From NCBI GenBank assembly GCA_900316795.1, contig ONEF01000001.1, positions 124,001-188,000 on the forward strand: DNA of 64,000 nt. Direction: 5' to 3'. The DNA comes from an uncultured Bacteroidales bacterium (lineage in GTDB: Bacteria > Bacteroidota > Bacteroidia > Bacteroidales > UBA932). A program made the position numbers and the translations under genes. The notes beneath the pieces were generated by a model that had not been told where the DNA came from, searched no databases, and saw only the letters and a program-made list of their open reading frames with translations. Of this stretch, positions 1 through 64,000 are shown one piece after another (position 1 is the stretch's first letter; each line of letters starts with the position of its first letter).

Positions 1-1681
1 GATAATCACTAGGAGTCTGGCCCGTAGTGGCGAGGAAAGTGCGCTGGAATGTTCTTGTGCTGTAGAAGCCTGACTGGTCCGCTATCTCCGAAATAGGCAG
101 CGCCGGTTCTTTTTCCATCAGCGATTTGGCATAGTCGATTCTCAGGCTGCTGATAAAGCGAGGGAAGGTCATCCCGGGCTCGATTGCTTCAATCATACGC
201 CTGAGTTCGCGCTGTGAACAGCCTAAGAGTCCGGCTGCCATGGAAATTGACATCATCTTGTTGAGAAAGAACTGTTTTTCCTTGAAAATGCTGACAAGAG
301 AAGACACCTGCCTGTCCTTGTCCTCGGTTTTCGGATTCTGGACGGCTATCATGGAACGAAGGGTCTCTATTTCCTTCTTGATCTTGATATTCTCTGACAG
401 TATGGTATTTATTGTCTTGCGTCTTCTGTATTTGTTGATGTACTGTGCTGTTCCTGCTATCAGCAGAACAAGAATCAGGGCAGAGAGGGCTATCAGGATG
501 ATGTTGTTGGTTTTCAGGGTGGCAGAGAGGTCATTGATCTTGAACTTGTAGTTCCTGGACTTGTAACCTTCGACATCTGCAGCAACGGTCCTGCTTTCGA
601 TTTCCTCAATCTGCCTGTTCAGGCCGGCGATTCTTTCAGCCAGAAGGTTCGCGTTCGTGGAGTCCTTGGCTATTCTGTATGCTTCTTCCAGTCTCGACAG
701 CCTGGAAACATATCTTCTGTCTACGGTATCCTTACCTGAGTAAGGGGACAGTTCCAGACATTCGGTAACCTTGTCCGGTCTCCCGGTCTTTGCGTAATAG
801 CCGCTTTGGCGTAACACTCCGTCAGAGGTTGAAGCGTAATCTTGCTTCAGGGCCTGTGAAAACAGGTTCTCTGCCTGTTTTGCCTGCCCAAGTTCCCAAA
901 GCGAGATAGCCTTGTTGATTCTTGAGTAGAACAGCACACGGTCTCCCCAGTTCGTTGAAAAGTCGTCTTGAGGAAACTTCAGAGCCATTTCCTGAAGAAC
1001 TTTCTGCTGCTGGTCGCATTTCTGGACGGCTTTCTGCCAGTTTTCCGCTCCTACATAAGTGTTGGTCAGATTTCCTATGCACGTAATCCAGTGGCCGTAT
1101 TCACTCTGGGTTTTAACCATCTTCAGGGCCTTTTCCACGGATTCTTCCATAACCCTCAGCCCTTCTTCCTGCTGTCCTGTGTAGTACATACACCTTCCTA
1201 CGGCATAATCAAAAGCCAGTCCGTCCAGTTCAAGACCAAGGCTTCTGGCCAGATCCTGACCTTGCCTGCAGGCAGAGAGCATTGCCGGATAGTCTTTCTT
1301 GGTCTGGGCTATGGTCTGGATATTCCGGAGCACTTCCAGCCTTTTGAGACTGTCTTCCTGGGCTTCTTTGGTCATAAGGGCTTCCTGGCACCATTGCAGG
1401 GCCTGGTCATAGTCCTCGGAATATTGGTAAAAGAGCTTTGCCCTAAGCAGATTTGCCTCCAGAGGCGTGAAAATTCCCTTTGAAGCTCCTTCTGTTACTT
1501 TGTACATTGCCCCGTCCAGATCTGTCTTGCCCAGGTTTCTTATGTATTCTTCGGAAATAGCCTGAGGGTCGCTATTCCCGGAGACTTTATTCGAATCCGC
1601 CTTGTCAGGGCTGCAGCAAAGGCAAGCCAGAGCGGTGCCAGAGAAGATAAAAATATGTCTAATTGCTTTTAGAAGATTCAT
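1..1681 (-). CDS. TPR-transmembrane-AraC hybrid regulator (partial, C-terminus off left edge)
   Basis: The reading frame opens at the ATG at 1681-1679 and runs off the left edge after about 560 residues. The N-terminus is an export signal with Cys residues (LACLCCS) that could be a lipobox. About 370 residues rich in TPR-like helices follow, then a hydrophobic segment near residues 394-417 (IILIALSALILVLLIAGTA) and a short coiled coil. From about residue 470 comes an AraC-type double helix-turn-helix (FISSLRIDYAKSLM, then ISEIADQSGFYSTRTFQRTF). This order suggests a one-component regulator that senses outside the membrane with TPRs and binds DNA inside. It is divergent from the exported proteins at 1845-3978, its likely targets. 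A -7 type box lies only five bases before the start codon. Architecture is seen directly; the target assignment is inferred. Confidence 0.85.
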   Translation of the reverse strand, partial: MNLLKAIRHIFIFSGTALACLCCSPDKADSNKVSGNSDPQAISEEYIRNLGKTDLDGAMYKVTEGASKGIFTPLEANLLRAKLFYQYSEDYDQALQWCQEALMTKEAQEDSLKRLEVLRNIQTIAQTKKDYPAMLSACRQGQDLARSLGLELDGLAFDYAVGRCMYYTGQQEEGLRVMEESVEKALKMVKTQSEYGHWITCIGNLTNTYVGAENWQKAVQKCDQQQKVLQEMALKFPQDDFSTNWGDRVLFYSRINKAISLWELGQAKQAENLFSQALKQDYASTSDGVLRQSGYYAKTGRPDKVTECLELSPYSGKDTVDRRYVSRLSRLEEAYRIAKDSTNANLLAERIAGLNRQIEEIESRTVAADVEGYKSRNYKFKINDLSATLKTNNIILIALSALILVLLIAGTAQYINKYRRRKTINTILSENIKIKKEIETLRSMIAVQNPKTEDKDRQVSSLVSIFKEKQFFLNKMMSISMAAGLLGCSQRELRRMIEAIEPGMTFPRFISSLRIDYAKSLMEKEPALPISEIADQSGFYSTRTFQRTFLATTGQTPSDY

Positions 1682-1685
1682 ATTG

Positions 1686-1693
1686 CAAATTTA
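1686..1693 (-). promoter_or_regulatory. Bacteroidetes -7 promoter box for TPR-AraC gene
   Basis: On the minus strand this reads TAAATTTG, matching TAnnTTTG. It is so near the ATG at 1681 that transcription would begin at or beside the start codon, giving a leaderless or near-leaderless message unless translation begins further in. Confidence 0.4.
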
Positions 1694-1702
1694 CTCAACC
1701 CC

Positions 1703-1788
1703 GACCAAAACGGCGTCATTTTTTGACAAATAGACCAAAATGACACGTTTTGTCGCATAACCGCAAGAAACCGTCGCGTCTTTTGGTC
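1703..1788. promoter_or_regulatory. Candidate operator: two direct and one inverted GACCAAAA
   Basis: GACCAAAA occurs at 1703-1710 and 1733-1740 in the same orientation, 30 bp apart (about three helical turns), and inverted as TTTTGGTC at 1781-1788. All three lie between the divergent AraC-type regulator and the gene at 1845. AraC-family proteins often bind such directly repeated half sites. Assignment to this regulator is inference. Confidence 0.35.
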
Positions 1789-1809
1789 AAGCACAAAAGT
1801 CAGAATCGA

Positions 1810-1817
1810 TACTTTTG
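1810..1817 (+). promoter_or_regulatory. -7 promoter box (TACTTTTG) upstream of the 1845 gene
   Basis: TACTTTTG matches TAnnTTTG and sits 27 bp before the ATG at 1845, giving a short leader. A TTTG lies 24 bp upstream (1782-1785), slightly further than the usual -33 spacing. Transcription from here would exclude the upstream in-frame TTG at 1815, supporting the ATG at 1845. Confidence 0.5.
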
Positions 1818-1844
1818 TCATTTATTAATAACAAATCCTGTAAA

Positions 1845-2309
1845 ATGAGAAAATTCGTACTTTCATTAATGGCAGTGCTTGGTTTCGCCGGAACCAGTGC
1901 TTTTGCCCAGACTTCCCTGTCAGAAGCCGTTGCCGCCGGCAACAAAGTGTTTGTGCAGATTGTCAACGACAATGAGTATCCTATTCCTGCAGACGAAGTG
2001 GCTGACGTTATTCGTGAATTCTCAAATGCCGGCCAGTGGACAGCAGTGGAGACTGCAGAAGAGGCTGATTTCATTCTTCGCGTCGAGACCAGGAAGAAGG
2101 TGGTTTTCAACAGCCCTCGCACCTGGATGACTCCTTCCGTACTTGACAAGGAATCAAATGTTCTCTGGAAGGGAGATAAGATCAAAGCCGACGCTACCAT
2201 GTTCAATGGTTACAAGGCAACCAACACCTGCATCCGTAAGGTGATAGAAAACAGCTTCTACAAGGATCTTTTCAAGAAAGCCGGAAGAAGCGTGCCAGTA
2301 ATAGAATAA
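1845..2309 (+). CDS. Small exported protein of unknown function
   Basis: A 154-residue protein with a clear type I signal peptide (MRKFVLSLMAVLGFAGTSAFAQ), so probably periplasmic. The mature part is a compact alpha/beta-looking domain of about 130 residues that I do not recognise. It contains the phrases KVFVQIVNDNEYPIPADEV and EEADFILRVETRKKV, resembling small periplasmic domains that assess a stored value, but no catalytic motif is visible. I chose the ATG at 1845 over the in-frame TTG 30 bases upstream because the signal peptide starts here and a promoter box overlaps the earlier start. It leads a run of three genes with the lipoprotein at 2335 and the membrane protein at 3721, opposite the TPR-AraC regulator. 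Confidence 0.8.
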   Translation: MRKFVLSLMAVLGFAGTSAFAQTSLSEAVAAGNKVFVQIVNDNEYPIPADEVADVIREFSNAGQWTAVETAEEADFILRVETRKKVVFNSPRTWMTPSVLDKESNVLWKGDKIKADATMFNGYKATNTCIRKVIENSFYKDLFKKAGRSVPVIE

Positions 2310-2334
2310 TTAACAATTAAATAATACAGAGTCT

Positions 2335-3702
2335 ATGAAAAAGCATCTTCTGCTTATTGCCATCTCTTTATTCGTGATGGCAGGATGCGATAAAACAGAA
2401 ATCTACGACAAGGACACCACCGAAATTGAAAACAATATCGATGACCTCAAGGATGCCGTAACAGGCCTGAAGATCAGCGACCAGGTTTTCGGTTTTGTGA
2501 GCTATGCTCAGCACGACACAGTGTCAAAGGGACTTCCTTATGCGGTGATTTTCCGTGTAAACCCTTCCGGAGTTCCTTTTACCCAGGATATGGTTGTTCT
2601 TGACAACATGTCTGCCAAGAGATTCATCTACACTCCAGAGACAATGGCTTCCTACATTACCGAGTCCACCAACTTCAAGATTGACTCGATGGGCGTTACC
2701 CAGAACGAGGCAAAAGAGGATCTGGAAGGCCAGTACTTCATAAGAATGAAGAGCACAGAGACCCGTAACATGATCGAGGATGACATTTTCTCTCTCGTAG
2801 GCGGCTACAAGGACAAAGAGGAGAAGATCCAGTATGTAAGCTCTACTCCTTTCAGCCTGGTGATGATGCCTACTCCTGAAGAGGGACTTACCAAGTGGAG
2901 CTTCATCCGCGGCAACGTTACCCACGGAGACGTCAAGACAACAGTCGTTCCTGGCTCTGACCCTGAGGAAACCGTGAGCACTTGGGAGGTGACTCTTGGA
3001 TCTATCGCCGTTTCTTTTGACCGTCGTCTGTATGTTAACGAAAAGGACAAGAACGACACCCGCACATACTCTACCAAATACATATCTTCATTCGTATGGG
3101 AGGGCAACTCAAAGGCAGACTCTATAGTTATCTTTGAGCCTCATCGCGATTCAGCTTATGTAAAGTTCCTTCCGGACACTTCCAAGCCTGAATGGCAGGC
3201 TCTTATGGATACCACCAAGTTCAACACCCTTACAGTAAAGGGCAAGGTTCACGCGTTTGACCGTTACGGTGGCCGTTCAGTATTCCCTGTAGAGATGGTA
3301 TGGTACAGCCGTTATAGGGATACGGTTACCCTCAACCTGAAGGTTTCTGATTTCATCCAGGAAAACCCTGACGGATCCATTACCAGAAAGACCTATGAGT
3401 ATGACCTTACCTCAGCCCTTGAAAAGCTTGGATACAAAGAATCCGAGGTTGAGTCAACTCCAAGAAAGAAGGTGGTACATGGTATCATTACCGGCCCAGG
3501 CAGCAAGGTGCTGATGGCCTACAGTAGCGAAAACAACAGGGTTGTCATTCTCCGCAGCTATGTTCCTAAGGCAGCTCTTGTCGGAACACATTACAATTTG
3601 GCCACCAGGGAAGTCAAGACTTTCCCTTCCGAGAAGGATCCTGTATTGGAGATGTCTGCCATTGAATGCCCGCTGGTTCTCAAAATCGTGATTACAGAAT
3701 AG
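2335..3702 (+). CDS. Large surface or periplasmic lipoprotein, unknown function
   Basis: A 455-residue lipoprotein: the signal ends in the lipobox VMAGC at about residues 14-18. A short predicted coiled coil follows (EIENNIDDLKDAVTGLKIS), then about 400 residues that look beta-rich with repeated Val/Thr-rich strands, typical of Bacteroidales cell-surface lipoproteins. No enzyme motif is seen. It starts 25 bp after the gene at 1845 and lies 18 bp before the ATG of the next gene, so the three are probably cotranscribed. It may be an output of the neighbouring TPR-AraC regulator, but that rests on position only. Confidence 0.8.
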   Translation: MKKHLLLIAISLFVMAGCDKTEIYDKDTTEIENNIDDLKDAVTGLKISDQVFGFVSYAQHDTVSKGLPYAVIFRVNPSGVPFTQDMVVLDNMSAKRFIYTPETMASYITESTNFKIDSMGVTQNEAKEDLEGQYFIRMKSTETRNMIEDDIFSLVGGYKDKEEKIQYVSSTPFSLVMMPTPEEGLTKWSFIRGNVTHGDVKTTVVPGSDPEETVSTWEVTLGSIAVSFDRRLYVNEKDKNDTRTYSTKYISSFVWEGNSKADSIVIFEPHRDSAYVKFLPDTSKPEWQALMDTTKFNTLTVKGKVHAFDRYGGRSVFPVEMVWYSRYRDTVTLNLKVSDFIQENPDGSITRKTYEYDLTSALEKLGYKESEVESTPRKKVVHGIITGPGSKVLMAYSSENNRVVILRSYVPKAALVGTHYNLATREVKTFPSEKDPVLEMSAIECPLVLKIVITE

Positions 3703-3720
3703 CAATTGAATATTAGTACC

Positions 3721-3978
3721 ATGAACATCATTATCACATTGCTCATCGGAGCAGTAGCAGGCTGGCTTTCCGGCTTCTTCGTATCCAAAGACAAAGGCGG
3801 TCTTATCTGGAACATCCTTATCGGTCTTGCCGGCGGTTTTGTCGGTGGCTGGCTGCTTGGCAAACTTGGCGCCACCAGTCCTTTCTGGGCTCAGTGGTAT
3901 GGACAGATTGTAAGCGCTGTTATCGGTGCTGTAATCCTCCTGGCCATCTGGAATGTTGTAAAGAAGGCCTTCAAGTAA
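3721..3978 (+). CDS. GlsB/YeaQ/YmgE-family small membrane protein
   Basis: An 85-residue, strongly hydrophobic protein with three predicted helices and glycine-rich pairs (LIGAVAGWLSGFF, ILIGLAGGFVGGWLLG, AVIGAVILLAIW). The Gly-zipper pattern GLAGGFVGGWLLGKLG is characteristic of the GlsB/YeaQ/YmgE (transglycosylase-associated, DUF84-like Gly-zipper) stress protein family, whose members are inner-membrane proteins of unclear biochemical role, often induced by envelope or acid stress. The ATG at 3721 is preferred to an in-frame TTG at 3706. It is the last gene before a clear terminator at 4007-4042, ending the transcription unit that starts near 1817. Confidence 0.85.
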   Translation: MNIIITLLIGAVAGWLSGFFVSKDKGGLIWNILIGLAGGFVGGWLLGKLGATSPFWAQWYGQIVSAVIGAVILLAIWNVVKKAFK

Positions 3979-4006
3979 GCCCTCTTGCCTGTTTCGACAA
4001 AAAAGT

Positions 4007-4042
4007 ACTTGACCATCTGAAACCCAGGTGGTCAAGTTTTTT
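4007..4042 (+). terminator. Intrinsic terminator after the 1845-3978 unit
   Basis: Perfect 9-bp stem ACTTGACCA (4007-4015) with TGGTCAAGT (4029-4037), 13-base loop, then a T run to 4042. It lies 28 bp after the stop of the GlsB-like gene. Confidence 0.8.
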
Positions 4043-4342
4043 ATCGTTGCGCCTTCAATGTTGAAGATATGATATTTCTGCTCATAATTACATTCGCTCG
4101 AATGTAAAATCAAGAAATAAAAACAAAATTACATCATAACGGATATAAAAATTTCACCAAAAACATGATTACATTTGATAGAATATAATTCGCTATTGGT
4201 TTCTCGCGAGAAGGCCTTCTGCAATATTATGGAAAAAAAGGAACACGATTAAACACTAGTATCATGACAAGGATGTGCCATCACGAAACAATAAAGAGGT
4301 TAAGCTTTATTTGTATATTTGTACTGATTAATTGAATACTAG
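4043..4342. other. AT-rich gene-free stretch with nested palindromes
   Basis: No gene is visible in these 300 bases. The sequence becomes sharply AT-rich compared with the left. It holds a perfect inverted repeat TTACATTCG-CT-CGAATGTAA at 4088-4107, and two overlapping 12-bp perfect palindromes at 4201-4212 (TTCTCGCGAGAA) and 4209-4220 (AGAAGGCCTTCT) that share four bases. They could be regulator sites for the next gene or marks of an old insertion junction. Confidence 0.5.
4314..4321 (+). promoter_or_regulatory. -7 promoter box (TATATTTG) of the AlbA_2 gene
   Basis: TATATTTG matches TAnnTTTG exactly and lies 21 bp before the ATG at 4343. No good -33 TTTG is seen at the usual distance. Confidence 0.5.
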
Positions 4343-6292
4343 ATGAAAACGGCTAAGGATTTACTCAATCTTCTTAATACAACAGACGAGCATTCTCGTC
4401 TTGAAGCAAAACGAGCCTCTGAAGCAGGGAAAAGTATTTATGAAACTATTTGCTCTTTTTCAAATGAACCAGAATTGGGCGGTGGATACCTCTTATTGGG
4501 AGCTCGCAAAGAAGGTGAGTTTGAAGACGGAAGAGCCCGATATTCTCTAGAGGGAGTGCCTAATCCAGATAAAGTACAATCTGATATTGTGTCTGGTTGT
4601 TCGAGTATATTTAATCATCAGATAAGGCCAGAAATAAGTGTTGAAACGATTGATGGAAAGAATGTTTTGGTTGTTCGGATAGAAGAGCTTCCAGAAGCCT
4701 TGAAACCATTGTATTTTATAAAGCGTGGCTTGCCGTCTGGAGCGTTTAGGAGGATTAGCTCATCAGATGTGCGGTGTACAGACGAGGATATGCCTGTTTT
4801 CTATTCTAAAGTGGATAGTTTTGACAGTACAATTGTTCAAGATGCTGATTATGAGGATATAGATGAAAATGCTATCGAATATTATCGAAAACTTAGAGCT
4901 TCGGTTAATTCCGCAGCAGAGGAACTTACATACGATAATAAAGAGCTGCTTAGAGCGTTGGGTGCAATAAAAAAAGACAAGTTCGGCATTCTTCGGATAA
5001 CATATACCGGTTTAATCGTTTTTGGAAAAACACTAGCTCTTCGACGATTAATGCCTTCTCTTCGTGTTGATTATATTAGAGTTGCCGGCACTCGTTGGAT
5101 TGGGGCGGAAGAAGATCGTTATGAATCCTCTTTAGATCTACGAGGCCCTCTTATCTTATTAGTTCAACGAGTAAGAAACACAATTTTGGAAGACATGCCA
5201 AAAGGTTTTCATCTATCACCGGGGCAATTACAAGCGGAAACCCCGACAGACTTGCCAGCTGATGCTCTTAGAGAAGCTTTAGTTAATTCTTTTATTCACC
5301 GTACTTTCAGAGTAAATAGACCTATTCAGATTATCCGTTATTCTAATCGAATCGAAATAATAAACCCGGGCTTTTCATTAAAAGCCCCTGATTCTTTGGG
5401 CGAGCCCGGATCTGAATTGAGGAATCCATTTATTAGTGAGATTTTCCACGATACGAACTTGGCTGAAACAAAAGGTTCAGGTATAGGAAGCATAAGAAAG
5501 CAAATGAAAGCCGCTAATCTTATGCCTCCTACGTTTGAATCAAATCGAACAGACAATACATTTACCGCGCGTTTGTTGTTACATCATATGCTTAATGCAA
5601 GTGACTTGTCCTGGTTAGGTAGGTTTAAGAATTATAGGTTAAATAATGAACAACGGTTAGCCCTTATTTTCGTCCGTGAAGTAGGAGCTATTGATAACAT
5701 TACGTATAGGCAAATAAGTAGTCAGATTTCATCCAAGCAGGCTTCTTCAGATCTTCATAATCTTTGCGAGCAAAGTCTACTAGAAAAGAAAGGACAAGGA
5801 AATAGGGTTTATTATCTTCCTTGTGATGCGTTTAATAATAGCGAAGGAAAGCCATTGTTTGATAGCACCGTTGCGGCTTCTCCAATAAGCAATGTTAGTG
5901 TTTCAGACGACAGTTATAACATCCAAAAAGTTTCTCTTAGTGTGCCAGCTCAAGGCGCTAGTGTGCCAGTTCAGGGTACTAGTGTGCCAGCTCAAGACAC
6001 TAGTGTGCTAGACGATTTAACTCTTGCCGAAGATACTGAACGTAGTATACGGGCCATTGGATTAAGATCTAATGATTCACAGAAAGTCGATTCTGCAATT
6101 ATAGAGGCCTGCTCCCAAAAACCATTAAGTGTTAACGAATTATCTAAAATTCTCCATCGAACGGAGAATTATTTGAAATCAAAATTCATTAAGCGTTTAC
6201 TTGCTGAAAAGAGACTGTTTTACACAATTCCGGAGATGAAAAACCACCCAAATCAAAAATATACAACCCATTCAGAAGGCGAGCATAAATAA
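4343..6292 (+). CDS. AlbA_2/Schlafen-domain protein with GHKL ATPase-like domain
   Basis: A 649-residue protein. Residues about 12-140 form an AlbA_2 (divergent AAA-4/Schlafen) domain (LEAKRASEAGKSIYETICSF, then GGGYLLLGARKEG). About residues 290-400 resemble the C-terminal HATPase domain commonly fused to it (LPADALREALVNSFIHRTF, IQIIRYSNRIEIINPG). A DNA-binding winged-helix-like part follows, then three 7-residue repeats (SVPAQGA, SVPVQGT, SVPAQDT; bases 5939-6001) as a linker and a further small helical domain. Proteins of this type are usually annotated as putative transcriptional regulators or RecG-like; several are linked to phage defence or mobile islands. Base composition is much more AT-rich than the flanks, consistent with transfer. 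It has its own promoter and no operon partner. Confidence 0.8.
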   Translation: MKTAKDLLNLLNTTDEHSRLEAKRASEAGKSIYETICSFSNEPELGGGYLLLGARKEGEFEDGRARYSLEGVPNPDKVQSDIVSGCSSIFNHQIRPEISVETIDGKNVLVVRIEELPEALKPLYFIKRGLPSGAFRRISSSDVRCTDEDMPVFYSKVDSFDSTIVQDADYEDIDENAIEYYRKLRASVNSAAEELTYDNKELLRALGAIKKDKFGILRITYTGLIVFGKTLALRRLMPSLRVDYIRVAGTRWIGAEEDRYESSLDLRGPLILLVQRVRNTILEDMPKGFHLSPGQLQAETPTDLPADALREALVNSFIHRTFRVNRPIQIIRYSNRIEIINPGFSLKAPDSLGEPGSELRNPFISEIFHDTNLAETKGSGIGSIRKQMKAANLMPPTFESNRTDNTFTARLLLHHMLNASDLSWLGRFKNYRLNNEQRLALIFVREVGAIDNITYRQISSQISSKQASSDLHNLCEQSLLEKKGQGNRVYYLPCDAFNNSEGKPLFDSTVAASPISNVSVSDDSYNIQKVSLSVPAQGASVPVQGTSVPAQDTSVLDDLTLAEDTERSIRAIGLRSNDSQKVDSAIIEACSQKPLSVNELSKILHRTENYLKSKFIKRLLAEKRLFYTIPEMKNHPNQKYTTHSEGEHK

Positions 6293-6461
6293 ACAATCCA
6301 AACTATTTTTCTATTTTCCCTTTTTTTACGGAGGTCATTTAGAACTTCCCCTTTATACTTGAACCATAATGTGCCCAGAACTGGGTGAGAGAACTTTTTA
6401 CTCGTTTGGCAAGAGCAGATATTGATGTAGTTTCGTTGGCTCTTCCTTCCTGGTTGCCCAG

Positions 6462-6818
6462 ATGGCGGACATACTTCGCAAGAAGTGGAACACATCTGTC
6501 CTCTGCATCTCCCTGGACTGCAACAAAGAGGCCATCGAGTCTCTAATTCCTCAGGAGAAGGCAGTTGGCACCATCTATGTCCTTGACCAAAAGAATTCCG
6601 CAATTGATATAGTTCTCCGTAAGGCAGAGGGAATAATGAACCGCCGTTTCATCCGCGCCCTGATTATCAGCGGAGTCGAAAGACTTACCACAAGAGCATC
6701 CAAAGACAGGCCAGACAAAGGACAGGAGGTGATAAACCACTGTCTGAACAGGCTGGCAAAGGACAAGAAGATTCCGATTATCCTTGTGGAAAACCATGAA
6801 GAGGAGCCCAAAACCTAG
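6462..6818 (+). pseudogene. Fragment of a DnaB-like (RecA-fold) helicase core
   Basis: The 118-residue frame parallels the region around Walker B of DnaB-type helicases: AIDIVLRKAEGIMNRRF, then RALIISGVERLTT, then INHCLNRLAKDKKIPIILVE compare with the DnaB pattern of a helix, a hydrophobic strand ending in acidic residues, and LAKELNVPVIALSQ. Upstream, in frame, comes SSFLVAQMADILRKKW, resembling the helix after Walker A, but the P-loop lysine is absent and a stop lies about 30 bases before the ATG. The Walker B aspartate is also missing. I read it as a remnant of a phage or plasmid helicase. It could instead be a short intact gene of unknown role; moderate certainty only. Confidence 0.4.
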
Positions 6819-6930
6819 GGGTTGGTGCATTTTTTTGGGGCGGACAGAGTCAAATTTACCGCTTTCTTCAGGAGGTGCTGAAGTTTAAAAGGGCTGAATA
6901 TGGGAATGGATATCAAACTATATCCAGACA

Positions 6931-6953
6931 TTTTCTACGCAGTGAGTAGAAAA
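6931..6953. repeat. Perfect 8-bp inverted repeat
   Basis: TTTTCTAC (6931-6938) and GTAGAAAA (6946-6953) form a hairpin with a 7-base loop, between the helicase remnant and the end of the convergent TlpA-like gene. No U run follows on either strand, so a terminator role is doubtful. Confidence 0.35.
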
Positions 6954-7018
6954 TTTGGAAAAGTTGATTAGAATATCATTCTCTATCTAGATCTTTATGA
7001 GAAGAAGAAATCGCTGAG

Positions 7019-8014
7019 TTAAAACTTAATCTTGCTTAACGCATCTTCAATCTCAGGGCCACGGATGTCGTTGGCGATGATGTTGCCCTGGGGGTCGAAG
7101 AGGATGATGGTAGGGATGCCGTTGATGTCGAATCTTTCAGCAAAGATCTGGGCAGGATCAAGGAGCTGAGGATAGTGGATGTGAAGTTCTTTCATGGCAG
7201 CCTTGGTGTCGTTGAGGGCATCGTTGACAGGAATGCCAAGGACGATGAGGCCTTTGCTGCGGTATTTGTTGTAGGCGGCAACAACATTAGGAGTTTCCTT
7301 GCGGCAAGGACCGCACCAGGAAGCCCAGAAATCAATGAGAGTGTAGCTGCCGTTGCCGACAAAATCAGAGAATGAGCCGGTTGAGGTACGGAAGGTGCCG
7401 TCGTCAAAAAGACAGATGACGGAAGAAGCCAATGTGTCGGCAGTGCTGACCAGATGCTCGTACTGGCCGGTCAGGTGAGGGTCAGATTTGATGATGGAGC
7501 CACCCTCGCGGTAGAGGGAAAGGAAATCCTCGGGAGAGATGGCAGGAGTCATAAGGCTCAGGGCCTGAAGGCCGAGAGCGTCTTCTTTATGCTCGAGATA
7601 GACACTGCGGCAATGATCGGCGATGGCCTTGAGGGCGGTGCTGTCGCCGTAAGAATCCATGAAGGTGCTTAAAGCCCACTGCTGGAGATTCTGGAGCTCA
7701 TAGGAGAGAGGGCTGCCCTCGGTTGAAATGTTGTCGTCTTTTACGGAGACGGTGATTTTCCAGGAATCCGGAATCAGGTTGATCGGGTCGTAGCCTTCAC
7801 CCCTCAGGATGGAGACGCCGGTGTAAGGGTTGAAAGGGCAGGTCAGGGAGAAAGCCCCGCCGGTGACCTGGGAGGCGTCTATGGTGTCTCCCTTTATGTT
7901 GACAAGGTAAACTATATTGACAGGATCGGAAATGTTGCCGGTGATGACGGTTTCTCCGGAATCGCAGGCGCAGAAAGCAATGGCCGCGGCAAGGCAAAGG
8001 ACGAGTTTTTTCAT
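7019..8014 (-). CDS. TlpA-like thioredoxin-domain lipoprotein
   Basis: A 331-residue lipoprotein (signal ending in lipobox AFCAC). Residues about 20-120 look like the beta-rich DUF4369 domain frequent before Bacteroidetes thiol-disulfide proteins. The C-terminal half is a TlpA/ResA-type thioredoxin fold with the active site FWASWCGPCRKE near residue 240 and the cis-proline strand FDINGIPTIILFDPQG. It probably reduces or isomerises disulfides, facing the periplasm. The frame stays open far upstream without biological meaning; the ATG at 8014 is chosen because the lipoprotein signal begins there and a promoter box lies at 8060-8067. It is divergent from tyrS and stands alone on this strand. Confidence 0.9.
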   Translation of the reverse strand: MKKLVLCLAAAIAFCACDSGETVITGNISDPVNIVYLVNIKGDTIDASQVTGGAFSLTCPFNPYTGVSILRGEGYDPINLIPDSWKITVSVKDDNISTEGSPLSYELQNLQQWALSTFMDSYGDSTALKAIADHCRSVYLEHKEDALGLQALSLMTPAISPEDFLSLYREGGSIIKSDPHLTGQYEHLVSTADTLASSVICLFDDGTFRTSTGSFSDFVGNGSYTLIDFWASWCGPCRKETPNVVAAYNKYRSKGLIVLGIPVNDALNDTKAAMKELHIHYPQLLDPAQIFAERFDINGIPTIILFDPQGNIIANDIRGPEIEDALSKIKF

Positions 8015-8059
8015 AATCTGGAGTATCTTGTGATGTTCAAGGATATCTGTTGTGGTGTT

Positions 8060-8067
8060 CAAAGATA
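8060..8067 (-). promoter_or_regulatory. -7 promoter box (TATCTTTG) of the TlpA-like gene
   Basis: On the minus strand TATCTTTG fits TAnnTTTG and lies about 46 bp before the ATG at 8014. Confidence 0.5.
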
Positions 8068-8106
8068 ATGAAATCCTGTAATCAGGAGTATGTCGGCGAT
8101 TTTTCC

Positions 8107-8114
8107 TACTTTTG
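8107..8114 (+). promoter_or_regulatory. -7 promoter box (TACTTTTG) of the tyrS unit
   Basis: TACTTTTG lies 41 bp before the ATG at 8156, which supports that start over an in-frame start at 8090 located upstream of the box. Confidence 0.5.
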
Positions 8115-8155
8115 TACGATTGACAGAAAAAAGTAAAAAAGATATAGATCATCCG

Positions 8156-9445
8156 ATGAAGAACTTTGTAGAAGAACTCAAATGGAGAGGCATGATCCAG
8201 GATATCATGCCGGGAACTGAAGAAAAACTCATGGAAGGCCCGCAGGCAGCATACGTGGGAATAGATCCAACAGCAGACAGCCTTCATATAGGACACCTTG
8301 TAAGCGTTATGATACTCAAGCACTTCCAGAAGTGCGGGCATAAACCGTTCGCTCTGGTTGGCGGTGCTACCGGAATGATTGGAGATCCGTCTATGAAGAG
8401 TGCTGAGAGAAACCTGCTGGACGAGGAAACGCTCAGGCATAACGTGGAGTGCATAAAGGCACAGCTGGGAAGGTTCCTGGATTTTGAGAGCGATGCGCCG
8501 AACAAGGCGGAGCTGGTGAACAACTATGACTGGATGAAAGACTATACGTTCATCAATTTCATCCGCGATATAGGAAAGCACATCACCGTGAACTATATGA
8601 TGGCAAAGGATTCCGTGAAGAAGAGACTGAGTACGGAATCTCGTGAAGGAATGTCTTTTACGGAGTTCAGCTACCAGCTTCTGCAGGGCTATGACTTCTT
8701 GTGGCTGTATGAGCACAAGGGATGCGTGCTGCAGCTTGGCGGAAGCGACCAGTGGGGCAACATCACTACCGGAAGCGAACTGATCCGCAGGATCCTTGGC
8801 AAGGAAGCTTTTGCAATGACCTGTCCGCTGATAAAGAAGGCCGACGGCACAAAGTTCGGAAAGACCGAGAAGGGAAACATCTGGCTGAGTGCCGAATATA
8901 CAAGCCCTTACACGTTCTATCAGTTCTGGCTGAATGTCAGCGATGAGGATGCAGAAAGATACATCAAGATATTCACGATGCTGCCGAAGGAGGAGATAGA
9001 GGCCGCCATCGCCGAGCATCGTCAGGATCCTGGCAGACGAGTGCTGCAGAAGATCCTGGCAAAGGAAGTTACGATAATGGTGCACGGACAGGCAGAGTAC
9101 GACAAGGCTTTGGACGCATCCAACATCCTCTTCGGAAAGGCTACCAGGGAGGCCCTCCAGAACCTGGACGAGAAGACCTTCCTGGCTGTGTTTGACGGAG
9201 TTCCGCAGTTTGCCCTGCCAAAGGACAAGCTCTCATCTCCGATTCTGGATCTGCTGGCTGTAGATACCCAGGTGTTCCCGTCCAAGGGCGAGGCCCGCAA
9301 GATGATCCAGGCCAACGGACTGAGCATAGACAAGGAGAAATTCACGGATATCAACGGAACCCTCTCCGAGAACCATCTGGTCAACGGCAAGTATGTGCTG
9401 GTACAGAAAGGCAAGAAGAATTACTACATCCTTAAATTCGAATAG
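8156..9445 (+). CDS. tyrS: Tyrosine--tRNA ligase
   Basis: Class I aminoacyl-tRNA synthetase that charges tRNA-Tyr with tyrosine in the cytoplasm. It is 430 residues, the usual length. Visible signatures are the HIGH element ([12 protein letters not shown]), the KMSKS-equivalent loop ([13 protein letters not shown]), the tyrosine-pocket strand [28 protein letters not shown] written here only in part as LGGSDQWGN, and a C-terminal S4 RNA-binding domain ([17 protein letters not shown]). The ATG at 8156 gives the start [12 protein letters not shown], matching the family. It leads the tight run tyrS-rbfA-lolE-like. Confidence 0.97.
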
Positions 9446-9448
9446 TTT

Positions 9449-9820
9449 ATGGAAGAGGTCAGCAAACGAGTGCAGAAAGTTCAGCGCGAGGTGCAGAGGC
9501 ATCTGGCGGAGATAGTGCGCAGCAAAGGCATGGCGTTTTTCGGCGGTGCCCTTGTTACTGTCAGTGAGGTGAGGATGAGTCCGGACCTTTCATACGCAAA
9601 GGTTTTCATAAGCTGCTTCCCGTCAGAGAAGCGGGCTGACGTGATGAAGATCCTTGAAGACAAGGCCAAAGCTATACGTGGCGACCTGGGGCGGATTGTG
9701 GCAAAGCAGCTGAGGATTGTGCCGGAGCTGGCATTCTTTGAAGATACTACGCTGGACTATGCACAGCACATAGATGACGTGCTTGCGCGCGATCCCGTAA
9801 GGCCGGAGTCTGAAGAATGA
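9449..9820 (+). CDS. rbfA: 30S ribosome-binding factor A
   Basis: RbfA (123 residues) binds the immature small ribosomal subunit near the 16S 5' helix and helps late maturation and cold adaptation. The KH-type fold is recognisable: KVQREVQRHLAEIVR, then VTVSEVRMSPDLSYAKVFIS, then the RIVPELAFFEDTTLDYAQHID motif near the C-terminus, which closely follows the family pattern. It starts three bases after the tyrS stop and ends one base before the next gene, so it is translated from the tyrS message. Confidence 0.95.
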   Translation: MEEVSKRVQKVQREVQRHLAEIVRSKGMAFFGGALVTVSEVRMSPDLSYAKVFISCFPSEKRADVMKILEDKAKAIRGDLGRIVAKQLRIVPELAFFEDTTLDYAQHIDDVLARDPVRPESEE

Positions 9821-9821
9821 T

Positions 9822-11108
9822 ATGCATCTGCCTTCCTTCATAGCCCGCAGATACCTTTTTTCAAAGGCTCACCGCAATGTGATAAACATAATATCCATTG
9901 TGAGTGCAGTGGCTATAGGGATAGGATGTATGGCCCTGATAATCATACTTTCCGTATATAACGGATTCGACAATCTTGTCGAGTCTGCCTACAACAGCTA
10001 CATACCCGATTATGTCATAGAACCCGCCAAGGGCAAGACCATATTCCTCAGCGATGAGGGAGTAAAGGCCGCAGTCAAGGAATTGCAGGAAGGCTTGGCG
10101 GTGGAAAGCGGAGGTCGTGATGCAGGTTCCGCTGTCTGCATATACCCCGTTCTGGAAGAGACAGTATATGTGCAGTATGATGTGGTTCAGTCTATTGCCC
10201 GGATAAAAGGAGTTCCGTCCGGGTATGATTCTCTGAAGCGGTTGCAGGACAACATCGTGGATGGGGATTTTGAGCTGTCTTTCGGCGACCTGCCGAGGGC
10301 TGTGGTGGAAGAAGGCCTGGCGATAAGCCTGATGCTGAGGCCGCAGTTCTCCACTCCGCTGGAAATCTACCTGCCTTCCAGGACCGAGGACATATCGCTG
10401 ATAATGCCTCAGAGCAGTCTGCTTTCCAGGGATATTCGTCCATCCGGAATCATCCAGCTTTCTTCCACAGATGACAAGGGGATCATCTATGTTCCGGTGG
10501 ATATAGCCCGTGAGCTGATGGAATACGGAGAGAAAGAATGTACCAAGATAGAAGTGTTTGTGGAAAATGGCGCAGATGCCAATGGTGGAGTTTCTGAGTT
10601 CAAAGGTTCCCGCAAAGCAAAGGCAGCCGTCAGCAAAGCAAGAAAAGCCCTTGGAGAGAGCTGTGTGCTCAAAGACCGCTACCAACAGAACGAGACCGTT
10701 TACAAGATGATGAGGGCAGAGAAGTTCGCAATCTATATGATACTTCTGTTTGTGGTTGCGATTATATCGGTGAACCTCCTCTCCAGTCTTTCAATGTTGA
10801 TAATTGAAAAGAAGGAAGATATCGGGACATACCGGGCTATGGGGATGAATGACAGCACGATACGGAAGACTTTCTTGTTGCACGGGTGGCTGGTCTGCAT
10901 TTCCGGCGCGCTTGTCGGAATCATTGTGGGGCTGATTCTTTGCTGGATACAGCACAGGTGGGGCGTGATACCTCTTCCGGGAAACTTTTTGGTGAACAGC
11001 TATCCGATAGAGGTTAAGCTGACCGATGTCCTCCTTGCCCTTGTGTCCGTAGCAGCTGTTGGGTTTGTAATGGCTTACATTCCAACCAGAAGCATCAGAG
11101 AGGGTTGA
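9822..11108 (+). CDS. LolC/LolE-family ABC transporter permease
   Basis: A 428-residue inner-membrane protein with the LolC/E layout: one helix near residues 20-45 (INIISIVSAVAIGIGCMALI), a long periplasmic domain, then three C-terminal helices (FAIYMILLFVVAIISVNLLS, LVCISGALVGIIVGLILCWI, ALVSVAAVGFVMAYIPTRSIR) forming the FtsX-like domain. The family extracts lipoproteins from the inner membrane with the ATPase LolD. The opening FIARRYLFSKAHRNVINIIS is typical of Bacteroidetes LolE-like proteins, which often follow rbfA. No LolD-type ATPase is in the window. It starts one base after the rbfA stop. Confidence 0.9.
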   Translation: MHLPSFIARRYLFSKAHRNVINIISIVSAVAIGIGCMALIIILSVYNGFDNLVESAYNSYIPDYVIEPAKGKTIFLSDEGVKAAVKELQEGLAVESGGRDAGSAVCIYPVLEETVYVQYDVVQSIARIKGVPSGYDSLKRLQDNIVDGDFELSFGDLPRAVVEEGLAISLMLRPQFSTPLEIYLPSRTEDISLIMPQSSLLSRDIRPSGIIQLSSTDDKGIIYVPVDIARELMEYGEKECTKIEVFVENGADANGGVSEFKGSRKAKAAVSKARKALGESCVLKDRYQQNETVYKMMRAEKFAIYMILLFVVAIISVNLLSSLSMLIIEKKEDIGTYRAMGMNDSTIRKTFLLHGWLVCISGALVGIIVGLILCWIQHRWGVIPLPGNFLVNSYPIEVKLTDVLLALVSVAAVGFVMAYIPTRSIREG

Positions 11109-11148
11109 TTTGAGAAAAGAAAGATTCAATTGTTAAAATATTATCGCG

Positions 11149-11709
11149 ATGAAAAAAGCAGTAAAGACTCTTGGCATTGTTGTCATTTCGGCTGTTATTC
11201 TCAGCTGCAGGAACAACTCCGGAAACAATCCGGCTGAAGGTACAAAAGACACCGTAGCCAATGCCGCACCATCAGCGGCACAGGTTGTGGAACAATCTGA
11301 GACACAGCAGATAGACACTCTTGCGGTATTTGACACAATCAATGGAATGTTGAAATCTCTTAAGGAGGAACAACTGTGGTCTAAAGATATTTTCACCCCG
11401 GCTTATTATGAGGTTTGCCAGAAGCTGAATGAGTTCTCAGACGGGGACTCTCTTTGGGAGCTTGGCAGTATCCAGGAGGTAATGTCAGTGGAACTTACAG
11501 ATGTAACAGATTTCAAGATGCTTGACCCCACCCACGCGGAAGCTGAGGCTATGCTCGAGTGCAAGGATATAGATTCAGAAAACAAGGGAACGGAGTTCCG
11601 CACTCTGAGCCTGGTGCTTGAAGGCGGAGCTTGGCTGATAGATGATGTGGCTGGCTCAAAGCAAGACAAGATACAAGCCGTTGCTGAACACGAGGCATCA
11701 TCCAAATAA
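11149..11709 (+). CDS. Small lipoprotein, DUF3828-like
   Basis: A 186-residue lipoprotein with lipobox VILSC at about residues 16-20. After a low-complexity Asn/Ala linker, the mature domain has the pattern of secreted DUF3828-type proteins: FTPAYYEVCQKLNEF near its start and a terminal strand EGGAWLIDDVAGSKQD. Such proteins are of unknown function. It sits 40 bp after the LolE-like permease and three bases before the alanine symporter, so it is probably part of the same transcription unit. The family assignment rests on pattern only. Confidence 0.75.
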   Translation: MKKAVKTLGIVVISAVILSCRNNSGNNPAEGTKDTVANAAPSAAQVVEQSETQQIDTLAVFDTINGMLKSLKEEQLWSKDIFTPAYYEVCQKLNEFSDGDSLWELGSIQEVMSVELTDVTDFKMLDPTHAEAEAMLECKDIDSENKGTEFRTLSLVLEGGAWLIDDVAGSKQDKIQAVAEHEASSK

Positions 11710-11712
11710 TAT

Positions 11713-13176
11713 ATGGCGAGTTTCAACGATTTTCTCTGGACATACATCCTTGTGGCTGTGCTGCTTGGCTGTGCCGTCTGGTTTACTCTGCGAACCCGCG
11801 GAGTGCAGTTCCGGATGATAGGGGAGATGTTCCGTCTTCTGAAGGGAAGCAACAAAAGCGGATACCGGGATATAGACCGTCAGAGAGCTGTTGCGGGCAA
11901 CAAGAGGAAGATCTCATCCTTCCAGGCCTTTGCCGTATCTCTGGCTTCCAGCGTGGGAACCGGAAACCTTGCCGGTGTCGCCATAGCCATTGCGGTTGGA
12001 GGACCAGGGGCTGTTTTCTGGATGTGGGTTATCGCGTTAATGGGGGCGGCTACGGCTTTTGTGGAGGCTACCCTGGCCCAGCTTTTCAAGCAGAAATCCG
12101 AAGGAGGTTTCATAGGAGGACCGGCATATTATATCCGCCGAGGTTTGAAGAATCCTTACCTTGCAGCATTGTTCGCGGTTCTTCTGACCGTCACTTTCGG
12201 GCTGAGCTACAATTCCATCCAGAGCAATACAATCGGCGATGCGGTGGTTGTGGCCCTCAACCTGGACAGCGTTCTTCCGTATCAGGTAAGCCTTCTTGGA
12301 GTTACCGTTCCGGCTGCAAAGGTTATCGTAGGTGTTCTGCTTGCAGCTCTTTCTTTCACGGTGGTTTTCGGCGGCATAAAGCGTATAGCCAAAGTCAGCA
12401 GCGTGCTTGTTCCGGTAATGGCACTGGCATATCTGGCCCTGGCTTTGTTCGTGCTTCTGCGCCACATAGACCTTATCCCGTCTGTGTTCTCTCTTATCTT
12501 TGAAAACGCATTCGGGATTCAGCAGGTAACCGGAGGGGGACTCGGGGCTACTATGATGATAGGCATAAAGAGAGGTCTTTTCTCCAACGAGGCCGGAGAA
12601 GGATCCGCGCCTAACGTTGCCGCTACGGCAGATGTCTCCCATCCTGTAAAGCAGGGGCTTATGCAGGCCTTGGGGGTGTTCGTCGATACGCTTGTGGTGT
12701 GCAGCTGCACGGCGTTCATCATCCTTTTCAGCGGAACTCACGCATCTGGAGACCTGAACGGGATAGCCCTTACGCAGGCCGCTCTTGAGAGTGAAATCGG
12801 ACGCTTCGGAACCTTCTTCATAGCCGCGGCCATTTTCCTGTTCGCTTTCTCCAGCATAATCGGAAACTATTACTACGGAGAGGCCAACATAAGATTCCTG
12901 ACCAAAGACCGTCACCGCTGGATTCTTTGGGCTTTCAGAGGGTTGTCAGGAGGTTTGGTGGTGTTTGCCGGAGTATGCGCTTCACTGGATATTGTCTGGA
13001 CAATCGGTGACATCTGCATGGGACTTCTGACTCTGGTGAACATATTCGCGATAGTACAGCTCGGGAAATTCTCATTCCGTCTGCTGAAAGACTACAAGCG
13101 TCAGAAGAAAGAAGGAAAAGATCCCGTATTCAAGCGCAGCCAGATGCCGGAAGTTGATGTGGACTGCTGGGATTAG
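11713..13176 (+). CDS. AGCS-family sodium:alanine (amino acid) symporter
   Basis: A 487-residue protein with about 10-11 transmembrane segments, matching the alanine or glycine:cation symporter family (SLC38-like APC fold; AlsT/DagA/AgcS). Diagnostic phrases are SLASSVGTGNLAGVAIAIAV, IGIKRGLFSNEAGEGSAPN and FAFSSIIGNYYYGEANIRF, which line the substrate and Na+ sites. It should import small neutral amino acids using the sodium gradient. It starts three bases after the lipoprotein stop and ends the tyrS-led run. Confidence 0.93.
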   Translation: MASFNDFLWTYILVAVLLGCAVWFTLRTRGVQFRMIGEMFRLLKGSNKSGYRDIDRQRAVAGNKRKISSFQAFAVSLASSVGTGNLAGVAIAIAVGGPGAVFWMWVIALMGAATAFVEATLAQLFKQKSEGGFIGGPAYYIRRGLKNPYLAALFAVLLTVTFGLSYNSIQSNTIGDAVVVALNLDSVLPYQVSLLGVTVPAAKVIVGVLLAALSFTVVFGGIKRIAKVSSVLVPVMALAYLALALFVLLRHIDLIPSVFSLIFENAFGIQQVTGGGLGATMMIGIKRGLFSNEAGEGSAPNVAATADVSHPVKQGLMQALGVFVDTLVVCSCTAFIILFSGTHASGDLNGIALTQAALESEIGRFGTFFIAAAIFLFAFSSIIGNYYYGEANIRFLTKDRHRWILWAFRGLSGGLVVFAGVCASLDIVWTIGDICMGLLTLVNIFAIVQLGKFSFRLLKDYKRQKKEGKDPVFKRSQMPEVDVDCWD

Positions 13177-13246
13177 CCCTCCCGTCGCCGAGGACATCTC
13201 TTTCAAAAAAAATCTTTAACTTTAACATGATTTTAAAACCCAGGTT

Positions 13247-14836
13247 ATGAAAAAGGTTTCTTTTGTTTCAACGATGTGTCTTTCTCTGGTTCTCGCGGGA
13301 GGGGCAATCTTGGCCAGCTCTATGGGGTGGCTGAAATCCAGCGATGTATCATACGAATCTTCCAACAGCGTTTACTCTGCTGACAGGCAGGGGGTTGATA
13401 TCACAGGAGAAAACTGCTTCGCGATTATTGCCGGAAAGGCAACTACCGTGGATGGCAGCGTTTTGTTCGGGCACAATGAGGATGATTCCGGCGAGCAGAT
13501 GCTTAATGTTTACATAGCTCCGGAAGGAAATCAGCCGGCTGTAACCGACGGCGGGCTTAAAATCCCGGCTTCCGTTGTAAATGCCCGCAGCAAAAAGACC
13601 GGCAGCGGCACCGGATTCGGCAAGGATGGAAAGAGATACAACGGCAAGTTCATCTGGTGCGAGTTTCCTGGAATGAGCGTGGCAGACGCCGCCATCAACC
13701 AGTGGGGTGTCGCCATCGCTTCAGACGGCTGCAACTCAAGGGAAGACAGAGATGACTTTACAGACGGCGGCATTCTCTACGATGTGAGAATCAATGTTGC
13801 CAAGTACGCCCGCACCGCAAGGGAAGCCGTAAAGATCATCGGCGAAGCAGTAGAGCAGTTCGGATACAAGGGAAGCGGAAGAACTTATTCGGTCGCCGAC
13901 CCTGAGGAAGGGTGGATTGTTTCCGTGGTCAAGGGACGCCACTGGGTAGCCCAGAGGGTTCCTGACGACAAGGTGATGGCTATCCCTAACTATTACACCA
14001 TCACTAAGGTGGACCTCGAAGACACAGAGAACTTCATGGGAAGCAAAGATATAGTTGACTATGCCATAAGCCGTGGTTGGTATGACCCTCATTCCCGCCA
14101 GGAGTTCAACTTCCGCATGGCGTATGCAGACCCTGCAACCATTGAAAGAAGCGGCAACATACTCCGCCACAAGGATGTCATAGAATACATCACGGGGGCT
14201 CCTTGCCCATACGACCAGTATTCCATGCAGCCGATGTTCACCCCGGCAAAGAAACTTTCCGTACAGGACCTTATAAACATGCTTTCCATCCACTCAGGCC
14301 AGGTCAAAGAAGTCGGTCCTCCAACCAGGGAACCGGCCAGAGGGCATCTGGATCCGAGACATCCGGGAAGAGTCTGCACAGACGTTACCATTGTATCCAC
14401 AATCTTCCAGCTAAGACGCTGGATGCCACGGGAAACGGGCTGTATTATGTGGATGTGCCCGGGGAGGCCTTGCGTGGAAGTTTACGTGCCTTGGTATCTG
14501 GGCATGACAAAATCCCCTTCAGGATGGGCCCGCTACGATGACTGGCAGGAAGCCGAGCAGCACCACTTTTCAGACGCAAAGGACAAGCAGAAAAACTATC
14601 CCGAGCATCCTTACTGGAATTTCACCACACGCTGGAAGAACATAGAAGACAACTACATCTATGCGGCGGAGCATATAAGCAAGACCAAGCTCAACACCCA
14701 GCAGGACATTTTCTCAATGCAGCAGGAACTGGACAAGAAGTTGCCTTCCAAGCTCAGCAAGAGCAAAAACCGCAAAAAGGCTGAAGACATGATGAACCAG
14801 TTTACGGCAGACATTTACAAAATGATGATCTTTTAA
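13247..14836 (+). CDS. C69-family dipeptidase
   Basis: A 529-residue peptidase U34/C69 (PepD-like) with an N-terminal signal. The catalytic Cys of this Ntn-hydrolase family should be in ENCFAIIAGKATTVDGS, followed by the conserved FGHNEDD. Other family landmarks are the ...STIFQLRRWMP strand and GRPCVEVYVPWYLGMT. In the family the Cys becomes N-terminal after propeptide removal; here about 60 residues precede it, so signal and propeptide cleavage are both expected. It hydrolyses dipeptides, probably in the periplasm. It is preceded by 70 bp without a clear box and followed by ispE after 49 bp. Confidence 0.9.
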   Translation: MKKVSFVSTMCLSLVLAGGAILASSMGWLKSSDVSYESSNSVYSADRQGVDITGENCFAIIAGKATTVDGSVLFGHNEDDSGEQMLNVYIAPEGNQPAVTDGGLKIPASVVNARSKKTGSGTGFGKDGKRYNGKFIWCEFPGMSVADAAINQWGVAIASDGCNSREDRDDFTDGGILYDVRINVAKYARTAREAVKIIGEAVEQFGYKGSGRTYSVADPEEGWIVSVVKGRHWVAQRVPDDKVMAIPNYYTITKVDLEDTENFMGSKDIVDYAISRGWYDPHSRQEFNFRMAYADPATIERSGNILRHKDVIEYITGAPCPYDQYSMQPMFTPAKKLSVQDLINMLSIHSGQVKEVGPPTREPARGHLDPRHPGRVCTDVTIVSTIFQLRRWMPRETGCIMWMCPGRPCVEVYVPWYLGMTKSPSGWARYDDWQEAEQHHFSDAKDKQKNYPEHPYWNFTTRWKNIEDNYIYAAEHISKTKLNTQQDIFSMQQELDKKLPSKLSKSKNRKKAEDMMNQFTADIYKMMIF

Positions 14837-14885
14837 CACGCATAAATCCAGGAAAAACAACTTCAGACAATTTGCCTTTTGAGTT

Positions 14886-15911
14886 ATGAAAAGCATTACC
14901 CTGTATCCTGGAGCCAAAATTAATATTGGCCTGTATGTCTTTGAGAAGCGGGCAGACGGCTTCCACGAGCTGGAAAGCATTTTCTATCCCGTCGGACCGG
15001 AAAACAGCAACCTTGAACCCGATGTGCTTACCGTAACCGTGTTCAGTGACAAAGAAGAATTCTGCTCTTGCATCAGCGACGACTGCTGCAAGGAAAAGGA
15101 CAGCCCTGGAAGTGGTTCGCAAAAAGTCGTGATGGTGGAAACCGGGCTGGAGTATCCGGGAAATCCCGAGGACAACATCTGCGTAAGGGCATACAATCTT
15201 CTGGATGCAGACTATCAGCTGCCTCCAGCTGTAATAGTCCTGGAGAAGCACCTTCCGGTAGGGGCAGGCCTGGGCGGAGGAAGCAGCGACGGAGTCTGTA
15301 CCCTCAAGGCTCTGAACGAGCTCTGCAACTTGAACCTCACTCTGGAGCAGCTGACTTCATACGCCGGGAAGCTCGGCAGTGACTGTCCGTTCTTCGTCCA
15401 GAACAAACCGAGCCTTGTCACCGGAAGAGGAGAAAACCTCACTCCCCTTACGGACTTCATACTCGCTGTGAAAGAAGAAAAACAGAAAGAGAGCTCAAGA
15501 AGAGAAAGTTGTGGAGAATCGCCAATAAGCAAAGCCCTGAAAAACATCAGCGAGAATTATTCCGTACAGATTGTCTTTTCTCCAGACTGCTTTGTCTCAA
15601 CCAAGAAAGCTTACTCCATTGTTCCAAAGCGCAAGAAGATGCAGGCTCAAAGCTCTGCCCCGGCAGACTCCTCAGATTTTTCCGGTAAGCCGGACAAACC
15701 ATATATAGCCTTGACAGAGTTGATTACAGAACCTGTTGAAAACTGGCAGGGGAGAATCGTCAACGATTTTGAAGAACCGGTATTCAAAGAATTCCCGCAG
15801 CTTGAGAAAGTGAAAGCTTCAATGAAGGAAACCGGAGCTGTCTATGTATCGATGACAGGCAGCGGCTCTGCGATATTCGGCCTGTTCCCTAGCCGACCAT
15901 CCAGACCATGA
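14886..15911 (+). CDS. ispE: 4-diphosphocytidyl-2-C-methyl-D-erythritol kinase with insertions
   Basis: GHMP-family kinase of the MEP isoprenoid pathway; it phosphorylates CDP-methylerythritol. Signatures: the start YPGAKINIGLYVFEKRADGFH, the ATP loop PVGAGLGGGSSDGV and the terminal MTGSGSAIFGLF. At 341 residues it is about 60-70 longer than common IspE. Extra material lies near residues 50-95, containing a Cys cluster (EEFCSCISDDCCKE), and near residues 198-225, a Lys/Glu/Ser-rich stretch. Both are in frame and flank intact motifs, so activity is likely retained. Its last 23 bases overlap the end of the opposing phosphopantetheinyl transferase gene. Confidence 0.93.
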   Translation: MKSITLYPGAKINIGLYVFEKRADGFHELESIFYPVGPENSNLEPDVLTVTVFSDKEEFCSCISDDCCKEKDSPGSGSQKVVMVETGLEYPGNPEDNICVRAYNLLDADYQLPPAVIVLEKHLPVGAGLGGGSSDGVCTLKALNELCNLNLTLEQLTSYAGKLGSDCPFFVQNKPSLVTGRGENLTPLTDFILAVKEEKQKESSRRESCGESPISKALKNISENYSVQIVFSPDCFVSTKKAYSIVPKRKKMQAQSSAPADSSDFSGKPDKPYIALTELITEPVENWQGRIVNDFEEPVFKEFPQLEKVKASMKETGAVYVSMTGSGSAIFGLFPSRPSRP

Positions 15912-16596
15912 CGTGGTCTTCGAAGACTTCGTAGTTCATCTCGAATTCTTCTTCATCGTTCTGTTCGCTTTTCGGATATTTGAAAACAACGTCTATCTCT
16001 CCTTCTTCGCGGACTGAGAAACGGTCCACCTCCATATCTCTGGAGAAATCTACATTGTTGCGGTCCATGCGTTTGTAGAGGGCTTCCTTTGCACACCAGT
16101 AGATGGCAAGCTGGGTGTTGCGTTCTTCCATCTGCTCGGGGTCTGTCTCATCCTTTTCTACAAGGTCTTCCCTCTCTTCATCGCTGAGGGCCCTTTTCTC
16201 CACTGCGGCAAAATCCCTTTTTATGCTCTCAATGTCTATCCCCACTTCTTCTGACGGATGGACTATTACAGCAGAGAACCGCTTTGTGTGGGTTATGCTG
16301 ATACGGGTGCTGTCATTTTCGATGTAAGGGCTTCCGTTCTCATGATGGCCGATGTGGACCGGACCCTGCGGGTACTGGGAGGATGGCTCGTTGAACAACT
16401 GCTGTACAAGGCATAGCACGGAAAGTTTCTCCCTGCGGCTCTGTTCGCTCTGGTAAAGGGCAATCTCCTCGAGCTCTTGGTCTCTGTCCTCTTCGTCCCT
16501 TGCGAGAATGTCCAGCAGTTCTTTCTCCGTTTCGGTTATTTCCCAGACGGCGATTGTGCCGCCACCCTTCAAATCCTTTCTAAGATAAAGTCCCAT
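15889..16596 (-). CDS. 4'-phosphopantetheinyl transferase, Sfp/Gsp type
   Basis: A 235-residue enzyme that moves phosphopantetheine from CoA to acyl or peptidyl carrier proteins. The three family motifs are visible: [22 protein letters not shown] (metal-binding Asp/Glu) and [13 protein letters not shown] very acidic middle segment ([16 protein letters not shown]) is unusual. It follows the gldE-like gene's opposite end: that gene lies 24 bp downstream on the same strand at lower expression order, so here the transferase is second after gldE. It overlaps the 3' end of ispE by 23 bp in convergent orientation. Confidence 0.9.
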
Positions 16597-16620
16597 ATAT
16601 GTCTATGTTTTTATATGTTC

Positions 16621-17676
16621 TTATTTGTTTTCCGCGGCATCACTTTCATCGGAAATTTCTCCCACGATTTCTTCAAGTATGTCTTCCATTGTCACGATGC
16701 CATCCATTCCGCCGTATTCGTCCACTACTATTGCCAGGTGGAGTTTCCTCTGTCTGAGTTCCTCCAGCAGATCGTTGATTTTCATGGATCCCGGAACAAA
16801 ATAAGCCTGCCTGATATGTTTTCTCCAGTCAAACTTCTTGGAGCGGCTCATTATGTACGGGAGCATGTCCTTGATGTAGAGAAAGCCACGGATATCTTCA
16901 GGGTCTTCTTTATAGACAGGAAGTCTGGAATAGCCACATTCGTTTGCCGTGCGTATGACCTCGTCATTGTCCATATCCATGCTGATGGTTTCCACTTCCA
17001 CTCTCGGCATCATTATTTCAGAAACGGATTTCTTTGGAAGTGTGAGTATCTTCTTGAGTAGCTTCTTCTGTCCGGCGTCCTCGGTGACTGTCATTTCCAC
17101 TGCACCGCTAAGCATCTCGTAGGCGTCTTCCTCCTCTTCTTCGCTCATGACTTTAGCGTGCTTCTTCTTCTCAATCACCTTGTCCATGACTTTGTCTATA
17201 GGAATGGTCGTATGCTTGAGCAGGCTGAGCGGCAGGCTTGTAAACTTTGCAAAACCAACGGGATGCTGGGTTCCTATGATTTTAGGCATGGCTTCTCCGA
17301 ACAGTACCAGTACAAAAGTCACTATGACGGTAGAGACTACAAATTCCAGTACGGGATGGCCGCTGAAGTCAAACAGTCTGCCGATAAGCAGGGAGCTGAG
17401 CAAGACCAGAAGGATGTTCACGATATTGTTGGCCTGAAGTATGGTTCCAAGCAGGCGGTTCGGAGAAGACAGGAGCTTTATCACTCTCCGGCTGGAAGAG
17501 TCGTCGTCGTCCTTCAGCTTCTGGGTCTCCTTCGGGTTGAGAGAAAAGAAAGCAGCCTCGCTTCCGCTCATCATCGCTGAGCAGAAAAGAAGCAAAAGAA
17601 TCAAGACACCTATGAATATATTTTCCCACAAGTTACCCGACAAGGGCACTTCGTCCGGGGATGCGATAAGCATCAT
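16621..17676 (-). CDS. gldE: GldE-like CNNM/CBS-domain membrane protein
   Basis: A 351-residue protein of the CorC/HlyC-CNNM family. Residues about 15-190 form the CNNM membrane domain ([39 protein letters not shown]), followed by a CBS pair ([14 protein letters not shown], then [29 protein letters not shown]). In Bacteroidetes such genes are called gldE, implicated in gliding or secretion with GldD; elsewhere the family exports or senses Mg/Co. The usual C-terminal CorC_HlyC domain is missing: the protein ends right after the second CBS. I start at 17676 because a -7 box lies at 17727-17734, downstream of the longest possible start. The phosphopantetheinyl transferase gene follows 24 bp later. 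Confidence 0.85.
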
Positions 17677-17726
17677 AAGTTGTGTACTGGGAGGTTCCAA
17701 GTATCTAAAAGTATTGGTTAGCGGTG

Positions 17727-17734
17727 CAAATATA
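17727..17734 (-). promoter_or_regulatory. -7 promoter box (TATATTTG) of the gldE unit
   Basis: On the minus strand this reads TATATTTG, about 50 bp before the chosen ATG at 17676, and excludes a longer N-terminus. Confidence 0.5.
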
Positions 17735-17944
17735 ATATATTTTCCGATATATGAATTAAGCGTCAGCGGCCCGTTGAAGAAGAAGCGGTATATGCCTGTC
17801 ACCAATAGCCTTGACATTCTTCACTATACCGTCAGGGTTGCAGAGATCCCGTTATGTACCCGCCGCCGGTGTTTTTGGAGGTTGGGCGGTTGTATGTATT
17901 GGCGGGGCGTTTTTAGTAAAAGGTTGGTGGTGAGCAAATTAAAC

Positions 17945-17972
17945 AAACGAGGGGTGCCGTTTGACGCACCCC
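17945..17972 (-). terminator. Likely terminator of groES-groEL
   Basis: GGGGTGC (17951-17957) pairs with GCACCCC (17966-17972). Read on the minus strand the hairpin is followed by a T-rich tail (TCGTTTGTTTAATTT), 50 bp after the groEL stop. Confidence 0.65.
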
Positions 17973-18021
17973 TTCATTTGCTTTGTTGATTGATAATCAA
18001 GCGATTGCTGAGAACGCCCGA

Positions 18022-19665
<1,644 letters not shown>

Positions 19666-19756
19666 TTATTTTCTGACTGTTTGTTCCGAAACTGAATTCC
19701 AAAGGATCGGTCTTTGCGGAAGTGTCAGTTTCAGGTTGATTCTTTGTTTATGGTGA

Positions 19757-20032
19757 TTAGCCTATTACTGCAAGGACATCGCTCTGGCGCATGATCATAT
19801 AGGTCTTTCCGTCCGGGGCGTTAACTTCTGTGCCGGCATATTTTCCATAAAGGACAACATCGCCGACCTTAAGTTCCATAGGTTCGTCTTTCTTTCCGGG
19901 ACCTGCTGCTACAACAGTTCCTTCCTGTGGTTTTTCCTTTGCGTTGTCAGGGATGATGATTCCGCTTGCGGTCTTTTTCTCAGCCTCTTTGGGCTCTATC
20001 AGGACTCTGTCTGCTAATGGTTTGATATTCAT
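19757..20032 (-). CDS. groES: Co-chaperonin GroES
   Basis: The 91-residue lid of the GroEL chamber. Clear family sequence: NIKPLADRVLIEPKEAE, the mobile loop KTASGIIIPDNAKEKPQ and the strand VVLYGKYAGTEVNAPDGKTYM. It is first in the groES-groEL unit. The 450-bp region upstream has no other gene and contains the 22-bp tandem repeats at 20208-20340. Confidence 0.97.
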   Translation of the reverse strand: MNIKPLADRVLIEPKEAEKKTASGIIIPDNAKEKPQEGTVVAAGPGKKDEPMELKVGDVVLYGKYAGTEVNAPDGKTYMIMRQSDVLAVIG

Positions 20033-20483
20033 AATTATACGTTTTTAATATTTTTATATTTAACACATTTGTCTAGTTCTTCGTCAGCTACTTGCAATCT
20101 GTCCCGTCTCTGACGGTAGGTTCCGTGGGGTTAAGGCAAAGTATGTGCCACCTCATCGGCGACGCCTATTTCTGCCATTTTGTCGCATTTTGGTTTTCTA
20201 ATGCACCGTTTGAGGTTGAAATATTGTCCGTTTGGGTTTGAAGTATTGTCCGTTTGGGTTTGAAGTATTGTCCGTTTGAGGTTTGAAGTATTGCCAGTTT
20301 GAGTTGAAATGTTGTCCGTTTGAGGTTTGAAATGGTGTCCGTTTTACGTATGTTGCTGAAATACAATGTAATGCGTGTTTTAACCAAGGGCCTGTTTTAG
20401 TATGGACAATTAAGCAAAAAGCTCTTTTTCAGACGATTGCTTGTCACGCTTGTTTTGACAGATATTTTGTAACTTGCAGCATT
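20033..20483. other. Gene-free region between divergent groES and tadA
   Basis: About 450 bp. The part next to groES is AT-rich (20033-20065) and should hold the groES promoter, though no exact TAnnTTTG is seen on the minus strand. A small CCGTC-TCT-GACGG inverted repeat lies near 20103. The middle is the repeat array listed separately. No convincing gene is present; the minus-strand open frame across the repeats is not a gene because the repeat length is not a multiple of three and its peptide is low-complexity. Confidence 0.6.
20208..20340 (+). repeat. Six tandem copies of a 21-23 bp unit
   Basis: Consensus GTTTGrGGTTTGAAGTATTGTCC. Copies: 20208-20229, 20230-20251, 20252-20273, 20274-20296, 20297-20317, 20318-20340. 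Copies 2 and 3 are identical; the others differ by a few substitutions and one-base indels, so the array is degenerate toward both ends. Confidence 0.85.
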
Positions 20484-21053
20484 ATGGATATAGAACAGCT
20501 TAAGGCAGATGTGGATTTCATGATCCAGGCTTTGAAGGAAGCTCAGGCCGCCGCCGAGGAAGGAGAGGTTCCGGTAGGCTGCGTTATTGTGGCAAACGAG
20601 GAAGGCATTGTTGCTCAGCGAATGTCTTCCAGGGATAAAAAGGAAAAATCCCGGAGTAGCGTATCACTTGCGGCCGGTTCGCAGTCTGAGGCTGATGCCA
20701 TGCCGCTAAAAAGCCCCGGAAGGATCATAGCCAGGGCCCACAATCTGGTTGAGACGCTCAACGATCCTACCGCCCACGCCGAGATGCAAGCCATAACCAG
20801 CGCTACGGCTTATCTTGGGGGAAAGTATCTGGGCAAGTGTACCTTGTATGTGACCGTAGAACCTTGCCCGATGTGCGCAGCCGCTCTCAACTGGGCCCAG
20901 ATAGGGCGGGTGGTCTATGGATGCCCGGACCCGAAGAGGGGCGCGGAGCTGTTTTCGCCGAGCCTTTACCACCCAAAGACCAAGGTAGAGGGGGGCGTGC
21001 TTGAAAAAGAGTGTGCCAAAGTCATGAAAGCCTTCTTCTCAAAGAAGCGTTGA
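20484..21053 (+). CDS. tadA: tRNA-specific adenosine deaminase
   Basis: Zinc deaminase that converts A34 to inosine in tRNA-Arg(ACG). The zinc and catalytic motifs are intact: HAEMQAI and PCPMCAAALNW, plus the early EGEVPVGCVIV. At 189 residues it is about 35 longer than usual because of an insertion around residues 38-75 (SSRDKKEKSRSSVSLAAGSQ and following), placed between the first strand and the IIARAHNLVETLNDPTAHAE segment. The insertion is polar and probably a surface loop. A tRNA gene follows 107 bp downstream. Confidence 0.93.
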   Translation: MDIEQLKADVDFMIQALKEAQAAAEEGEVPVGCVIVANEEGIVAQRMSSRDKKEKSRSSVSLAAGSQSEADAMPLKSPGRIIARAHNLVETLNDPTAHAEMQAITSATAYLGGKYLGKCTLYVTVEPCPMCAAALNWAQIGRVVYGCPDPKRGAELFSPSLYHPKTKVEGGVLEKECAKVMKAFFSKKR

Positions 21054-21100
21054 GAGGGGGTGAAGTGCACCGGTGACACCAGGGTTGGACCACTGGCGCG

Positions 21101-21132
21101 TTTGGAGGGTTTGGAGAGTTTTATTACTTTTG
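21101..21132 (+). promoter_or_regulatory. Promoter of tRNA-Gln
   Basis: TTTG at 21101-21104 and TACTTTTG at 21125-21132 are separated by 20 bp, matching the Bacteroidetes -33/-7 pattern. The expected start lies about 20 bases before the tRNA 5' end. Confidence 0.65.
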
Positions 21133-21160
21133 CACCCTGCAACTGCGGTGTTGCGTGTAT

Positions 21161-21231
21161 TGAGATATGGTGTAATGGTAGCACAACAGATTTTGGTTCT
21201 GTTTGTCCAGGTTCGAATCCTGGTATCTCAA
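21161..21231 (+). tRNA. tRNA-Gln (UUG)
   Basis: Cloverleaf: acceptor stem TGAGATA (21161-21167) with TATCTCA (21224-21230) and discriminator A at 21231; anticodon stem ACAGA/TCTGT with loop TTTTGGT giving anticodon UUG; T arm CCAGG-TTCGAAT-CCTGG. CCA is not encoded. It has its own promoter just upstream. Confidence 0.95.
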
Positions 21232-21252
21232 CAAAAACCAAGAAACTGTCTT

Positions 21253-22260
21253 ATGAAGCGTCTTGTCAATCCGACCCTTGCACTGTTTGTCCTTACAGTC
21301 ATGGGTTTTTGTTTTTTTTCCGGTTGCAGGAACAAGGACGGCAACAATAATCCTTACCAGACAAACATTTTCCCGGCTGTAAAGGTTCCGGTTACATTAT
21401 CCTCCAACAAAAAACTGTCTCAGGAGTTTGTTGCAAGACATTTTTGGGACGAGTTTCTCAAGGAGGACCGCCTGCTCCGCCTGAGTCCGGATACCTCCAC
21501 CGTACTTGGAATAAAGCCGAAGGTTTTTGAAGAGACCTTTGATAACTACATCGTGAGTTTGTCGAGGGTTGATGACACTATAGCCCAATCCAGTATGGAA
21601 AAATTGGTTGACAGGGCTGTCAAGATGGCGGATGACGGGTATCCTTACTTTTTCAGCAAGATAATGCAGGTCTCCGAAAAGGTTCTGTTTGACGCTCATT
21701 CCCCGATGATAAACGAGGAGTTGTATATGCCTGTCCTTGACGGGATAGGACGCTGTACAGCCATTCCGGACAATGTAAAGGATTCTTTCCGTTGGCAGAT
21801 GGCTATTTGCAACAAGAACCGTGTAGGGTCTATTGCCGCAGATTTCCGTTATGCAAATTCCTATGGCAGACAATCCGCCATGCACCTTATATCTTCCGAC
21901 TATCTTCTTGTTTTCTTCAACGATCCGGATTGTCCTAACTGCCGTGACGCATTGGAAAAAATGAAAAAGTCCGGTGTTATCCGGGATCTTATAGGAATGG
22001 GGGTTTTGAAAGTTCTGGCCGTATCTCCGGGTGGAAAGACTAACTTGTGGGATGAGCGCCGTGAAGATTTCCCTAAGGAGTGGATCTACGCATATTCCCC
22101 TGACGGAGAGCTTAACCAAGGTACCATCTATTCCCTCCGTACATCGCCGAGCATATATCTTCTGGATGAAGAAAAGAGGGTGGTGCTTAAGGATGCCTCT
22201 CTTCAGAGAGCGCTTAGGACACTGCGCGCCATCAGCGACCATTATGTGGACATTCAGTAA
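21253..22260 (+). CDS. DUF5106-type thioredoxin-like lipoprotein
   Basis: A 335-residue lipoprotein (lipobox FFSGC near residue 23). The N-terminal half is helical and carries the DUF5106-like pattern seen before thioredoxin folds in Bacteroidetes. The C-terminal half is thioredoxin-like: LLVFFNDPDCPNCRDALEKM with a CPNC active site in place of CGPC, then the cis-Pro strand SLRTSPSIYLLDEEKRVVL. It is probably a periplasm-facing oxidoreductase. The frame is open upstream through the tRNA gene; I start at the ATG at 21253, where the lipoprotein signal begins, 22 bases after the tRNA. Confidence 0.85.
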   Translation: MKRLVNPTLALFVLTVMGFCFFSGCRNKDGNNNPYQTNIFPAVKVPVTLSSNKKLSQEFVARHFWDEFLKEDRLLRLSPDTSTVLGIKPKVFEETFDNYIVSLSRVDDTIAQSSMEKLVDRAVKMADDGYPYFFSKIMQVSEKVLFDAHSPMINEELYMPVLDGIGRCTAIPDNVKDSFRWQMAICNKNRVGSIAADFRYANSYGRQSAMHLISSDYLLVFFNDPDCPNCRDALEKMKKSGVIRDLIGMGVLKVLAVSPGGKTNLWDERREDFPKEWIYAYSPDGELNQGTIYSLRTSPSIYLLDEEKRVVLKDASLQRALRTLRAISDHYVDIQ

Positions 22261-22383
22261 AAAGCCTTGAAGACAGGGCAAGACCTTCCTTGCCGGGACA
22301 AGCTTTCCCGATATCTCAAATGTTTTGTAAAAATGGAACATCTGTTTAAACCGAATGTAACAGATGCCCGTTAAATCGTTGTT

Positions 22384-22391
22384 TACTTTTG
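22384..22391 (+). promoter_or_regulatory. -7 promoter box (TACTTTTG) of small-peptide cassette 1
   Basis: TACTTTTG lies 48 bp before the ATG at 22439 and after the stop of the preceding gene. Confidence 0.5.
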
Positions 22392-22438
22392 CTTGACAGC
22401 TTCAGCAAATCTGGACAATGATTATTAAAACGATAGAG

Positions 22439-22606
22439 ATGAAAAGAACATTCATTCAAAAGGAAGTTTACTCCGCACCCGAAACGAGAGTATTCGGAGT
22501 GAGGATGGAGACGGGGATTCTCGTTCTCAGCGACGGCGATGTTGACCTTACGGGGAGCGGCGTCGATGAAGGTGATGCAGACGATAACGGTAATAACATT
22601 TGGTAA
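22439..22606 (+). CDS. Small acidic peptide (cassette 1)
   Basis: A 55-residue peptide: a basic start (MKRTFIQKEVYSAPETRVF), a short hydrophobic middle (GVRMETGILVLSDG) and an acidic Gly/Asp-rich tail ending in GNNIW. It has no signal peptide. It lies three bases before a fimbrillin-like lipoprotein and shares layout with the peptides at 33777-33923 and 36446-36592, although the tail differs. The repeated placement before fimbrillin-like lipoproteins argues that it is a real gene. Role unknown; export precursors or leader-like regulators are both conceivable. Confidence 0.7.
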   Translation: MKRTFIQKEVYSAPETRVFGVRMETGILVLSDGDVDLTGSGVDEGDADDNGNNIW

Positions 22607-22609
22607 GCT

Positions 22610-24028
22610 ATGAAAAAGATATTCTTATTTGCTTCAGCAGTTTTCATGGCGACTATGTTTGCCGGCTGCGCAAAGGAGGTTCTGGACAATCAGCCAGCAG
22701 AAAATCCTTCAGTTAATGAGGGCAAGGCTATTACCCTTACGGTTTCGGCCGTTACCAAGAATCCTCAGACAGTTGCTTCTCAGGAGTTTGACGGCTCTCC
22801 GCTGACAAAGATTTCCTACGGTACGGCAGACGCCAACTGGGAAGAAGGTGACAAGATCTTCCTTGTCCGCAACGACGGAACCACAATTACCCTTACACTG
22901 ACCAGCGGTGCCGGAACCGCCAGCGGTTCATTTGCTTCAACTGATCCTGTTTTGGCAGGAACATACATACCTTATGCGGTCAGCGCAACATCTCTGTCCA
23001 AGGGTTATGTGAGTGTTGAATCTGGAACAATAACCCTCGACCTTTCCAATCCGGGTGGTGGAACGCTCGCTGATGCTCTTTATCACGATATCCTCAAAGG
23101 AGAATCCTTGACTTTGTCAAACGACCAGGCTCAGGCTTCAGTCACTGGTCTGACCACCCACATTCTGAGTTTCTTGAGGTTCAGGTTCAACTGTTCCGGG
23201 AAGGCCGTCTCCAGCATTGGAGTCAGCTCTGCAGGCGGAATATCCAAGACTGTAACCATTGCGGCAAACGGGACGATAACCGGCAGCAACTCATCTACGG
23301 ATACTTTCAGCGTTGAGGCTTCAGACGATGAAGCTGGATGCTATTCCGGATATTTTGCCGTTTACGACAAGACCACCACAAACCTGTTGGCCTACGCGGA
23401 GGATGAAGACGGGGGCAAATATACTCGTGTTGTTTCAACAAAGGATGCGGACTATGATGCCGGCAAGGTTTATGGCAAGACCTTTACTTTGAGTGGTGCA
23501 ATGGTTACTGCGGAAGCTTCTGGAACCCTGTCTTCACATACCTGGAAGAATCTGGGCCTGAGCGTAAAGTGGGCCGAGTTCAATGTAGGCTCCAGCAGCG
23601 AGTATTCTTACGACAGGAATATTGACAACGGAACAAGCAGTTCAGCTGGAATCGCAGTGCCGGCAGACTGGGCCGGATGGCGTCTTCCGACCAGGGCTGA
23701 GGTTCAGGAACTGTTCTATGCCAGCAACAGGGAATGGGTTACCGGAGCTAACAACGGAGTGAAATTCAACAGCAACGGCAACTATGTGGCTATGGGAGCC
23801 GGTGGCTACGAGAGGTGGCGTGACGACGGCAGAGACTGGGATTACAACATAGGAAGCGTGGTTTACTTCTATATTAACGAAAACACCCCTAGCAACGGCT
23901 GGTATGCCCAGATTTGGGCAGTGGTAGGCACGAATGGAAACTCTCTCGGTTTCGGTTCAGCCAACCTGGGCAATAACACGTTTGGCTTCAGCAACTATGC
24001 GGCCATGCGTCTTGTCTGCGACTACTAG
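22610..24028 (+). CDS. Fimbrillin-like lipoprotein with C-terminal FISUMP-type domain
   Basis: A 472-residue lipoprotein (lipobox MFAGC near residue 20). Residues about 40-295 resemble the fimbrillin/Mfa-like N-terminal fold: SPLTKISYGTADANWEEGDKI is a recurrent phrase of these proteins. Residues about 310-472 form a domain of the Fibrobacter-succinogenes-major-paralogue type (LGLSVKWAEFNVG, WAGWRLPTRAEVQELFYA, AAMRLVCDY at the end). Likely surface-exposed, perhaps an adhesin or a pilus-tip or anchor component. It follows the small acidic peptide by three bases. It converges with the Na/Pi cotransporter gene, with three bases between stops. Confidence 0.8.
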   Translation: MKKIFLFASAVFMATMFAGCAKEVLDNQPAENPSVNEGKAITLTVSAVTKNPQTVASQEFDGSPLTKISYGTADANWEEGDKIFLVRNDGTTITLTLTSGAGTASGSFASTDPVLAGTYIPYAVSATSLSKGYVSVESGTITLDLSNPGGGTLADALYHDILKGESLTLSNDQAQASVTGLTTHILSFLRFRFNCSGKAVSSIGVSSAGGISKTVTIAANGTITGSNSSTDTFSVEASDDEAGCYSGYFAVYDKTTTNLLAYAEDEDGGKYTRVVSTKDADYDAGKVYGKTFTLSGAMVTAEASGTLSSHTWKNLGLSVKWAEFNVGSSSEYSYDRNIDNGTSSSAGIAVPADWAGWRLPTRAEVQELFYASNREWVTGANNGVKFNSNGNYVAMGAGGYERWRDDGRDWDYNIGSVVYFYINENTPSNGWYAQIWAVVGTNGNSLGFGSANLGNNTFGFSNYAAMRLVCDY

Positions 24029-24031
24029 TGG

Positions 24032-25720
24032 TTACTTGATTTCGATGATTGCTTCGGAGATGTTGATCATGAAGTCTCCGACGTGCTCACATTCGTTGAT
24101 CATGTCTATGTAATAGACTCCGGTCAGGTAGCTGTAGGTATTGTTCTCCAGGTTGAGCAGATGCTCTTCCTTGAGGTTGTTGCGGTACTCGTTGATTTCC
24201 TGCTCCACATCCTGGGCGTTGGATATGTCTGTTATGCCCTCGTAGCCGAGTTCCAGATTTTTCTGCATAACATCAAAGCCCTTGAAGATGAGATCCATCA
24301 TGAAGCCCAGACGGGTGGTCATGTCCTCGTCGAACGTAGCGTTGTGGATGTTGCGTCTCTGGAGGATTCTTCCGATGTTGAAGCCGCTGTCTCCTATGCT
24401 CTCAAGCTCGCCTATGACCTTGAACATGGCCTGTATCCTGCGTGAAGATTCTTCCGAGAGGTCCCACTCGGAGACTTCGTTCAGGTACTTGGCTATCTCA
24501 AACTCTATCTTGTCTGTAATCTGTTCATAGTGTTCCAGCTTGTGATAGAGCTCGTCAAATTTTTCAGGGTCTGTTGTGCTGATGCTTTCCCTGGCAAGTT
24601 CGTACTGCTGGCGGCATATCTGGACGAAGTGCAGGATTTCTCCCTTGGCCTGTCCAAGAGAAAGTTCGGCAGTGGAGAGAGGACCTCCGTGGATGAACTG
24701 TAGCCTGTAACCCTCTTCTTCCGGTTTGCCCGGCAGGAGTTTGGTCACGAACTTTACGATCTTGTTGGTGAAGCCTACAAGGATGCAGGTGTTGCTGATG
24801 TTGAACAGGGTATGCACCATTGCAATGGAGCAGAGGATGGAGAATGTGGAAGCACCGCTGACAAGCGGGTTATCCAGCCCCAGGGCCATTATCACCTTGG
24901 AAACTACCCAGAGGAACGGATGGTAGAGGATAAGCACCCAAAGAACTCCGAACAGGTTGAAGAAAGCGTGTCCGGCGGCGGCTCTCCTTGCCGAGATGTT
25001 GGCTACAGATGCTGCCATGTTGGCGGTAAGGGTGGTTCCTATGTTTTCCCCGAGCACCAGTGCGGCTCCCAGTTCAAAGTTCAGGCCGTTGGAGCACATC
25101 ATCAGCGTAAGGGCCATTGTGGCGGCAGAAGACTGGAGCATAATGGTTACTATGGTTCCTATAAGGACGCATATCAGCACGCTCCAGAACCCTAACCTGC
25201 TCCATCCGTTGATAAGTTCCTTGACCTTCTCCAGTATGGCCGGATCTACTGAGGTCTGGACCATGCTCAATCCCAGGAACATTATTGCAAAGCCCATGAT
25301 CATCATTCCGAGGCTCTTGCGTTTCTTGCTCTTGCCCATCGTGATGACAAACCCTACGGCAATGAGAGGAACCGCTATTGTGGCAACTCCTCCCGAAAAC
25401 CCTATCAGGGCAAAAAGCCAGGCGGACACCGTGGTCCCGATATTGGCTCCCATGATTACGCCTATGCTCTGAGCCAGGGTGAGCAGTCCGGCATTGACGA
25501 AACTGACCACCATAAGGGTAGTGGCTGCGGAAGACTGTATGCAAGCTGTTACGGTAAGACCCGTGAGCACCCTCTTGAAGGCGTTGGAGGTCATCATGGC
25601 CAGAAAACTCCTGAGTTTGTCACCCGCAACTTTCTGCAGGTTTTCGCTCATCATGCTCATTCCGAAGAGGAACAAGGCCAATGAGCCCAGGAGTTTGAAT
25701 ATAGACATTGCAATGTTCAT
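24032..25720 (-). CDS. Na/Pi-cotransporter II-related protein with PhoU-like domain
   Basis: A 562-residue protein. The N-terminal part has eight or more helices with the duplicated QSSAATT motif (TACIQSSAATTLMVVSFVN and TIMLQSSAATMALTLMMC) diagnostic of NptA/PNaS sodium:phosphate symporters. From about residue 345 comes a helical PhoU-like cytoplasmic region (LSEESSRRIQAMFKVIGELE). It would take up phosphate or regulate its uptake. The ATG at 25720 is preferred to a GTG one codon upstream. A -7 box at 25726-25733 lies so near the ATG that the message would be leaderless. Confidence 0.93.
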   Translation of the reverse strand: MNIAMSIFKLLGSLALFLFGMSMMSENLQKVAGDKLRSFLAMMTSNAFKRVLTGLTVTACIQSSAATTLMVVSFVNAGLLTLAQSIGVIMGANIGTTVSAWLFALIGFSGGVATIAVPLIAVGFVITMGKSKKRKSLGMMIMGFAIMFLGLSMVQTSVDPAILEKVKELINGWSRLGFWSVLICVLIGTIVTIMLQSSAATMALTLMMCSNGLNFELGAALVLGENIGTTLTANMAASVANISARRAAAGHAFFNLFGVLWVLILYHPFLWVVSKVIMALGLDNPLVSGASTFSILCSIAMVHTLFNISNTCILVGFTNKIVKFVTKLLPGKPEEEGYRLQFIHGGPLSTAELSLGQAKGEILHFVQICRQQYELARESISTTDPEKFDELYHKLEHYEQITDKIEFEIAKYLNEVSEWDLSEESSRRIQAMFKVIGELESIGDSGFNIGRILQRRNIHNATFDEDMTTRLGFMMDLIFKGFDVMQKNLELGYEGITDISNAQDVEQEINEYRNNLKEEHLLNLENNTYSYLTGVYYIDMINECEHVGDFMINISEAIIEIK

Positions 25721-25725
25721 CACAA

Positions 25726-25733
25726 CAAAAATA
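25726..25733 (-). promoter_or_regulatory. -7 promoter box (TATTTTTG) of the Na/Pi gene
   Basis: Minus-strand TATTTTTG lies five bases before the ATG at 25720, suggesting a leaderless transcript, or a start slightly further in (Met 5). Confidence 0.4.
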
Positions 25734-25743
25734 ATGTTAATCG

Positions 25744-25774
25744 TTGAGTATTAAAAATTAATCTGCTATTTTTG
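25744..25774 (+). promoter_or_regulatory. -33/-7 promoter of the 25792 gene
   Basis: TTG at 25744-25746 and TATTTTTG at 25767-25774 with 20 bp between them fit the Bacteroidetes promoter; the -7 box lies 17 bp before the ATG at 25792. Confidence 0.6.
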
Positions 25775-25791
25775 GAACAAATTATTCAACG

Positions 25792-28700
25792 ATGAACAAA
25801 ATTGTAACAACAGATACTGTTTTTCCAATACACCATAAAAGAGCGGACAAATCATCTAAAAAAGCAATAAGATTATCTATGAACTTTTCAGGACGCGTTT
25901 TGCTGGCCGCTATGGCTTTTGTTTTTCTTTTCTCGGCGACATCTTCAGCCCAGTATTATGATATAGGAAGCGAAAAGTCTTCCATCAAGTGGAAGACGAT
26001 GAAAAGCAAAAACTTTCAGATAATCTATCCTGAGGGTCTTGGCAAAAATGCGGCGAGCTATCTCGGAAAGGTGGAGTCCATGTACGGCATCCACTCTGAT
26101 TCAGTAAGATACAACTATGGTTTGCCAAAGAGGTTCCCGATGGTGCTCCACCCGTTCAACGCGGAGAGCAACGGTATAACCGTATGGGGACCGCGCCAGA
26201 TAGATTTCATTGCCCAGCCGCCGGTGAATCTGATTTCCACCGAGCCTTGGGATCTTTCCCTGGCAAGCCACGAAGGGCGTCACGCCTGGCAGATAGCTCA
26301 TTTCAACCGGGGGTTGTTCAAAGTCCTTTCCTGGGGTTTCGGAGACCAGGTTGTGGGGGCCGCTTCCGCAGTCTATCCTTCCAGATGGTTCCTGGAGGGC
26401 GATGCCGTGGTTGCTGAAACCCAGATGAGCAAGGGCGGAAGGGGCCGCAGCGGTTTCTTCCTCTGCGAGGTCCTCAAGTGCATTGTTCCTGAAGACGGAG
26501 ATGCCGGAAAGTATTTCTACGGCAAGAACCGCACCTGGGACCGCTGGCGCTTTGGTAGCGTAAAGGCTTATTCTCCTGATAGATACAGCGTGGGTTATAT
26601 GATAAACGCTATGGCCCGTAAGCACAGCGGAGATGTGGACCTGGCAGACAAGATCCTCAACTATGAGACCCGCCATTTCATGAGCGCCAACGTGGTGGCT
26701 TCCGCTTTCAAGGAGTACAGCGGGCTGACTCACCGCAAATATGTCCAGGGAGATATGCTCAACGAATTCCTCGAGCTGAATGAGAACGAGGCTCTGGAGG
26801 AACTTCTTGAAAAGGCTGAGGAAGATTACCCTGAAGCATCCCAGACTATGGTGATAGACCAGGCCAAAAGGACCGGAGCCAGACATGGATACTTTACGGA
26901 ATACGGCAATGTGGCTGTCGTGGGGAAAGATTCTCTTGTGGCCGTAGTGTCCGGAACCGGAATCCCGGGAGCTCTTGTCCTTCTTACCAAAGCTTCAGAT
27001 TCACAGTGGAAAGAGAAGGTTCTCAGGCCGTTTTCTGAAGAAGCCGGAAGGATCTGCCACTACAACGGCAAAATCTGGTGGAGCGAGTGCAATACGGACC
27101 CTCGTTGGGAGCAGCATGCAAGCAACGCGATTTTCAGCTATGACCTAAGGTCCGGACAGATGGAAGATTATTCTGACGAGAAACATTCTCTCCATCTTCC
27201 TTTTGTCGTGACTTATGACGGAAGGCCGCTTCTTTGCTGCGTGGCATACGGGACCGACCATCTTTCCAGCACCGTGAAGTCTCTGATGTTTCTGGACAAC
27301 GGAGCTTCATTCAACGGAGTAGAGATGAATGTAGCAGGCCAGATAACCTCTGTGGCTTCCTCCGGTGAAGACTTCTGGTATTCTTCCCTGAATCCGGAAG
27401 AAGGGGGAATGGAAATCTGGAAAGTTTCTTCAGGAAAAGTAAACCGCGTTTACACGACAAGACACATAGTCAAGGATCTGCAGACCTTGGGCAATGACGT
27501 TTATTTCCAGACAGATATGTTCGGATGTCCTGTCATCTGCCGGCTGGATCCTTCTACCGGAGCTATTTCCCTGGCATCTATATCTGAAGATGTATGCTCC
27601 TTCAGCATAGCGGATTCAGGAAAGATGTTCGTCTCAAAAGACGCCAAGGACAAGGGTTCTGTACTTTCCTGCGACCAGATGCTGTCACTGCCTACAACTC
27701 CCGATATGGAGTTCAACTACCCTCTGGCAGAGGAACTTTCAAGGCAATATGAGCAGAAGTACGGGAAAATCGCCGAGCCGCAACAAAACAACTCAGATGC
27801 TGCAAGCTTCCATTTCAAGGAAGAGCCTTACCGCAAGGGAGCTCATCTTTTCAGGATTCACTCCTGGGCTCCGGTCTATGCCGAGTTCGGCGGTGTTGCG
27901 GAGGGTGAGTTCGAAGAATTCTATGAGGAGGCTCTTCCGGGAGTCACCATTTATTCCCAGAATACCCTTGGAACGATGAGGGCGACGGCAGGCTATGCAT
28001 ACCAGCACAGAAACGGATTCCTCTCCACGTCAAAGAATCTCCATTCCGGACACGCTTCCCTTTCCTGGAGCGGCTGGTATCCTGTGATTGAAGGAACTGT
28101 ACATTTCAACGACAGGATAATGTACAAGAAAGACAAGTATTCTTTCAGGAGCTCCGTTGACGCTTATGTTCCTCTTTCATGGAGCGGGGCCGGCTGGGCC
28201 TCCGGAGTCACTCCTGCCGTGAGCTGGAGCTTCCGCAACGACCAGATCGTCCTGGACGAAGAGACTTCCGGCCCTTCCGAGGCATCGGAAGATGACGGCG
28301 AAGAACCGGAACATCGATATACCCTGTCACAGATAAAAAGGCATCAGGTAAACTTCTCCCTTGGCGCATACAAGATGCAGGAAATGGCTGAATCACAGGT
28401 TTATCCAAGATGGGGAATTGGCGGCAGGGTGGCAGTTTCCGTAAGTCCTCAAGGCGGCAAGTACTTCGGCTCGGAGTATTCGGCATACGTTTACGGATAT
28501 GTTCCCGGCCTTGTGTTCAATCACGGTCTGAGGCTCTCGGCTTCATACCAGAGGCAGGACGTTGAAGGCAAGATGTACTGGCTGGACAACCATCTGGAAG
28601 GTCCTAGAGGCTTCACTGAAGATTTCTATGGCCGCAACATCTTGCGTGCAACGGCAGATTATGCAATTCCGGTTTATCTCGGCGATGTCTCCCTCGGCCC

Positions 28701-29004
28701 GATTGCCTATCTGCAGCAGCTCCAGGTAATCCCGTTCGTGGATTACAGCAAGGTGGATTTCCTCAGGAAGACAGGTCCGGCCAAGACAGATCCTTTCCAC
28801 TACCAGTGGGAAGACCGCTATTCCTTCGGGGCTGACGTGATGTTAAGGGGGCATTTCCTGAGAATCGGCTTCCCTATGTACATAGGCGTAAGATATGCCC
28901 GCACCAACAAGCCGACCGACATCGGCAGCGTTTCACCTGCCGCATACGACGGAAAAGGCAACAAGAACTTTGTCACCCTTCTTTTCGGGATAGAGTTCTA
29001 TTAG
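25792..29004 (+). CDS. HExxH metalloprotease-propeller-outer membrane barrel protein
   Basis: A 1070-residue exported protein. After a long N-region (signal core near residues 36-54, ending FLFSATSSAQYY) comes a metallopeptidase-like domain with an HExxH zinc motif (SLASHEGRHAWQIAHF, near residue 163) and a downstream candidate third ligand Glu in WFLEGDAVVAETQ, as in gluzincins. Residues about 370-650 look like a beta-propeller (repeated short blocks with SYDLRSGQ and CRLDPSTGA). The last 330 residues alternate in barrel fashion and end FGIEFY, a terminal aromatic typical of outer membrane proteins. I infer a surface protease or assembly factor anchored by its own barrel. I know no described protein with this exact three-part order. 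Confidence 0.8.
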   Translation: MNKIVTTDTVFPIHHKRADKSSKKAIRLSMNFSGRVLLAAMAFVFLFSATSSAQYYDIGSEKSSIKWKTMKSKNFQIIYPEGLGKNAASYLGKVESMYGIHSDSVRYNYGLPKRFPMVLHPFNAESNGITVWGPRQIDFIAQPPVNLISTEPWDLSLASHEGRHAWQIAHFNRGLFKVLSWGFGDQVVGAASAVYPSRWFLEGDAVVAETQMSKGGRGRSGFFLCEVLKCIVPEDGDAGKYFYGKNRTWDRWRFGSVKAYSPDRYSVGYMINAMARKHSGDVDLADKILNYETRHFMSANVVASAFKEYSGLTHRKYVQGDMLNEFLELNENEALEELLEKAEEDYPEASQTMVIDQAKRTGARHGYFTEYGNVAVVGKDSLVAVVSGTGIPGALVLLTKASDSQWKEKVLRPFSEEAGRICHYNGKIWWSECNTDPRWEQHASNAIFSYDLRSGQMEDYSDEKHSLHLPFVVTYDGRPLLCCVAYGTDHLSSTVKSLMFLDNGASFNGVEMNVAGQITSVASSGEDFWYSSLNPEEGGMEIWKVSSGKVNRVYTTRHIVKDLQTLGNDVYFQTDMFGCPVICRLDPSTGAISLASISEDVCSFSIADSGKMFVSKDAKDKGSVLSCDQMLSLPTTPDMEFNYPLAEELSRQYEQKYGKIAEPQQNNSDAASFHFKEEPYRKGAHLFRIHSWAPVYAEFGGVAEGEFEEFYEEALPGVTIYSQNTLGTMRATAGYAYQHRNGFLSTSKNLHSGHASLSWSGWYPVIEGTVHFNDRIMYKKDKYSFRSSVDAYVPLSWSGAGWASGVTPAVSWSFRNDQIVLDEETSGPSEASEDDGEEPEHRYTLSQIKRHQVNFSLGAYKMQEMAESQVYPRWGIGGRVAVSVSPQGGKYFGSEYSAYVYGYVPGLVFNHGLRLSASYQRQDVEGKMYWLDNHLEGPRGFTEDFYGRNILRATADYAIPVYLGDVSLGPIAYLQQLQVIPFVDYSKVDFLRKTGPAKTDPFHYQWEDRYSFGADVMLRGHFLRIGFPMYIGVRYARTNKPTDIGSVSPAAYDGKGNKNFVTLLFGIEFY

Positions 29005-29019
29005 ACCATTTTGATTTTG

Positions 29020-30696
29020 TTACCGTTTTGATTCTTTCCACTCTTTGGGACTCATTCCGGTCTTGGCCTTGAATGTTCGCAAAAAGGATGTTCTGGATGA
29101 GAACCCGGATTGCTCAGCGATGTCCGAGTGTGACATCTTGGGTTGTTCCGCCATCAGTTTCTTTGCGTGTTCTATGCGGTAGCTGTTGATCAGATCCGAG
29201 AAGCTGGTTCCCAGAGAGCTGTTGATAATCAGGCTGACATAGGTCCTGTTGGTGGCAAGTTCCGATGCTATGTCGCTGAGGCGTATGTCTTTTTTCTTGA
29301 AGAGTTCTTTTTCCTCGATCAGCTTGGAAATCTGCTCCTGAAGTTCCTGCCTTGATTTTTTTGCCACCTCGGACGTGTCTATATCTGACACTTCTTCCGG
29401 CTTCTTTGACAATAGCCTATAAGCCAAGAAAATGCATCCGATAACAACAAAGGCTCCGCAGGCAAACCAGAGCCAAGGATAGCTTGTGCTTTCCGCAGGT
29501 TTTGTGCTGAAGGCAAAAACGCAGCTGTTTGTCTTGAAGTTGTCTGTCACGAGAGCTTCCCCGGATTCTCCGAAGAAACAACCTCCGGCCAAAACGATTC
29601 TGCCGTCTCCCAAAAGATCCCAACTCTCGTCATTCAGAGAGAAGTCCTTCAGGATATCTGAATAATACAAGATACTGCTTGCCTTTCCGCCATCCAGAGT
29701 CGCGTCATAGTCAATCTCGGCGACATAGAAGTTTCTCTTAAGGTCATATCCTGTAAGATAAGCCTTTCTTGTCTGGCGGTTCACCTGGATTTTCTGTCCC
29801 CAGGCCAAGGTTTCTCCTTCAATTCCCTTTTCAGGCAGCGGCTTTTCCATATTCAGCAGCGAGAACTGTTCTCCGGAAATCTTTAGAATTCCGAACCTTC
29901 CGTCAATCTTTCTTTTTGCCGGTATCAGATAGGTGTAATCGCCGATGGAAGAAGTCTTGGGGTCATAAAAGCTCATTGGCAGAAAAATGCTCCACTCGTT
30001 CAGCAGAGGAATCAGGAAAGCCTCTCCGTCCAGGCGGTCGGCGATCATCTGGCAGGTGTCGCCCCTGTTGCTCAGATATGAAAACACAATGGCCTGGGAT
30101 GAGTCTGTCTGCAATATCAGTGGACTTCCCCTTTGGACAGAAACCGGCTTCTTGAAAGAAAAGCCCTTTCTTGGCTCGTAAATTTCCATATCGTCGTCGG
30201 CGTACCAGTTGCCTGTAACCAGGACTCTTCCGTCCGGGAAGGCAATCGCGGAGCACCCTGTCCTCTTGCGGTCCAGAACTCCGGATGGTTCGAAGGAGTG
30301 AGTCTTGGGGTCATAGATTTCCGTTCCCCAGCTTTGCCCGATGCCGAAGTTTTCCGCGCAGCCGCCTCCAATCATTATCCTTCCGTCAGGGAGCTTTACT
30401 GAAAATCCGAAATCGTGAGGATAGAGCATCGGCACCTCAACCCATTTTCCGTCCTTGAGGTACTCGGCCGTCTTGAGCAATATGAAGCCGTCCGTATGTC
30501 CGCCGAGAACGGTTATCTCCCCGTTCAGATTGACGATACAGTGTCCGCCGCGGGGCTGATTGAGGTCGGGAAGCCTCTCGGCCGCCATCTTGAGAAACCT
30601 CTCTCCGCCAACTTCAACAGCCTCCTGCTCAAACACCTTGGTCTGAGTGCAGGCGGCTGCCAGTAGTGATATTGCAAACGTTATCCAGGGTCTCAT
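29020..30696 (-). CDS. Kelch-transmembrane-AraC hybrid regulator
   Basis: A 558-residue protein. The N-terminus is a lipoprotein-type signal (LLAAACTQTK). Residues about 40-390 are Kelch-like repeats (GHCIVNLNGEITVLGGHTDG, KLPDGRIMIGGGCAENFG, AFPDGRVLVTGNWYADDD), i.e. a beta-propeller sensor. A transmembrane helix lies near residues 402-425 (LWFACGAFVVIGCIFLAYRL), followed by a coiled coil and a C-terminal AraC-type DNA-binding domain (IRLSDIASELATNRTYVSLI, SHSDIAEQSGFSSRTSFLRT). Thus it senses outside and binds DNA inside without kinase or receiver domains. It has its own promoter and lies just downstream of the two giant lipoproteins on the same strand, possible targets. It converges with the barrel protein gene. 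Confidence 0.88.
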   Translation of the reverse strand: MRPWITFAISLLAAACTQTKVFEQEAVEVGGERFLKMAAERLPDLNQPRGGHCIVNLNGEITVLGGHTDGFILLKTAEYLKDGKWVEVPMLYPHDFGFSVKLPDGRIMIGGGCAENFGIGQSWGTEIYDPKTHSFEPSGVLDRKRTGCSAIAFPDGRVLVTGNWYADDDMEIYEPRKGFSFKKPVSVQRGSPLILQTDSSQAIVFSYLSNRGDTCQMIADRLDGEAFLIPLLNEWSIFLPMSFYDPKTSSIGDYTYLIPAKRKIDGRFGILKISGEQFSLLNMEKPLPEKGIEGETLAWGQKIQVNRQTRKAYLTGYDLKRNFYVAEIDYDATLDGGKASSILYYSDILKDFSLNDESWDLLGDGRIVLAGGCFFGESGEALVTDNFKTNSCVFAFSTKPAESTSYPWLWFACGAFVVIGCIFLAYRLLSKKPEEVSDIDTSEVAKKSRQELQEQISKLIEEKELFKKKDIRLSDIASELATNRTYVSLIINSSLGTSFSDLINSYRIEHAKKLMAEQPKMSHSDIAEQSGFSSRTSFLRTFKAKTGMSPKEWKESKR

Positions 30697-30721
30697 AGCG
30701 TTCTTCAGACTGTCCTGAAAC

Positions 30722-30729
30722 CAAAGGTA
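30722..30729 (-). promoter_or_regulatory. -7 promoter box (TACCTTTG) of the Kelch-AraC gene
   Basis: Minus-strand TACCTTTG, 25 bp before the ATG at 30696, in the 66-bp gap after the upstream lipoprotein gene. Confidence 0.5.
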
Positions 30730-30762
30730 GCAATAATTACTGTTCCTATGCGGGAAGAAGGT

Positions 30763-33700
30763 CTATCGTTTCCTTACGCAGCGTACACTGCCGCCTCTGG
30801 TCTTGTACAGGTTGCGTACTCTTCCAAAATCTGAATAGTTGTAAACTCCGGTAGGGTTGGAGGTCAGACCATACGTACCATCATCCTCGAAATAGAATTT
30901 CTCTTTTAACAGCACACCGTTTTGAGCCCATACGAGAACGTGATAATCACTCGTTCTTTCAAGGGCTCCCTCTCCATTCATAAGCTTATAGCTTGTACCT
31001 GAATGAGAGCCGTAGACCGCCTGTGGCATACGGGCGGCTATACCAGGGAAGCGGCATTTAATTCCACCCTCGTCAATATAAAAACCGTCTTGATAGAAAC
31101 TATGCCCATTCAACCAAACGATGAACTGATCGTTCCAGGCGCTCTTGTCAGGTACTTTCCAGCCGGAAGGACACGGGTCGAAGATGGTTTTGCTTTCCTG
31201 CCACAGATCTTCGGTAATGTCTGAAGCCCAGTTGTCGCGGTCTAGAGAACTGTTAAAGTAAGATCCGTTACTGAATGTAGTTGGATAAGCAACCATTGAG
31301 GCAACTGTAGGGTTTGACACAACGGCACGGGATTCTGCCGTTCCAAGAGTAGCCGGAATGTAACAGGTAGCCCAGTCGCTTGAAGATACGTAACCGCTGG
31401 TAAAACCAGGGAAAACGGAGTTCTGGAACGGATCTTTTCTTCCCCACTGGTACATAAGACCGTAATCGAAGGTGTTGGAGTTGCTATGGGTTCTAGTCAA
31501 CGCTCCCAGGTTGCGGTCCATGAATACGGCGCCGCTATTGTAAGTCTGGGCAAGAGAGGCAAGGTCTGTTACGGTAAACCACAGATGCCAGCTCCAGAGA
31601 ATCGTTCCGCTGGAATTCTTGATGGCAATTACCGCATTGCCTTCATGGAAGGTTTCAGGAACGCGGAAATATACATAACCGTCCTCATAGCGTACGCCGT
31701 ACAGCATTTCACCCTCTGCCGGGGCGGTAGTGGTTCCGTAACTTGCCCAAAGAAGGTTAGCCGAAGCGATTTCAGAAGCGCTTATGGTTTTGCTGACGCC
31801 TGCAAGCGTAGCAGCTCCATTACCTCTTACGGTAGCCTTGAACTTATAGTCTCCGGAACTGGAAATTATGTAGCAGTTGGCTGTTTCCTCTGCACTCAGG
31901 TCTGCGTATGTCAAGGAAGCCTCATCCCGAACCGGACGGATAGGCATTCCGGACATCATATATACGTCAGGCCAGCTTCCATATTTTTTATACATTGAGC
32001 CATAAGCGTTTGCCCAGGCTCCAATGAAACCGTCACTGTTGTCACAGGTGCTGCTCCATAGCAATACGGAGCCTGGATTTCCATATCCGAAATCTGAATT
32101 GCTGCCAGGGCCGATAAAACCGGATCCATAGAAAGATATTGCAGATGTTATTCCGGTCAGTTGGGCCTTTGAAGGAACTTTCCAGCCTATTGGGGACGGG
32201 TCGTAGATGGTCTTTTCGTTATCAGACCAAAGGGTCATGCAAGTTGCATTATCCGGCATCCAGTTGCTTCTGCTGCCGTGGTAGAAGAATGTGACCGGAT
32301 GTGAAGTGGCATGGTCTACGGTAGTTCCGTTTCCTATGTTCTCAAATGAGAAGACAGAGGTTCTTGGAGGGACGTAATTGAAAGGAGTATATGCCTGCCC
32401 TAATGAAGAGGCGAACGGGGCAGGTCTTCCCCACTGATAGCTGAAACCTGCGGTGTAGCTTCCGTCGTCGAAAGTTCCCGTGGTTACGGAACCGATGTTG
32501 CGGTCCAGGAACTGATTGCCGTTGTAAACAACGGTGCCCGGGTTGGTTGCCCATATGAGCCAGCTCCAGAGAATCTCGTCTACATCCTTGTCGTAAACCC
32601 CGTCAGTTCCGCCTTCTTTGTCTTTGAAAATGGCTACATAAGAGTTTCCTTCAAGGTTGTAGTTTTTATAGAAATATACATAGCCGTCGTGATAATAAAT
32701 ATCGTGGGCCTGCATCTTTCCGTCATGGTATACGACATTGCCTCTCTGCTTGAGATCCCACAGGACGGTAACTCCGCTGATGTCGTTCTTGTTTATCTCC
32801 GTGGCTATTGTTCCGGTGACAGGGTCGAGCCCGCCGTTGCCTTTTACGGTAGCCTTGAACTTGTAATAGCCTCTCTGCATTGCTATATAGGTGTTGGCTG
32901 TACCGTTTTCGCTGAGGTCGATGATTTCCGGATCCTTGTTGAAAGTAAGGGTAATGTCTGCGATGGAACTTCTCTCAACCACTATGCTTTTGTCTGAATT
33001 CAGGGTGTATGTCTGCTTTATGCCTTCTACGGTTATTACACCAATTGTGAGATCGGTATATGTGTTTGCCGGAACCGCTATATAGAATGGTATCGGGTCT
33101 GAACCTATCTCTACACCGTTATTGCCACAGTCCAGAACCACAGGATGCTGGGCCGGACTGTTTTTGTCAACAGTTGCGGTGGGATTGCTGTTAAGCGAGG
33201 TTATGTTTGTAATGGTGCCGCTCAAGCTCTGGGCTGAGGAATAGAGATAGATTTTCTTGATCTTCTTTCCCGTCAAAGGCGTCTTGAGGTTTATTCTGAT
33301 CAAACCGCCGATATTCTTGAACTGAAGATTTGTGGTAGTGCTGTATGCAAACATAGGAGCCTTAATAACTCCAGGGGTGTAATTCTGGGTGATCGGATAT
33401 GCTGCATTTTGTTCACTCCAGTATTCTGCGGGATAAAAAGCATAGTAAGACCCGGTTGTCAACTCGGTTCCACTGTGGTAGGTGAAATCACCATGGGACG
33501 TGTTGCTGGTCGTAGTGTAGAATCCTACAGGTGGAGTTCCATATACATAGTTTCTTACGGCAATCATGTCTCCGCTGCGCCATAAGACGTTATAGGTGTC
33601 GCCTTCCTTTTCCAGAGCTATCTTGGTGCCCGGTTCGGTTGTAGCGGTGAAGACCAGTCCCTTGGAGACTTCAACTTCTGGTTTTGTCTCGATTTTGTCT

Positions 33701-33765
33701 TCCTGGGTGCAGGAAACAAACAATCCCGCGCTAATCGCGAGAATAATTGCAAGTATCTTTTTCAT
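30763..33765 (-). CDS. Giant fimbrillin-like lipoprotein with two repeated WSW/FISUMP-type modules
   Basis: A 1000-residue lipoprotein (lipobox LFVSC near residue 19). Residues about 35-280 resemble the fimbrillin N-domain (TTEPGTKIALEKEGDTYNVL, then NIGGLIRINLKTPLTGKKIK). Two long homologous modules follow, from about residues 284 and 620. Each runs YIxxxxGxYKFKATVxGNG, then ILWSWxxW, DRNxGxxT, YQWGRxxPF and DPxPxGWKVP; the second ends GGSVRCVRKR. Each module is a FISUMP-type fold seen in surface proteins of Bacteroidales. It probably sits on the cell surface and binds glycans or protein. An AGGAGG site overlaps the stop of the peptide gene just upstream, implying translational coupling. Confidence 0.85.
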   Translation of the reverse strand: MKKILAIILAISAGLFVSCTQEDKIETKPEVEVSKGLVFTATTEPGTKIALEKEGDTYNVLWRSGDMIAVRNYVYGTPPVGFYTTTSNTSHGDFTYHSGTELTTGSYYAFYPAEYWSEQNAAYPITQNYTPGVIKAPMFAYSTTTNLQFKNIGGLIRINLKTPLTGKKIKKIYLYSSAQSLSGTITNITSLNSNPTATVDKNSPAQHPVVLDCGNNGVEIGSDPIPFYIAVPANTYTDLTIGVITVEGIKQTYTLNSDKSIVVERSSIADITLTFNKDPEIIDLSENGTANTYIAMQRGYYKFKATVKGNGGLDPVTGTIATEINKNDISGVTVLWDLKQRGNVVYHDGKMQAHDIYYHDGYVYFYKNYNLEGNSYVAIFKDKEGGTDGVYDKDVDEILWSWLIWATNPGTVVYNGNQFLDRNIGSVTTGTFDDGSYTAGFSYQWGRPAPFASSLGQAYTPFNYVPPRTSVFSFENIGNGTTVDHATSHPVTFFYHGSRSNWMPDNATCMTLWSDNEKTIYDPSPIGWKVPSKAQLTGITSAISFYGSGFIGPGSNSDFGYGNPGSVLLWSSTCDNSDGFIGAWANAYGSMYKKYGSWPDVYMMSGMPIRPVRDEASLTYADLSAEETANCYIISSSGDYKFKATVRGNGAATLAGVSKTISASEIASANLLWASYGTTTAPAEGEMLYGVRYEDGYVYFRVPETFHEGNAVIAIKNSSGTILWSWHLWFTVTDLASLAQTYNSGAVFMDRNLGALTRTHSNSNTFDYGLMYQWGRKDPFQNSVFPGFTSGYVSSSDWATCYIPATLGTAESRAVVSNPTVASMVAYPTTFSNGSYFNSSLDRDNWASDITEDLWQESKTIFDPCPSGWKVPDKSAWNDQFIVWLNGHSFYQDGFYIDEGGIKCRFPGIAARMPQAVYGSHSGTSYKLMNGEGALERTSDYHVLVWAQNGVLLKEKFYFEDDGTYGLTSNPTGVYNYSDFGRVRNLYKTRGGSVRCVRKR

Positions 33766-33779
33766 GGCAGTTCCTCCTA
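33766..33779 (-). promoter_or_regulatory. Strong Shine-Dalgarno overlapping peptide stop
   Basis: On the minus strand the peptide stop TAG is part of TAGGAGGAACTGCC just before the ATG at 33765. AGGAGG sites are uncommon in this phylum, so a strong one here probably couples translation of the two genes. Confidence 0.6.
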
Positions 33780-33923
33780 GTTTGAAGTGAAATCATCGTC
33801 ACCATATTCTTCTCCATCTTGGTAACCTTCTGTGTTTCCACTTTGGCAGAGAACACCTTGCTGAACGGCCTCGTAAATCCTTGACGAGGGGGTTTCATAA
33901 TGCTTTCTTTCAATCTTTTTCAT
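33777..33923 (-). CDS. Small acidic peptide (cassette 2), 48 residues
   Basis: Start MKKIERKHYETPSSRIYEAV, then a QQGVLCQSGN core, then an acidic tail rich in Gly, Asp and Glu ending DDDFTSN. It is the same length (48) and layout as the peptide at 36446-36592: MKK[IV]E[RK], a YE[TA]P motif, a [QE]GvlC/aiC core and a DGxxYGxxDF tail. It has no signal peptide, so any processing or secretion would need its own route. It lies 11 bp before the giant lipoprotein gene and 17 bp after the end of the LamG lipoprotein gene, within an apparent operon of alternating peptide and lipoprotein genes. Confidence 0.75.
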   Translation of the reverse strand: MKKIERKHYETPSSRIYEAVQQGVLCQSGNTEGYQDGEEYGDDDFTSN

Positions 33924-33940
33924 AATGTATTTAACAGGAG

Positions 33941-36430
33941 TTATTTCTTGGTAAAGGTCCAGGTATCGTTTTCGTTGACGGTTGTCGAGACGGTCCTCTG
34001 GAGGTGGTCAAAGGTCCAATCTGCGGAAGAAGGATCGGTGAAGTATTCGGACATATTTTTGCCGTCAACGGTAAACGTTGCGGAAACATCGCCGGAACTG
34101 AACATCTTGGCGGCGGTGGCTCCCTGAATCAATTTAAGGCTGGTGATGCCTTCAGTAATGGTGATAACGTCGCATCTTGTCGCATTTCCAAAGCCACTAT
34201 AATGTATGGCTCCGAAGTCAGAAGCTTCTGTGCTGGCAGTTACCGTGCCGCCGGAAATGACAATGCTCTTTGTCCAGGAAGCAGGGGACCAGCCGCTTCG
34301 GGTCCAGACCGAACCAATACCAGGACCAATGTGCCCTATGGCATTGACCGTACCGCCGGAGATAGTCAGGTTACCTCCCTCGACTCCAGCTCCGTCTTTA
34401 CTGTTGACAACAATGCCAGCCACAAGAGCGTCCGGTCCGCTTCCCCAGGAAAGACCTGCCGTTTGTTCGGCGGTAACCGTTCCTCCGGTGATAAGCAGAT
34501 CCCCGCCTTTGACATATATTCCCTGGGCACTGCCTATTGCATTAACCACTCCACCAGAAATGGCAACATCCTTTTCTGCATAAATGTCACCGCTGGTGCT
34601 TACTGTTCCCCCGGAGATTGTTAAGCCTCCTGCACTGATTGCGTGGCTTGCTCCTGCCCCGGAAGCCAGATTCAATGTGCCGCCCTCAATGACTATGTTG
34701 GCATTGTTGTTTTCACAGACAATGGCTCCGGTAGTATAATATGCATTAAGGTTAAAGGTTCCGTCTCCCCGGAAGGTGGCCGTACTTCCTTCTTTTATAT
34801 CAATAGGGTTTTGATAATCAGGATCGTTGATGGTATTTGTCCCTGTCAGGTCTATTGTGGCATCGCCATTGATGTTCAACTTCCTCATCGTGGCATTATC
34901 GAGATAAATAGCTGAACCACCTCCCTCTACAGTTACATTGCGATTGCTGTTGCTGCCAATCAGTTTGGCGTCGGTTCCGGCAGGAATCGTTACCGCATCA
35001 TTGGATTCCGGTAAATTGATGATAATGGTGGAAGGGGTGGTATAAAGCGCTGATATCTCCGCCTCGGTAAGGGCTTTGTCATACAGGCGCACATCGTCCA
35101 TCTTTCCCTCGTAGAATTCTCCGCCGCCATAGCTTCCGAGATAATGGGTTTGGTAAAGGTTAGAGACATTTGCCAAACCCGTAAAGCCACCGATATAAAC
35201 ACCATCCACATACAATTTACCTTCTGAGTTTTCGGCATCGCGTACAAAGGTAACCATGTGCCAGTTGCCATCGTTATAAGTGTCGGGTGACGTATATCCG
35301 ATACCAGAGGTCCATATCTCTATCCTGCCGAAGTTTACAAATCGCACAAACCAGCCGGCTCCTCCGGTTCCTCCATCGGTCCTTATCATATTGGCACCGC
35401 TGGATCTGTTTTGAGTGGAGTTAATCCACAGATTGGCAGTGAAAGAAGATGTTCCGAAGTTTCCAGCATCGCCTATAGCCATTTGGTTTCCATTTTCAAA
35501 GAGATATGCCCTGTCGGCATTTCCGAAACGGTCTGTTGTCAGGGTGGCGCCGGTAACGGTTGCATCTATACCACCCACGACATCCTTGGCATTGCCGGTA
35601 AACGGCCAGTGGTTAACCAATCCGCCCACGGCTGCCATATTGCTGAATGCCAGGGAAATGTCTGTAATGCTGCTTCTGGTTACGGCAATGTTCTTTTTGG
35701 CCGTGCGTACCTGATATTCTCCATCCGTTGTAATAACTGTAATACTCAGCGATGTGTATGAGTTTTGTGGAACAGCGATATGGAACGGTTTTGCAGTTGA
35801 GCTTATAGCAACTCCATTTTCTCCGCAGTCCAGTACTATTCCCTCAGTGCCGGAAACTGCGGCGACATAGCCGTCAGCAACGAGCGTTGCGGCATTGACA
35901 ACGGTTCCGCTCATTCCCTGGTCTGCGCCCAGAATAATCTTGCGGACCTTCTTCCCGTTCATGGTGGTGCTTATGTTCAGGCGAATGATTCCGCAGATGT
36001 TCTTGAAGGCAAGGTTTTCGGTGGAACTTTCCGCATACATCGGAGAGCCCGAAATGTTGCCTTCCACGTAATTCTGTGTCGCCGGAATGGCCGGATATCC
36101 GGAATTGAAGAAAGCAACCGGATACATGGCCCTGTAGTCTGGATCCTTGGCTTCGCTTCCGCTCTCATACTTAAAGTCTGCGTGAGAGGTGGTGCTGGTG
36201 GTGGAATAAACTCCGATATAAGAATTGCCGTCTATCACTACAATCTCGTCTCCGCTTTGCCATACAACCTTATAGACACTTCCGTCCTCTTCCAGGGCGG
36301 TTTTGGTAGCGGCTTCGGTAGTTGCCTTGAAGGTGGCTTTGTTTTCCTTCGTTACATTTGCGTCTTCCTTTGAGCAGGAGAAGAACAGGCCCAGGCTAAG
36401 GGCGATAATAAATACAAATACTTTTTTCAT
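33941..36430 (-). CDS. Fimbrillin-like lipoprotein with LamG and carbohydrate-binding beta-helix domains
   Basis: An 829-residue lipoprotein (lipobox LFFSC near residue 19). Residues about 30-260 resemble the fimbrillin N-domain and are clearly paralogous to the N-part of the 1000-residue neighbour (KTALEEDGSVYKVVWQSGDE; NICGIIRLNIST). Residues about 265-465 form a LamG/concanavalin-like domain (LVNHWPFTGNAKDVVGGIDA, YNDGNWHMVTFVRDAENSEG). Residues about 470-745 are repeated ISGGTVxA strands as in the DUF4353 carbohydrate-binding beta-helix. The C-terminus is a short beta domain. A surface glycan-binding or adhesion role is inferred. AGGAGG precedes its ATG by 8 bases; the peptide gene lies 15 bp upstream. 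Confidence 0.85.
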   Translation of the reverse strand: MKKVFVFIIALSLGLFFSCSKEDANVTKENKATFKATTEAATKTALEEDGSVYKVVWQSGDEIVVIDGNSYIGVYSTTSTTSHADFKYESGSEAKDPDYRAMYPVAFFNSGYPAIPATQNYVEGNISGSPMYAESSTENLAFKNICGIIRLNISTTMNGKKVRKIILGADQGMSGTVVNAATLVADGYVAAVSGTEGIVLDCGENGVAISSTAKPFHIAVPQNSYTSLSITVITTDGEYQVRTAKKNIAVTRSSITDISLAFSNMAAVGGLVNHWPFTGNAKDVVGGIDATVTGATLTTDRFGNADRAYLFENGNQMAIGDAGNFGTSSFTANLWINSTQNRSSGANMIRTDGGTGGAGWFVRFVNFGRIEIWTSGIGYTSPDTYNDGNWHMVTFVRDAENSEGKLYVDGVYIGGFTGLANVSNLYQTHYLGSYGGGEFYEGKMDDVRLYDKALTEAEISALYTTPSTIIINLPESNDAVTIPAGTDAKLIGSNSNRNVTVEGGGSAIYLDNATMRKLNINGDATIDLTGTNTINDPDYQNPIDIKEGSTATFRGDGTFNLNAYYTTGAIVCENNNANIVIEGGTLNLASGAGASHAISAGGLTISGGTVSTSGDIYAEKDVAISGGVVNAIGSAQGIYVKGGDLLITGGTVTAEQTAGLSWGSGPDALVAGIVVNSKDGAGVEGGNLTISGGTVNAIGHIGPGIGSVWTRSGWSPASWTKSIVISGGTVTASTEASDFGAIHYSGFGNATRCDVITITEGITSLKLIQGATAAKMFSSGDVSATFTVDGKNMSEYFTDPSSADWTFDHLQRTVSTTVNENDTWTFTKK

Positions 36431-36445
36431 AACTCTTCCTCCTGA

Positions 36446-36592
36446 TTAAGCATTGAAATCTCCTTCTCCATAATCATCTCCATCGCCGAAATCCTCATTA
36501 TCTCCGCTGGTGATGCAAATTGCTCCCTCCTGTTCCAGATCCTGGATTTCTGTTAGGGGAGCTTCATAAAGCTGTTTTTCAACCTTTTTCAT
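36446..36592 (-). CDS. Small acidic peptide (cassette 3), 48 residues
   Basis: Start MKKVEKQLYEAPLTEIQDLE, a QEGAICITSG core and an acidic tail with DGDDYGEGDF ending NA. The ATG at 36592 is chosen over one 36 bases upstream because it gives the same start and length as the cassette 2 peptide and leaves room for the -7 box at 36626-36633. It is first in the apparent four-gene unit running to 30763. Confidence 0.75.
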   Translation of the reverse strand: MKKVEKQLYEAPLTEIQDLEQEGAICITSGDNEDFGDGDDYGEGDFNA

Positions 36593-36625
36593 GATTATAT
36601 GTTTTTGATTTTTGAATATTCTATT

Positions 36626-36633
36626 CAAATTTA
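36626..36633 (-). promoter_or_regulatory. -7 promoter box (TAAATTTG) of the peptide-lipoprotein operon
   Basis: Minus-strand TAAATTTG, 34 bp before the ATG at 36592. It is downstream of the uvrC hairpin, so the operon has its own promoter. Confidence 0.5.
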
Positions 36634-36676
36634 GGCAGAGTGTTTTTCACTCTCCGCCACAGAATGTGCAAAGAAG

Positions 36677-36705
36677 TGTCTCAAATCGTAAAAAGATTTG
36701 AGACA
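36677..36705 (-). terminator. Hairpin after uvrC, possible terminator
   Basis: Perfect 11-bp stem TGTCTCAAATC (36677-36687) with GATTTGAGACA (36695-36705), 7-base loop. It lies 29 bp after the uvrC stop; the following bases on the minus strand are only weakly T-rich. Confidence 0.55.
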
Positions 36706-36733
36706 AGTGCCTTAGATGGTGTTATAACGGGTG

Positions 36734-38641
36734 TCAATTACCTGACAAATGGGAGAACACCTTTTTTGCGGCGGATTTGCCGATTACGGCTGAAAGTTCC
36801 TCCTCTGTGGCTTTTTTCACTCTTGCCACGCTCTTGAAATGCTGCAGGAGCTTTTGGGATGTTTTCTCGCCGATGCCTTTGATCTCAGACAGTTCGGTCT
36901 GAGTCTGGTGTTTGCTTCTCAGGCTACGGTGGAAGGTGATGCCGAATCGGTGAGCCTCATCGCGGAGCTGCATTATCGTTTTCAGGCTCGGGGAGTTCTT
37001 GTCCAGAAAGAGAGGATTGGGGTCTCCCGGGCGGATGAGTTCCTCAAGCCTTTTGGCGATGCCGATTATAGGCATTTTCCCGTCCAGCCCAAGATCCTTG
37101 AGAGCTTGGTACGCAAAGTCCAGCTGGCCTCTTCCGCCATCCACCACCACAAGCTGCGGCAGGTCTTCCGGAGCTTCAGCCATGAGTCTGGAGTAACGGC
37201 GGTAAACCACCTCGTACATAGAGGCGAAGTCGTTGGCTCCCACAACTGTCTTGATGTTGAACTTGCGGTAGTCCTTCTTGGAAGGCTTGCCGTTCCGGAA
37301 CACCACGCAAGATGCTACAGGATTGGTTCCCTGGATGTTGGAGTTGTCGAAGCACTCTATGTGGACCGGATACTCCTTCAGGTGGAGGTCTCTCTTGAGC
37401 ATCTCCACGCCTATGTTTTTCTTGTCTTCAGGGTTCTTCAAGGCTTCCTGCTTGAGGGCCTGGAGCATGAACTCACGGGCGTTCTTTGTTGAAAGCTCAA
37501 GCAGAGAGAGCTTGTCGCCCTTCTGGGGAACGTGTATGTTGTGGTCCTCGGACAGGATTCCAGATGACGGGAGGAACGGTACGAGAATTTCCTTGCTCGG
37601 CTTTTCGTCGGCATCGCTGAGGATGTTATAGACACTCAGCATAAACTGGGTGAGTACTTCTTTCCGGCCTTTGTCTGCTGAGCTGTCCTGGAGGCCGCAT
37701 TCTTCCGGAATCTCGTCCGACAGGTCTCCCTGAGTCTTGAGTTCCAGGCTCAAAACCCTTGTTATGCATCCGTTTGTTACTCTGAAGAAGTTTCCGAAAG
37801 CGGAGCCTTTCTTTGCATTCTTGCCGATGCTGTCCGTGAAAAGTATAGAGAACACATCCAGGTTGGTCAAACTCGGCTGCACAATCAGAGACTTGTTGTA
37901 GTGGGTGGAGAGCATCTGCATCCTTTCCTTGTAGGCCTGGGCCTGCTCGAATTCCAGCGCCGAGGCGGCTTCCTCCATCTTTTCCCTGAAGAGCCTTATC
38001 ATCTGCGACAGGTTTCCCTTGAGGATGTTCTTTGAGGCTTCAATCATTTCATTGTAAGCCTCTTCAGAGATTTTGCCGATGCAAGGGGCGCAGCATTTGT
38101 TGATATGATAGTTGAGGCACTCCCTGAACTTGCCGGCAGCAATGTCCTCCTTGTTGAGTTTGAGGGAACAGGTCCTCAGCCGGAACATTGAATGGAACAT
38201 ATCCACCAGAGAGTGGGCATACATCGCTGAGGAATAGGGGCCGAAGTAAAGAGAACCGTCACGGGTAAGGGTCCTGGTTATGAATATCCTTGGGAACGGC
38301 TCCTTCTTGATGCAGATCCAAGGATAGGTCTTGCTGTCTTTCAGAAGGATGTTATAGCGGGGTTGGTTCTCCTTTATCAGATTGTTTTCCAGGAGGAAAG
38401 CGTCCTGCTCGTTTTCCACCACCGTAAATTTTACATCAGCGATTTTTGATACCAGTACCTGTGTCTTGGCGTTCAGCCTGTTTTCCGAGACAAAATACGA
38501 ACTCACCCTCTTTTTGAGGTCTTTGGCCTTTCCGACATAGATGATTTTGCCGTCAGAGTCGAAGAAACGGTAAACGCCAGGCTGATGTGGAAGGAGTGAT
38601 ATTATCTCCTTTTTTATTGTATCTTTGTCTCTGATGCGCAT
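36734..38641 (-). CDS. uvrC: Excinuclease ABC subunit C
   Basis: UvrC makes both incisions around DNA lesions in nucleotide excision repair with UvrA and UvrB. 635 residues, normal length. Domains in order: the GIY-YIG nuclease (GVYRFFDSDGKIIYVGKAKD, residues about 20-100), a Cys-containing connector (CLNYHINKCCAPCIGKISEE), the UVR helix pair (ASALEFEQAQAYKERM), the RNase H-like 5' nuclease (HIECFDNSNIQGTNPVASCV, LVVVDGGRGQLD) and a helix-hairpin-helix tail (IKGIGEKTSQKLLQHFKSV). A -7 box lies within the divergent gene's first codons. Confidence 0.97.
   Translation of the reverse strand: MRIRDKDTIKKEIISLLPHQPGVYRFFDSDGKIIYVGKAKDLKKRVSSYFVSENRLNAKTQVLVSKIADVKFTVVENEQDAFLLENNLIKENQPRYNILLKDSKTYPWICIKKEPFPRIFITRTLTRDGSLYFGPYSSAMYAHSLVDMFHSMFRLRTCSLKLNKEDIAAGKFRECLNYHINKCCAPCIGKISEEAYNEMIEASKNILKGNLSQMIRLFREKMEEAASALEFEQAQAYKERMQMLSTHYNKSLIVQPSLTNLDVFSILFTDSIGKNAKKGSAFGNFFRVTNGCITRVLSLELKTQGDLSDEIPEECGLQDSSADKGRKEVLTQFMLSVYNILSDADEKPSKEILVPFLPSSGILSEDHNIHVPQKGDKLSLLELSTKNAREFMLQALKQEALKNPEDKKNIGVEMLKRDLHLKEYPVHIECFDNSNIQGTNPVASCVVFRNGKPSKKDYRKFNIKTVVGANDFASMYEVVYRRYSRLMAEAPEDLPQLVVVDGGRGQLDFAYQALKDLGLDGKMPIIGIAKRLEELIRPGDPNPLFLDKNSPSLKTIMQLRDEAHRFGITFHRSLRSKHQTQTELSEIKGIGEKTSQKLLQHFKSVARVKKATEEELSAVIGKSAAKKVFSHLSGN
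38620..38627 (+). promoter_or_regulatory. -7 promoter box (TATCTTTG) of the acyltransferase gene, inside uvrC
   Basis: TATCTTTG lies 28 bp before the ATG at 38656, within the first codons of the divergent uvrC. Confidence 0.5.
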
Positions 38642-38655
38642 ACTGATATAGAGCT

Positions 38656-40437
38656 ATGGGTGCAAAAATAATCAATAAAAGCGAAGTTAAGAAGTCTATG
38701 AAGATTCCGGGAATTCCCGGCAGTCTGCTGGCCGCCATGACAATGAAGATAGCCGGTCTGGACAAGCTTAACGAGCTTTATGACCGTCTGGCTGATTACA
38801 AGGGAGTGGAGTTTGCGGACAAAGTGCTGGAGTCTCTTGAGATAACCTTGAACGTCAACTCTTCCGCCCTTGGTAACATACCCAAGGAAGGTGGTGTTAT
38901 CGTTACCGCCAACCATCCGTTCGGAGGCCTGGACGGGCTGGCGGCGCTCAGCATTCTGGGGAAGGTGCGCAAAGACGTGAAGATTCTCACGAACTTCATC
39001 CTTTCCAAAGTTCCGAACGTGCAGGATTATTTTATCCCGATCAACACTACCTATGGCTTCGGGAATTTTACTACTACAACCATATCCGGCTTGAGGCAGG
39101 CCGAAGAACATCTCCAGAAAGGCGGACTTCTGGTTTTGTTCCCTGCCGGAGAAGTATCATCATGGAACACCCAGGGAAAGGTAGTGGAAGACGCGGATTG
39201 GATGACTTACATCTGCCGCCAGGTCCGCCGTTCAAAATGTCCGGTGTTTCCGATGTATTTCCACGGAAAGAACTCCAAGTATTTCCAGTGGCTGGGAAGG
39301 ATAAGCACAAAACTCAGCGACCTGCGTTTTTCAGGCGAACTCTTTGACAAGAAAGGCAAAGAAATAAAGGTCAGGGTCGGTTCTGTCATCCAGCATGCGG
39401 AACTGGAGAAATTTACAGAGGACCGCATGGTTGCCAAATTCCTGAGGAGCCGTTCTTACGTCCTGGAAGCAGACACCGTGGAAAAAGACGTTAGCGTTTA
39501 TACGACCAAACTCATAGATCCCGTTCCTGTACCTTCTATCCTGAAAGAGATGAAAGACAATCCCGACGCGCATCTCTTCGATGTGGGCACTCTGTCCTGC
39601 TACCTGTTCTCCCATAGCCAGATTCCTAACTTGATGAGAGAGGTTGCCCTCAAGAGAGAAGAGGCGTTCAGGGCCGTAGGCGAGGGGACCAACAAACCGA
39701 TGGATACGGATTCCTACGATGAATATTACAAGCATCTGATTCTCTGGGACAACAGCAACCAGGACCTTGTAGGGGCTTACCGCATTGGCCTGGGCAAAGA
39801 GATTCTGGAACAGAAAGGCATCCACGGCTTCTATGCCGATTCTCTTTTCCGGTTCTCGGAAAAATTTATCGGGGTGCTGTCAAAAAGTGCTGAACTTGGC
39901 CGCTCGTTTGTGACTGTCAACCACCAGAAAGACACACTTGCCCTCATTCTTCTTCTCAAGGGTCTTCTTTATACGATGGTCAAATATCCGGAGTACAGGT
40001 ACCTGATAGGTCCCGTAAGCATAAGTTCTTGGTATCCTATGCTTTACAGGAGCATTATGATACATTATCTGAGAGAGCATCACGGTAACCCTGACCTTGC
40101 CGGCATGGCTAACCCCAAAACACCATTCCAGCCGGATTTCGGAAGGGTGGATTTCAATGCCCTGCTCTTCGGGAAGATGAACAATGTTGAGGCGTTCGAC
40201 CGTTATATGCTGAAGATAAGCAACGGCAAATATCGTCTGCCGGCCCTTCTGAAAAAGTACATAAAGATGGGCGCTAAGATCATAGACTACAACGTGGACC
40301 CAGACTTCAACTACTGTGTGGATGGTCTGATAATGATTGCCCTGGAAGACATTCCAACTGACGACATAGACTCCCTGTCCAAGGAGTTTGAAGATAAAGA
40401 TCCAATTTACCGCCGCTTCTACGGCTCTGACCTCTAA
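38656..40437 (+). CDS. GlsF-like fused acyltransferase (glycine lipid synthesis)
   Basis: A 593-residue fusion. Residues about 70-260 are PlsC-like (GVIVTANHPFGGLDGLAALS with the acyltransferase His/Asp pair, then LLVLFPAGEVSSWN). Residues about 325-570 match the OlsB/GlsB-type GNAT N-acyltransferase (HLILWDNSNQDLVGAYRIG, KYPEYRYLIGPVSISSWYPM). In Bacteroidetes GlsB acylates glycine and GlsA adds a second acyl chain; some species carry both in one protein, GlsF. The domain order here fits that fusion. The product would be membrane glycine lipids. Only 14 bp separate its start from the uvrC start on the other strand. Confidence 0.85.
   Translation: MGAKIINKSEVKKSMKIPGIPGSLLAAMTMKIAGLDKLNELYDRLADYKGVEFADKVLESLEITLNVNSSALGNIPKEGGVIVTANHPFGGLDGLAALSILGKVRKDVKILTNFILSKVPNVQDYFIPINTTYGFGNFTTTTISGLRQAEEHLQKGGLLVLFPAGEVSSWNTQGKVVEDADWMTYICRQVRRSKCPVFPMYFHGKNSKYFQWLGRISTKLSDLRFSGELFDKKGKEIKVRVGSVIQHAELEKFTEDRMVAKFLRSRSYVLEADTVEKDVSVYTTKLIDPVPVPSILKEMKDNPDAHLFDVGTLSCYLFSHSQIPNLMREVALKREEAFRAVGEGTNKPMDTDSYDEYYKHLILWDNSNQDLVGAYRIGLGKEILEQKGIHGFYADSLFRFSEKFIGVLSKSAELGRSFVTVNHQKDTLALILLLKGLLYTMVKYPEYRYLIGPVSISSWYPMLYRSIMIHYLREHHGNPDLAGMANPKTPFQPDFGRVDFNALLFGKMNNVEAFDRYMLKISNGKYRLPALLKKYIKMGAKIIDYNVDPDFNYCVDGLIMIALEDIPTDDIDSLSKEFEDKDPIYRRFYGSDL
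38663..38670 (-). promoter_or_regulatory. -7 promoter box (TATTTTTG) of uvrC, inside the acyltransferase gene
   Basis: Minus-strand TATTTTTG lies 21 bp before the uvrC ATG at 38641, within the first codons of the divergent gene. Confidence 0.45.
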
Positions 40438-40443
40438 TTGTTT

Positions 40444-41157
40444 TCAAGGAACCGGATCATAACCGTGCCCTCCCCAGGGATGGCATCTCAAGATGCGTCT
40501 TAGTGCAAGGTACAGCCCTTTGAACGGACCATGCTTCCTTAGAGCCTCTATTGCATACTGAGAGCAGGTCGGGGTAAATCTGCAGGTTGCAGGTTTGAGC
40601 GGGGAAATGCACACCTGATAGAACTTGACGAGAACAACAAGCGGGAAAATTGCAATTTTTTTCACGACGGACAAGACACTATTCCCTTTCTTGTCAGAAT
40701 CCGGAACAGATGCTTTGTTGTCCTTTCCGTCTTGCCCCACAGCTTTGACGGCAGTGTCAGCAGATTTATGGCTGTCTTCAGGTTTCTGCTCAGCGATAGT
40801 TTTCAGTATGTTTTTTACAGCCTCTTCTATCTGTGAGTATTTGAGTTTTTCTTTTGCGATGTATTGGAAACTGATGTGAGCGCAACAGGGAGGAAGCAGT
40901 TCCTTGTTGAGGCGATAGGCTTCTCTCATCCTGCGTTTGAGCAGATTGCGGTCAACGGCTTTCTTGAAGAGTTTCTTGGGCGCAACCACCATGACCTTGT
41001 TAGTTGCAGCTCCTTCAGAAGGAAGAGGGTTGAAGGAATATTTTGCAAGAACCGGATATGACTCCATACGATGCCCCCTGGACATAAGTCTCAGGATTTC
41101 TTTCCTGGACTTAAGCCTCTCGTTCTTCTTGAATGTCTTGGGAGCGGAGTTTTGCAT
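40444..41157 (-). CDS. RnpA-YidD fusion protein
   Basis: A 237-residue single frame. Residues about 5-130 are the RNase P protein subunit ([20 protein letters not shown], then [20 protein letters not shown], the RNR motif region), which helps the RNA subunit trim tRNA 5' leaders. A Lys/Asp/Ser linker of about 40 residues follows. Residues about 165-237 are YidD, a small membrane-associated factor aiding YidC insertion ([53 protein letters not shown]). The two genes are neighbours in many bacteria; here no stop separates them. The ATG at 41157 is used, three bases after the hemD stop. Confidence 0.93.
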
Positions 41158-41160
41158 CAA

Positions 41161-42234
41161 TTATTTTTTGCCTGCTTTCTTTGCGGCAGGCTTCTTGGTT
41201 GCGGATTTTGCTGCAGCAGGGGCGGCCTTCTTTGCCGGAGCGGCTTTCTTAGCAGGGGCTTTAGCAGCAGGCTTTGCTGCAGGAGCCTTCTTTGCAGGTG
41301 CTTTGGCAGCAGGCTTTGCAGCCGGAGCTGCCTTCTTAGCCGGGGCTTTTGCAGCAGGCTTTGCGGCCGGAGCGGCTTTCTTAGCAGGGGCTTTAGCAGC
41401 AGGATTTGCAGCCGGAGCAGCCTTCTTAGCCGGGGCTTTAGCAGCAGGCTTTGCAGGTTCAGGATCTACGGGGAGCTGAGTCTGGACGAAATCCGGATTT
41501 TCTATGAGCTTTTCCAGAGCCTGGGCAAGTGCCGGGAACTCAGGAGTAGGACCTCCGATGGCGTATGTAAGCCCGGCTTCTCTCATGGCCTTGCGGATGC
41601 CGGCTCCGAAAGCCACAAACTTGGTGTCGTTCTGCTTGTAGGACGGGAAGTTGTTCTTCAGCGATGCAACATCCAGAGCGTTGTAGAAGGCGATAATCTG
41701 ATAATCTTCAAGTTTGAGGTCTTTGAGGTCATTGTCCACAAACTTTGCAACCACAGCCGGAGCAAACTTGAGCTTGGACTCCTTGAACATCTCTATCCAC
41801 TCTGGATATATGTGGTCAGGGGATGCTATCAGGACGCTCTCATTCTTGTGTTTGTCTGCCTTGGCCAGCTTTACCACGGAAGCAAAGGTACCATCGCCGA
41901 AGAATATCTTTCTTTTGCGGTAGATGATATGCTTCTGCAAGTAATAGGAGAGGCTTTCGGAGGTGCAGAAATACTTTTGTGAATCCGGAACCTTGATCCT
42001 GAGCTGGGCGCAGAGCTGGAAAAATGCGTCTATGGTTCCCTTTGATGTGAAAACAATGGCGGAGTAGTCAGGGATTTCTATTTTCTGGGCTCTGAACTCA
42101 CGTAGCGTAAGAGGAATCAAACTGAAGAAAGGCCTGAAGTCTATCTGCACGTTGTACTTCTTCATCAGGTTTATGTAGTGGGGATTTGCACTAGCTACAC
42201 CTGGCTGGGCTACAAGTATTTTCTTTATTTTCAT
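41161..42234 (-). CDS. hemD: Uroporphyrinogen-III synthase with Ala/Lys/Pro-rich tail
   Basis: Residues 1 to about 250 match Bacteroidetes HemD (IKKILVAQPGVASANPHYIN, YSAIVFTSKGTIDAFFQLC, LEDYQIIAFYNALDVASLKN), which cyclises hydroxymethylbilane in haem synthesis or, in these bacteria, may act in a divergent way. The last ~105 residues (bases about 41164-41480) are a very basic repeat built from AKPAAKAPAKKAAPA-like units, resembling histone H1-like tails. Such tails bind nucleic acid or acidic surfaces. The tail is encoded by an in-frame repeat of about 45 bp. The start overlaps the DUF4271 stop by one base (TAATG). Confidence 0.85.
   Translation of the reverse strand: MKIKKILVAQPGVASANPHYINLMKKYNVQIDFRPFFSLIPLTLREFRAQKIEIPDYSAIVFTSKGTIDAFFQLCAQLRIKVPDSQKYFCTSESLSYYLQKHIIYRKRKIFFGDGTFASVVKLAKADKHKNESVLIASPDHIYPEWIEMFKESKLKFAPAVVAKFVDNDLKDLKLEDYQIIAFYNALDVASLKNNFPSYKQNDTKFVAFGAGIRKAMREAGLTYAIGGPTPEFPALAQALEKLIENPDFVQTQLPVDPEPAKPAAKAPAKKAAPAANPAAKAPAKKAAPAAKPAAKAPAKKAAPAAKPAAKAPAKKAPAAKPAAKAPAKKAAPAKKAAPAAAKSATKKPAAKKAGKK
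41164..41480 (-). repeat. In-frame ~45-bp repeats encoding the basic HemD tail
   Basis: Repeated units such as gcagcaggctttgcggccgg followed by agc-rich blocks give AKPAAKAPAKKAAPA in the protein, about five times with small differences. Confidence 0.75.
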
Positions 42235-42986
42235 TACAAAAACAATCTAATCATAAGAGCTGCCGGAAGCAGTTCAAGACTGCAAAGGTACAAAATGTAG
42301 AAAAAAACAGAAAAATTGTTTTTGAGTATGATTCTCGAGGCCATAACCAGATACATAACGGCCGGAATCACGCAAAGGACAGAAAGCCAAATGTTTATCT
42401 TGGCCAAAAACAACAAGGCTGTAGCGATGATGACATAATTCAGGAAAACCCTGCCAATGAACTTGAACACCGTTGTGCGGTTGACGTAATCCAATATGCA
42501 GAAGATTCCGAATTTGATTCCGAAATAACCCGCGGCTCCTGCCGTCATGAACAGGAAATTCATCGGCGATGAGGAGACGGCAAACAGCGCCGCCGGCAAA
42601 AGGAAAAGGACAGCGATGTTTTTCGAGGACTTGAGAGAAAGATCGTCATCTATTTCTTCTTGTCTTGAAATGAGGAAGGAAGCCCTGAACGCTCCGGCCA
42701 GTCCTTCCAGTATCCTTTCTGTGGCTACGATGAAGAATACGACGAGCAGAAGGACAATGCCCATATCCATATATCTCTCGGTAACCGTTTCCACTTTCGC
42801 CACCTCTGAAGCCTTAGTCTGGGACGCTTTGGTTCCCCTCCAGACTTGGAGAATGGAAGTGTCTGTCTTTTTTGTGTGGTGATACAGATAGTATGTGTTT
42901 GCTGAAGATGCAGGAAATTCGTCCGGATCGGGCATCCGGATAGGAGACAAGCTGTCCCTGGAGTTGTATATAGGCTCTTGAAGCAT
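42234..42986 (-). CDS. DUF4271 membrane protein
   Basis: A 250-residue protein with a soluble N-terminal quarter and six or so hydrophobic helices (MGIVLLLVVFFIVATERILE, NIAVLFLLPAALFAVSS, FLNYVIIATALLFLA, YILYLCSLELLPAALMIR). The pattern and its place before hemD match DUF4271, a Bacteroidetes membrane family of unknown role. The hemD start overlaps its stop, so the pair is translationally coupled and might cooperate at the membrane. Confidence 0.85.
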   Translation of the reverse strand: MLQEPIYNSRDSLSPIRMPDPDEFPASSANTYYLYHHTKKTDTSILQVWRGTKASQTKASEVAKVETVTERYMDMGIVLLLVVFFIVATERILEGLAGAFRASFLISRQEEIDDDLSLKSSKNIAVLFLLPAALFAVSSSPMNFLFMTAGAAGYFGIKFGIFCILDYVNRTTVFKFIGRVFLNYVIIATALLFLAKINIWLSVLCVIPAVMYLVMASRIILKNNFSVFFYILYLCSLELLPAALMIRLFL

Positions 42987-42996
42987 TAAGAATAAG

Positions 42997-43344
42997 CTAG
43001 TTGCCTCGTTTGGCGTTGTAGCCTTCCTGTTGCAGGAGTGCTACTATCTTGTCTCTGAAATCTCCCTGAATGATGATTTCTCCTTCCTTGACGCTTCCGC
43101 CGACCCCGCATTTGGTCTTGAGCTTCTTGCCGAGGGCTGAAAGGTCATCGTCGCTTCCGGCAAAGCCTTTGACTAGCGTCACCTGTTTCCCGGCGCGGCC
43201 GCTGCGGTCTATGGCAACGACCAGTCTCTGCTTTGAAGGCGGCAGGGTCTGGACCTCATCTTCCTGGTCTGATGAGCTGTATTTGAAGTCGGGATTGGTG
43301 GAAAATACCACGCCGTCCCTCTTTTTCCAATCGTTTTTGCCCAT
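42997..43344 (-). CDS. SUI1/YciH-family translation factor
   Basis: A 115-residue protein; residues about 38-115 are the SUI1 fold (RLVVAIDRSGRAGKQVTLVK, LGKKLKTKCGVGGSVKEGEI, KIVALLQQEGYNAKRGN), related to eukaryotic eIF1 and E. coli YciH. It may affect initiation fidelity. It leads the run SUI1-DUF4271-hemD-rnpA/yidD, each separated by 10 bases or fewer, under the -7 box at 43362-43369. Confidence 0.92.
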   Translation of the reverse strand: MGKNDWKKRDGVVFSTNPDFKYSSSDQEDEVQTLPPSKQRLVVAIDRSGRAGKQVTLVKGFAGSDDDLSALGKKLKTKCGVGGSVKEGEIIIQGDFRDKIVALLQQEGYNAKRGN

Positions 43345-43361
43345 ATCGTCAAACTTTACCG

Positions 43362-43369
43362 CAAAGATA
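43362..43369 (-). promoter_or_regulatory. -7 promoter box (TATCTTTG) of the SUI1-led unit
   Basis: Minus-strand TATCTTTG, 17 bp before the ATG at 43344, back to back with the plus-strand box at 43384. Confidence 0.55.
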
Positions 43370-43383
43370 GTGCATAAAAGTGC

Positions 43384-43391
43384 TATATTTG
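43384..43391 (+). promoter_or_regulatory. -7 promoter box (TATATTTG) of the DUF2723 gene
   Basis: TATATTTG lies 26 bp before the ATG at 43418, which rules out the longer in-frame extension back to 43070. Confidence 0.55.
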
Positions 43392-43417
43392 TATTTTACA
43401 CGAAAACAATTATACAG

Positions 43418-46400
43418 ATGGAATTCAAGAAATTCAACCGTATCAACAATATCGTGGCAGTGGTGGTTCTGGCGATAGCGTCATATACCTACCTCTCCAC
43501 CATAGAGCCGACAGCCAGTTTCTGGGACTGCGGAGAGTTCATCGCTTCATCATACAAGCTGGAAGTGGGGCACCCTCCCGGAAACCCTACCTTCCAGACT
43601 CTTGCAAGAGTCTTTACCATATTCGCCGACAAAGAGCATGCGGCCATGATGGTGAACGCTATGAGCGCAATCTGCTCCGCACTCACCATAATGCTCCTTT
43701 ACCTGACCATCGTGCACCTGACCCGCCGTCTTCTGGAAAAGAAGAGGTATGGCGGCGCCTCATTGGTTCAAAAGGAAGCTTCCGTTAGTTTTGAGACAGG
43801 AGATGTCATCAAGATGGTGGCTGCCGGATTGGTAGGTTCCCTGGCTTACTGCTGGTCAGACACTTTCTGGTTCTCAGCCGTGGAGGGAGAAGTTTACGCT
43901 ATGAGTTCCTTTGCAACCGCGCTGGTATTCTGGGCCATGCTCAAGTGGGAGGAAAGGGCTGACGAACCTTACGCCAACCGTTGGCTTGTGCTGATTGCCT
44001 TTGTAATGGGGCTTTCCATCGGAGTCCATCTTCTGAACCTGCTTACCATCCCGGCATTGGGAATGATTTACTATTACCGCAAGTTCAAGGTTACTACCTG
44101 GGGAGCCTGGAAGGCGTTCTTCGTTTCCTGCTTTATCCTGCTGGTAATCAACTGGGGTATAATACCTTATATTCCAGCTTTGTCTGCCTGGGTGGACAGA
44201 ATCTTCGTAAACGGATTCTCCCTGCCTAAAAACAGCGGTGCCGCTTTCTTCGTACTCCTTCTTATAGCCGGGTGCTTCTTCGGGGCATACAGGTCTTACA
44301 AGACAGGAAAGGCTTTGTGGAACAACGTGTTCCTGTGTACGATGGCAATCATCATAGGATATTCGATCTTTGCAGTGGTGGTTATCCGTTCTTCAGTAAA
44401 CACTCCTACAAACGAGTATCAGCCGGACAATCCTTATACGCTTGTAAGATATCTCAACCGTGAGCAGTATGGTTCCGCTCCGATTTTGTACGGACAGACT
44501 TTCAAGTCCAGGATGAACAACGTTGAGACGCCGGATTACTACAACTATGACAACACTACCGGGAAATATGTAGAACTGGACGGACCGGCCCAGCCTGTTT
44601 ACGGCGACAAGGTTCTTTTCCCGAGGATGTATTCCACCGCAGACCCTTCATACGAAAGCTTTTATCAGATTTATACAGACGGCAAGGGAACAGGGCCTAA
44701 CAACGCTCCGACAGCTGGTGCCAACATCAAGTATTTCATAGGCTATCAGCTCAATTTCATGTACTGGAGATACTTCTTCTGGAATTTTGTCGGAAGGCAG
44801 AACGATCTCCACGCTTCAGTTCCTGGAGATATTTACAAAGGTAACTGGGAAAGCGGAATAGGATTCATAGACAGGGCTCATCACGGAGACCAGTCAGAAG
44901 GTCCGGACTATATTGTCAACAGCAGGGCCAAGAACCACTTCTACTTCCTGCCTCTGATCCTTGGAATAATCGGCCTTCTGTACCAGCTCCGTCACGACAA
45001 GCGCAATACGCTGGTTACGTTCCTGCTGTTCTTCCTTACCGGAATAGCAGTTGTGCTTTACCTTAACCAGCCGCCGTTCCAGCCGAGAGAGAGGGATTAT
45101 GCTTATGCAGGCTCTTTCTATGCTTTCACTATCTGGATCGGTTTTGCTGCCGTTTGGCTCGGCGATGTTCTGGAGAAGCTCTTCAAATCCCGCAAGGCTG
45201 CTCCTTCCGTAGTGGCCGCGGCCCTGTGTCTGGCGGTTCCTGCACAGATGGTCTCCCAGACTTGGGACGACCACGACCGCAGCGGCAGATACTCTGTACC
45301 GGAAATGGCTTACAATTATCTGGCGGCCCTGGGTCCTAACGCCATTCTTGTAACCCACGGAGACAACGACACCTTCCCTCTTTGGTACAGCCAGGAGGTG
45401 GAAGGAGTAAGGACAGATGTCAGGATAATGAACACCTCCCTCCTTGGAACCGACTGGTACATAGACCAGATGAAGTGCAAGCAGTACGAGAGTGAACCGG
45501 TGCCGTTCTCCCTCGAGAAGAAGGATTACTATTACGGAAAGAATGATTTTGTTCCAGTGGCAGACTATGTCAAGGAACCGGTCATGGCTTCCGAGCTCAT
45601 AAAGATCCTTAAAGATCCTTCAGTGAAGGTCAAGATGGGAGACAACAAAGACCACAACATCATTATCAGCCGGCATTATCTTGTTCCTGTCAACAAGGAG
45701 AATGCAATCAAATACGGAATAGTTTCCCCTAAGGACTATGACAAGATACCGGACACTATCCAGCTGGATATACCGGACGGCGTGAACAGCATAGAAAAGA
45801 CATCGCTGATGATTCTTGACTTGCTTGCCCATTACCAGTGGGACCGTCCTCTGTATTTCCTCCAGAGAGGTGGAGACATCAACATCGGAATCAAGGACTA
45901 TCTGCAATGGGAAGGCTTCGGATTCAAGTTTGTCCCGATCAAGAGCCTCACCGGAAGAAGGAACGACAACATAGACCAGAATGCCGGGGCGGACACTCTG
46001 TACCACCGGGTAATGGACGTGTACAAGTTTGGTTCTCTGGCAGCTCCTGTGAACATAGACTACCAGAACCTTCTTACATTCAACTCTCTGATTTCCACTC
46101 GCGAACTTATGACCAACACTGCAAAGCTCCTGGCTCTGGAAGACAAGGCGGAAAAGGCCGTTGCCGTTCTTGACAGGATGCAGGAGGTTATGCCGGACAA
46201 GAATTTCCCGCTTAACAATTCTTTGATTTCCAGTGTCAACGATATGGCCGTCCTGGATGCCATAAGCGTGTATTTGGCTTGCGGACAAAACGAGAAGGGA
46301 GTGGATCTTGCAGACCGTTTCGTGGAGGAGACCATGAAGCATATAAAGCTTCTTGCCAAACCTTACGGAGGCTCGCTGTTCTCTTGGGAGAAACTTCAGA

Positions 46401-46567
46401 ACAACCTTTACTATCTGATTTGGGTTGCAGACACTTACAAGACCGCCGGCCTCAGCGACAAGTCCAAAGACCTGCGCAGGATAGTGAACTCATATCTGAA
46501 GACATTGACCGGGCAGTCTATCCCTGAGGACGAAGAAGATGACAAAGACACGACCGCTGCCGTTTAG
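43418..46567 (+). CDS. DUF2723 (GT117-type) membrane glycosyltransferase
   Basis: A 1049-residue membrane protein. The N-terminal 160 residues carry the DUF2723 core (TYLSTIEPTASFWDCGEFIA, GHPPGNPTFQTLARVF) with the acidic pair expected in PMT/POMT-like GT-C enzymes. About ten further helices follow to residue ~620, then a soluble C-terminal domain (AILVTHGDNDTFPLWYSQEV, helical repeats near the end). Such proteins are proposed to transfer sugars from lipid carriers to proteins, consistent with O-glycosylation common in Bacteroidetes. Substrate unknown. It stands alone on the plus strand, divergent from SUI1. Confidence 0.9.
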   Translation: MEFKKFNRINNIVAVVVLAIASYTYLSTIEPTASFWDCGEFIASSYKLEVGHPPGNPTFQTLARVFTIFADKEHAAMMVNAMSAICSALTIMLLYLTIVHLTRRLLEKKRYGGASLVQKEASVSFETGDVIKMVAAGLVGSLAYCWSDTFWFSAVEGEVYAMSSFATALVFWAMLKWEERADEPYANRWLVLIAFVMGLSIGVHLLNLLTIPALGMIYYYRKFKVTTWGAWKAFFVSCFILLVINWGIIPYIPALSAWVDRIFVNGFSLPKNSGAAFFVLLLIAGCFFGAYRSYKTGKALWNNVFLCTMAIIIGYSIFAVVVIRSSVNTPTNEYQPDNPYTLVRYLNREQYGSAPILYGQTFKSRMNNVETPDYYNYDNTTGKYVELDGPAQPVYGDKVLFPRMYSTADPSYESFYQIYTDGKGTGPNNAPTAGANIKYFIGYQLNFMYWRYFFWNFVGRQNDLHASVPGDIYKGNWESGIGFIDRAHHGDQSEGPDYIVNSRAKNHFYFLPLILGIIGLLYQLRHDKRNTLVTFLLFFLTGIAVVLYLNQPPFQPRERDYAYAGSFYAFTIWIGFAAVWLGDVLEKLFKSRKAAPSVVAAALCLAVPAQMVSQTWDDHDRSGRYSVPEMAYNYLAALGPNAILVTHGDNDTFPLWYSQEVEGVRTDVRIMNTSLLGTDWYIDQMKCKQYESEPVPFSLEKKDYYYGKNDFVPVADYVKEPVMASELIKILKDPSVKVKMGDNKDHNIIISRHYLVPVNKENAIKYGIVSPKDYDKIPDTIQLDIPDGVNSIEKTSLMILDLLAHYQWDRPLYFLQRGGDINIGIKDYLQWEGFGFKFVPIKSLTGRRNDNIDQNAGADTLYHRVMDVYKFGSLAAPVNIDYQNLLTFNSLISTRELMTNTAKLLALEDKAEKAVAVLDRMQEVMPDKNFPLNNSLISSVNDMAVLDAISVYLACGQNEKGVDLADRFVEETMKHIKLLAKPYGGSLFSWEKLQNNLYYLIWVADTYKTAGLSDKSKDLRRIVNSYLKTLTGQSIPEDEEDDKDTTAAV

Positions 46568-46593
46568 GGCCGGTAGTCCATTCATCGCAAGGG

Positions 46594-47874
46594 CTATTCT
46601 ATAAGCATATTACAGCCGCGTAGTTCGGCATCTTTGATGCGTCCATCCACAGTAAAAGGCGGATGGATGCTTTTTTTGCCCTTGGAGGAACAACTGTTTT
46701 GCTGATAGCCATACAGGATTTTACCCCTGTCCTCGGTTTCTATGAAACAGCAGGAATTGATGTTTGCAAGGTCTATGATGTCAAGCCCTCCTTCCTGAAA
46801 GTTGTGTTTGTCTTGACCGGCGGACAATATCTTGAAAGGGTCCTGAAGGTCTCTGGTGAGGACTCTCATCCACGGCGGACAGAAGAACATTCCACTTTGC
46901 GAGAGTTGAATGAGGTCCGTTGGGTGGTGCTGAATGAGGTCCGTTGCAGGGAAGGAGTAGGCCTGGCTGAAAAGTTCACACATTCCATACTCGGAGTGAA
47001 TCTCGTCCGTGCGGAAACCGTCTCTGAGCCTTCTGTGAAGTTCTTCTCTTGAAAGTTCCTCTCCACGGCCCTTCATTCCTCCGGTCTCCATTATTGTCAC
47101 ATCGCTGAAGAGAAGTCGTCTTTCCTCCACATCAGGTATATGACCGGCAACAAATTTTGCAAAATCCAGCAGGGCGAAGCTCACCCCGAGCAGGATAGTC
47201 CTGCGTCTTGTCTTGCCGCAAGAAGAGGCCGGAAGGCTTTTTTGCAGAAGCCGGCCTTCAGTGGAGAGATTCTTTACAGTTTCAAGCAGCTTGTCGTGGT
47301 CATAGAGGAAGAAACCGCCTTCCGCCCCGTTTTCTTTTGCATCGGCGATGAGCTTGTCCGCCATATATACCAGGGAAGAACCTTCTCTTTCCAGATAAGA
47401 CGGCAGCAGTGCCAGAAGGTTGTAAGTCCCGCTCTCTCCGTAGAACAGGCGGAAGCCCTCCCTGAAACTCCTTTCATAAATGGAGACGTCGGGAACCAGA
47501 TGGCGGGAAGGAGTCATTCCGGTAGTGGCACTGGATGTAAATACGAGGCCAATTTCCTCTCCCGCCACTTTTTCCCGGAATAAATCCATCCTCCTGCAAT
47601 AATCTTCATATTGTACGGACGGGTCGGTCAGGATGTTCCTGCTTTTGAACAAGCGGATGGGCAGAAAGGGAATCTCTTCAAAAGATGCCGGATGGAAATC
47701 TCCCTTTTCCACAAGGTTCAGATATTCACGGTAAACGGGGCAACTCTCCCGCTGGATTTCAAAAGCCTCAAGCGCCAGTGAGTTGAACTCTTGTTGCGGG
47801 TCTTTGGAATCTTCAATCCTGAAGATCCTTTCCCGGAAACTCTGAAGCCTTTCTTTTATGTTGCCTGTCATCAT
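46594..47874 (-). CDS. LuxE-family acyl-protein synthetase-like enzyme
   Basis: About 426 residues. It follows the LuxE/acyl-protein synthetase pattern of the adenylate-forming superfamily: an N-terminal EIQRESCPVYREYLN, the phosphate loop GLVFTSSATTGMTPSRH, GGMKGRGEELSREELHRRLR and a late EYGMCELFSQAYS motif. Such enzymes activate fatty acids and pass them to a thiol. In Bacteroidetes they occur without lux genes, role unknown. I start at ATG 47874 rather than the upstream TTG at 47907. It is preceded by a GH3-type gene, another adenylating enzyme. Confidence 0.85.
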   Translation of the reverse strand: MMTGNIKERLQSFRERIFRIEDSKDPQQEFNSLALEAFEIQRESCPVYREYLNLVEKGDFHPASFEEIPFLPIRLFKSRNILTDPSVQYEDYCRRMDLFREKVAGEEIGLVFTSSATTGMTPSRHLVPDVSIYERSFREGFRLFYGESGTYNLLALLPSYLEREGSSLVYMADKLIADAKENGAEGGFFLYDHDKLLETVKNLSTEGRLLQKSLPASSCGKTRRRTILLGVSFALLDFAKFVAGHIPDVEERRLLFSDVTIMETGGMKGRGEELSREELHRRLRDGFRTDEIHSEYGMCELFSQAYSFPATDLIQHHPTDLIQLSQSGMFFCPPWMRVLTRDLQDPFKILSAGQDKHNFQEGGLDIIDLANINSCCFIETEDRGKILYGYQQNSCSSKGKKSIHPPFTVDGRIKDAELRGCNMLIE

Positions 47875-47997
47875 GCTGCTTGTTTGTTGTTCTGCTTTCT
47901 TGCCCAACGGTTTGTTGTGCTTCTTCTTTCCTCGCTGTTTGTTGTTCTGCTTTCTTGCTCAGCTGCTTGTTTGTTGTGCTGTTGTAATTGCTGCTGT
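47875..47997 (-). other. Low-complexity spacer with direct repeats
   Basis: The gap between the GH3-like and LuxE-like genes contains two copies of AGCAGAACAACAAACA on the minus strand and related CAACAAAC runs. No gene or hairpin is seen. Confidence 0.4.
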
Positions 47998-49662
47998 TTA
48001 TCCTTTGTCCCTGATGGCTTTCAGCTGCTCTATGTACTTTTGGTCTTTCCACAGGCGCGGAACCTTGTTCTGTCCTCCTGTTTTTCCTCGGCTTTCCATC
48101 CATTTGTAGAAGGTTCCGGGAGCCAAAGGAAGGATTCTGAGCCGTTGCATGGTTGAGCCTGGAGAACGCTTGGCTTCATAGTCCGAATTGACCTTCTGGA
48201 TTTCCTGGTCCAGAACATCGGCGAATTCGTCCACGGCTTTCTGGCTGAAGTCCGGACTGTCAGGATTGCGGAGAGGGTCTTTGAACTCAATGGCCCACAG
48301 ATGGAATCCTTGTACGAGAGCGCTCTTTGGAGAAGCAGACTCGCCCACGCTCATGAACTGCGGTGCGGCCGTGTAGTCCGTGATTTGGAGCCCGCATTTT
48401 GCTGAAGCCGCGGCAATGGCCTGCTCGGCGTTGTTTATCATCAGCTCCTCACCGAAGGCGTTGATGAACATCTTTGTCCTTCCGGTAACAATCAGGCGGT
48501 ATGGATTTGTGGAAGTGAACCTTACAAGGTCTTCCGGCATATATCTCCAGAGTCCGCCGACGGTGGATATGACAATGGCGTAGTCTATGCCGGTCTGCAC
48601 GCCCTCGAGCGGCACTATGCAGGAGTTGTCTCCCTCAAGGGCGTCGTTGAACTTGCTGAACGGGATGAACTCGTAGAAAATGCCGTTGTTTACGGTCAGA
48701 AGCATGCCGTTCCCGCCTTCGAGAGTGTCCTGGAAGGCAAAGTAGCCTTCAGAGGCGTTGTAGTTCTCCAGATAGTGCATGTTGTCAGACGGAATCAGTT
48801 TCCTGTAGATTTCACGGTAAGGCTCAAAGCTGATGCCTCCGTGCATGAACAGTTCCATCTGGGGCCACACTTCCAGCAGGTTGCTCTTGCCTGTATATTC
48901 CAGAACCTTGTTCATCAGTACCAGGTTCCAGCTCGGAACGCCTGAGAAGTTGGAAACGTTTTTCCTTGTGCTTTCCTTGCAGATCAGATCCACTTTTGTC
49001 TTGAAGTCCGCAACCAGAGCCGTCTTTTTTGAAGGAGTGCGGAGAAGTTCCACCGCAGCTGGAGAATTGCTCAGCATCACGGCCGACAGGTCTCCGTCAA
49101 ACACATTGCTCCCGCCCCGATGTCTTGACACCGTATTGTCTGCATGAACGCTTTTTGCTTCAACTCCTCCGGCAAGGACATCAGGAGCCACGCTTCCACC
49201 GAGAGTCAGGGCGTAGGAAGAAAAGATGCGGCTGTCCGGGTTGAGATGCACATAGTTGAAGAGCATCATCTTCATTCCCTTGAAGTGCGTTCCGTAAAGA
49301 GAGTCTTTGGTTATAGGGATGAACTTGCTCTTGTCTGAAGAAGTTCCGCTGGACTTGGCAAACCATCTGACTTTCTGGTTCCAGAGTACATAGTCCTCTC
49401 CCTGTCTTATGCGGGTGATGTATGGAGCTATGTCGTCATATTTTGAAAGCTTTACACGCTTTTGAAAATCGCTGAGGCTGTGTATGGAGTCAAAATCTCT
49501 CTCTCTGCCGAAGATGGTCTGCCGCCCGCCTTCCATCAGTTTCCCGAACACTTTCTGCTGCAGTTCAGGGGCTTTTGTGAGGCTTTGCTCCACTTCTTTC
49601 AGAAACCCCCGGCCCCAGGCCAGGACGGCTTTGTTAATTATCCTTGCGGTTTGCTTTCCCAT
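47998..49662 (-). CDS. GH3-family acyl-adenylating protein
   Basis: 554 residues matching the GH3 (auxin-responsive-promoter) family found in plants and many Bacteroidetes. Motifs: the ATP loop RWFAKSSGTSSDKSKFIP, the ASEGYFAFQD strand and the late YRLIVTGRTKMFINAFGEEL hinge. Plant members conjugate amino acids to hormone acids; bacterial substrates are unknown. The C-terminus KWMESRGKTGGQNKVPRLW is typical of bacterial members. It follows the CtpA-like protease gene by 17 bp and precedes the LuxE-like gene. Confidence 0.9.
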   Translation of the reverse strand: MGKQTARIINKAVLAWGRGFLKEVEQSLTKAPELQQKVFGKLMEGGRQTIFGRERDFDSIHSLSDFQKRVKLSKYDDIAPYITRIRQGEDYVLWNQKVRWFAKSSGTSSDKSKFIPITKDSLYGTHFKGMKMMLFNYVHLNPDSRIFSSYALTLGGSVAPDVLAGGVEAKSVHADNTVSRHRGGSNVFDGDLSAVMLSNSPAAVELLRTPSKKTALVADFKTKVDLICKESTRKNVSNFSGVPSWNLVLMNKVLEYTGKSNLLEVWPQMELFMHGGISFEPYREIYRKLIPSDNMHYLENYNASEGYFAFQDTLEGGNGMLLTVNNGIFYEFIPFSKFNDALEGDNSCIVPLEGVQTGIDYAIVISTVGGLWRYMPEDLVRFTSTNPYRLIVTGRTKMFINAFGEELMINNAEQAIAAASAKCGLQITDYTAAPQFMSVGESASPKSALVQGFHLWAIEFKDPLRNPDSPDFSQKAVDEFADVLDQEIQKVNSDYEAKRSPGSTMQRLRILPLAPGTFYKWMESRGKTGGQNKVPRLWKDQKYIEQLKAIRDKG

Positions 49663-49679
49663 ACAAGATATGTTTTGTC

Positions 49680-51569
49680 TTATTTGCCTGCTTGTTGTAC
49701 TTCTGCGCTTGTCTCAAGAGCATTCCACTCGGCTACGGCCCTCCAGAGCTGAATGTCAAAGTCCAGGATGTGGCGGATCCTTGGCGCGGTGAGAGCGTAT
49801 TTCTGGATGATTTCCTCTTCCACAAGAGGCTGTATTTCATCGCGATGAAGATTCAGGACCTCCTCCTTTGAAAGCTTTACCTTGGAGGACAGAAGGTCAT
49901 AGGTCTCCTGATTCTTGTCATAAATGCCTTCCTCCTTAGCTTCCCTGACCATCTGGTCAAAGATGATTTCCGCAGAAGAACGGTGGTCGAACTTCTTGCC
50001 GGAGGCATACTTTACAAAGTCCTCATATTCAGAGTCCGTCAGGCGGAAAGCTCCTGCCGTTTCCGTTTGCTGAGAAGCTCCTGCCGTTTCCGTTTGCTGA
50101 GAAGCTCCGGCGGTTTCCCGGGAGGTGAACTGCGGAACAGCAGGATGTTTGCGGTAGAACTCCACCGCATAATCTTCCAGGATGCCGCTCAGGCTCAGAG
50201 CCAGGGTAGGGCGGCTGTAGGTACGGCCTCTGACTTCTTTGTCAGGGGTGATTCCTCCACCGTCGTAAACCGTGCGTCCGTTCCTTGTCTTGAAGGCTTT
50301 TTTCAGAGAATCCGGAACAGACCCGACGCTACCGTCAGAGTTCCGGTGCGCATAGTCCATAATCTGGATGCATCTGCCGCTTGGCGTGTAGTATTTGGCG
50401 ATTGTGAGTTTGAGCTTGCCGTTATAGCCGACAGGCCGGAAACTCTGCACCAGACCTTTGCCATAAGTACGGGTTCCCATTATCGTTGCCCTGTCCAGGT
50501 CCTGGAGAGCACCGGCAACAATCTCGGAAGAAGATGCTGATGAAGAGTTGGCCATGACCAGCAGAGGAATCAAAGTATCCACAGGTTCCTTGCTGGTTAC
50601 GCAGGTGAAATTGCTTCCCTCGCCCCTTCCGCGGGCTGTGGCAACCAACGTTCCCTTAGGAACGAACAAAGACACTATATTGACGGCTTCGTCCATAAGT
50701 CCGCCGCCGTTGCCTCTGAGGTCCAGAACAATCCTCTTTGCCCCTTGCTGCTTGAGGTCTATCAGCGCCTTCTTAACGTCCTCGCTTCCGTTGAGAGTAA
50801 AACTGCTGAGCTTGATATATCCAGTAGCGATGTCTTGGAAGAAAGAGTTTGAGTCTATGTCATCGGTCTTGGTTCCAGATGTGTCTATGTGACCTGAGAA
50901 CAAAGCCTTGAACGATGCAGGCCGTTTCAGTATTCCGTAATAAGGAACATCTGATGTGTGGACCTTGTCTCTAGTGACCGTCTTTTCAACAACCTCTCCG
51001 GTGCGGCCTTTCTTTATCGTGAACTTGACCTGAGTCCCCGGGTTGCCCCTCATCTTCTTGCTGCACTCGTCAACGGAGAGTTTGCTGATGTCCTGCCCGT
51101 CTATCTTCATTATGATGTCCCCGGGTTCTATTTTGAACTTCACGGCAGGGGAGTTTTCGTAGGTCTGCATTATCATCACTCCCAGGGAATCCTTGCGGAT
51201 TGTAGCGCCAATGCCACCGTAAGAGGCTGTTGTCATCAGCTCAATGGACTCCTCGTCCTCCTGCGGAACATATTCCGTATAGGGGTCTATGGATTCCAGC
51301 ATGGCATCAATCCCGTAGTTGACCAGCTTGGAAAAATCTATGGTGTCCACATATTCAGTAGCCAGAGTCTTCAGGATGTTGTTTTGAATCTCAAGCCCTT
51401 GCAAAAGCTTGAAGTTGCGGCTCTGGGCCATGGAGCCCGACGGGCAGAAAAGCAGCAGAGCCAAAGCCAATGTCAGCGCAGGAACTATTCTTCTTCCCAC
51501 TCCTCCGGAACCAAATCTGACAGCATCCGGCCCTCCGGAAACCTTCCTTGAACAATAAAAATCAGACAT
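49680..51569 (-). CDS. S41-family C-terminal processing peptidase (CtpA-like)
   Basis: 629 residues with an N-terminal signal or anchor (VPALTLALALLLFCPSGSMA). A PDZ domain lies near residues 100-190 (YGGIGATIRKDSLGVMI; IEPGDIIMKIDGQDIS) and the S41 catalytic core follows: nucleophile Ser in NSSSASSSEIVAGALQD and general base Lys in TYGKGLVQSFRP. It trims C-termini of periplasmic proteins. Near residue 485-510 is a short repeat (ETAGASQQT twice, then ETAGAF; bases about 50047-50118). I start at ATG 51569; the box at 51595-51602 excludes the longer frame. Confidence 0.92.
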   Translation of the reverse strand: MSDFYCSRKVSGGPDAVRFGSGGVGRRIVPALTLALALLLFCPSGSMAQSRNFKLLQGLEIQNNILKTLATEYVDTIDFSKLVNYGIDAMLESIDPYTEYVPQEDEESIELMTTASYGGIGATIRKDSLGVMIMQTYENSPAVKFKIEPGDIIMKIDGQDISKLSVDECSKKMRGNPGTQVKFTIKKGRTGEVVEKTVTRDKVHTSDVPYYGILKRPASFKALFSGHIDTSGTKTDDIDSNSFFQDIATGYIKLSSFTLNGSEDVKKALIDLKQQGAKRIVLDLRGNGGGLMDEAVNIVSLFVPKGTLVATARGRGEGSNFTCVTSKEPVDTLIPLLVMANSSSASSSEIVAGALQDLDRATIMGTRTYGKGLVQSFRPVGYNGKLKLTIAKYYTPSGRCIQIMDYAHRNSDGSVGSVPDSLKKAFKTRNGRTVYDGGGITPDKEVRGRTYSRPTLALSLSGILEDYAVEFYRKHPAVPQFTSRETAGASQQTETAGASQQTETAGAFRLTDSEYEDFVKYASGKKFDHRSSAEIIFDQMVREAKEEGIYDKNQETYDLLSSKVKLSKEEVLNLHRDEIQPLVEEEIIQKYALTAPRIRHILDFDIQLWRAVAEWNALETSAEVQQAGK

Positions 51570-51594
51570 AAATGTTTTGTTGTTTCGTATCTTC

Positions 51595-51602
51595 CAAAAA
51601 TA
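51595..51602 (-). promoter_or_regulatory. -7 promoter box (TATTTTTG) of the protease unit
   Basis: Minus-strand TATTTTTG, 26 bp before the ATG at 51569; a TTG lies about 22 bp further upstream. Confidence 0.5.
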
Positions 51603-51614
51603 ATAAACTTTTGC

Positions 51615-51622
51615 TAACTTTG
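51615..51622 (+). promoter_or_regulatory. -7 promoter box (TAACTTTG) of rdgB
   Basis: TAACTTTG, about 98 bp before the rdgB ATG, would give an approximately 90-base leader containing the hairpin at 51633-51675. Confidence 0.45.
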
Positions 51623-51632
51623 AGCAAGCAAC

Positions 51633-51675
51633 CAAAGTGCATGGCTTTTTCGGCAAGCAAACCGAAGGCACTTTG
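51633..51675 (+). promoter_or_regulatory. Hairpin in the rdgB leader
   Basis: CAAAGTGC (51633-51640) pairs perfectly with GCACTTTG (51668-51675); inside, TTCGG and CCGAA can pair to lengthen the structure. No U run follows. It may be an RNA control element or stabiliser. Confidence 0.35.
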
Positions 51676-51719
51676 CGTTTGTACTGTTTGTTGGTCACCT
51701 TGCAACTAAAACTTTTTGT

Positions 51720-52313
51720 ATGGAACTTATATTTGCAACGGGCAACCCCCATAAACTCAAAGAAGCATCAGATATACTGGGCAAAGGTGTTACACTAATT
51801 ATGCCAAAGAAGCTTGGCTACAAAGGAGAAATACCGGAAACCGGTGCAACGATTGATGCAAATTCCAAGATGAAGTGCCAGTTTATCTGGAACAAGTTCA
51901 ACAAGACCTGCTTTGCTGATGATACCGCTCTGGAGGTGGAGTCCTTGGGAGGTGCACCGGGGGTTTATTCCGCCAGATATGCAGGCGAAGGCCATGATGA
52001 TGCCGCCAACAGGGCCAAGCTTCTGGACGAACTCACCAAAGTTGACCGCCGGAAGAAGAACATCCGCGCGGCCAGATTCCGTACGGTGGTGACTCTCATC
52101 CACAAAGGTACTCTTTATACTTTCGAGGGGACGATGAAAGGAACAATCGCTGAGAAAGAAAGCGGAGAAGGAGGGTTCGGATATGATTCAATTTTCATCC
52201 CGGACGGTTGCAGCTGCACCTTTGCAGAGATGAGCGAAAATCAGAAAAACGCCATCTCCCATAGGGGTATCGCGATGAGGAAACTGGCCAACTTCCTTTC
52301 CCGCCTGAAGTAG
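51720..52313 (+). CDS. rdgB: Non-canonical purine NTP pyrophosphatase
   Basis: RdgB/HAM1 (197 residues) hydrolyses dITP, ITP and XTP, keeping them out of DNA and RNA. Recognised by the start MELIFATGNPHKLKEASDIL, the catalytic and Mg-binding segment FADDTALEVESLGGAPGVYS, GGFGYDSIFIPDG and the terminal SHRGIAMRKLANFL. Normal length. It has its own promoter, divergent from the protease. Confidence 0.96.
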   Translation: MELIFATGNPHKLKEASDILGKGVTLIMPKKLGYKGEIPETGATIDANSKMKCQFIWNKFNKTCFADDTALEVESLGGAPGVYSARYAGEGHDDAANRAKLLDELTKVDRRKKNIRAARFRTVVTLIHKGTLYTFEGTMKGTIAEKESGEGGFGYDSIFIPDGCSCTFAEMSENQKNAISHRGIAMRKLANFLSRLK

Positions 52314-52500
52314 AACCCGGCCATACTGCATAGCAGCAGCCCACCCCAAACTACTACTCAGCAAAAAAGCCCGGCAGCCGCCCAACAAAACAACCAGTTA
52401 CCAACAGAAACACACTGCAGAACAACCAACGCAAAGCACCTCACATTGACGGCAAGGAAGCTTTTCCTGCAATGTTTCTTCAATGCACTTGACAACATAA

Positions 52501-53304
52501 ATGCTTACCAAAAGCCGCATCATAGTCCTTCATACAATTAAGCACTCCGACTCAGGAATGGTTGTGCAGTGCTATTCTGATGTCAAGGGCCGCACCTCCT
52601 GCTACTTCTACGCCCGGGGAAAAAACTCCAGAAGCACTATGATGTTCCCGCTCAGCCTGCTGGACGTGGTTCTTCATTCACGGCATCAGGAAGGAAGTTC
52701 CATGCCGTTGATAAAGGAAGCAGTGCCAGCTATCCCGCTCCCTAACCTGAAGACCGATATACGCAAAGGTGCCATATCCATATTCATGTGCGAGCTGCTG
52801 CTGAAAACCGTCAAGGAAAGCAGTCCGGATCCCAATCTTTTTGCTTTCCTGTCCAACTCCATTATGCTTCTTGAAGCCGTGGACGAAGGTGTGGAGAACT
52901 TCCACCTTCACTTTGCAGTGAACTTGTGCAAGATCTTGGGTTATATGCCGGAAGACAACTACTCCGGACCGTCCGTCCAACCCCAACCACACGCTCAGCC
53001 GCCCCTGCAAACCAACAAAGTAGCAGTATCACCCCCCTCCACCATCTCAGAATCCCGTCCACACTTCAATTTTACAACAGGGAAATTTACCCACGATTAC
53101 TCCGAAGCATTCTGCTTCCAGCCGGAAGAATCCCTGCTGCTGCACCAGATAATGTCCACCCCGCTGGCCGAGCTCCAGGAGATCAAATGCAGCGGCCAGA
53201 TGCGCAACCGCTTCCTGGGCAAGATCATAGACTATCTTTCCTTCCACACATCGCTGAGGACAGAACTCAAATCCCTTGCCGTCCTCCGCGAACTTTTCGC
53301 CTGA
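52501..53304 (+). CDS. recO: DNA repair protein RecO
   Basis: RecO (267 residues) helps RecR load RecA on SSB-coated DNA in gap repair. The N-terminal OB fold is visible (LTKSRIIVLHTIKHSDSGMV, RTSCYFYARGKNSRSTMMFP), followed by the helical domain (KGAISIFMCELLLKTVKE; LHFAVNLCKILGYMPEDNY). A Pro/Gln/Ser-rich stretch interrupts the middle (near residues 160-185). The C-terminus LSFHTSLRTELKSLAVLREL is typical of Bacteroidetes RecO. It lies 187 bp after rdgB with no feature seen between. Confidence 0.9.
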   Translation: MLTKSRIIVLHTIKHSDSGMVVQCYSDVKGRTSCYFYARGKNSRSTMMFPLSLLDVVLHSRHQEGSSMPLIKEAVPAIPLPNLKTDIRKGAISIFMCELLLKTVKESSPDPNLFAFLSNSIMLLEAVDEGVENFHLHFAVNLCKILGYMPEDNYSGPSVQPQPHAQPPLQTNKVAVSPPSTISESRPHFNFTTGKFTHDYSEAFCFQPEESLLLHQIMSTPLAELQEIKCSGQMRNRFLGKIIDYLSFHTSLRTELKSLAVLRELFA

Positions 53305-53357
53305 CCGCGACAAAGCTCACTTCCAACGGCCCCCATCTCCACATCCCATCCTACCTT

Positions 53358-53417
53358 CCCCCTCTTTATCATCCCCCTCTCTATTATCCCCCTCTCTATT
53401 ATCCCCCTCTCTATCAT
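53358..53417 (+). repeat. Four tandem 15-bp pyrimidine-rich units
   Basis: Unit CCCCCTCTCTATTAT, copies at 53358, 53373, 53388 and 53403; copies 2 and 3 identical, copies 1 and 4 with one or two changes. A C/T tract of related triplets follows. Confidence 0.85.
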
Positions 53418-53567
53418 CCCCATCTCTCCCACCTCCATCTCCACCTCCATCTCCATCCCCATCCCATCTCCCCGTCCCCAGCACTGCGATTGGTGATATT
53501 TTGATTATTGATTTCTTTCAACGCCGGGCCCGTTTTTCGCAATAGACTGATACTCAGCGATATATTA

Positions 53568-53640
53568 ACTTGAAGGGGGCGTAAAACAACACCCCTTCAA
53601 GTAAGCAAAGCATTGATGTACAGACATTTCCAAGAAACGC
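53568..53640 (+). repeat. REP-like element 1 (hairpin plus conserved tail)
   Basis: Perfect 11-bp stem ACTTGAAGGGG (53568-53578) with CCCCTTCAAGT (53592-53602), followed after about 30 bases by AAGAAACGCCC (from 53632). The same order, a G-run/C-run hairpin ending TCAAGT then a short spacer then AAGAAACGCCC, recurs at 55010 and 55300 on the other side of the transposase gene, as expected for REP elements mobilised by RAYT proteins. Confidence 0.75.
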
Positions 53641-53710
53641 CCAAAAGGAGGTCAACCCAAACAAAACGTATGTTTTGACGTTTTGGCAACTGCTTTCGAT
53701 GAACCTGGCT

Positions 53711-53718
53711 TATATTTG
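53711..53718 (+). promoter_or_regulatory. -7 promoter box (TATATTTG) of the transposase gene
   Basis: TATATTTG lies 32 bp before the ATG at 53751. Confidence 0.45.
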
Positions 53719-53750
53719 CTCAGCTGCAATTATGGTGTAGGGAAATAGTT

Positions 53751-54491
53751 ATGTTAGGGAGAGGAGAAATGGATAGACAGTTGTTCTATCATGTCTATCA
53801 AAGGAGTTTGGACAAAAGCGTTGTTTTCAAGACATCTCTTGACGCGCTGTTTTTTGTGTCGATACTGTTTGTAAAGGCGCGTTGCTACAAAGTATCCATA
53901 CCGGCATTGTGTCTGATGGACAATCATTTTCACATTCTTGCAAGAGTCCATTCTGAAAGCAGTCTTGATCCATTTGTCTCAGAATCGGTATCCTTGTTTA
54001 CAAGACTTTACAACAAAGAGCATTTAAGAAGAGGCTCTCTCTTCAAGGGACCTTTTGGAAAAGCTTTAAAGATGACAGACAAGTATATAAGGAATTGTAT
54101 CTCGTACATCAACAATAATCCGGTAGAAGCTAAAAAGTGCAGTCGCATAGAAGATTATGTCTGGAATTTCACGGCATATTATTGTAACGATTATGCTTTT
54201 TCCCGTCCTGTAGTAGTAAGGAAAGCAAGTTATAGGCTAAAGCAACGCTGGTACGAGGTAAAGGATTTGTCAGCGACAAACAAGCCGCTGAACTACACAT
54301 TGCTCAGGCATTTGTTCGAAAGTTTGTCGGAGCAGGAGGCCCTGCAACTGAGAGACTTGCTGATATCTCGTTGTAATCCTTTAGACTATGATTGCTTCAT
54401 CAGATATTTCGGAACATACGAAAAGGCTTTGGTCGCGATAAACTCTTTTACCGGTTCTGAGCACCAGTTGAAGGAGGATGACCGTCGGTAA
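53751..54491 (+). CDS. REP-associated tyrosine transposase (RAYT, Y1 family)
   Basis: 246 residues of the IS200-like Y1 transposase fold. The HUH motif is LMDNHFHILARVH; the catalytic tyrosine is probably that in DKYIRNCISYINNNPVEA. RAYTs are single-copy domesticated relatives that cut and move REP hairpins rather than their own gene; the REP-like hairpins on both sides agree. An SD-like AGAGGAG before Met 7 (53769) makes that an alternative start. The last ~11 codons lie inside the first copy of a 46-bp tandem array, so the C-terminus EHQLKEDDRR is encoded by repeat DNA, suggesting array growth from the gene end or truncation by it. Confidence 0.9.
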   Translation: MLGRGEMDRQLFYHVYQRSLDKSVVFKTSLDALFFVSILFVKARCYKVSIPALCLMDNHFHILARVHSESSLDPFVSESVSLFTRLYNKEHLRRGSLFKGPFGKALKMTDKYIRNCISYINNNPVEAKKCSRIEDYVWNFTAYYCNDYAFSRPVVVRKASYRLKQRWYEVKDLSATNKPLNYTLLRHLFESLSEQEALQLRDLLISRCNPLDYDCFIRYFGTYEKALVAINSFTGSEHQLKEDDRR

Positions 54492-54755
54492 GAGTGTAAT
54501 GGCTGAGAACCAGTTGAAGGAGGAAGACCGGCGGTAAAGGTGTAATGGCTGAGAACCAGTTGAAGGAGGAAGACCGGCGGTAAGGGTGTAATGGCTGAGA
54601 ACCAGTTGAAGGAGGAAGACCGGCGGTAAGGGTGTAATGGCTGAGAACCAAGTGAAGGAGGATGACCGGGAGTAAGGGTGTAATGGCTGAGCACCAGTTG
54701 AAGGAGGATGACTGGGGGGTAAGGGTGTAATGGCTGAGAACCAGGTGCCAGATGG
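54458..54755 (+). repeat. 46-bp tandem array, six full copies plus partial
   Basis: Units begin TGAGAACCAGTTGAAGGAGG at 54458, 54504, 54550, 54596, 54642, 54688 and 54735 (spacing 46, last 47). Copies 2-4 are nearly identical; the ends diverge. The first copy encodes the transposase C-terminus and stop; the rest is non-coding. Long open frames on the minus strand here are by-products of repetition. Confidence 0.9.
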
Positions 54756-55009
54756 TGGCGGTTGGAAGCGGAATGATGGAGCGTTTCTCGGGGTGTAATA
54801 AAGGTGTTTGAAACGAGCTGTTTGAAATGTGTTAGTTTGAAATGTGTTGTTGGTGTTGGCGGTTGGTTGGTTGATTGGAAATGTGGTGTTGGGGCTGTTG
54901 GTTAGGTGGTTGGAGACGTGGTGTTGGAGAAGTGTTGTTGATGTTGGTGGTTGTTTGGGTGGAAATGGGGCGTTTTTGATAAGTGTCTGATAGTAAGTAA
55001 TATAAAACA

Positions 55010-55080
55010 TTGAGGGGTAGCGAAAACTACCACCCCTCAAGTATGTAAGTAATTGATTCTATGTTGTTTGTAAGAAACGC
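55010..55080 (+). repeat. REP-like element A
   Basis: Hairpin TTGAGG-GGTAG-CGAAAA-CTACC then CCTCAA (55010-55040), followed by a 30-base spacer and TAAGAAACGC (55071-55080). Confidence 0.75.
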
Positions 55081-55299
55081 CCTACGCCCCCTGTTTAGTA
55101 GTAAGGGGTGTTGGTGGTTGGTTGGTTGATTGGAAATGTGTTGTTGGAGCTGGTGGTTGTTTGGTTGGAGACGTGTAGTTGGGGCTAGTGTTTGTTTGGT
55201 TGGAGACGTGCTGTTGGAGAAGTGTTGTTGGGGTTGGTGGTTGTTTGGGTGGAAATGGGGTGTTTTTGATAAGTGTCTGATAGTAAGTAATATAAAACA

Positions 55300-55370
55300 T
55301 TGAGGGGCGGCGAAAACCACCACCCCTCAAGTATGTAAGTAATTGATTCTATGTTGTTTGTAAGAAACGC
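55300..55370 (+). repeat. REP-like element B
   Basis: Hairpin 55300-55330, offset exactly 290 bases from element A, with GGCGG/CCACC in place of GGTAG/CTACC: one pair changes compensatorily (A-T to G-C) and one becomes a mismatch. The spacer and TAAGAAACGC tail (55361-55370) are identical to element A. Confidence 0.75.
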
Positions 55371-55510
55371 CCTCTATTTAGTTCTATGCTGTTTTAAGAA
55401 ACGCTCTCCGTTTAGCTTTGAGCTGTTTTTAAGAAACGCTCTCCGTTTAGCTTTGAGCTGTTTGTGAGAAACGCCCTCTGCTTGTCTTTGAGACGTTTTG
55501 TAAGAAATGC
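55361..55510 (+). repeat. Tandem array of the 34-36 bp REP tail
   Basis: TAAGAAACGC-type motifs start at 55361, 55395, 55430, 55465 and 55501 (spacings 34, 35, 35, 36), each followed by CTCTCCGTTTAGCTTTGAGC or a variant. This is an internal amplification of the REP tail that unit A lacks. Confidence 0.8.
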
Positions 55511-55551
55511 CCTATGCCCCCCCTGTTTAGTAGTAGGGGGGGCGGCGGTGT

Positions 55552-57135
55552 TTAGGCTGGTTGCCAGAGGTATAGCTTGTCGGAGCGGCGGAGTTTCTCA
55601 GCGATAGGAATGGAGCAGAGGTCGCCTTTGACAGCTTTCTGGACCGGTTTGAGTTCAACTCTTATCTCAGCGATTTTGTGCTCGATGCATCCTGTTGACG
55701 GACCGATGATGAGGATCTCGTCTCCCACATTGAGCTCGCCGGCCTCGACAAGAACTTCCGCTACGCCGAGTTTGGAGAAGTAGTTTGTGATTTTTGCGGC
55801 ATAGACTTTCTTCCGGCTGGCCTTGTTGCCGTAAACTTCGCTCCACTCGCCGAGGCGGGCTCCCATGTAGTAGCCGTCCCAGAATCCGCGGTTGAACACT
55901 CCGGAGAGTTTGTCCTTGAGTTGAGCCTTCAGTTCCGGGGTATAGTTTCCCATGACCTCAGAAGAAGGGTTTGCAGCATCAGGTTCTGGAGAGTTTGTAG
56001 CGGAAGCATCAGGGGCACTGGTGATTGCGGATGCTTTGGATGGGCTTGCTGGTTCTGTGGCTGGGGTGTTGGTGTTGGAGCTTGTGGTGACTGCGGATTC
56101 TTCGGATGGGCTTGCTGGTTCTGTGGCTGGGGTGTTGGTGTTGGAGCTGGTGGTGGTGACTGCGGATGCTTTGGATGGGCTTGCTGGCTCTGTGGCTTGG
56201 GTGCTGGTGTTGGAGCTGGTGTTAGAGCTGGTGGTGACTGCGGATGCTTCGGATGGGCTTGCTGGTTCTGTGGCTGGGGTGTTGGTGATGGTCTCGGTGC
56301 AGGCGTCGGCGGCTTGACGATAGGCGGAGGTGACAATCTTCACGTACTCGGCGCTGCGGGCGCGGCCTTCGATCTTGAACACGGATATTCCGGCGTCGAT
56401 GATCTTGTCTATGAACTCAATGGTGCAGAGGTCCTTTGGACTCATGATGTACTTGTTGTCAATCTCGAGCTCACGACCGGTTTCAAGATCGGTGACACGG
56501 TAGCCTCTGCGGCAAAGCTGATAGCAACTGCCTCGGTTTGCGGATGCTCCGTATTCCTGGAGGCTGAGGTAGCATTTCCCGGAAATGGACATGCACAGGG
56601 CTCCGTGGACGAAAAGCTCAAGACGCAACAGCTGCCCGCTTGGACCGCACACGTTCTCTTCTTTGATACGACGGCTTATGTCCTTGACCTGCGGGAGAGT
56701 AAGTTCGCGGGCCAGGACTATCACATCCGCAAACTGAGCGTAGAACTTGGCGGCCTCAAAGTTTGAGATGTTCATCTGGGTTGAGATGTGAATCTCTATG
56801 CCCAGGCTTCTGGCCATCTGGATCACGGCCATGTCGGATGCTATCACGGCTGATATTCCGGCATCGCGAGCCGCTTCCAGAGCTTTCCGCACATCTTCCA
56901 TCTCCGTCTGGTAAACTACGATGTTGAGCGTAAGGTATGTCTTTACGCCGTGCTGTCGGCAAATGCGTACCACCTCTGCGAGGTCTTCATTGGTAAAGTT
57001 GTTTGCCGAGTGGCTCCTCATGTTGAGGTTCCCGACTCCGAAGTAAACGGAATCCGCTCCTCCTTGTATAGCCGCCATCAGGCACTCGAAGTTGCCGGCC
57101 GGCGCCATGATCTCTATATGCTGCTTTTCTGACAT
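55552..57135 (-). CDS. U32-family peptidase-like (TrhP/RlhA type) with internal minisatellite
   Basis: 527 residues. Residues 1-285 and about 395-527 match U32 proteins (HIEIMAPAGNFECLMAAIQG, HISTQMNISNFEAAKFYAQF, four-Cys cluster GALCMSISGKCYLS and NRGSCYQLCRRGY, SPKDLCTIEFIDK). Known U32 enzymes TrhP and RlhA hydroxylate uridine-34 of tRNA or C2501 of 23S rRNA and need an Fe-S-type Cys cluster. Between them lies a roughly 110-residue Thr/Ser/Pro/Ala insertion with four copies of NTPATEPASPSEASAVTTSS-like units (bases about 55953-56300). The break falls between the TIM-barrel-like part and the C-terminal domain, where a flexible linker may be tolerated. A -7 box lies at 57161-57168. Confidence 0.9.
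   Translation of the reverse strand: MSEKQHIEIMAPAGNFECLMAAIQGGADSVYFGVGNLNMRSHSANNFTNEDLAEVVRICRQHGVKTYLTLNIVVYQTEMEDVRKALEAARDAGISAVIASDMAVIQMARSLGIEIHISTQMNISNFEAAKFYAQFADVIVLARELTLPQVKDISRRIKEENVCGPSGQLLRLELFVHGALCMSISGKCYLSLQEYGASANRGSCYQLCRRGYRVTDLETGRELEIDNKYIMSPKDLCTIEFIDKIIDAGISVFKIEGRARSAEYVKIVTSAYRQAADACTETITNTPATEPASPSEASAVTTSSNTSSNTSTQATEPASPSKASAVTTTSSNTNTPATEPASPSEESAVTTSSNTNTPATEPASPSKASAITSAPDASATNSPEPDAANPSSEVMGNYTPELKAQLKDKLSGVFNRGFWDGYYMGARLGEWSEVYGNKASRKKVYAAKITNYFSKLGVAEVLVEAGELNVGDEILIIGPSTGCIEHKIAEIRVELKPVQKAVKGDLCSIPIAEKLRRSDKLYLWQPA
55953..56300 (-). repeat. In-frame minisatellite inside the U32 gene
   Basis: Four long copies of a 57-66 bp unit, for example gcggatgcttcggatgggct then tgctggttctgtggctgggg on the plus strand. 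Copy lengths vary by multiples of three, keeping the frame. Confidence 0.85.
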
Positions 57136-57160
57136 ATTTCAACGCAAATCTTTGATTAGT

Positions 57161-57168
57161 CAAATATA
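57161..57168 (-). promoter_or_regulatory. -7 promoter box (TATATTTG) of the U32 gene
   Basis: Minus-strand TATATTTG, 25 bp before the ATG at 57135. Confidence 0.5.
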
Positions 57169-57326
57169 GTGGATTTTTCTGCTCGGCGATGGACTTTTAT
57201 AAGCGCTTCATTTTCAGAACCTCCCCAAACAAGACGTTAAATAACAAACCTCTTGTTTCCGGGACTGCTGAGTGTCAGCTAGTTGTATAGCACTATCGCC
57301 GCCAGCCTTTTTTCGGCGAAACTTGT

Positions 57327-57334
57327 TATCTTTG
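57327..57334 (+). promoter_or_regulatory. -7 promoter box (TATCTTTG) of ybjQ
   Basis: TATCTTTG, about 68 bp before the ATG at 57403. Confidence 0.45.
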
Positions 57335-57402
57335 AATGGTAAAAAAAACATCATCAAGTCATCAGGTTATCAGTTGGACAAAAACTTATAAAACTTAATA
57401 CT

Positions 57403-57723
57403 ATGCTTATCACAACTACACAATCCGTAGAAGGTCACAGGATTCTTGAGTACAAGGGTATCGTAACCGGAGAAACCATCATCGGGGCAAACTTCTGGAA
57501 AGACTTCAAAGCCAGCATCCGCGACATAGTAGGAGGGCGCAGCGGTTCTTACGAAAAAGTTCTGATTGAGGCCCGTGAAACATCGCTGAACGAAATGGCA
57601 CAGAGGGCAGCCTCCTGGGGCGCCAACGCAATAATCGGCGTTGACATAGATTACGAGACAGTCGGTCAGAACGGCTCTATGCTGATGGTTTCCGTCAGCG
57701 GCACAGCTGTGGTTATACAGTAA
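57403..57723 (+). CDS. YbjQ/UPF0145-family protein
   Basis: A 106-residue protein matching YbjQ (UPF0145; sometimes called heavy-metal-binding): [60 protein letters not shown], ending [11 protein letters not shown]. The family forms pentameric or decameric rings; function uncertain. Its last 11 bases overlap the end of the convergent acetyltransferase. Confidence 0.93.
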
Positions 57724-58282
57724 TCTTCTTGATGAACTTGGCGGGAACACCGCCCACCACGGTCATCGGAGCCACGTCTTTGGTGACCACCGCACCTGCA
57801 GCCACAATGGCTCCATTGCCGATGGAAACTCCCTGAAGGACAGTGGCATTTGAGCCAATCCACACATTCTTCCCGATGTGGATAGGGGCGGAGTGCATCC
57901 CGGTCCGCTTAGTGGGGTCTTCCGAGTGGTTGAGGGTTGCCAGCACCACATTGTGCCCTATGAGGCTTCCGTCGCCGATGAAAATGCCGCCCTGATCCTG
58001 GAACTTGCATCCCATATTGATGAACACCCTTTCGCCGATGACAGTGTTTACCCCGCAGTCTGTGTAAAACGGCGGGAACATTCCGAGATCCTTTGGCAAC
58101 TCCCTCTGCATCAGTTCCTCCAGCAATGCGTGCAGCTCCTCCGGAGTGTGATATTTTCCGTTGATTTCAGCCGTGATCCTGAGAGCCCTCTGGCTCAGCG
58201 AATGAAACATCAGATGCACATCGCTCCAGCCGCCGATCTCCCTCGGCACAGCCATATATTCCCTGAATTCCTGTATTGTCAT
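57713..58282 (-). CDS. Hexapeptide-repeat sugar O-acetyltransferase (Maa/LacA-like)
   Basis: 189 residues. An N-terminal maltose/galactoside acetyltransferase helix region ([20 protein letters not shown]) precedes a left-handed beta-helix of hexapeptide repeats ([36 protein letters not shown] with the catalytic His, [20 protein letters not shown]). It transfers acetyl from acetyl-CoA to a sugar hydroxyl. It ends convergent with ybjQ. Confidence 0.92.
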
Positions 58283-58483
58283 ATTTGCAAGATTCGTTTC
58301 ACAAAGCGTTCAAGCAACCGATAGGAAGAACATACACGCCATCCTTTCTTCGATCTTCTGAGTGCCAAGGTACACCTTATTATTCGATTAAACCAATCAT
58401 TCTTGCAAAAATCTCAAAAAGGTGTGAGATATGGAAGAGCAGAAATCTAAAAAAGGTGCGAATGACATCGTTTTGAAGCCCAG

Positions 58484-58771
58484 ATGCTGACAGCCAGCGG
58501 TAACAATCTTTTTTTCTATAGTAAGTCATCAGAAGAAGCCGAGGAACGAATGGAAATAGACTTCTTGCTTCAAAAGGACAAAGTGACAAGTCGCCACAAT
58601 ATCCGTCCTATAGAGGTCAAAAGCGGCAAGAACTACACGTTATCTTCCCTAAAGAAGTTTATGAATAAGTTTGGAGAGAATATAACCACTCCTACTGTTT
58701 TACATACATCTGACTATAAAGTAGAGAATGGTATCACCTATCTTCCGCTTTACATGACACCCTTATTGTAA
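58484..58771 (+). pseudogene. C-terminal remnant of a DUF4143 AAA-family ATPase
   Basis: The 95-residue frame covers only the end of the common ATPase family with DUF4143: AQ-type start MLTASGNNLFFYSKSS, then MEIDFLLQKDKV, IRPIEVKSGKNYTLSSLKKF and the final YLPLYMTPLL. Full proteins are about 400 residues with the P-loop domain first; no such sequence lies upstream, so this is a fragment. It marks the left boundary of the AT-rich right-hand region. Confidence 0.7.
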
Positions 58772-58795
58772 GGTAAGCCTTCTGTAAATCACACG

Positions 58796-58981
58796 TTACT
58801 TCTTCAAACGTCTGATGATTCTGAACGGAAGCCCAACCGCCAGTATGATTATGAACACCGCAATGAGGAATCCTGGAGACAACCACTTCTCCCTGTCTGT
58901 TACAAACAGCGCACAGGCAACCACCACAACTATTTCGATGAGAAATACGATTCCGATTATTTTCAAGATGGTTTTGAGCAT
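58796..58981 (-). CDS. Small two-helix membrane protein
   Basis: 61 residues with two hydrophobic helices (IIGIVFLIEIVVVVACALFV and FLIAVFIIILAVGLPF) and a basic end RIIRRLKK. No family recognised. It is separated from the GIY-YIG-like gene by 40 bp on the same strand and could be the last gene of that unit. Confidence 0.55.
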   Translation of the reverse strand: MLKTILKIIGIVFLIEIVVVVACALFVTDREKWLSPGFLIAVFIIILAVGLPFRIIRRLKK

Positions 58982-59021
58982 ACAGGTTTTTGATACTTAA
59001 AAATTGGGTTAATAGTAAATG

Positions 59022-59552
59022 CTATTTTCGATATTCCTTCCTAATATGCTTTAAACTGTTGATTGTTTGTTTTTCAACACATTTGTTATGTTGGATGTTC
59101 AGAGGATAATAATTCTTGCACAATTCATTTTCTTCGCAGGCCCTTGATTCATCTAAAGTCTTTTTACCGAAATACTCAAAATAGCAGTGTTCATCCAAAA
59201 AAGTATTCACAGATTTTTCAGATACTGACATGTTTAAGCGTAATAATGCAGATAGAGTCTGTCGAAGGGTTGACAGGTAGCCCGATTTGACTGAAGACAT
59301 GCTGTGGTGCTGGCAGATATGCCATTTTGCCCTGTCTTTAAGGTTCTTGGCTATACCAAAATAGAGTGCATAGCAGTCCTTTCCGTCAATAACTTTTTTT
59401 TGTAGTTTCCTTGTACACGCAGATTCCAGAGGCTTTAGTATCTTTTGCATACCTTGGTTGTCAAACCAGAAACAATAACAGCCCGGGACTGTTGGAACAG
59501 AAGCGTTCTTTTGTTTGAACCGGTTTCTTAAATTCAAAACAGATACTTTCAT
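59022..59552 (-). CDS. GIY-YIG-like nuclease-domain protein
   Basis: 176 residues. The pattern VPTVPGCYCFWF, then DCYALYFGIAKNLKDRAKWH, corresponds to the first strand (GIY-like) and the second (YxG, followed by Lys-Asn-Leu-x-x-Arg) of GIY-YIG nucleases; a later helix carries HCYFEYFGKK as the possible Glu motif. It is AT-rich and close to a DUF6884-like gene (42 bp). Whether it cuts DNA, RNA or is inactive is open; the first Tyr is replaced by Cys-Tyr (GCY). Confidence 0.65.
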   Translation of the reverse strand: MKVSVLNLRNRFKQKNASVPTVPGCYCFWFDNQGMQKILKPLESACTRKLQKKVIDGKDCYALYFGIAKNLKDRAKWHICQHHSMSSVKSGYLSTLRQTLSALLRLNMSVSEKSVNTFLDEHCYFEYFGKKTLDESRACEENELCKNYYPLNIQHNKCVEKQTINSLKHIRKEYRK

Positions 59553-59594
59553 ATGAATAGTATGTATATTGTTATTTTATTGGTTTATCAATTG

Positions 59595-60062
59595 CTATCT
59601 ATCGTAAATGTGCTTGTTTTTGCGTTGTAAAAACTGTACTATGTAACCATTGCCTTTAAGATGATTCTCTTTGTAAGGCATCTTAAAGTTTTCTATCCCA
59701 TTTGGTTGTTTCGTACTTTTTAAGATGCCTTTACAATAGTTTTGTCCTGCGAGAAGAATAAAAGTGTCTCTCTTTGTGTCAAGACCTTCTTCATTCATTT
59801 GTTTCAAAACCATTGTTCCCCACTTTCTTATTTCACAGGCTTTTTTGTCATTTAGGGTCTCGTTGTATGTTCCTATCTTCGTTTCTGGATTTAGCAACCC
59901 GTATTTAGCTGAAAGGATATAAGTCTTGTCTGCTTTGAGTTGTTGGGAATAAATCCAGGCTTCTTTGAATAAGGTGCTCGTGTAAAGCTCTTTTGCCTTA
60001 ACCTTCTGATTTGAGTTAAGTTTTAGCTTTGTCTTTACGCAGGAAACTAATACTACTTTCAT
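59595..60062 (-). CDS. DUF6884/YaaA-like protein
   Basis: 155 residues. Start VVLVSCVKTKLKLN with the Cys-x-Lys pattern, then KELYTSTLFKEAWIYSQQ, ILSAKYGLLNPETKIGTYNE (Ser-Ala-Lys-Tyr-Gly-Leu-Leu) and ETLNDKKACEIRKWG. This matches DUF6884-type proteins, distantly related to YaaA and to deazaguanine tgt-like accessory domains, often found in mobile or defence-like regions. Activity unknown. It lies between the 56-residue protein (37 bp upstream) and the GIY-YIG-like gene. Confidence 0.7.
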   Translation of the reverse strand: MKVVLVSCVKTKLKLNSNQKVKAKELYTSTLFKEAWIYSQQLKADKTYILSAKYGLLNPETKIGTYNETLNDKKACEIRKWGTMVLKQMNEEGLDTKRDTFILLAGQNYCKGILKSTKQPNGIENFKMPYKENHLKGNGYIVQFLQRKNKHIYDR

Positions 60063-60099
60063 GACATCAGTTATTTTGTAAGTGTTAGTAATGAAAGAA

Positions 60100-60270
60100 T
60101 TATCTTTTTTTGGTTAGGAGTGTTTTTATTACAGTGCCACCAATTTTTCTTTCTAGTCCTTGTCTTGTTGTGGGAATTCCAATTCTAAGTGCAATCTTTT
60201 GCTTTAATGCGGATATTCCTAATGCTCTTTTCCAAGAAAAGGAAAGCCCCGGTATACTCTTCTTTCTCAT
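60100..60270 (-). CDS. Small basic conserved protein, 56 residues
   Basis: The ATG at 60270 is one base from the stop of the ion channel gene, suggesting coupled translation. The peptide is basic: PGLSFSWKRALGISALKQKI, then ARLR-like ALRIGIPTTRQGLERKIGG, ending TLLTKKR. The phrase WKRALGI...K.KIA...GIPTT..G..RKIG looks like a conserved small-protein family I have seen annotated only as hypothetical; that recollection is uncertain. It could bind nucleic acid. Confidence 0.65.
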   Translation of the reverse strand: MRKKSIPGLSFSWKRALGISALKQKIALRIGIPTTRQGLERKIGGTVIKTLLTKKR

Positions 60271-60271
60271 C

Positions 60272-61990
60272 TTATATTTCTGTTAAAGGGAAACCGATGG
60301 ATTTAGTTGTGAGTTCTTCTGGAACAACAAATTCTTTATCTGGCTCAATAATGTTTCTGAAGGAGTTTGCCAAACTCTGTGCAATCTCTATTCTTCTTGA
60401 ATCCCAACAGAAGACTTTGAAAGCTATTCTGAGATACACGGAGTTTACATTTGAAGCATTTTTTGTGTGTCTTGTAAAGACCTTTGGCGAGGACGATGAA
60501 TAATAACGTTGGAAATCCGAATGATAGCCGTATTTTTCCTCGATTTGCCTGGAGGTAACTCCATATAAAAGATCTAATTTGTCTATGTCTTTGACAGTTA
60601 GTGTTTCTGATTTGTATGTCTCATCTCCTTTTGCCCCTCCTGCCGTCCAATGGATTTGTGTTGGAAGAGAGGGCTGAGCGGCCCCACCACAAGCAAGAAT
60701 GGTAAACGACCAGGCACCTTCTCTTGCCGTGAGTTTTTCGTAGTCTCTTAAAAAGGCACTAAGGTTTTCCTCATCGTTCTCGGTGTTTATCAGATAGTAT
60801 GATTTATATGGGTAATGTTCTCCGATTTCACGGCTGAGATAATTGAAATTGCCAAGTAAAGCTATGTAATATGAAAAATTTGAGATGCCCGGATCTATAT
60901 AACCGGACGTATTGACGATGGTTACAGAAGATCCCCTGTCTATACAGCAGCCATAACATGTGTTTATCGGAACATGCTCAACGGCCAAGCAGTCGGCCGC
61001 TTGTTCTTCAACGGGATGGGTTGCAGATAAGTTTACGATGTGGAGTTCTTGGCATTTGTTGGTAACATCTATTATATCATCTGTCTTGATTCCAAGCTTT
61101 GTCTGTAGGTCAATTATTTTGGTGTAAGGAGGAACAACCTGAAACCCTGTTGGTCTGTCCAGTGTTCTTTCAAAGGATGTTATTATTTTTCTTTTGTTTT
61201 CTTTGTCCTGCTGCTCTTTAAGGTCTTCTTCTATTGCTTCTGTAAAGCCAGAACCTATCAGGCCTGCTGGCACAGCAAAAATGGCAATACCCAATATTCC
61301 TATCAAGAATGCAATAATATGTCCGGCGGTGGTAACCAGTGGCTCATCTGCCACTTTCCCAGGGTCGCCAATATATTTAGAAAAAGCCCATACAATTGAA
61401 GACCATCCATTGTCAATCATCTCAGGATTTCTTTGATGTTCAAAGAAATAAAGCAGAAATGCAAGGATGATTGTTACAATGAAGAGAAATTGCACAGAAA
61501 TAATCATTTCAGCTCTTTTAGACTTGATAGCTCTTGTCAGTATTCTGAAAGATTTCATATATCGGAATATCCTGAGCAGACGTGCTATCCTGAACAGGCG
61601 AGCGATTCTGAATGATCTCAAGGCAGAAACTGGCATCGGAATCAGATAGTTTATCCAGAACGGATATGTTGCCAGTATATCAATTATTCCATAAAAGGAG
61701 AAGCAGTATTTGATTCGTCCCCAGAATCCTTTGTATTTGGGGTTTATTTCGCTTGCAGCCCAAATCCTGAGAGATACCTCTATCGTGAAGAATATCTGGA
61801 CAACCCAATCTATAATCAGCAATACCTTTTCAAGTCTTTCTGAGATGGTAAAGGTTGAAATAAAAGTTTCTATTATGCTGACAAGTATAAATCCCATAAT
61901 GACATAATCAAAGATGTTATGCCATTGTTTGGTGTGCAGGTTGTCATCAAAGACTCTTGCCAGTTCTTTTTTGAACTTTGAGAGATTCAT
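60272..61990 (-). CDS. Voltage-gated-like ion channel with large C-terminal domain
   Basis: 572 residues. Six helices: S1-S3 (FDYVIMGFILVSIIETFIST onward), an Arg-rich S4 near residues 117-150 (RSFRIARLFRIARLLRIFRY), S5 and S6 (TAGHIIAFLIGILGIAIFAV). The pore loop at residues about 190-208 reads SSIVWAFSKYIGDPG, lacking the TVGYG filter of K+ channels. After a charged helix comes an approximately 300-residue soluble domain with a Cys cluster (INTCYGCCIDRGSSV) and YPYKSYYLINTENDEENLSA; I do not recognise it. It sits in a co-directional cluster with TerB-like and OmpA-like genes, so a stress or defence effector role is possible. Confidence 0.8.
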   Translation of the reverse strand: MNLSKFKKELARVFDDNLHTKQWHNIFDYVIMGFILVSIIETFISTFTISERLEKVLLIIDWVVQIFFTIEVSLRIWAASEINPKYKGFWGRIKYCFSFYGIIDILATYPFWINYLIPMPVSALRSFRIARLFRIARLLRIFRYMKSFRILTRAIKSKRAEMIISVQFLFIVTIILAFLLYFFEHQRNPEMIDNGWSSIVWAFSKYIGDPGKVADEPLVTTAGHIIAFLIGILGIAIFAVPAGLIGSGFTEAIEEDLKEQQDKENKRKIITSFERTLDRPTGFQVVPPYTKIIDLQTKLGIKTDDIIDVTNKCQELHIVNLSATHPVEEQAADCLAVEHVPINTCYGCCIDRGSSVTIVNTSGYIDPGISNFSYYIALLGNFNYLSREIGEHYPYKSYYLINTENDEENLSAFLRDYEKLTAREGAWSFTILACGGAAQPSLPTQIHWTAGGAKGDETYKSETLTVKDIDKLDLLYGVTSRQIEEKYGYHSDFQRYYSSSSPKVFTRHTKNASNVNSVYLRIAFKVFCWDSRRIEIAQSLANSFRNIIEPDKEFVVPEELTTKSIGFPLTEI

Positions 61991-62023
61991 CTGTAAGAAA
62001 GAGGGATTACTAAAAAGTTATAT

Positions 62024-62263
62024 TTAGCTTCTCTTCAGAGCTTCTTTTGCATTTTCTATCTCACGCTTCCATTGTTCAATCTTGCGGTCGTGATAGTAAG
62101 CTTTGTCTATCTTTGACTTTCTATAGGATGCTTTATTAGAAGGTACTGATGTTCCTTTAATCATTCTTGCGTAGTAATCGTTATCTCTTTTCTTCTCTTC
62201 TTTTTCTTTTGCGATATACGCTCTGAGGTCAATGATTCTTTTCTTATAGTATTCTTTGCTCAT
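62024..62263 (-). CDS. Charged coiled-coil protein, 79 residues
   Basis: Highly charged helical protein: KKRIIDLRAYIAKEKEEKKR, a short non-helical middle (MIKGTSVPSNKASYRKSK), then a second helix HDRKIEQWKREIENAKEALK. It has no signal and looks like a two-helix hairpin. It lies 33 bp before the ion channel gene and 9 bp after the small membrane peptide gene. Confidence 0.7.
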   Translation of the reverse strand: MSKEYYKKRIIDLRAYIAKEKEEKKRDNDYYARMIKGTSVPSNKASYRKSKIDKAYYHDRKIEQWKREIENAKEALKRS

Positions 62264-62272
62264 AGTTGTTCC

Positions 62273-62410
62273 TTATTTCTTGAAAAGCAGTCTATCTACT
62301 GGGTCTAGGGTTATTCCAAAGCACAGATTGAGAATAATGTCCACGATTAGTAGGATAATGATAATTGCGATTAATATCTTTATCCACCTTGGCGTTCTTT
62401 TTCTTCCCAT
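62273..62410 (-). CDS. Single-helix membrane peptide, 45 residues
   Basis: Basic start MGRKRTPRWIK, one hydrophobic helix (ILIAIIIILLIVDIILNLCF) and a short end LDPVDRLLFKK. The ATG at 62410 is chosen over an upstream one that would read through the hairpin at 62445-62478. Confidence 0.6.
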   Translation of the reverse strand: MGRKRTPRWIKILIAIIIILLIVDIILNLCFGITLDPVDRLLFKK

Positions 62411-62444
62411 TTTAATATATGCAGATATAATAATTAATATGTAA

Positions 62445-62478
62445 GACAGGCGGTATAGTTCCACTAACACCGCCTGTC
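62445..62478 (-). terminator. Perfect 10-bp hairpin within the operon
   Basis: GACAGGCGGT (62445-62454) and ACCGCCTGTC (62469-62478), 14-base loop, 26 bp after the stop of the 103-residue gene. The tail is A/T-rich without a clear T run, so partial termination or RNA stabilisation is as likely as full stop. Confidence 0.5.
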
Positions 62479-62503
62479 ACGGTAACAAAGCTATTTAATG
62501 CTA

Positions 62504-62815
62504 TTACTTCCCTGAGGATGTCAAGGTAACCTTGTTGTCAACCAGTTTTGAGTCATCTGGAGATGCCACCTGTACGCCAATGCCGTACATTTCGCTGAGC
62601 TTGGTCTCAAAAGTTCCAACCTGAGTGTTTCCGCCAACAGATAACTTTCCTCCAGCAGCCTTAGGGTCTCTAATCTCTGCGAGGGTAGCTTCTTCATTAG
62701 CAAACTGCTTGCATGCTTTCGTCGTGTAAACTCTCAGAGTTGAGCCGAAAGCCTTTTTAAAATTGGCCTTGAGGGTTTTTACCTTCATTCTGCCGTCAAT
62801 GTTAAAATCTGCCAT
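62504..62815 (-). CDS. Conserved unknown 103-residue protein
   Basis: Start MADFNIDGRMKVKTLKANFK, then KAFGSTLRVYTTKACK, a TLAEIRDPKAAGGKLSVGG stretch and KLSEMYGIGVQVASPDDSKL near the end. It looks like a small alpha/beta soluble domain. I believe related proteins occur in varied bacteria with the same KTLKxxFKxxFGxTLRVY core, but I cannot name a family. It sits between the TerB-like gene (33 bp upstream) and the membrane peptide gene. Confidence 0.7.
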   Translation of the reverse strand: MADFNIDGRMKVKTLKANFKKAFGSTLRVYTTKACKQFANEEATLAEIRDPKAAGGKLSVGGNTQVGTFETKLSEMYGIGVQVASPDDSKLVDNKVTLTSSGK

Positions 62816-62848
62816 AATTGTGAAATTTATTGGTTAATAATGGTTTAA

Positions 62849-63262
62849 TTATTCGAAACTAACTTCAAGTTCAGGCTCTGTCTTTACAAGATCTGCAACC
62901 ATCAGCATGACAAACTGATGCTCTAAATCCAGAGCGTCGGCCATTGCCAGGAGATTTGTCATCTCGTCGTAGGAGAGAACATTGTCGCTGATTATAACCT
63001 GAAGAACTGCCTCCATGAGAATTCCGATTTCTTCGTCATCAACCTTTTCAGCGGCTTCAACGATATATTCGGTAGCTTTCTCTGCAGAGTACTTCTTAAT
63101 TCTTGCTATCTCGCCATCTACACATTTAACGAATTCATCTTCTTTGAACTCAAGTGCTTCCGCGATTTCTTTAACAGCTTCTTTTTCAGCCTCATTGTAT
63201 TCTGCGTCTGCCCAGACAGCAGCTGCGATAAAAGATGCAATGGTTTTAATGTCTGTTTTCAT
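62849..63262 (-). CDS. TerB-like helical protein
   Basis: 137 residues, all helical, strongly acidic. The pattern of an N-terminal SFIAAAVWADAEYNEAEKEA with Asp/Glu spaced as in TerB, then EALEFKEDEFVKCVDGE and a second half IISDNVLSYDEMTNLLAMAD repeating the same motif, fits TerB (tellurite-resistance associated, metal-binding). TerB proteins lie at the membrane face and are linked to stress and phage-response complexes. Three bases separate it from the basic protein gene downstream. Confidence 0.8.
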   Translation of the reverse strand: MKTDIKTIASFIAAAVWADAEYNEAEKEAVKEIAEALEFKEDEFVKCVDGEIARIKKYSAEKATEYIVEAAEKVDDEEIGILMEAVLQVIISDNVLSYDEMTNLLAMADALDLEHQFVMLMVADLVKTEPELEVSFE

Positions 63263-63265
63263 GAT

Positions 63266-63463
63266 CTAGAAATTGAAAAGTCTTTTGATTCTGTTTTTGA
63301 GGCTTCCTTTAGCTCTTCTGGCTTTTGCCATTCTAGCTGCTATGGCCTTACCTTCTTTTGTTCTCAAGTCCACTTTGCCTGAAGCGGTCTTCTTGACTGT
63401 TGATTTTTTTGGGGATGCCTTCTTGGCAACAGTCTTTTTAGCAGTTGTTTTTGATGTAGCCAT
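63266..63463 (-). CDS. Lys/Ala-rich basic protein with one KEGKA motif
   Basis: 65 residues: a Lys/Thr/Ala tail-like start (ATSKTTAKKTVAKKASPKKS), then the motif VDLRTKEGKAIAARMAKARR and a basic end. Composition is like histone H1-like bacterial proteins, but the motif is distinct and recurs twice in the next gene. Probably binds nucleic acid or acidic membrane surfaces. It lies 9 bp after the neighbouring gene. Confidence 0.7.
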   Translation of the reverse strand: MATSKTTAKKTVAKKASPKKSTVKKTASGKVDLRTKEGKAIAARMAKARRAKGSLKNRIKRLFNF

Positions 63464-63472
63464 AATTATGTT

Positions 63473-63736
63473 TTATTTGTTTTTACGTTTTAGTGCCCTT
63501 CTAGCTTTTGCCATTCTGGCGATTATTGCCTTTCCTTCCTTTGTCCTCTTGTCAACGGTTCCGTCTGCATTCTTCTTGACGGTCTTGGCGTTGACTTTCT
63601 TTTTAAGGAGTGTCTGGTTTCTCTTCATTGTTTTCTGGGCCTTTGCAACTCTTGCCGCAATTGCTTTACCTTCCTTTGTCCTGCGATCTACATGGCCAGA
63701 GGCGGTTTTCTTTGTTTTAGTTTTTGAGGTTGCCAT
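63473..63736 (-). CDS. Lys/Ala-rich basic protein with two KEGKA motifs
   Basis: 87 residues from ATG 63736. Motif copies: VDRRTKEGKAIAARVAKAQK and VDKRTKEGKAIIARMAKARR, separated by a basic linker (KRNQTLLKKKVNAKTVKK). Each copy is preceded by a short [AS]-[SD]-G. It starts with MATSKTK as does the next protein, so the two are paralogues. The longer upstream frame overlaps the OmpA gene stop and is not used. Confidence 0.7.
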   Translation of the reverse strand: MATSKTKTKKTASGHVDRRTKEGKAIAARVAKAQKTMKRNQTLLKKKVNAKTVKKNADGTVDKRTKEGKAIIARMAKARRALKRKNK

Positions 63737-63761
63737 TTTTTTATTGTTTAATAGTTGCTCA

Positions 63762-64000
63762 TTATTTAACAACGATAAATTCTGTTCTCCTGTTTTCTGG
63801 AGCATTAGGGTTGTCTGGATTCTTTAACTTGGAAGATCCATAACCGATATATTCAAGCCTGCCTGCATCAACCCCTTCATTGTTAATCAGAAAATCAACT
63901 GCAGCTTTTGCTCTTGCAACAGAAAGTTTCTGATTGAAATCAGCATCACCTTCGGCAGAAGTGTGACCTTCAAGTTTAAGTTTGAGATTCGGGTTGTTTT
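63762..64000 (-). CDS. OmpA-family C-terminal domain protein (partial at right edge)
   Basis: Only the last ~78 residues are present. They match the peptidoglycan-binding OmpA domain: LKLKLEGHTSAEGDADFNQK, then LSVARAKAAVDFLINNEGVD, GRLEYIGYGSSKLKNPDN and ENRRTEFIVVK at the end. The N-terminal part lies beyond the window. It is the first visible gene of the co-directional run to 59022, with 25 bp before the next ATG. Confidence 0.88.
   Translation of the reverse strand, partial: NNPNLKLKLEGHTSAEGDADFNQKLSVARAKAAVDFLINNEGVDAGRLEYIGYGSSKLKNPDNPNAPENRRTEFIVVK

Follow-up and report, generated by a model that had tools for sequence, protein, structure and literature searches.

Do the tightly packed genes at the end of this stretch of DNA (the 64,000 nucleotides analysed here, called the window) belong together, and if so, what function could they perform? 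Between 59022 and the window end at 64000 there are eleven open reading frames, all present on the minus strand and closely packed as the first-pass annotation had described, with intergenic gaps of -44 to 42 bp and with the OmpA gene crossing the window end. The -44 gap vanishes if the KEGKA gene concerned starts at an internal ATG (63736), a likely start that agrees with the 85-aa homologue in the related locus L042. The composition is also, as had been claimed, unlike that of the rest of the window: counted by kb, 59001-64000 has a GC content of 0.357-0.400 versus 0.43-0.56 elsewhere, except for a second low-GC stretch at 4001-7000 (0.368-0.414).

Extent and layout of the unit

The eleven genes of the initial description are all there, but they are not the complete set; they make up the 3' portion of a unit that is longer on both sides and extends from 58796 to 67764 in window coordinates (beyond 64000, the L002 coordinate plus 59000). 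When the OmpA gene was followed past 64000, it was found to be complete at 64673, and s65, a leader RNA, a kinase and the divergent putative regulator REG follow up to 67764; on the other side a gene for a 61-aa membrane protein is added. The ATPase remnant suspected to the left was not recovered, as the open reading frame at 58484-58771 (plus strand) has only sub-cut-off Pfam matches (DUF2492, 0.001; DUF4143, 0.0044) and lies outside the block shared with L042. The features are as follows; fractions refer to 80 related loci.

58796..58981, minus: membrane protein of 61 aa, one helix by eye; its gene closes the shared block; homologous DNA (71% identity) directly 3' of s56 in L042; no match in the Pfam scan
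59022..59552, minus: GIY-YIG nuclease (PF20815), accessory; Pfam GIY_YIG_2 1.4e-24
59595..60062, minus: DUF6884 protein (PF21818; PADLOC PDC-M57A), accessory; Pfam 5e-33, PADLOC 3.6e-37
60100..60270, minus: s56, 56-aa basic protein of an orphan family, in 37/80 loci; Pfam matches sub-cut-off only (ubiquitin 0.041-0.099)
60272..61990, minus: channel, Kv-like voltage-sensor/pore plus a ~305-aa orphan C-terminal domain; Ion_trans 4.2e-23
62024..62263, minus: cc79, 79-aa predicted coiled coil (by eye), orphan, in 55/80 loci; 70-73% identity to three homologues, nothing in Pfam
62273..62470, minus: tm65, one-helix membrane peptide (by eye), in 1/80 loci
62504..62815, minus: p103, adaptor-like orphan domain, 151 matches in 71/80 loci
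62849..63262, minus: TerB-like protein, in 49/80 loci; PF05099 1.2e-5, 26.0 bits with a cut-off of 24.4
63266..63463, minus: KEGKA basic protein 1; KEGKA match in 50/80 loci
63473..63805, likely start 63736, minus: KEGKA basic protein 2, from the ORF list and the L042 homologue; Pfam matches of the KEGKA proteins sub-cut-off only (HC2 0.055)
63762..64673, minus: OmpA protein, orphan N-domain plus one helix plus peptidoglycan-binding OmpA domain; Pfam OmpA 2.7e-17, no Pfam match for the N-domain alone
64682-64879, minus: s65, in 47/80 loci
64952-65080, minus: leader RNA core, conserved structure
65115-65145, minus: promoter candidate, match to TTG-(17-22)-TAnnTTTG
65225-65251, minus: terminator-like hairpin
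65310-66713, minus: Ser/Thr kinase, in 37/80 loci; PF00069 2e-29
66961-67764, plus: REG, divergent putative regulator, in 47/80 loci; no Pfam match and no PADLOC match

The OmpA, TerB-like, ion channel, GIY-YIG and DUF6884 identities, which had been read from the letters alone, are backed by Pfam matches above cut-off. Six components have no such match, namely the OmpA N-domain, p103, s65, cc79, s56 and the channel C-domain.

Recurrence in related loci

The OmpA N-domain was matched in 132 loci, of which 80 were kept, all of them in Bacteroidota records; they include many MAG fragments and near-identical relatives, and counts among them are not counts of independent events. At least three of seven window families are present in 70 of these loci, and all matches to window-derived families (465/465) lie on the strand of the OmpA anchor. 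The corresponding figure of 729/729 holds partly by construction: the extra families (REG, PDDEXK, KAP and others, which are clusters named in this analysis) were, all but REG, picked on one strand. The co-occurrence that the first-pass annotation had anticipated is thereby found, but the same order is kept only in part: KEGKA and TerB are adjacent 41 times versus 6.5 in shuffles, some other neighbours are preferred, the rest is shuffled, and gene content varies. Such shuffled order and variable content would be expected if unrelated small accessory genes without joint function had piled up at a hot spot, an explanation that is already disfavoured and highly improbable in view of the uniform strand, the excess of KEGKA-TerB adjacency, the recurrent domain fusions and the presence of the block at different chromosomal sites.

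Lack of co-occurrence had been named beforehand as the finding that would speak against the proposal, and across 198 genomes of the order, taken without selection, the overlap is above chance. The OmpA N-domain is present in seven of them; cc79 is confined to these seven (4/4; hypergeometric 5.6e-7), and the N-domain is shared by half of the p103 genomes (4/8; 3.8e-5) and by three of the four genomes with a full-length channel (1.1e-4). Comparison of the sequences shows that these genes recur together as a single co-directional unit.

Architecture of p103, s65 and the OmpA protein

The predicted model of a p103 homologue has two beta-alpha-beta units, and Pfam matches of p103 are sub-cut-off only. 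Fusions join this domain to OmpA, to s65 and to further proteins, and s65 is fused N-terminally to OmpA in 10 loci; these fusions, as read from the predicted proteins, show p103 and s65 to be domains that recombine with a variety of partners. In L063, p103 sits C-terminal to the OmpA domain, which is at odds with a purely cytoplasmic p103.

A ubiquitin-like (beta-grasp) nature of p103 was considered, with signals that stay short of significance. The top four Foldseek hits of a p103-OmpA-N model are tandem ubiquitins/ISG15, a suggestive yet non-significant ranking (E 0.05-0.16, none below 0.001), the profile comparison with ubiquitin failed (hhalign probability 0.2%), and among 53 p103 members one each matches Ubiquitin_2, RA and OTU1_UBXL at 0.0095-0.057.

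Ion channel

The channel is matched in 47/80 loci, and either of two channel families in 49/80. Its likeness to Kv channels lies in the fold (Foldseek 4.1e-9 to KCNQ/Kv channels) and in the S4 arginines R134, R137, R140 and R143, which are invariant in 40 sequences, as the voltage-sensor test of the Kv superfamily asks. The canonical K+ selectivity filter signature is TVGYGD. This filter is absent from the 40 aligned rows; in its place there is YIGDPG, with Y206, D209, P210 and G211 invariant and G208 nearly so. The large orphan C-domain (~305 aa) is a further difference from Kv channels; its predicted model has high confidence, while its sequence matches nothing in the PDB and nothing above cut-off in Pfam.

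Mobility and exchangeable modules

In a related genome the unit is a clean 10.2-kb block with a matching empty site in the window's genome, and the reverse comparison nearly holds, the site of the window's unit being present without the unit in the related genome. These alignments show the unit sitting as a block at different places in related genomes, which is evidence of movement as a block; by eye, the insertion has no target-site duplication and no terminal repeats. No match was found in the plasmid and phage collections searched for p103 (nor in viral contigs, close relatives only), the OmpA N-domain or s56, nor in the plasmid collection for the channel C-domain; therefore nothing ties the unit directly to phages or plasmids, and a plasmid or phage origin was rejected.

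The nuclease module differs between loci. In the window it consists of DUF6884 and GIY-YIG, versus a PDDEXK_4 protein (2.3e-14; PADLOC PDC-S26, 5.1e-13) in L042, where GIY-YIG is missing at the corresponding place. The first-pass annotation had placed the GIY-YIG and DUF6884 genes within the set, but both are rare in the related loci: GIY-YIG occurs in 3/80 loci and DUF6884 in 2/80, both with GIY-YIG, as in L039, where DUF6884 lies near GIY-YIG and p103. By this distribution the two are exchangeable accessories and not core members. A family that resembles PD-(D/E)XK nucleases, by a pattern recognised by eye, is found in 34 loci, a KAP ATPase in 14, and at least one nuclease-like gene (PD-(D/E)XK-like, X461 or GIY-YIG) in 52 of the 80.

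Leader RNA, promoter and terminator

A rod-like structured RNA, long and dsRNA-like, precedes the first labelled gene in 38/80 loci plus the window. It was not matched in the other 42, where weak matches were possibly missed; in 40 of these, 450 nt or more of sequence precede that gene. Covariation is strong, with counts inflated by related rows, and further pair types give no excess (31 versus 29.0 in shuffles, 130/500). The Bacteroidetes-type promoter motif is TTG-(17-22)-TAnnTTTG; the candidate at 65115-65145 is its sole match on that strand of L002:1-8900. The hairpin at 65225-65251 is weak alone, because 15 terminator-like sites are seen in 9 kb versus 9.2 expected. No Rfam gathering-score match exists in L002:1-9000, ten related loci gave DUF805b alone, away from the leader, and a sub-threshold search of two leaders found nothing near any family's cut-off. 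REG and the RNA are not significantly associated among the loci (26/38 versus 21/42, p 0.11).

A transcription attenuator or riboswitch is a leader structure that ends in an intrinsic terminator and switches with a signal. The leader may be such an element; conserved structure and a T run are seen, and switching would be expected of it. The RNA could instead be an independent small RNA that has its own promoter and terminator and is itself a working part, as the promoter-like box (30/36) and the T run (34/36) would allow, together with the long rod; we consider this rather unlikely, given that in 9 of 15 contexts outside the unit the RNA is in leader position, with a co-directional ORF starting 74-102 nt further on. 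An independent small RNA would be compatible with any reading of the function of the unit. The RNA is also present in 56/198 genomes of the order and therefore is not unit-specific; the idea of a unit-specific RNA was rejected on account of its wide presence in genomes without the unit. Several of the 15 contexts have genes for secreted-looking proteins downstream, and, being widespread without the unit and in these cases placed before such genes, the RNA is no evidence for defence. A second copy in the window's genome precedes an Eco57I/ResIII-like operon.

Comparison with known systems

The first-pass annotation knew no described system with this set, and none was found in the databases and open-access literature searched; the titles and abstract starts of the latter hold no description of the unit or its RNA. 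In PADLOC, beyond the general kinase, a weak ZorB match (OmpA domain) and a weak PDC-S48 match (TerB), accessory members alone match, and filing the unit under a PADLOC system was rejected for this limited set of core matches.

Zorya combines a MotA-like ZorA with a MotB-like ZorB. The unit shares with it a membrane protein with a peptidoglycan-binding OmpA/MotB-like domain, but ZorB matches are confined to the OmpA domain (best 3.8e-5), the N-domain is different, and no ZorA/MotA-like partner and no ZorC/D was found among the ten unit proteins scanned in PADLOC, a set that left out s56, s65, one KEGKA protein and the 61-aa gene. The hallmark of CBASS and Thoeris is a nucleotidyltransferase or TIR synthase; none of their families was found among the unit proteins scanned (Pfam, PADLOC; NCBIfam for ten proteins). 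The ter/TerY-P stress systems have TerD/TerC/TerY class proteins alongside TerB. The unit resembles these tellurite/stress systems in its TerB-like domain, which alone is above cut-off; TerD, TerY and TerF have no match among the proteins scanned, and a sub-cut-off TerC match falls on the TerB protein itself.

In adaptor-domain NTP-dependent conflict systems, small domains are shuffled and effectors can be swapped. The unit shares this logic, but no vWA, MoxR, STAND or protease core was detected among its scanned proteins. A passage of PMC7159879 (eLife 2020) names subsystems with TM and OmpA peptidoglycan-associating domains, and the text examined has no mention of TerB. One KAP ATPase member matches PifA, of KAP NTPase phage exclusion (5.4e-32), and QatA, of the Qat system (1.4e-21), but this ATPase is missing from the window's unit and is one exchangeable member among many.

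Possible functions

What function does the unit perform? The first-pass annotation had likened the gene mix to stress or phage-response systems, a proposal whose co-occurrence part is borne out and whose functional part is putative. We tentatively favour the view that this accessory operon of Bacteroidales, mobile and modular, judging by sequence most likely serves as a conflict system (anti-phage or anti-element) anchored in the envelope. Transcription would start at the Bacteroidetes-type promoter and pass through the rod-like leader, which ends in a terminator-like U run; attenuation would hold expression back until some signal releases it, and the kinase and REG may set the threshold. The OmpA protein would hold a platform in the cytoplasm to the membrane and the peptidoglycan, and p103 and s65 would dock their partners there. 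Once triggered, the channel with its voltage sensor could depolarise the membrane, its C-domain being the putative receiver, and nucleases, or the KAP ATPase in other loci, would attack nucleic acid and stop the infected cell; TerB, KEGKA, cc79 and s56 may be structural or nucleic-acid-binding helpers. Co-occurrence, the single strand, fusions, the block with its empty site and module exchange were counted for the conflict reading, as were the nuclease-like genes, the PifA-like KAP ATPase, the PDC-M57A and PDC-S26 matches and the operon behind the second RNA. Counted against it were the peptidase, lipoprotein, barrel, DUF4230 and BspA-type LRR proteins, which are not typical defence effectors, the channel without a canonical K+ filter, and the lack of plasmid or phage matches in the collections searched.

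The main rival is an envelope or ion-homeostasis stress module in which the OmpA protein would sense wall or turgor, the kinase relay the signal, and channel, lipoproteins and barrel adjust ions and envelope, the nucleases and KAP ATPase being passengers. The OmpA-type anchor and the frequency of the channel families agree with this, as do further recurrent members: a pyroglutamyl peptidase (23 of the 80 loci), lipoprotein 437 (22), a Phenol_MetA_deg outer-membrane barrel (10) and a DUF4230 pair (10). The stress module is nevertheless somewhat doubtful, since nuclease-like genes in 52 loci and a PifA-like KAP ATPase fit it poorly, and differing nuclease modules and a patchy, mobile distribution would be unusual for a housekeeping stress response. 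The barrels and the LRR_5 (BspA-type LRR) proteins of L046, L091 and L094 could also be the business end of an island for antagonism or surface interaction (toxin, immunity, host or competitor contact). This is quite unlikely, as those LRR proteins carry s65, which is elsewhere fused N-terminally to the OmpA protein, no secretion genes were recognised among the families scanned, and most core proteins have no export signal by eye.

Whichever function applies, the dominant bacterial order of gut and rumen carries a multi-gene system that recurs and in which at least six protein components lack an above-cut-off Pfam match. The system also brings to light a structured RNA family, widespread in Bacteroidales, for which Rfam gave no match. 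The novelty lies in the composition; if phage defence proves true, the function would be of a known kind. A further form of the conflict reading, which we regard as fairly unlikely, is a new immune class, in which a peptidoglycan-tethered platform would use p103 and s65 to recruit channel, nucleases and KAP ATPase under the control of kinase and RNA. The RNA would then gate the operon and, possibly as a sensor, may respond to foreign RNA-processing activity or transcription shut-off.

Gene content of the unit

The eleven ORFs of the first-pass annotation are all present on the minus strand from 59022 up to the end of the window. Neighbouring genes are separated by -44 to 42 bp, and the block deviates in composition as had been proposed, its GC being lower than that of nearly all of the window. 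The window corresponds to G000:C20:124001-188000 and locus L002 to G000:C20:183001-203000 of the same genome (window position equals L002 position plus 59000), and L002 supplied the part of the OmpA gene past 64000 that the annotation had sought, together with the sequence beyond it:

63762-64673, minus strand, OmpA gene, completed beyond the window end
64682-64879, minus strand, small protein s65
after s65 and before the kinase gene, 430-bp gap holding the leader RNA and the promoter candidate
64952-65080, minus strand, leader RNA core, inside this gap
65115-65145, minus strand, promoter candidate of the Bacteroidetes type, inside this gap
65310-66713, minus strand, Ser/Thr kinase
66961-67764, plus strand, divergent putative regulator REG, 267 amino acids

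Recurrence and gene order

Among 198 unselected genomes of the same order, the small protein p103 was found in eight, the OmpA N-domain in nine (two of them marginal), the small protein cc79 in four and the channel in four at full length (79 with a match of any length); these families overlap above chance when the seven strong OmpA N-domain genomes are taken. Scanning named genomes with the OmpA N-domain as anchor yielded 132 loci, 80 of which were kept; each of these is titled as Bacteroidales, Bacteroidia or Bacteroidetes, or else by a family, genus or candidate genus that we assume to fall there. The expected co-occurrence was borne out: at least three of seven families are present in 70 of the 80 loci, at least five in 46 and none in two (L090 and L110, the latter a 3-kb contig). 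With the kinase excluded, all 465 of 465 matches lie on the strand of the anchor. Further recurrent members came from clustering all ORFs, with Pfam run on one or few members per cluster.

Occurrence of families in the 80 anchor loci
p103, 71
cc79, 55
KEGKA small proteins, 50
TerB, 49
channel, 47 (some matches being the second channel family)
s65, 47
s56 (small protein), 37
kinase, 37
GIY-YIG, 3
DUF6884, 2
tm65 (small protein), 1
By ORF clustering (still other recurrent members were obtained):
REG, 47
PD-(D/E)XK-like family, 34
pyroglutamyl peptidase, 23
lipoprotein, 22
X461 with PDDEXK_4, 15
KAP ATPase, 14
second channel family, 9

A conserved gene order was upheld only in part: neighbour preferences exceed within-locus shuffles for KEGKA-TerB (41 adjacencies versus 6.5) and p103-cc79 (26 versus 6.7), whereas many pairs are close to expectation, such as OmpA-TerB (8 versus 6.1). 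Fusions join p103 to s65 (L067, L068; both also occur in larger proteins of L077 and L093), s65 to OmpA (ten loci) and p103 to OmpA, with p103 N-terminal in L096, L098, L099 and L112 and C-terminal in L063. The last arrangement fits a purely cytoplasmic p103 badly, because the OmpA domain should be periplasmic.

Three further arrangements were seen. Locus L039 (G120) has p103, DUF6884, an exonuclease-like gene (by eye), p103 and GIY-YIG together at 8309-11244, where the other window families are missing. L145 (G389, same phylum) has a small set at 2290-3876 (p103, a 113-aa gene, OmpA-N and KEGKA), possibly a minimal or ancestral form. A second, diverged cc79 gene of the window's genome (L141, G000:C15:168029-168259) neighbours a 385-aa gene and a lipoprotein-like gene.

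Protein families and models

Above-cut-off Pfam matches in the unit are GIY_YIG_2, DUF6884, Ion_trans, TerB, OmpA and Pkinase. REG, the window's cc79, the 61-aa gene that ends the shared block and the OmpA N-domain searched alone have no Pfam match; p103, the KEGKA proteins, s56, tm65 and s65 have sub-cut-off matches only. None of ten scanned unit proteins exceeds a curated NCBIfam cut-off. A profile search of solved structures gave nothing convincing (best values: p103 0.75, s65 0.047, OmpA N-domain 0.67, channel C-domain none).

In the model of the natural p103-OmpA-N fusion of L098 (mean pLDDT 78.8), p103 forms two beta-alpha-beta units. The modelled channel has Kv-like transmembrane helices, and its C-domain is a block of pLDDT 84-97 except for the last two residues. 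K+-selective channels carry the filter signature TVGYGD, where this channel family reads YIGDPG. The best 50 of 758 Foldseek matches of this model are channels only, and relatives of the C-domain, if any, would therefore be out of sight.

In a PADLOC scan run without curated cut-offs, the kinase matches kinase families (best 3.9e-31) and the DUF6884 protein PDC-M57A (3.6e-37), with weak matches of OmpA to ZorB (3.8e-5) and of TerB to PDC-S48 (5.9e-5). The composition of Zorya, CBASS and ter systems served as general background.

Genomic placement

The unit was compared with L042 of the related genome G589 (MAG Tb.RUG.340). Only pieces of the block 58794-67470 are shared, at 66-76% DNA identity, and the L042 flanks have no match at E 1e-5 in the 39 kb surrounding the window's unit. 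These flanks align instead to G000:C19 at 78-79% and meet there within 1-2 bp; compared with this empty site, which sits in the window's own genome, L042:7469-17646 is therefore an insertion of 10.2 kb. Conversely, the window's flanks are present in G589:C6 without the unit, where the matches to 68156 and 55559 lie about 190 bp apart; the 2.2-kb segment 55559-57716 is inverted there, and 57716-58794 and 67470-68156 have no match at that site. Singly, either site leaves insertion and deletion indistinguishable; both jointly show the unit in different places.

Neither a recombinase within the block nor terminal repeats were recognised. In the window, DUF6884 and GIY-YIG separate s56 from the 61-aa gene; L042 lacks both, and its 61-aa gene is followed by the genes of a 466-aa and a PDDEXK_4 protein. 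Among the 57 of 80 loci with at least six labelled genes and at least 3 kb of flanking sequence, GC of the unit is lower than that of its flanks in 47; the mean difference is 0.043. We tentatively read the unit as a mobile conflict-type system; an envelope-stress module is a somewhat less probable alternative.

Leader RNA

The 246 nt ahead of s65 fold at -82.3 kcal/mol (z -5.98), equalled by 0 of 200 shuffles, and the leader is 82.7% identical in L042 over about 200 nt. In an alignment of seven related leaders, 12 of 25 predicted pairs changed on both sides (helix H1 7 of 7, H2 3 of 9, others 2 of 9). The first model, R1, gave 37 matches at E < 0.03 in 81 sources, including its seven own sequences and one truncated at a contig end, every one on the operon's strand; its sole three further matches (E 0.15-0.55) each run antisense to a true match. 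The second model, R2, searched in 57 sources, added L093 and L063. Together they place the RNA in 38 of the 80 loci plus the window, and it precedes every labelled unit gene in 38 of 38.

Across the 36 full matches, an alignment whose fit to the model favours covariation measures, H1 and H2 are paired in 95.0% of cells (70.0 shuffled, 32.6-48.0 slid), 13 of 16 pairs changed on both sides (9.4 in shuffles) and the covariation score is 0.660 versus 0.163; further pair types show no excess over shuffles. Counted without shuffle control, 30 of the 36 have a TAnnTTTG box no more than 130 nt upstream, and 34 of the 36 have four or more consecutive T no further than 62 nt downstream. The RNA has no Rfam match at gathering score. 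In ten loci searched, the Rfam DUF805b cis-regulatory RNA was seen within two (L111 12176-12210, L095 2979-3013).

An RNA specific to the unit was ruled out, as 56 of the 198 genomes from this order carry the family. It also occurs in 13 of 296 genomes of a phylum sample, the 12 besides the window's genome all being of the same order or class. Copy number in these genomes reaches 13. In nine of 15 contexts outside the unit a co-directional ORF starts 74-102 nt past the RNA; in L177, L183 and L185 the listed start is at -50 to +6, and the true one may be later; the next ORF is at 156 in L180, at 608 in L182 and absent in L176. The second copy in the window's genome (L174, G000:C14:20078-20189) lies 78 nt ahead of an MmeI/Eco57I-like methylase operon that includes a T5orf172/ResIII protein. 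In L182 (G185, about 2567-8845), a kinase and divergent REG homologue come first, then the RNA and after it another operon (359-aa and 206-aa proteins without Pfam match, a DnaJ-zinc-finger-like 495-aa protein); the control cassette may be reused here. In L183 and L187, from two genomes, the RNA has an SLFN/AlbA_2 gene immediately on its 5' side (by Pfam and by eye, respectively) and, on its 3' side, an HTH95-like gene (by eye).

Neighbouring repeats

In-frame low-complexity repeats were seen by eye within otherwise ordinary-looking genes in and beyond the window (identities by eye, except REG):

window 55552-57135, U32-type peptidase
L002 7961-8764, REG
L002 9669-10727, polyprenyl synthetase
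L002 10832-12241, RsgA-like GTPase
L002 13891-15735, antiporter

A tandem array lies at window 56019-56291.
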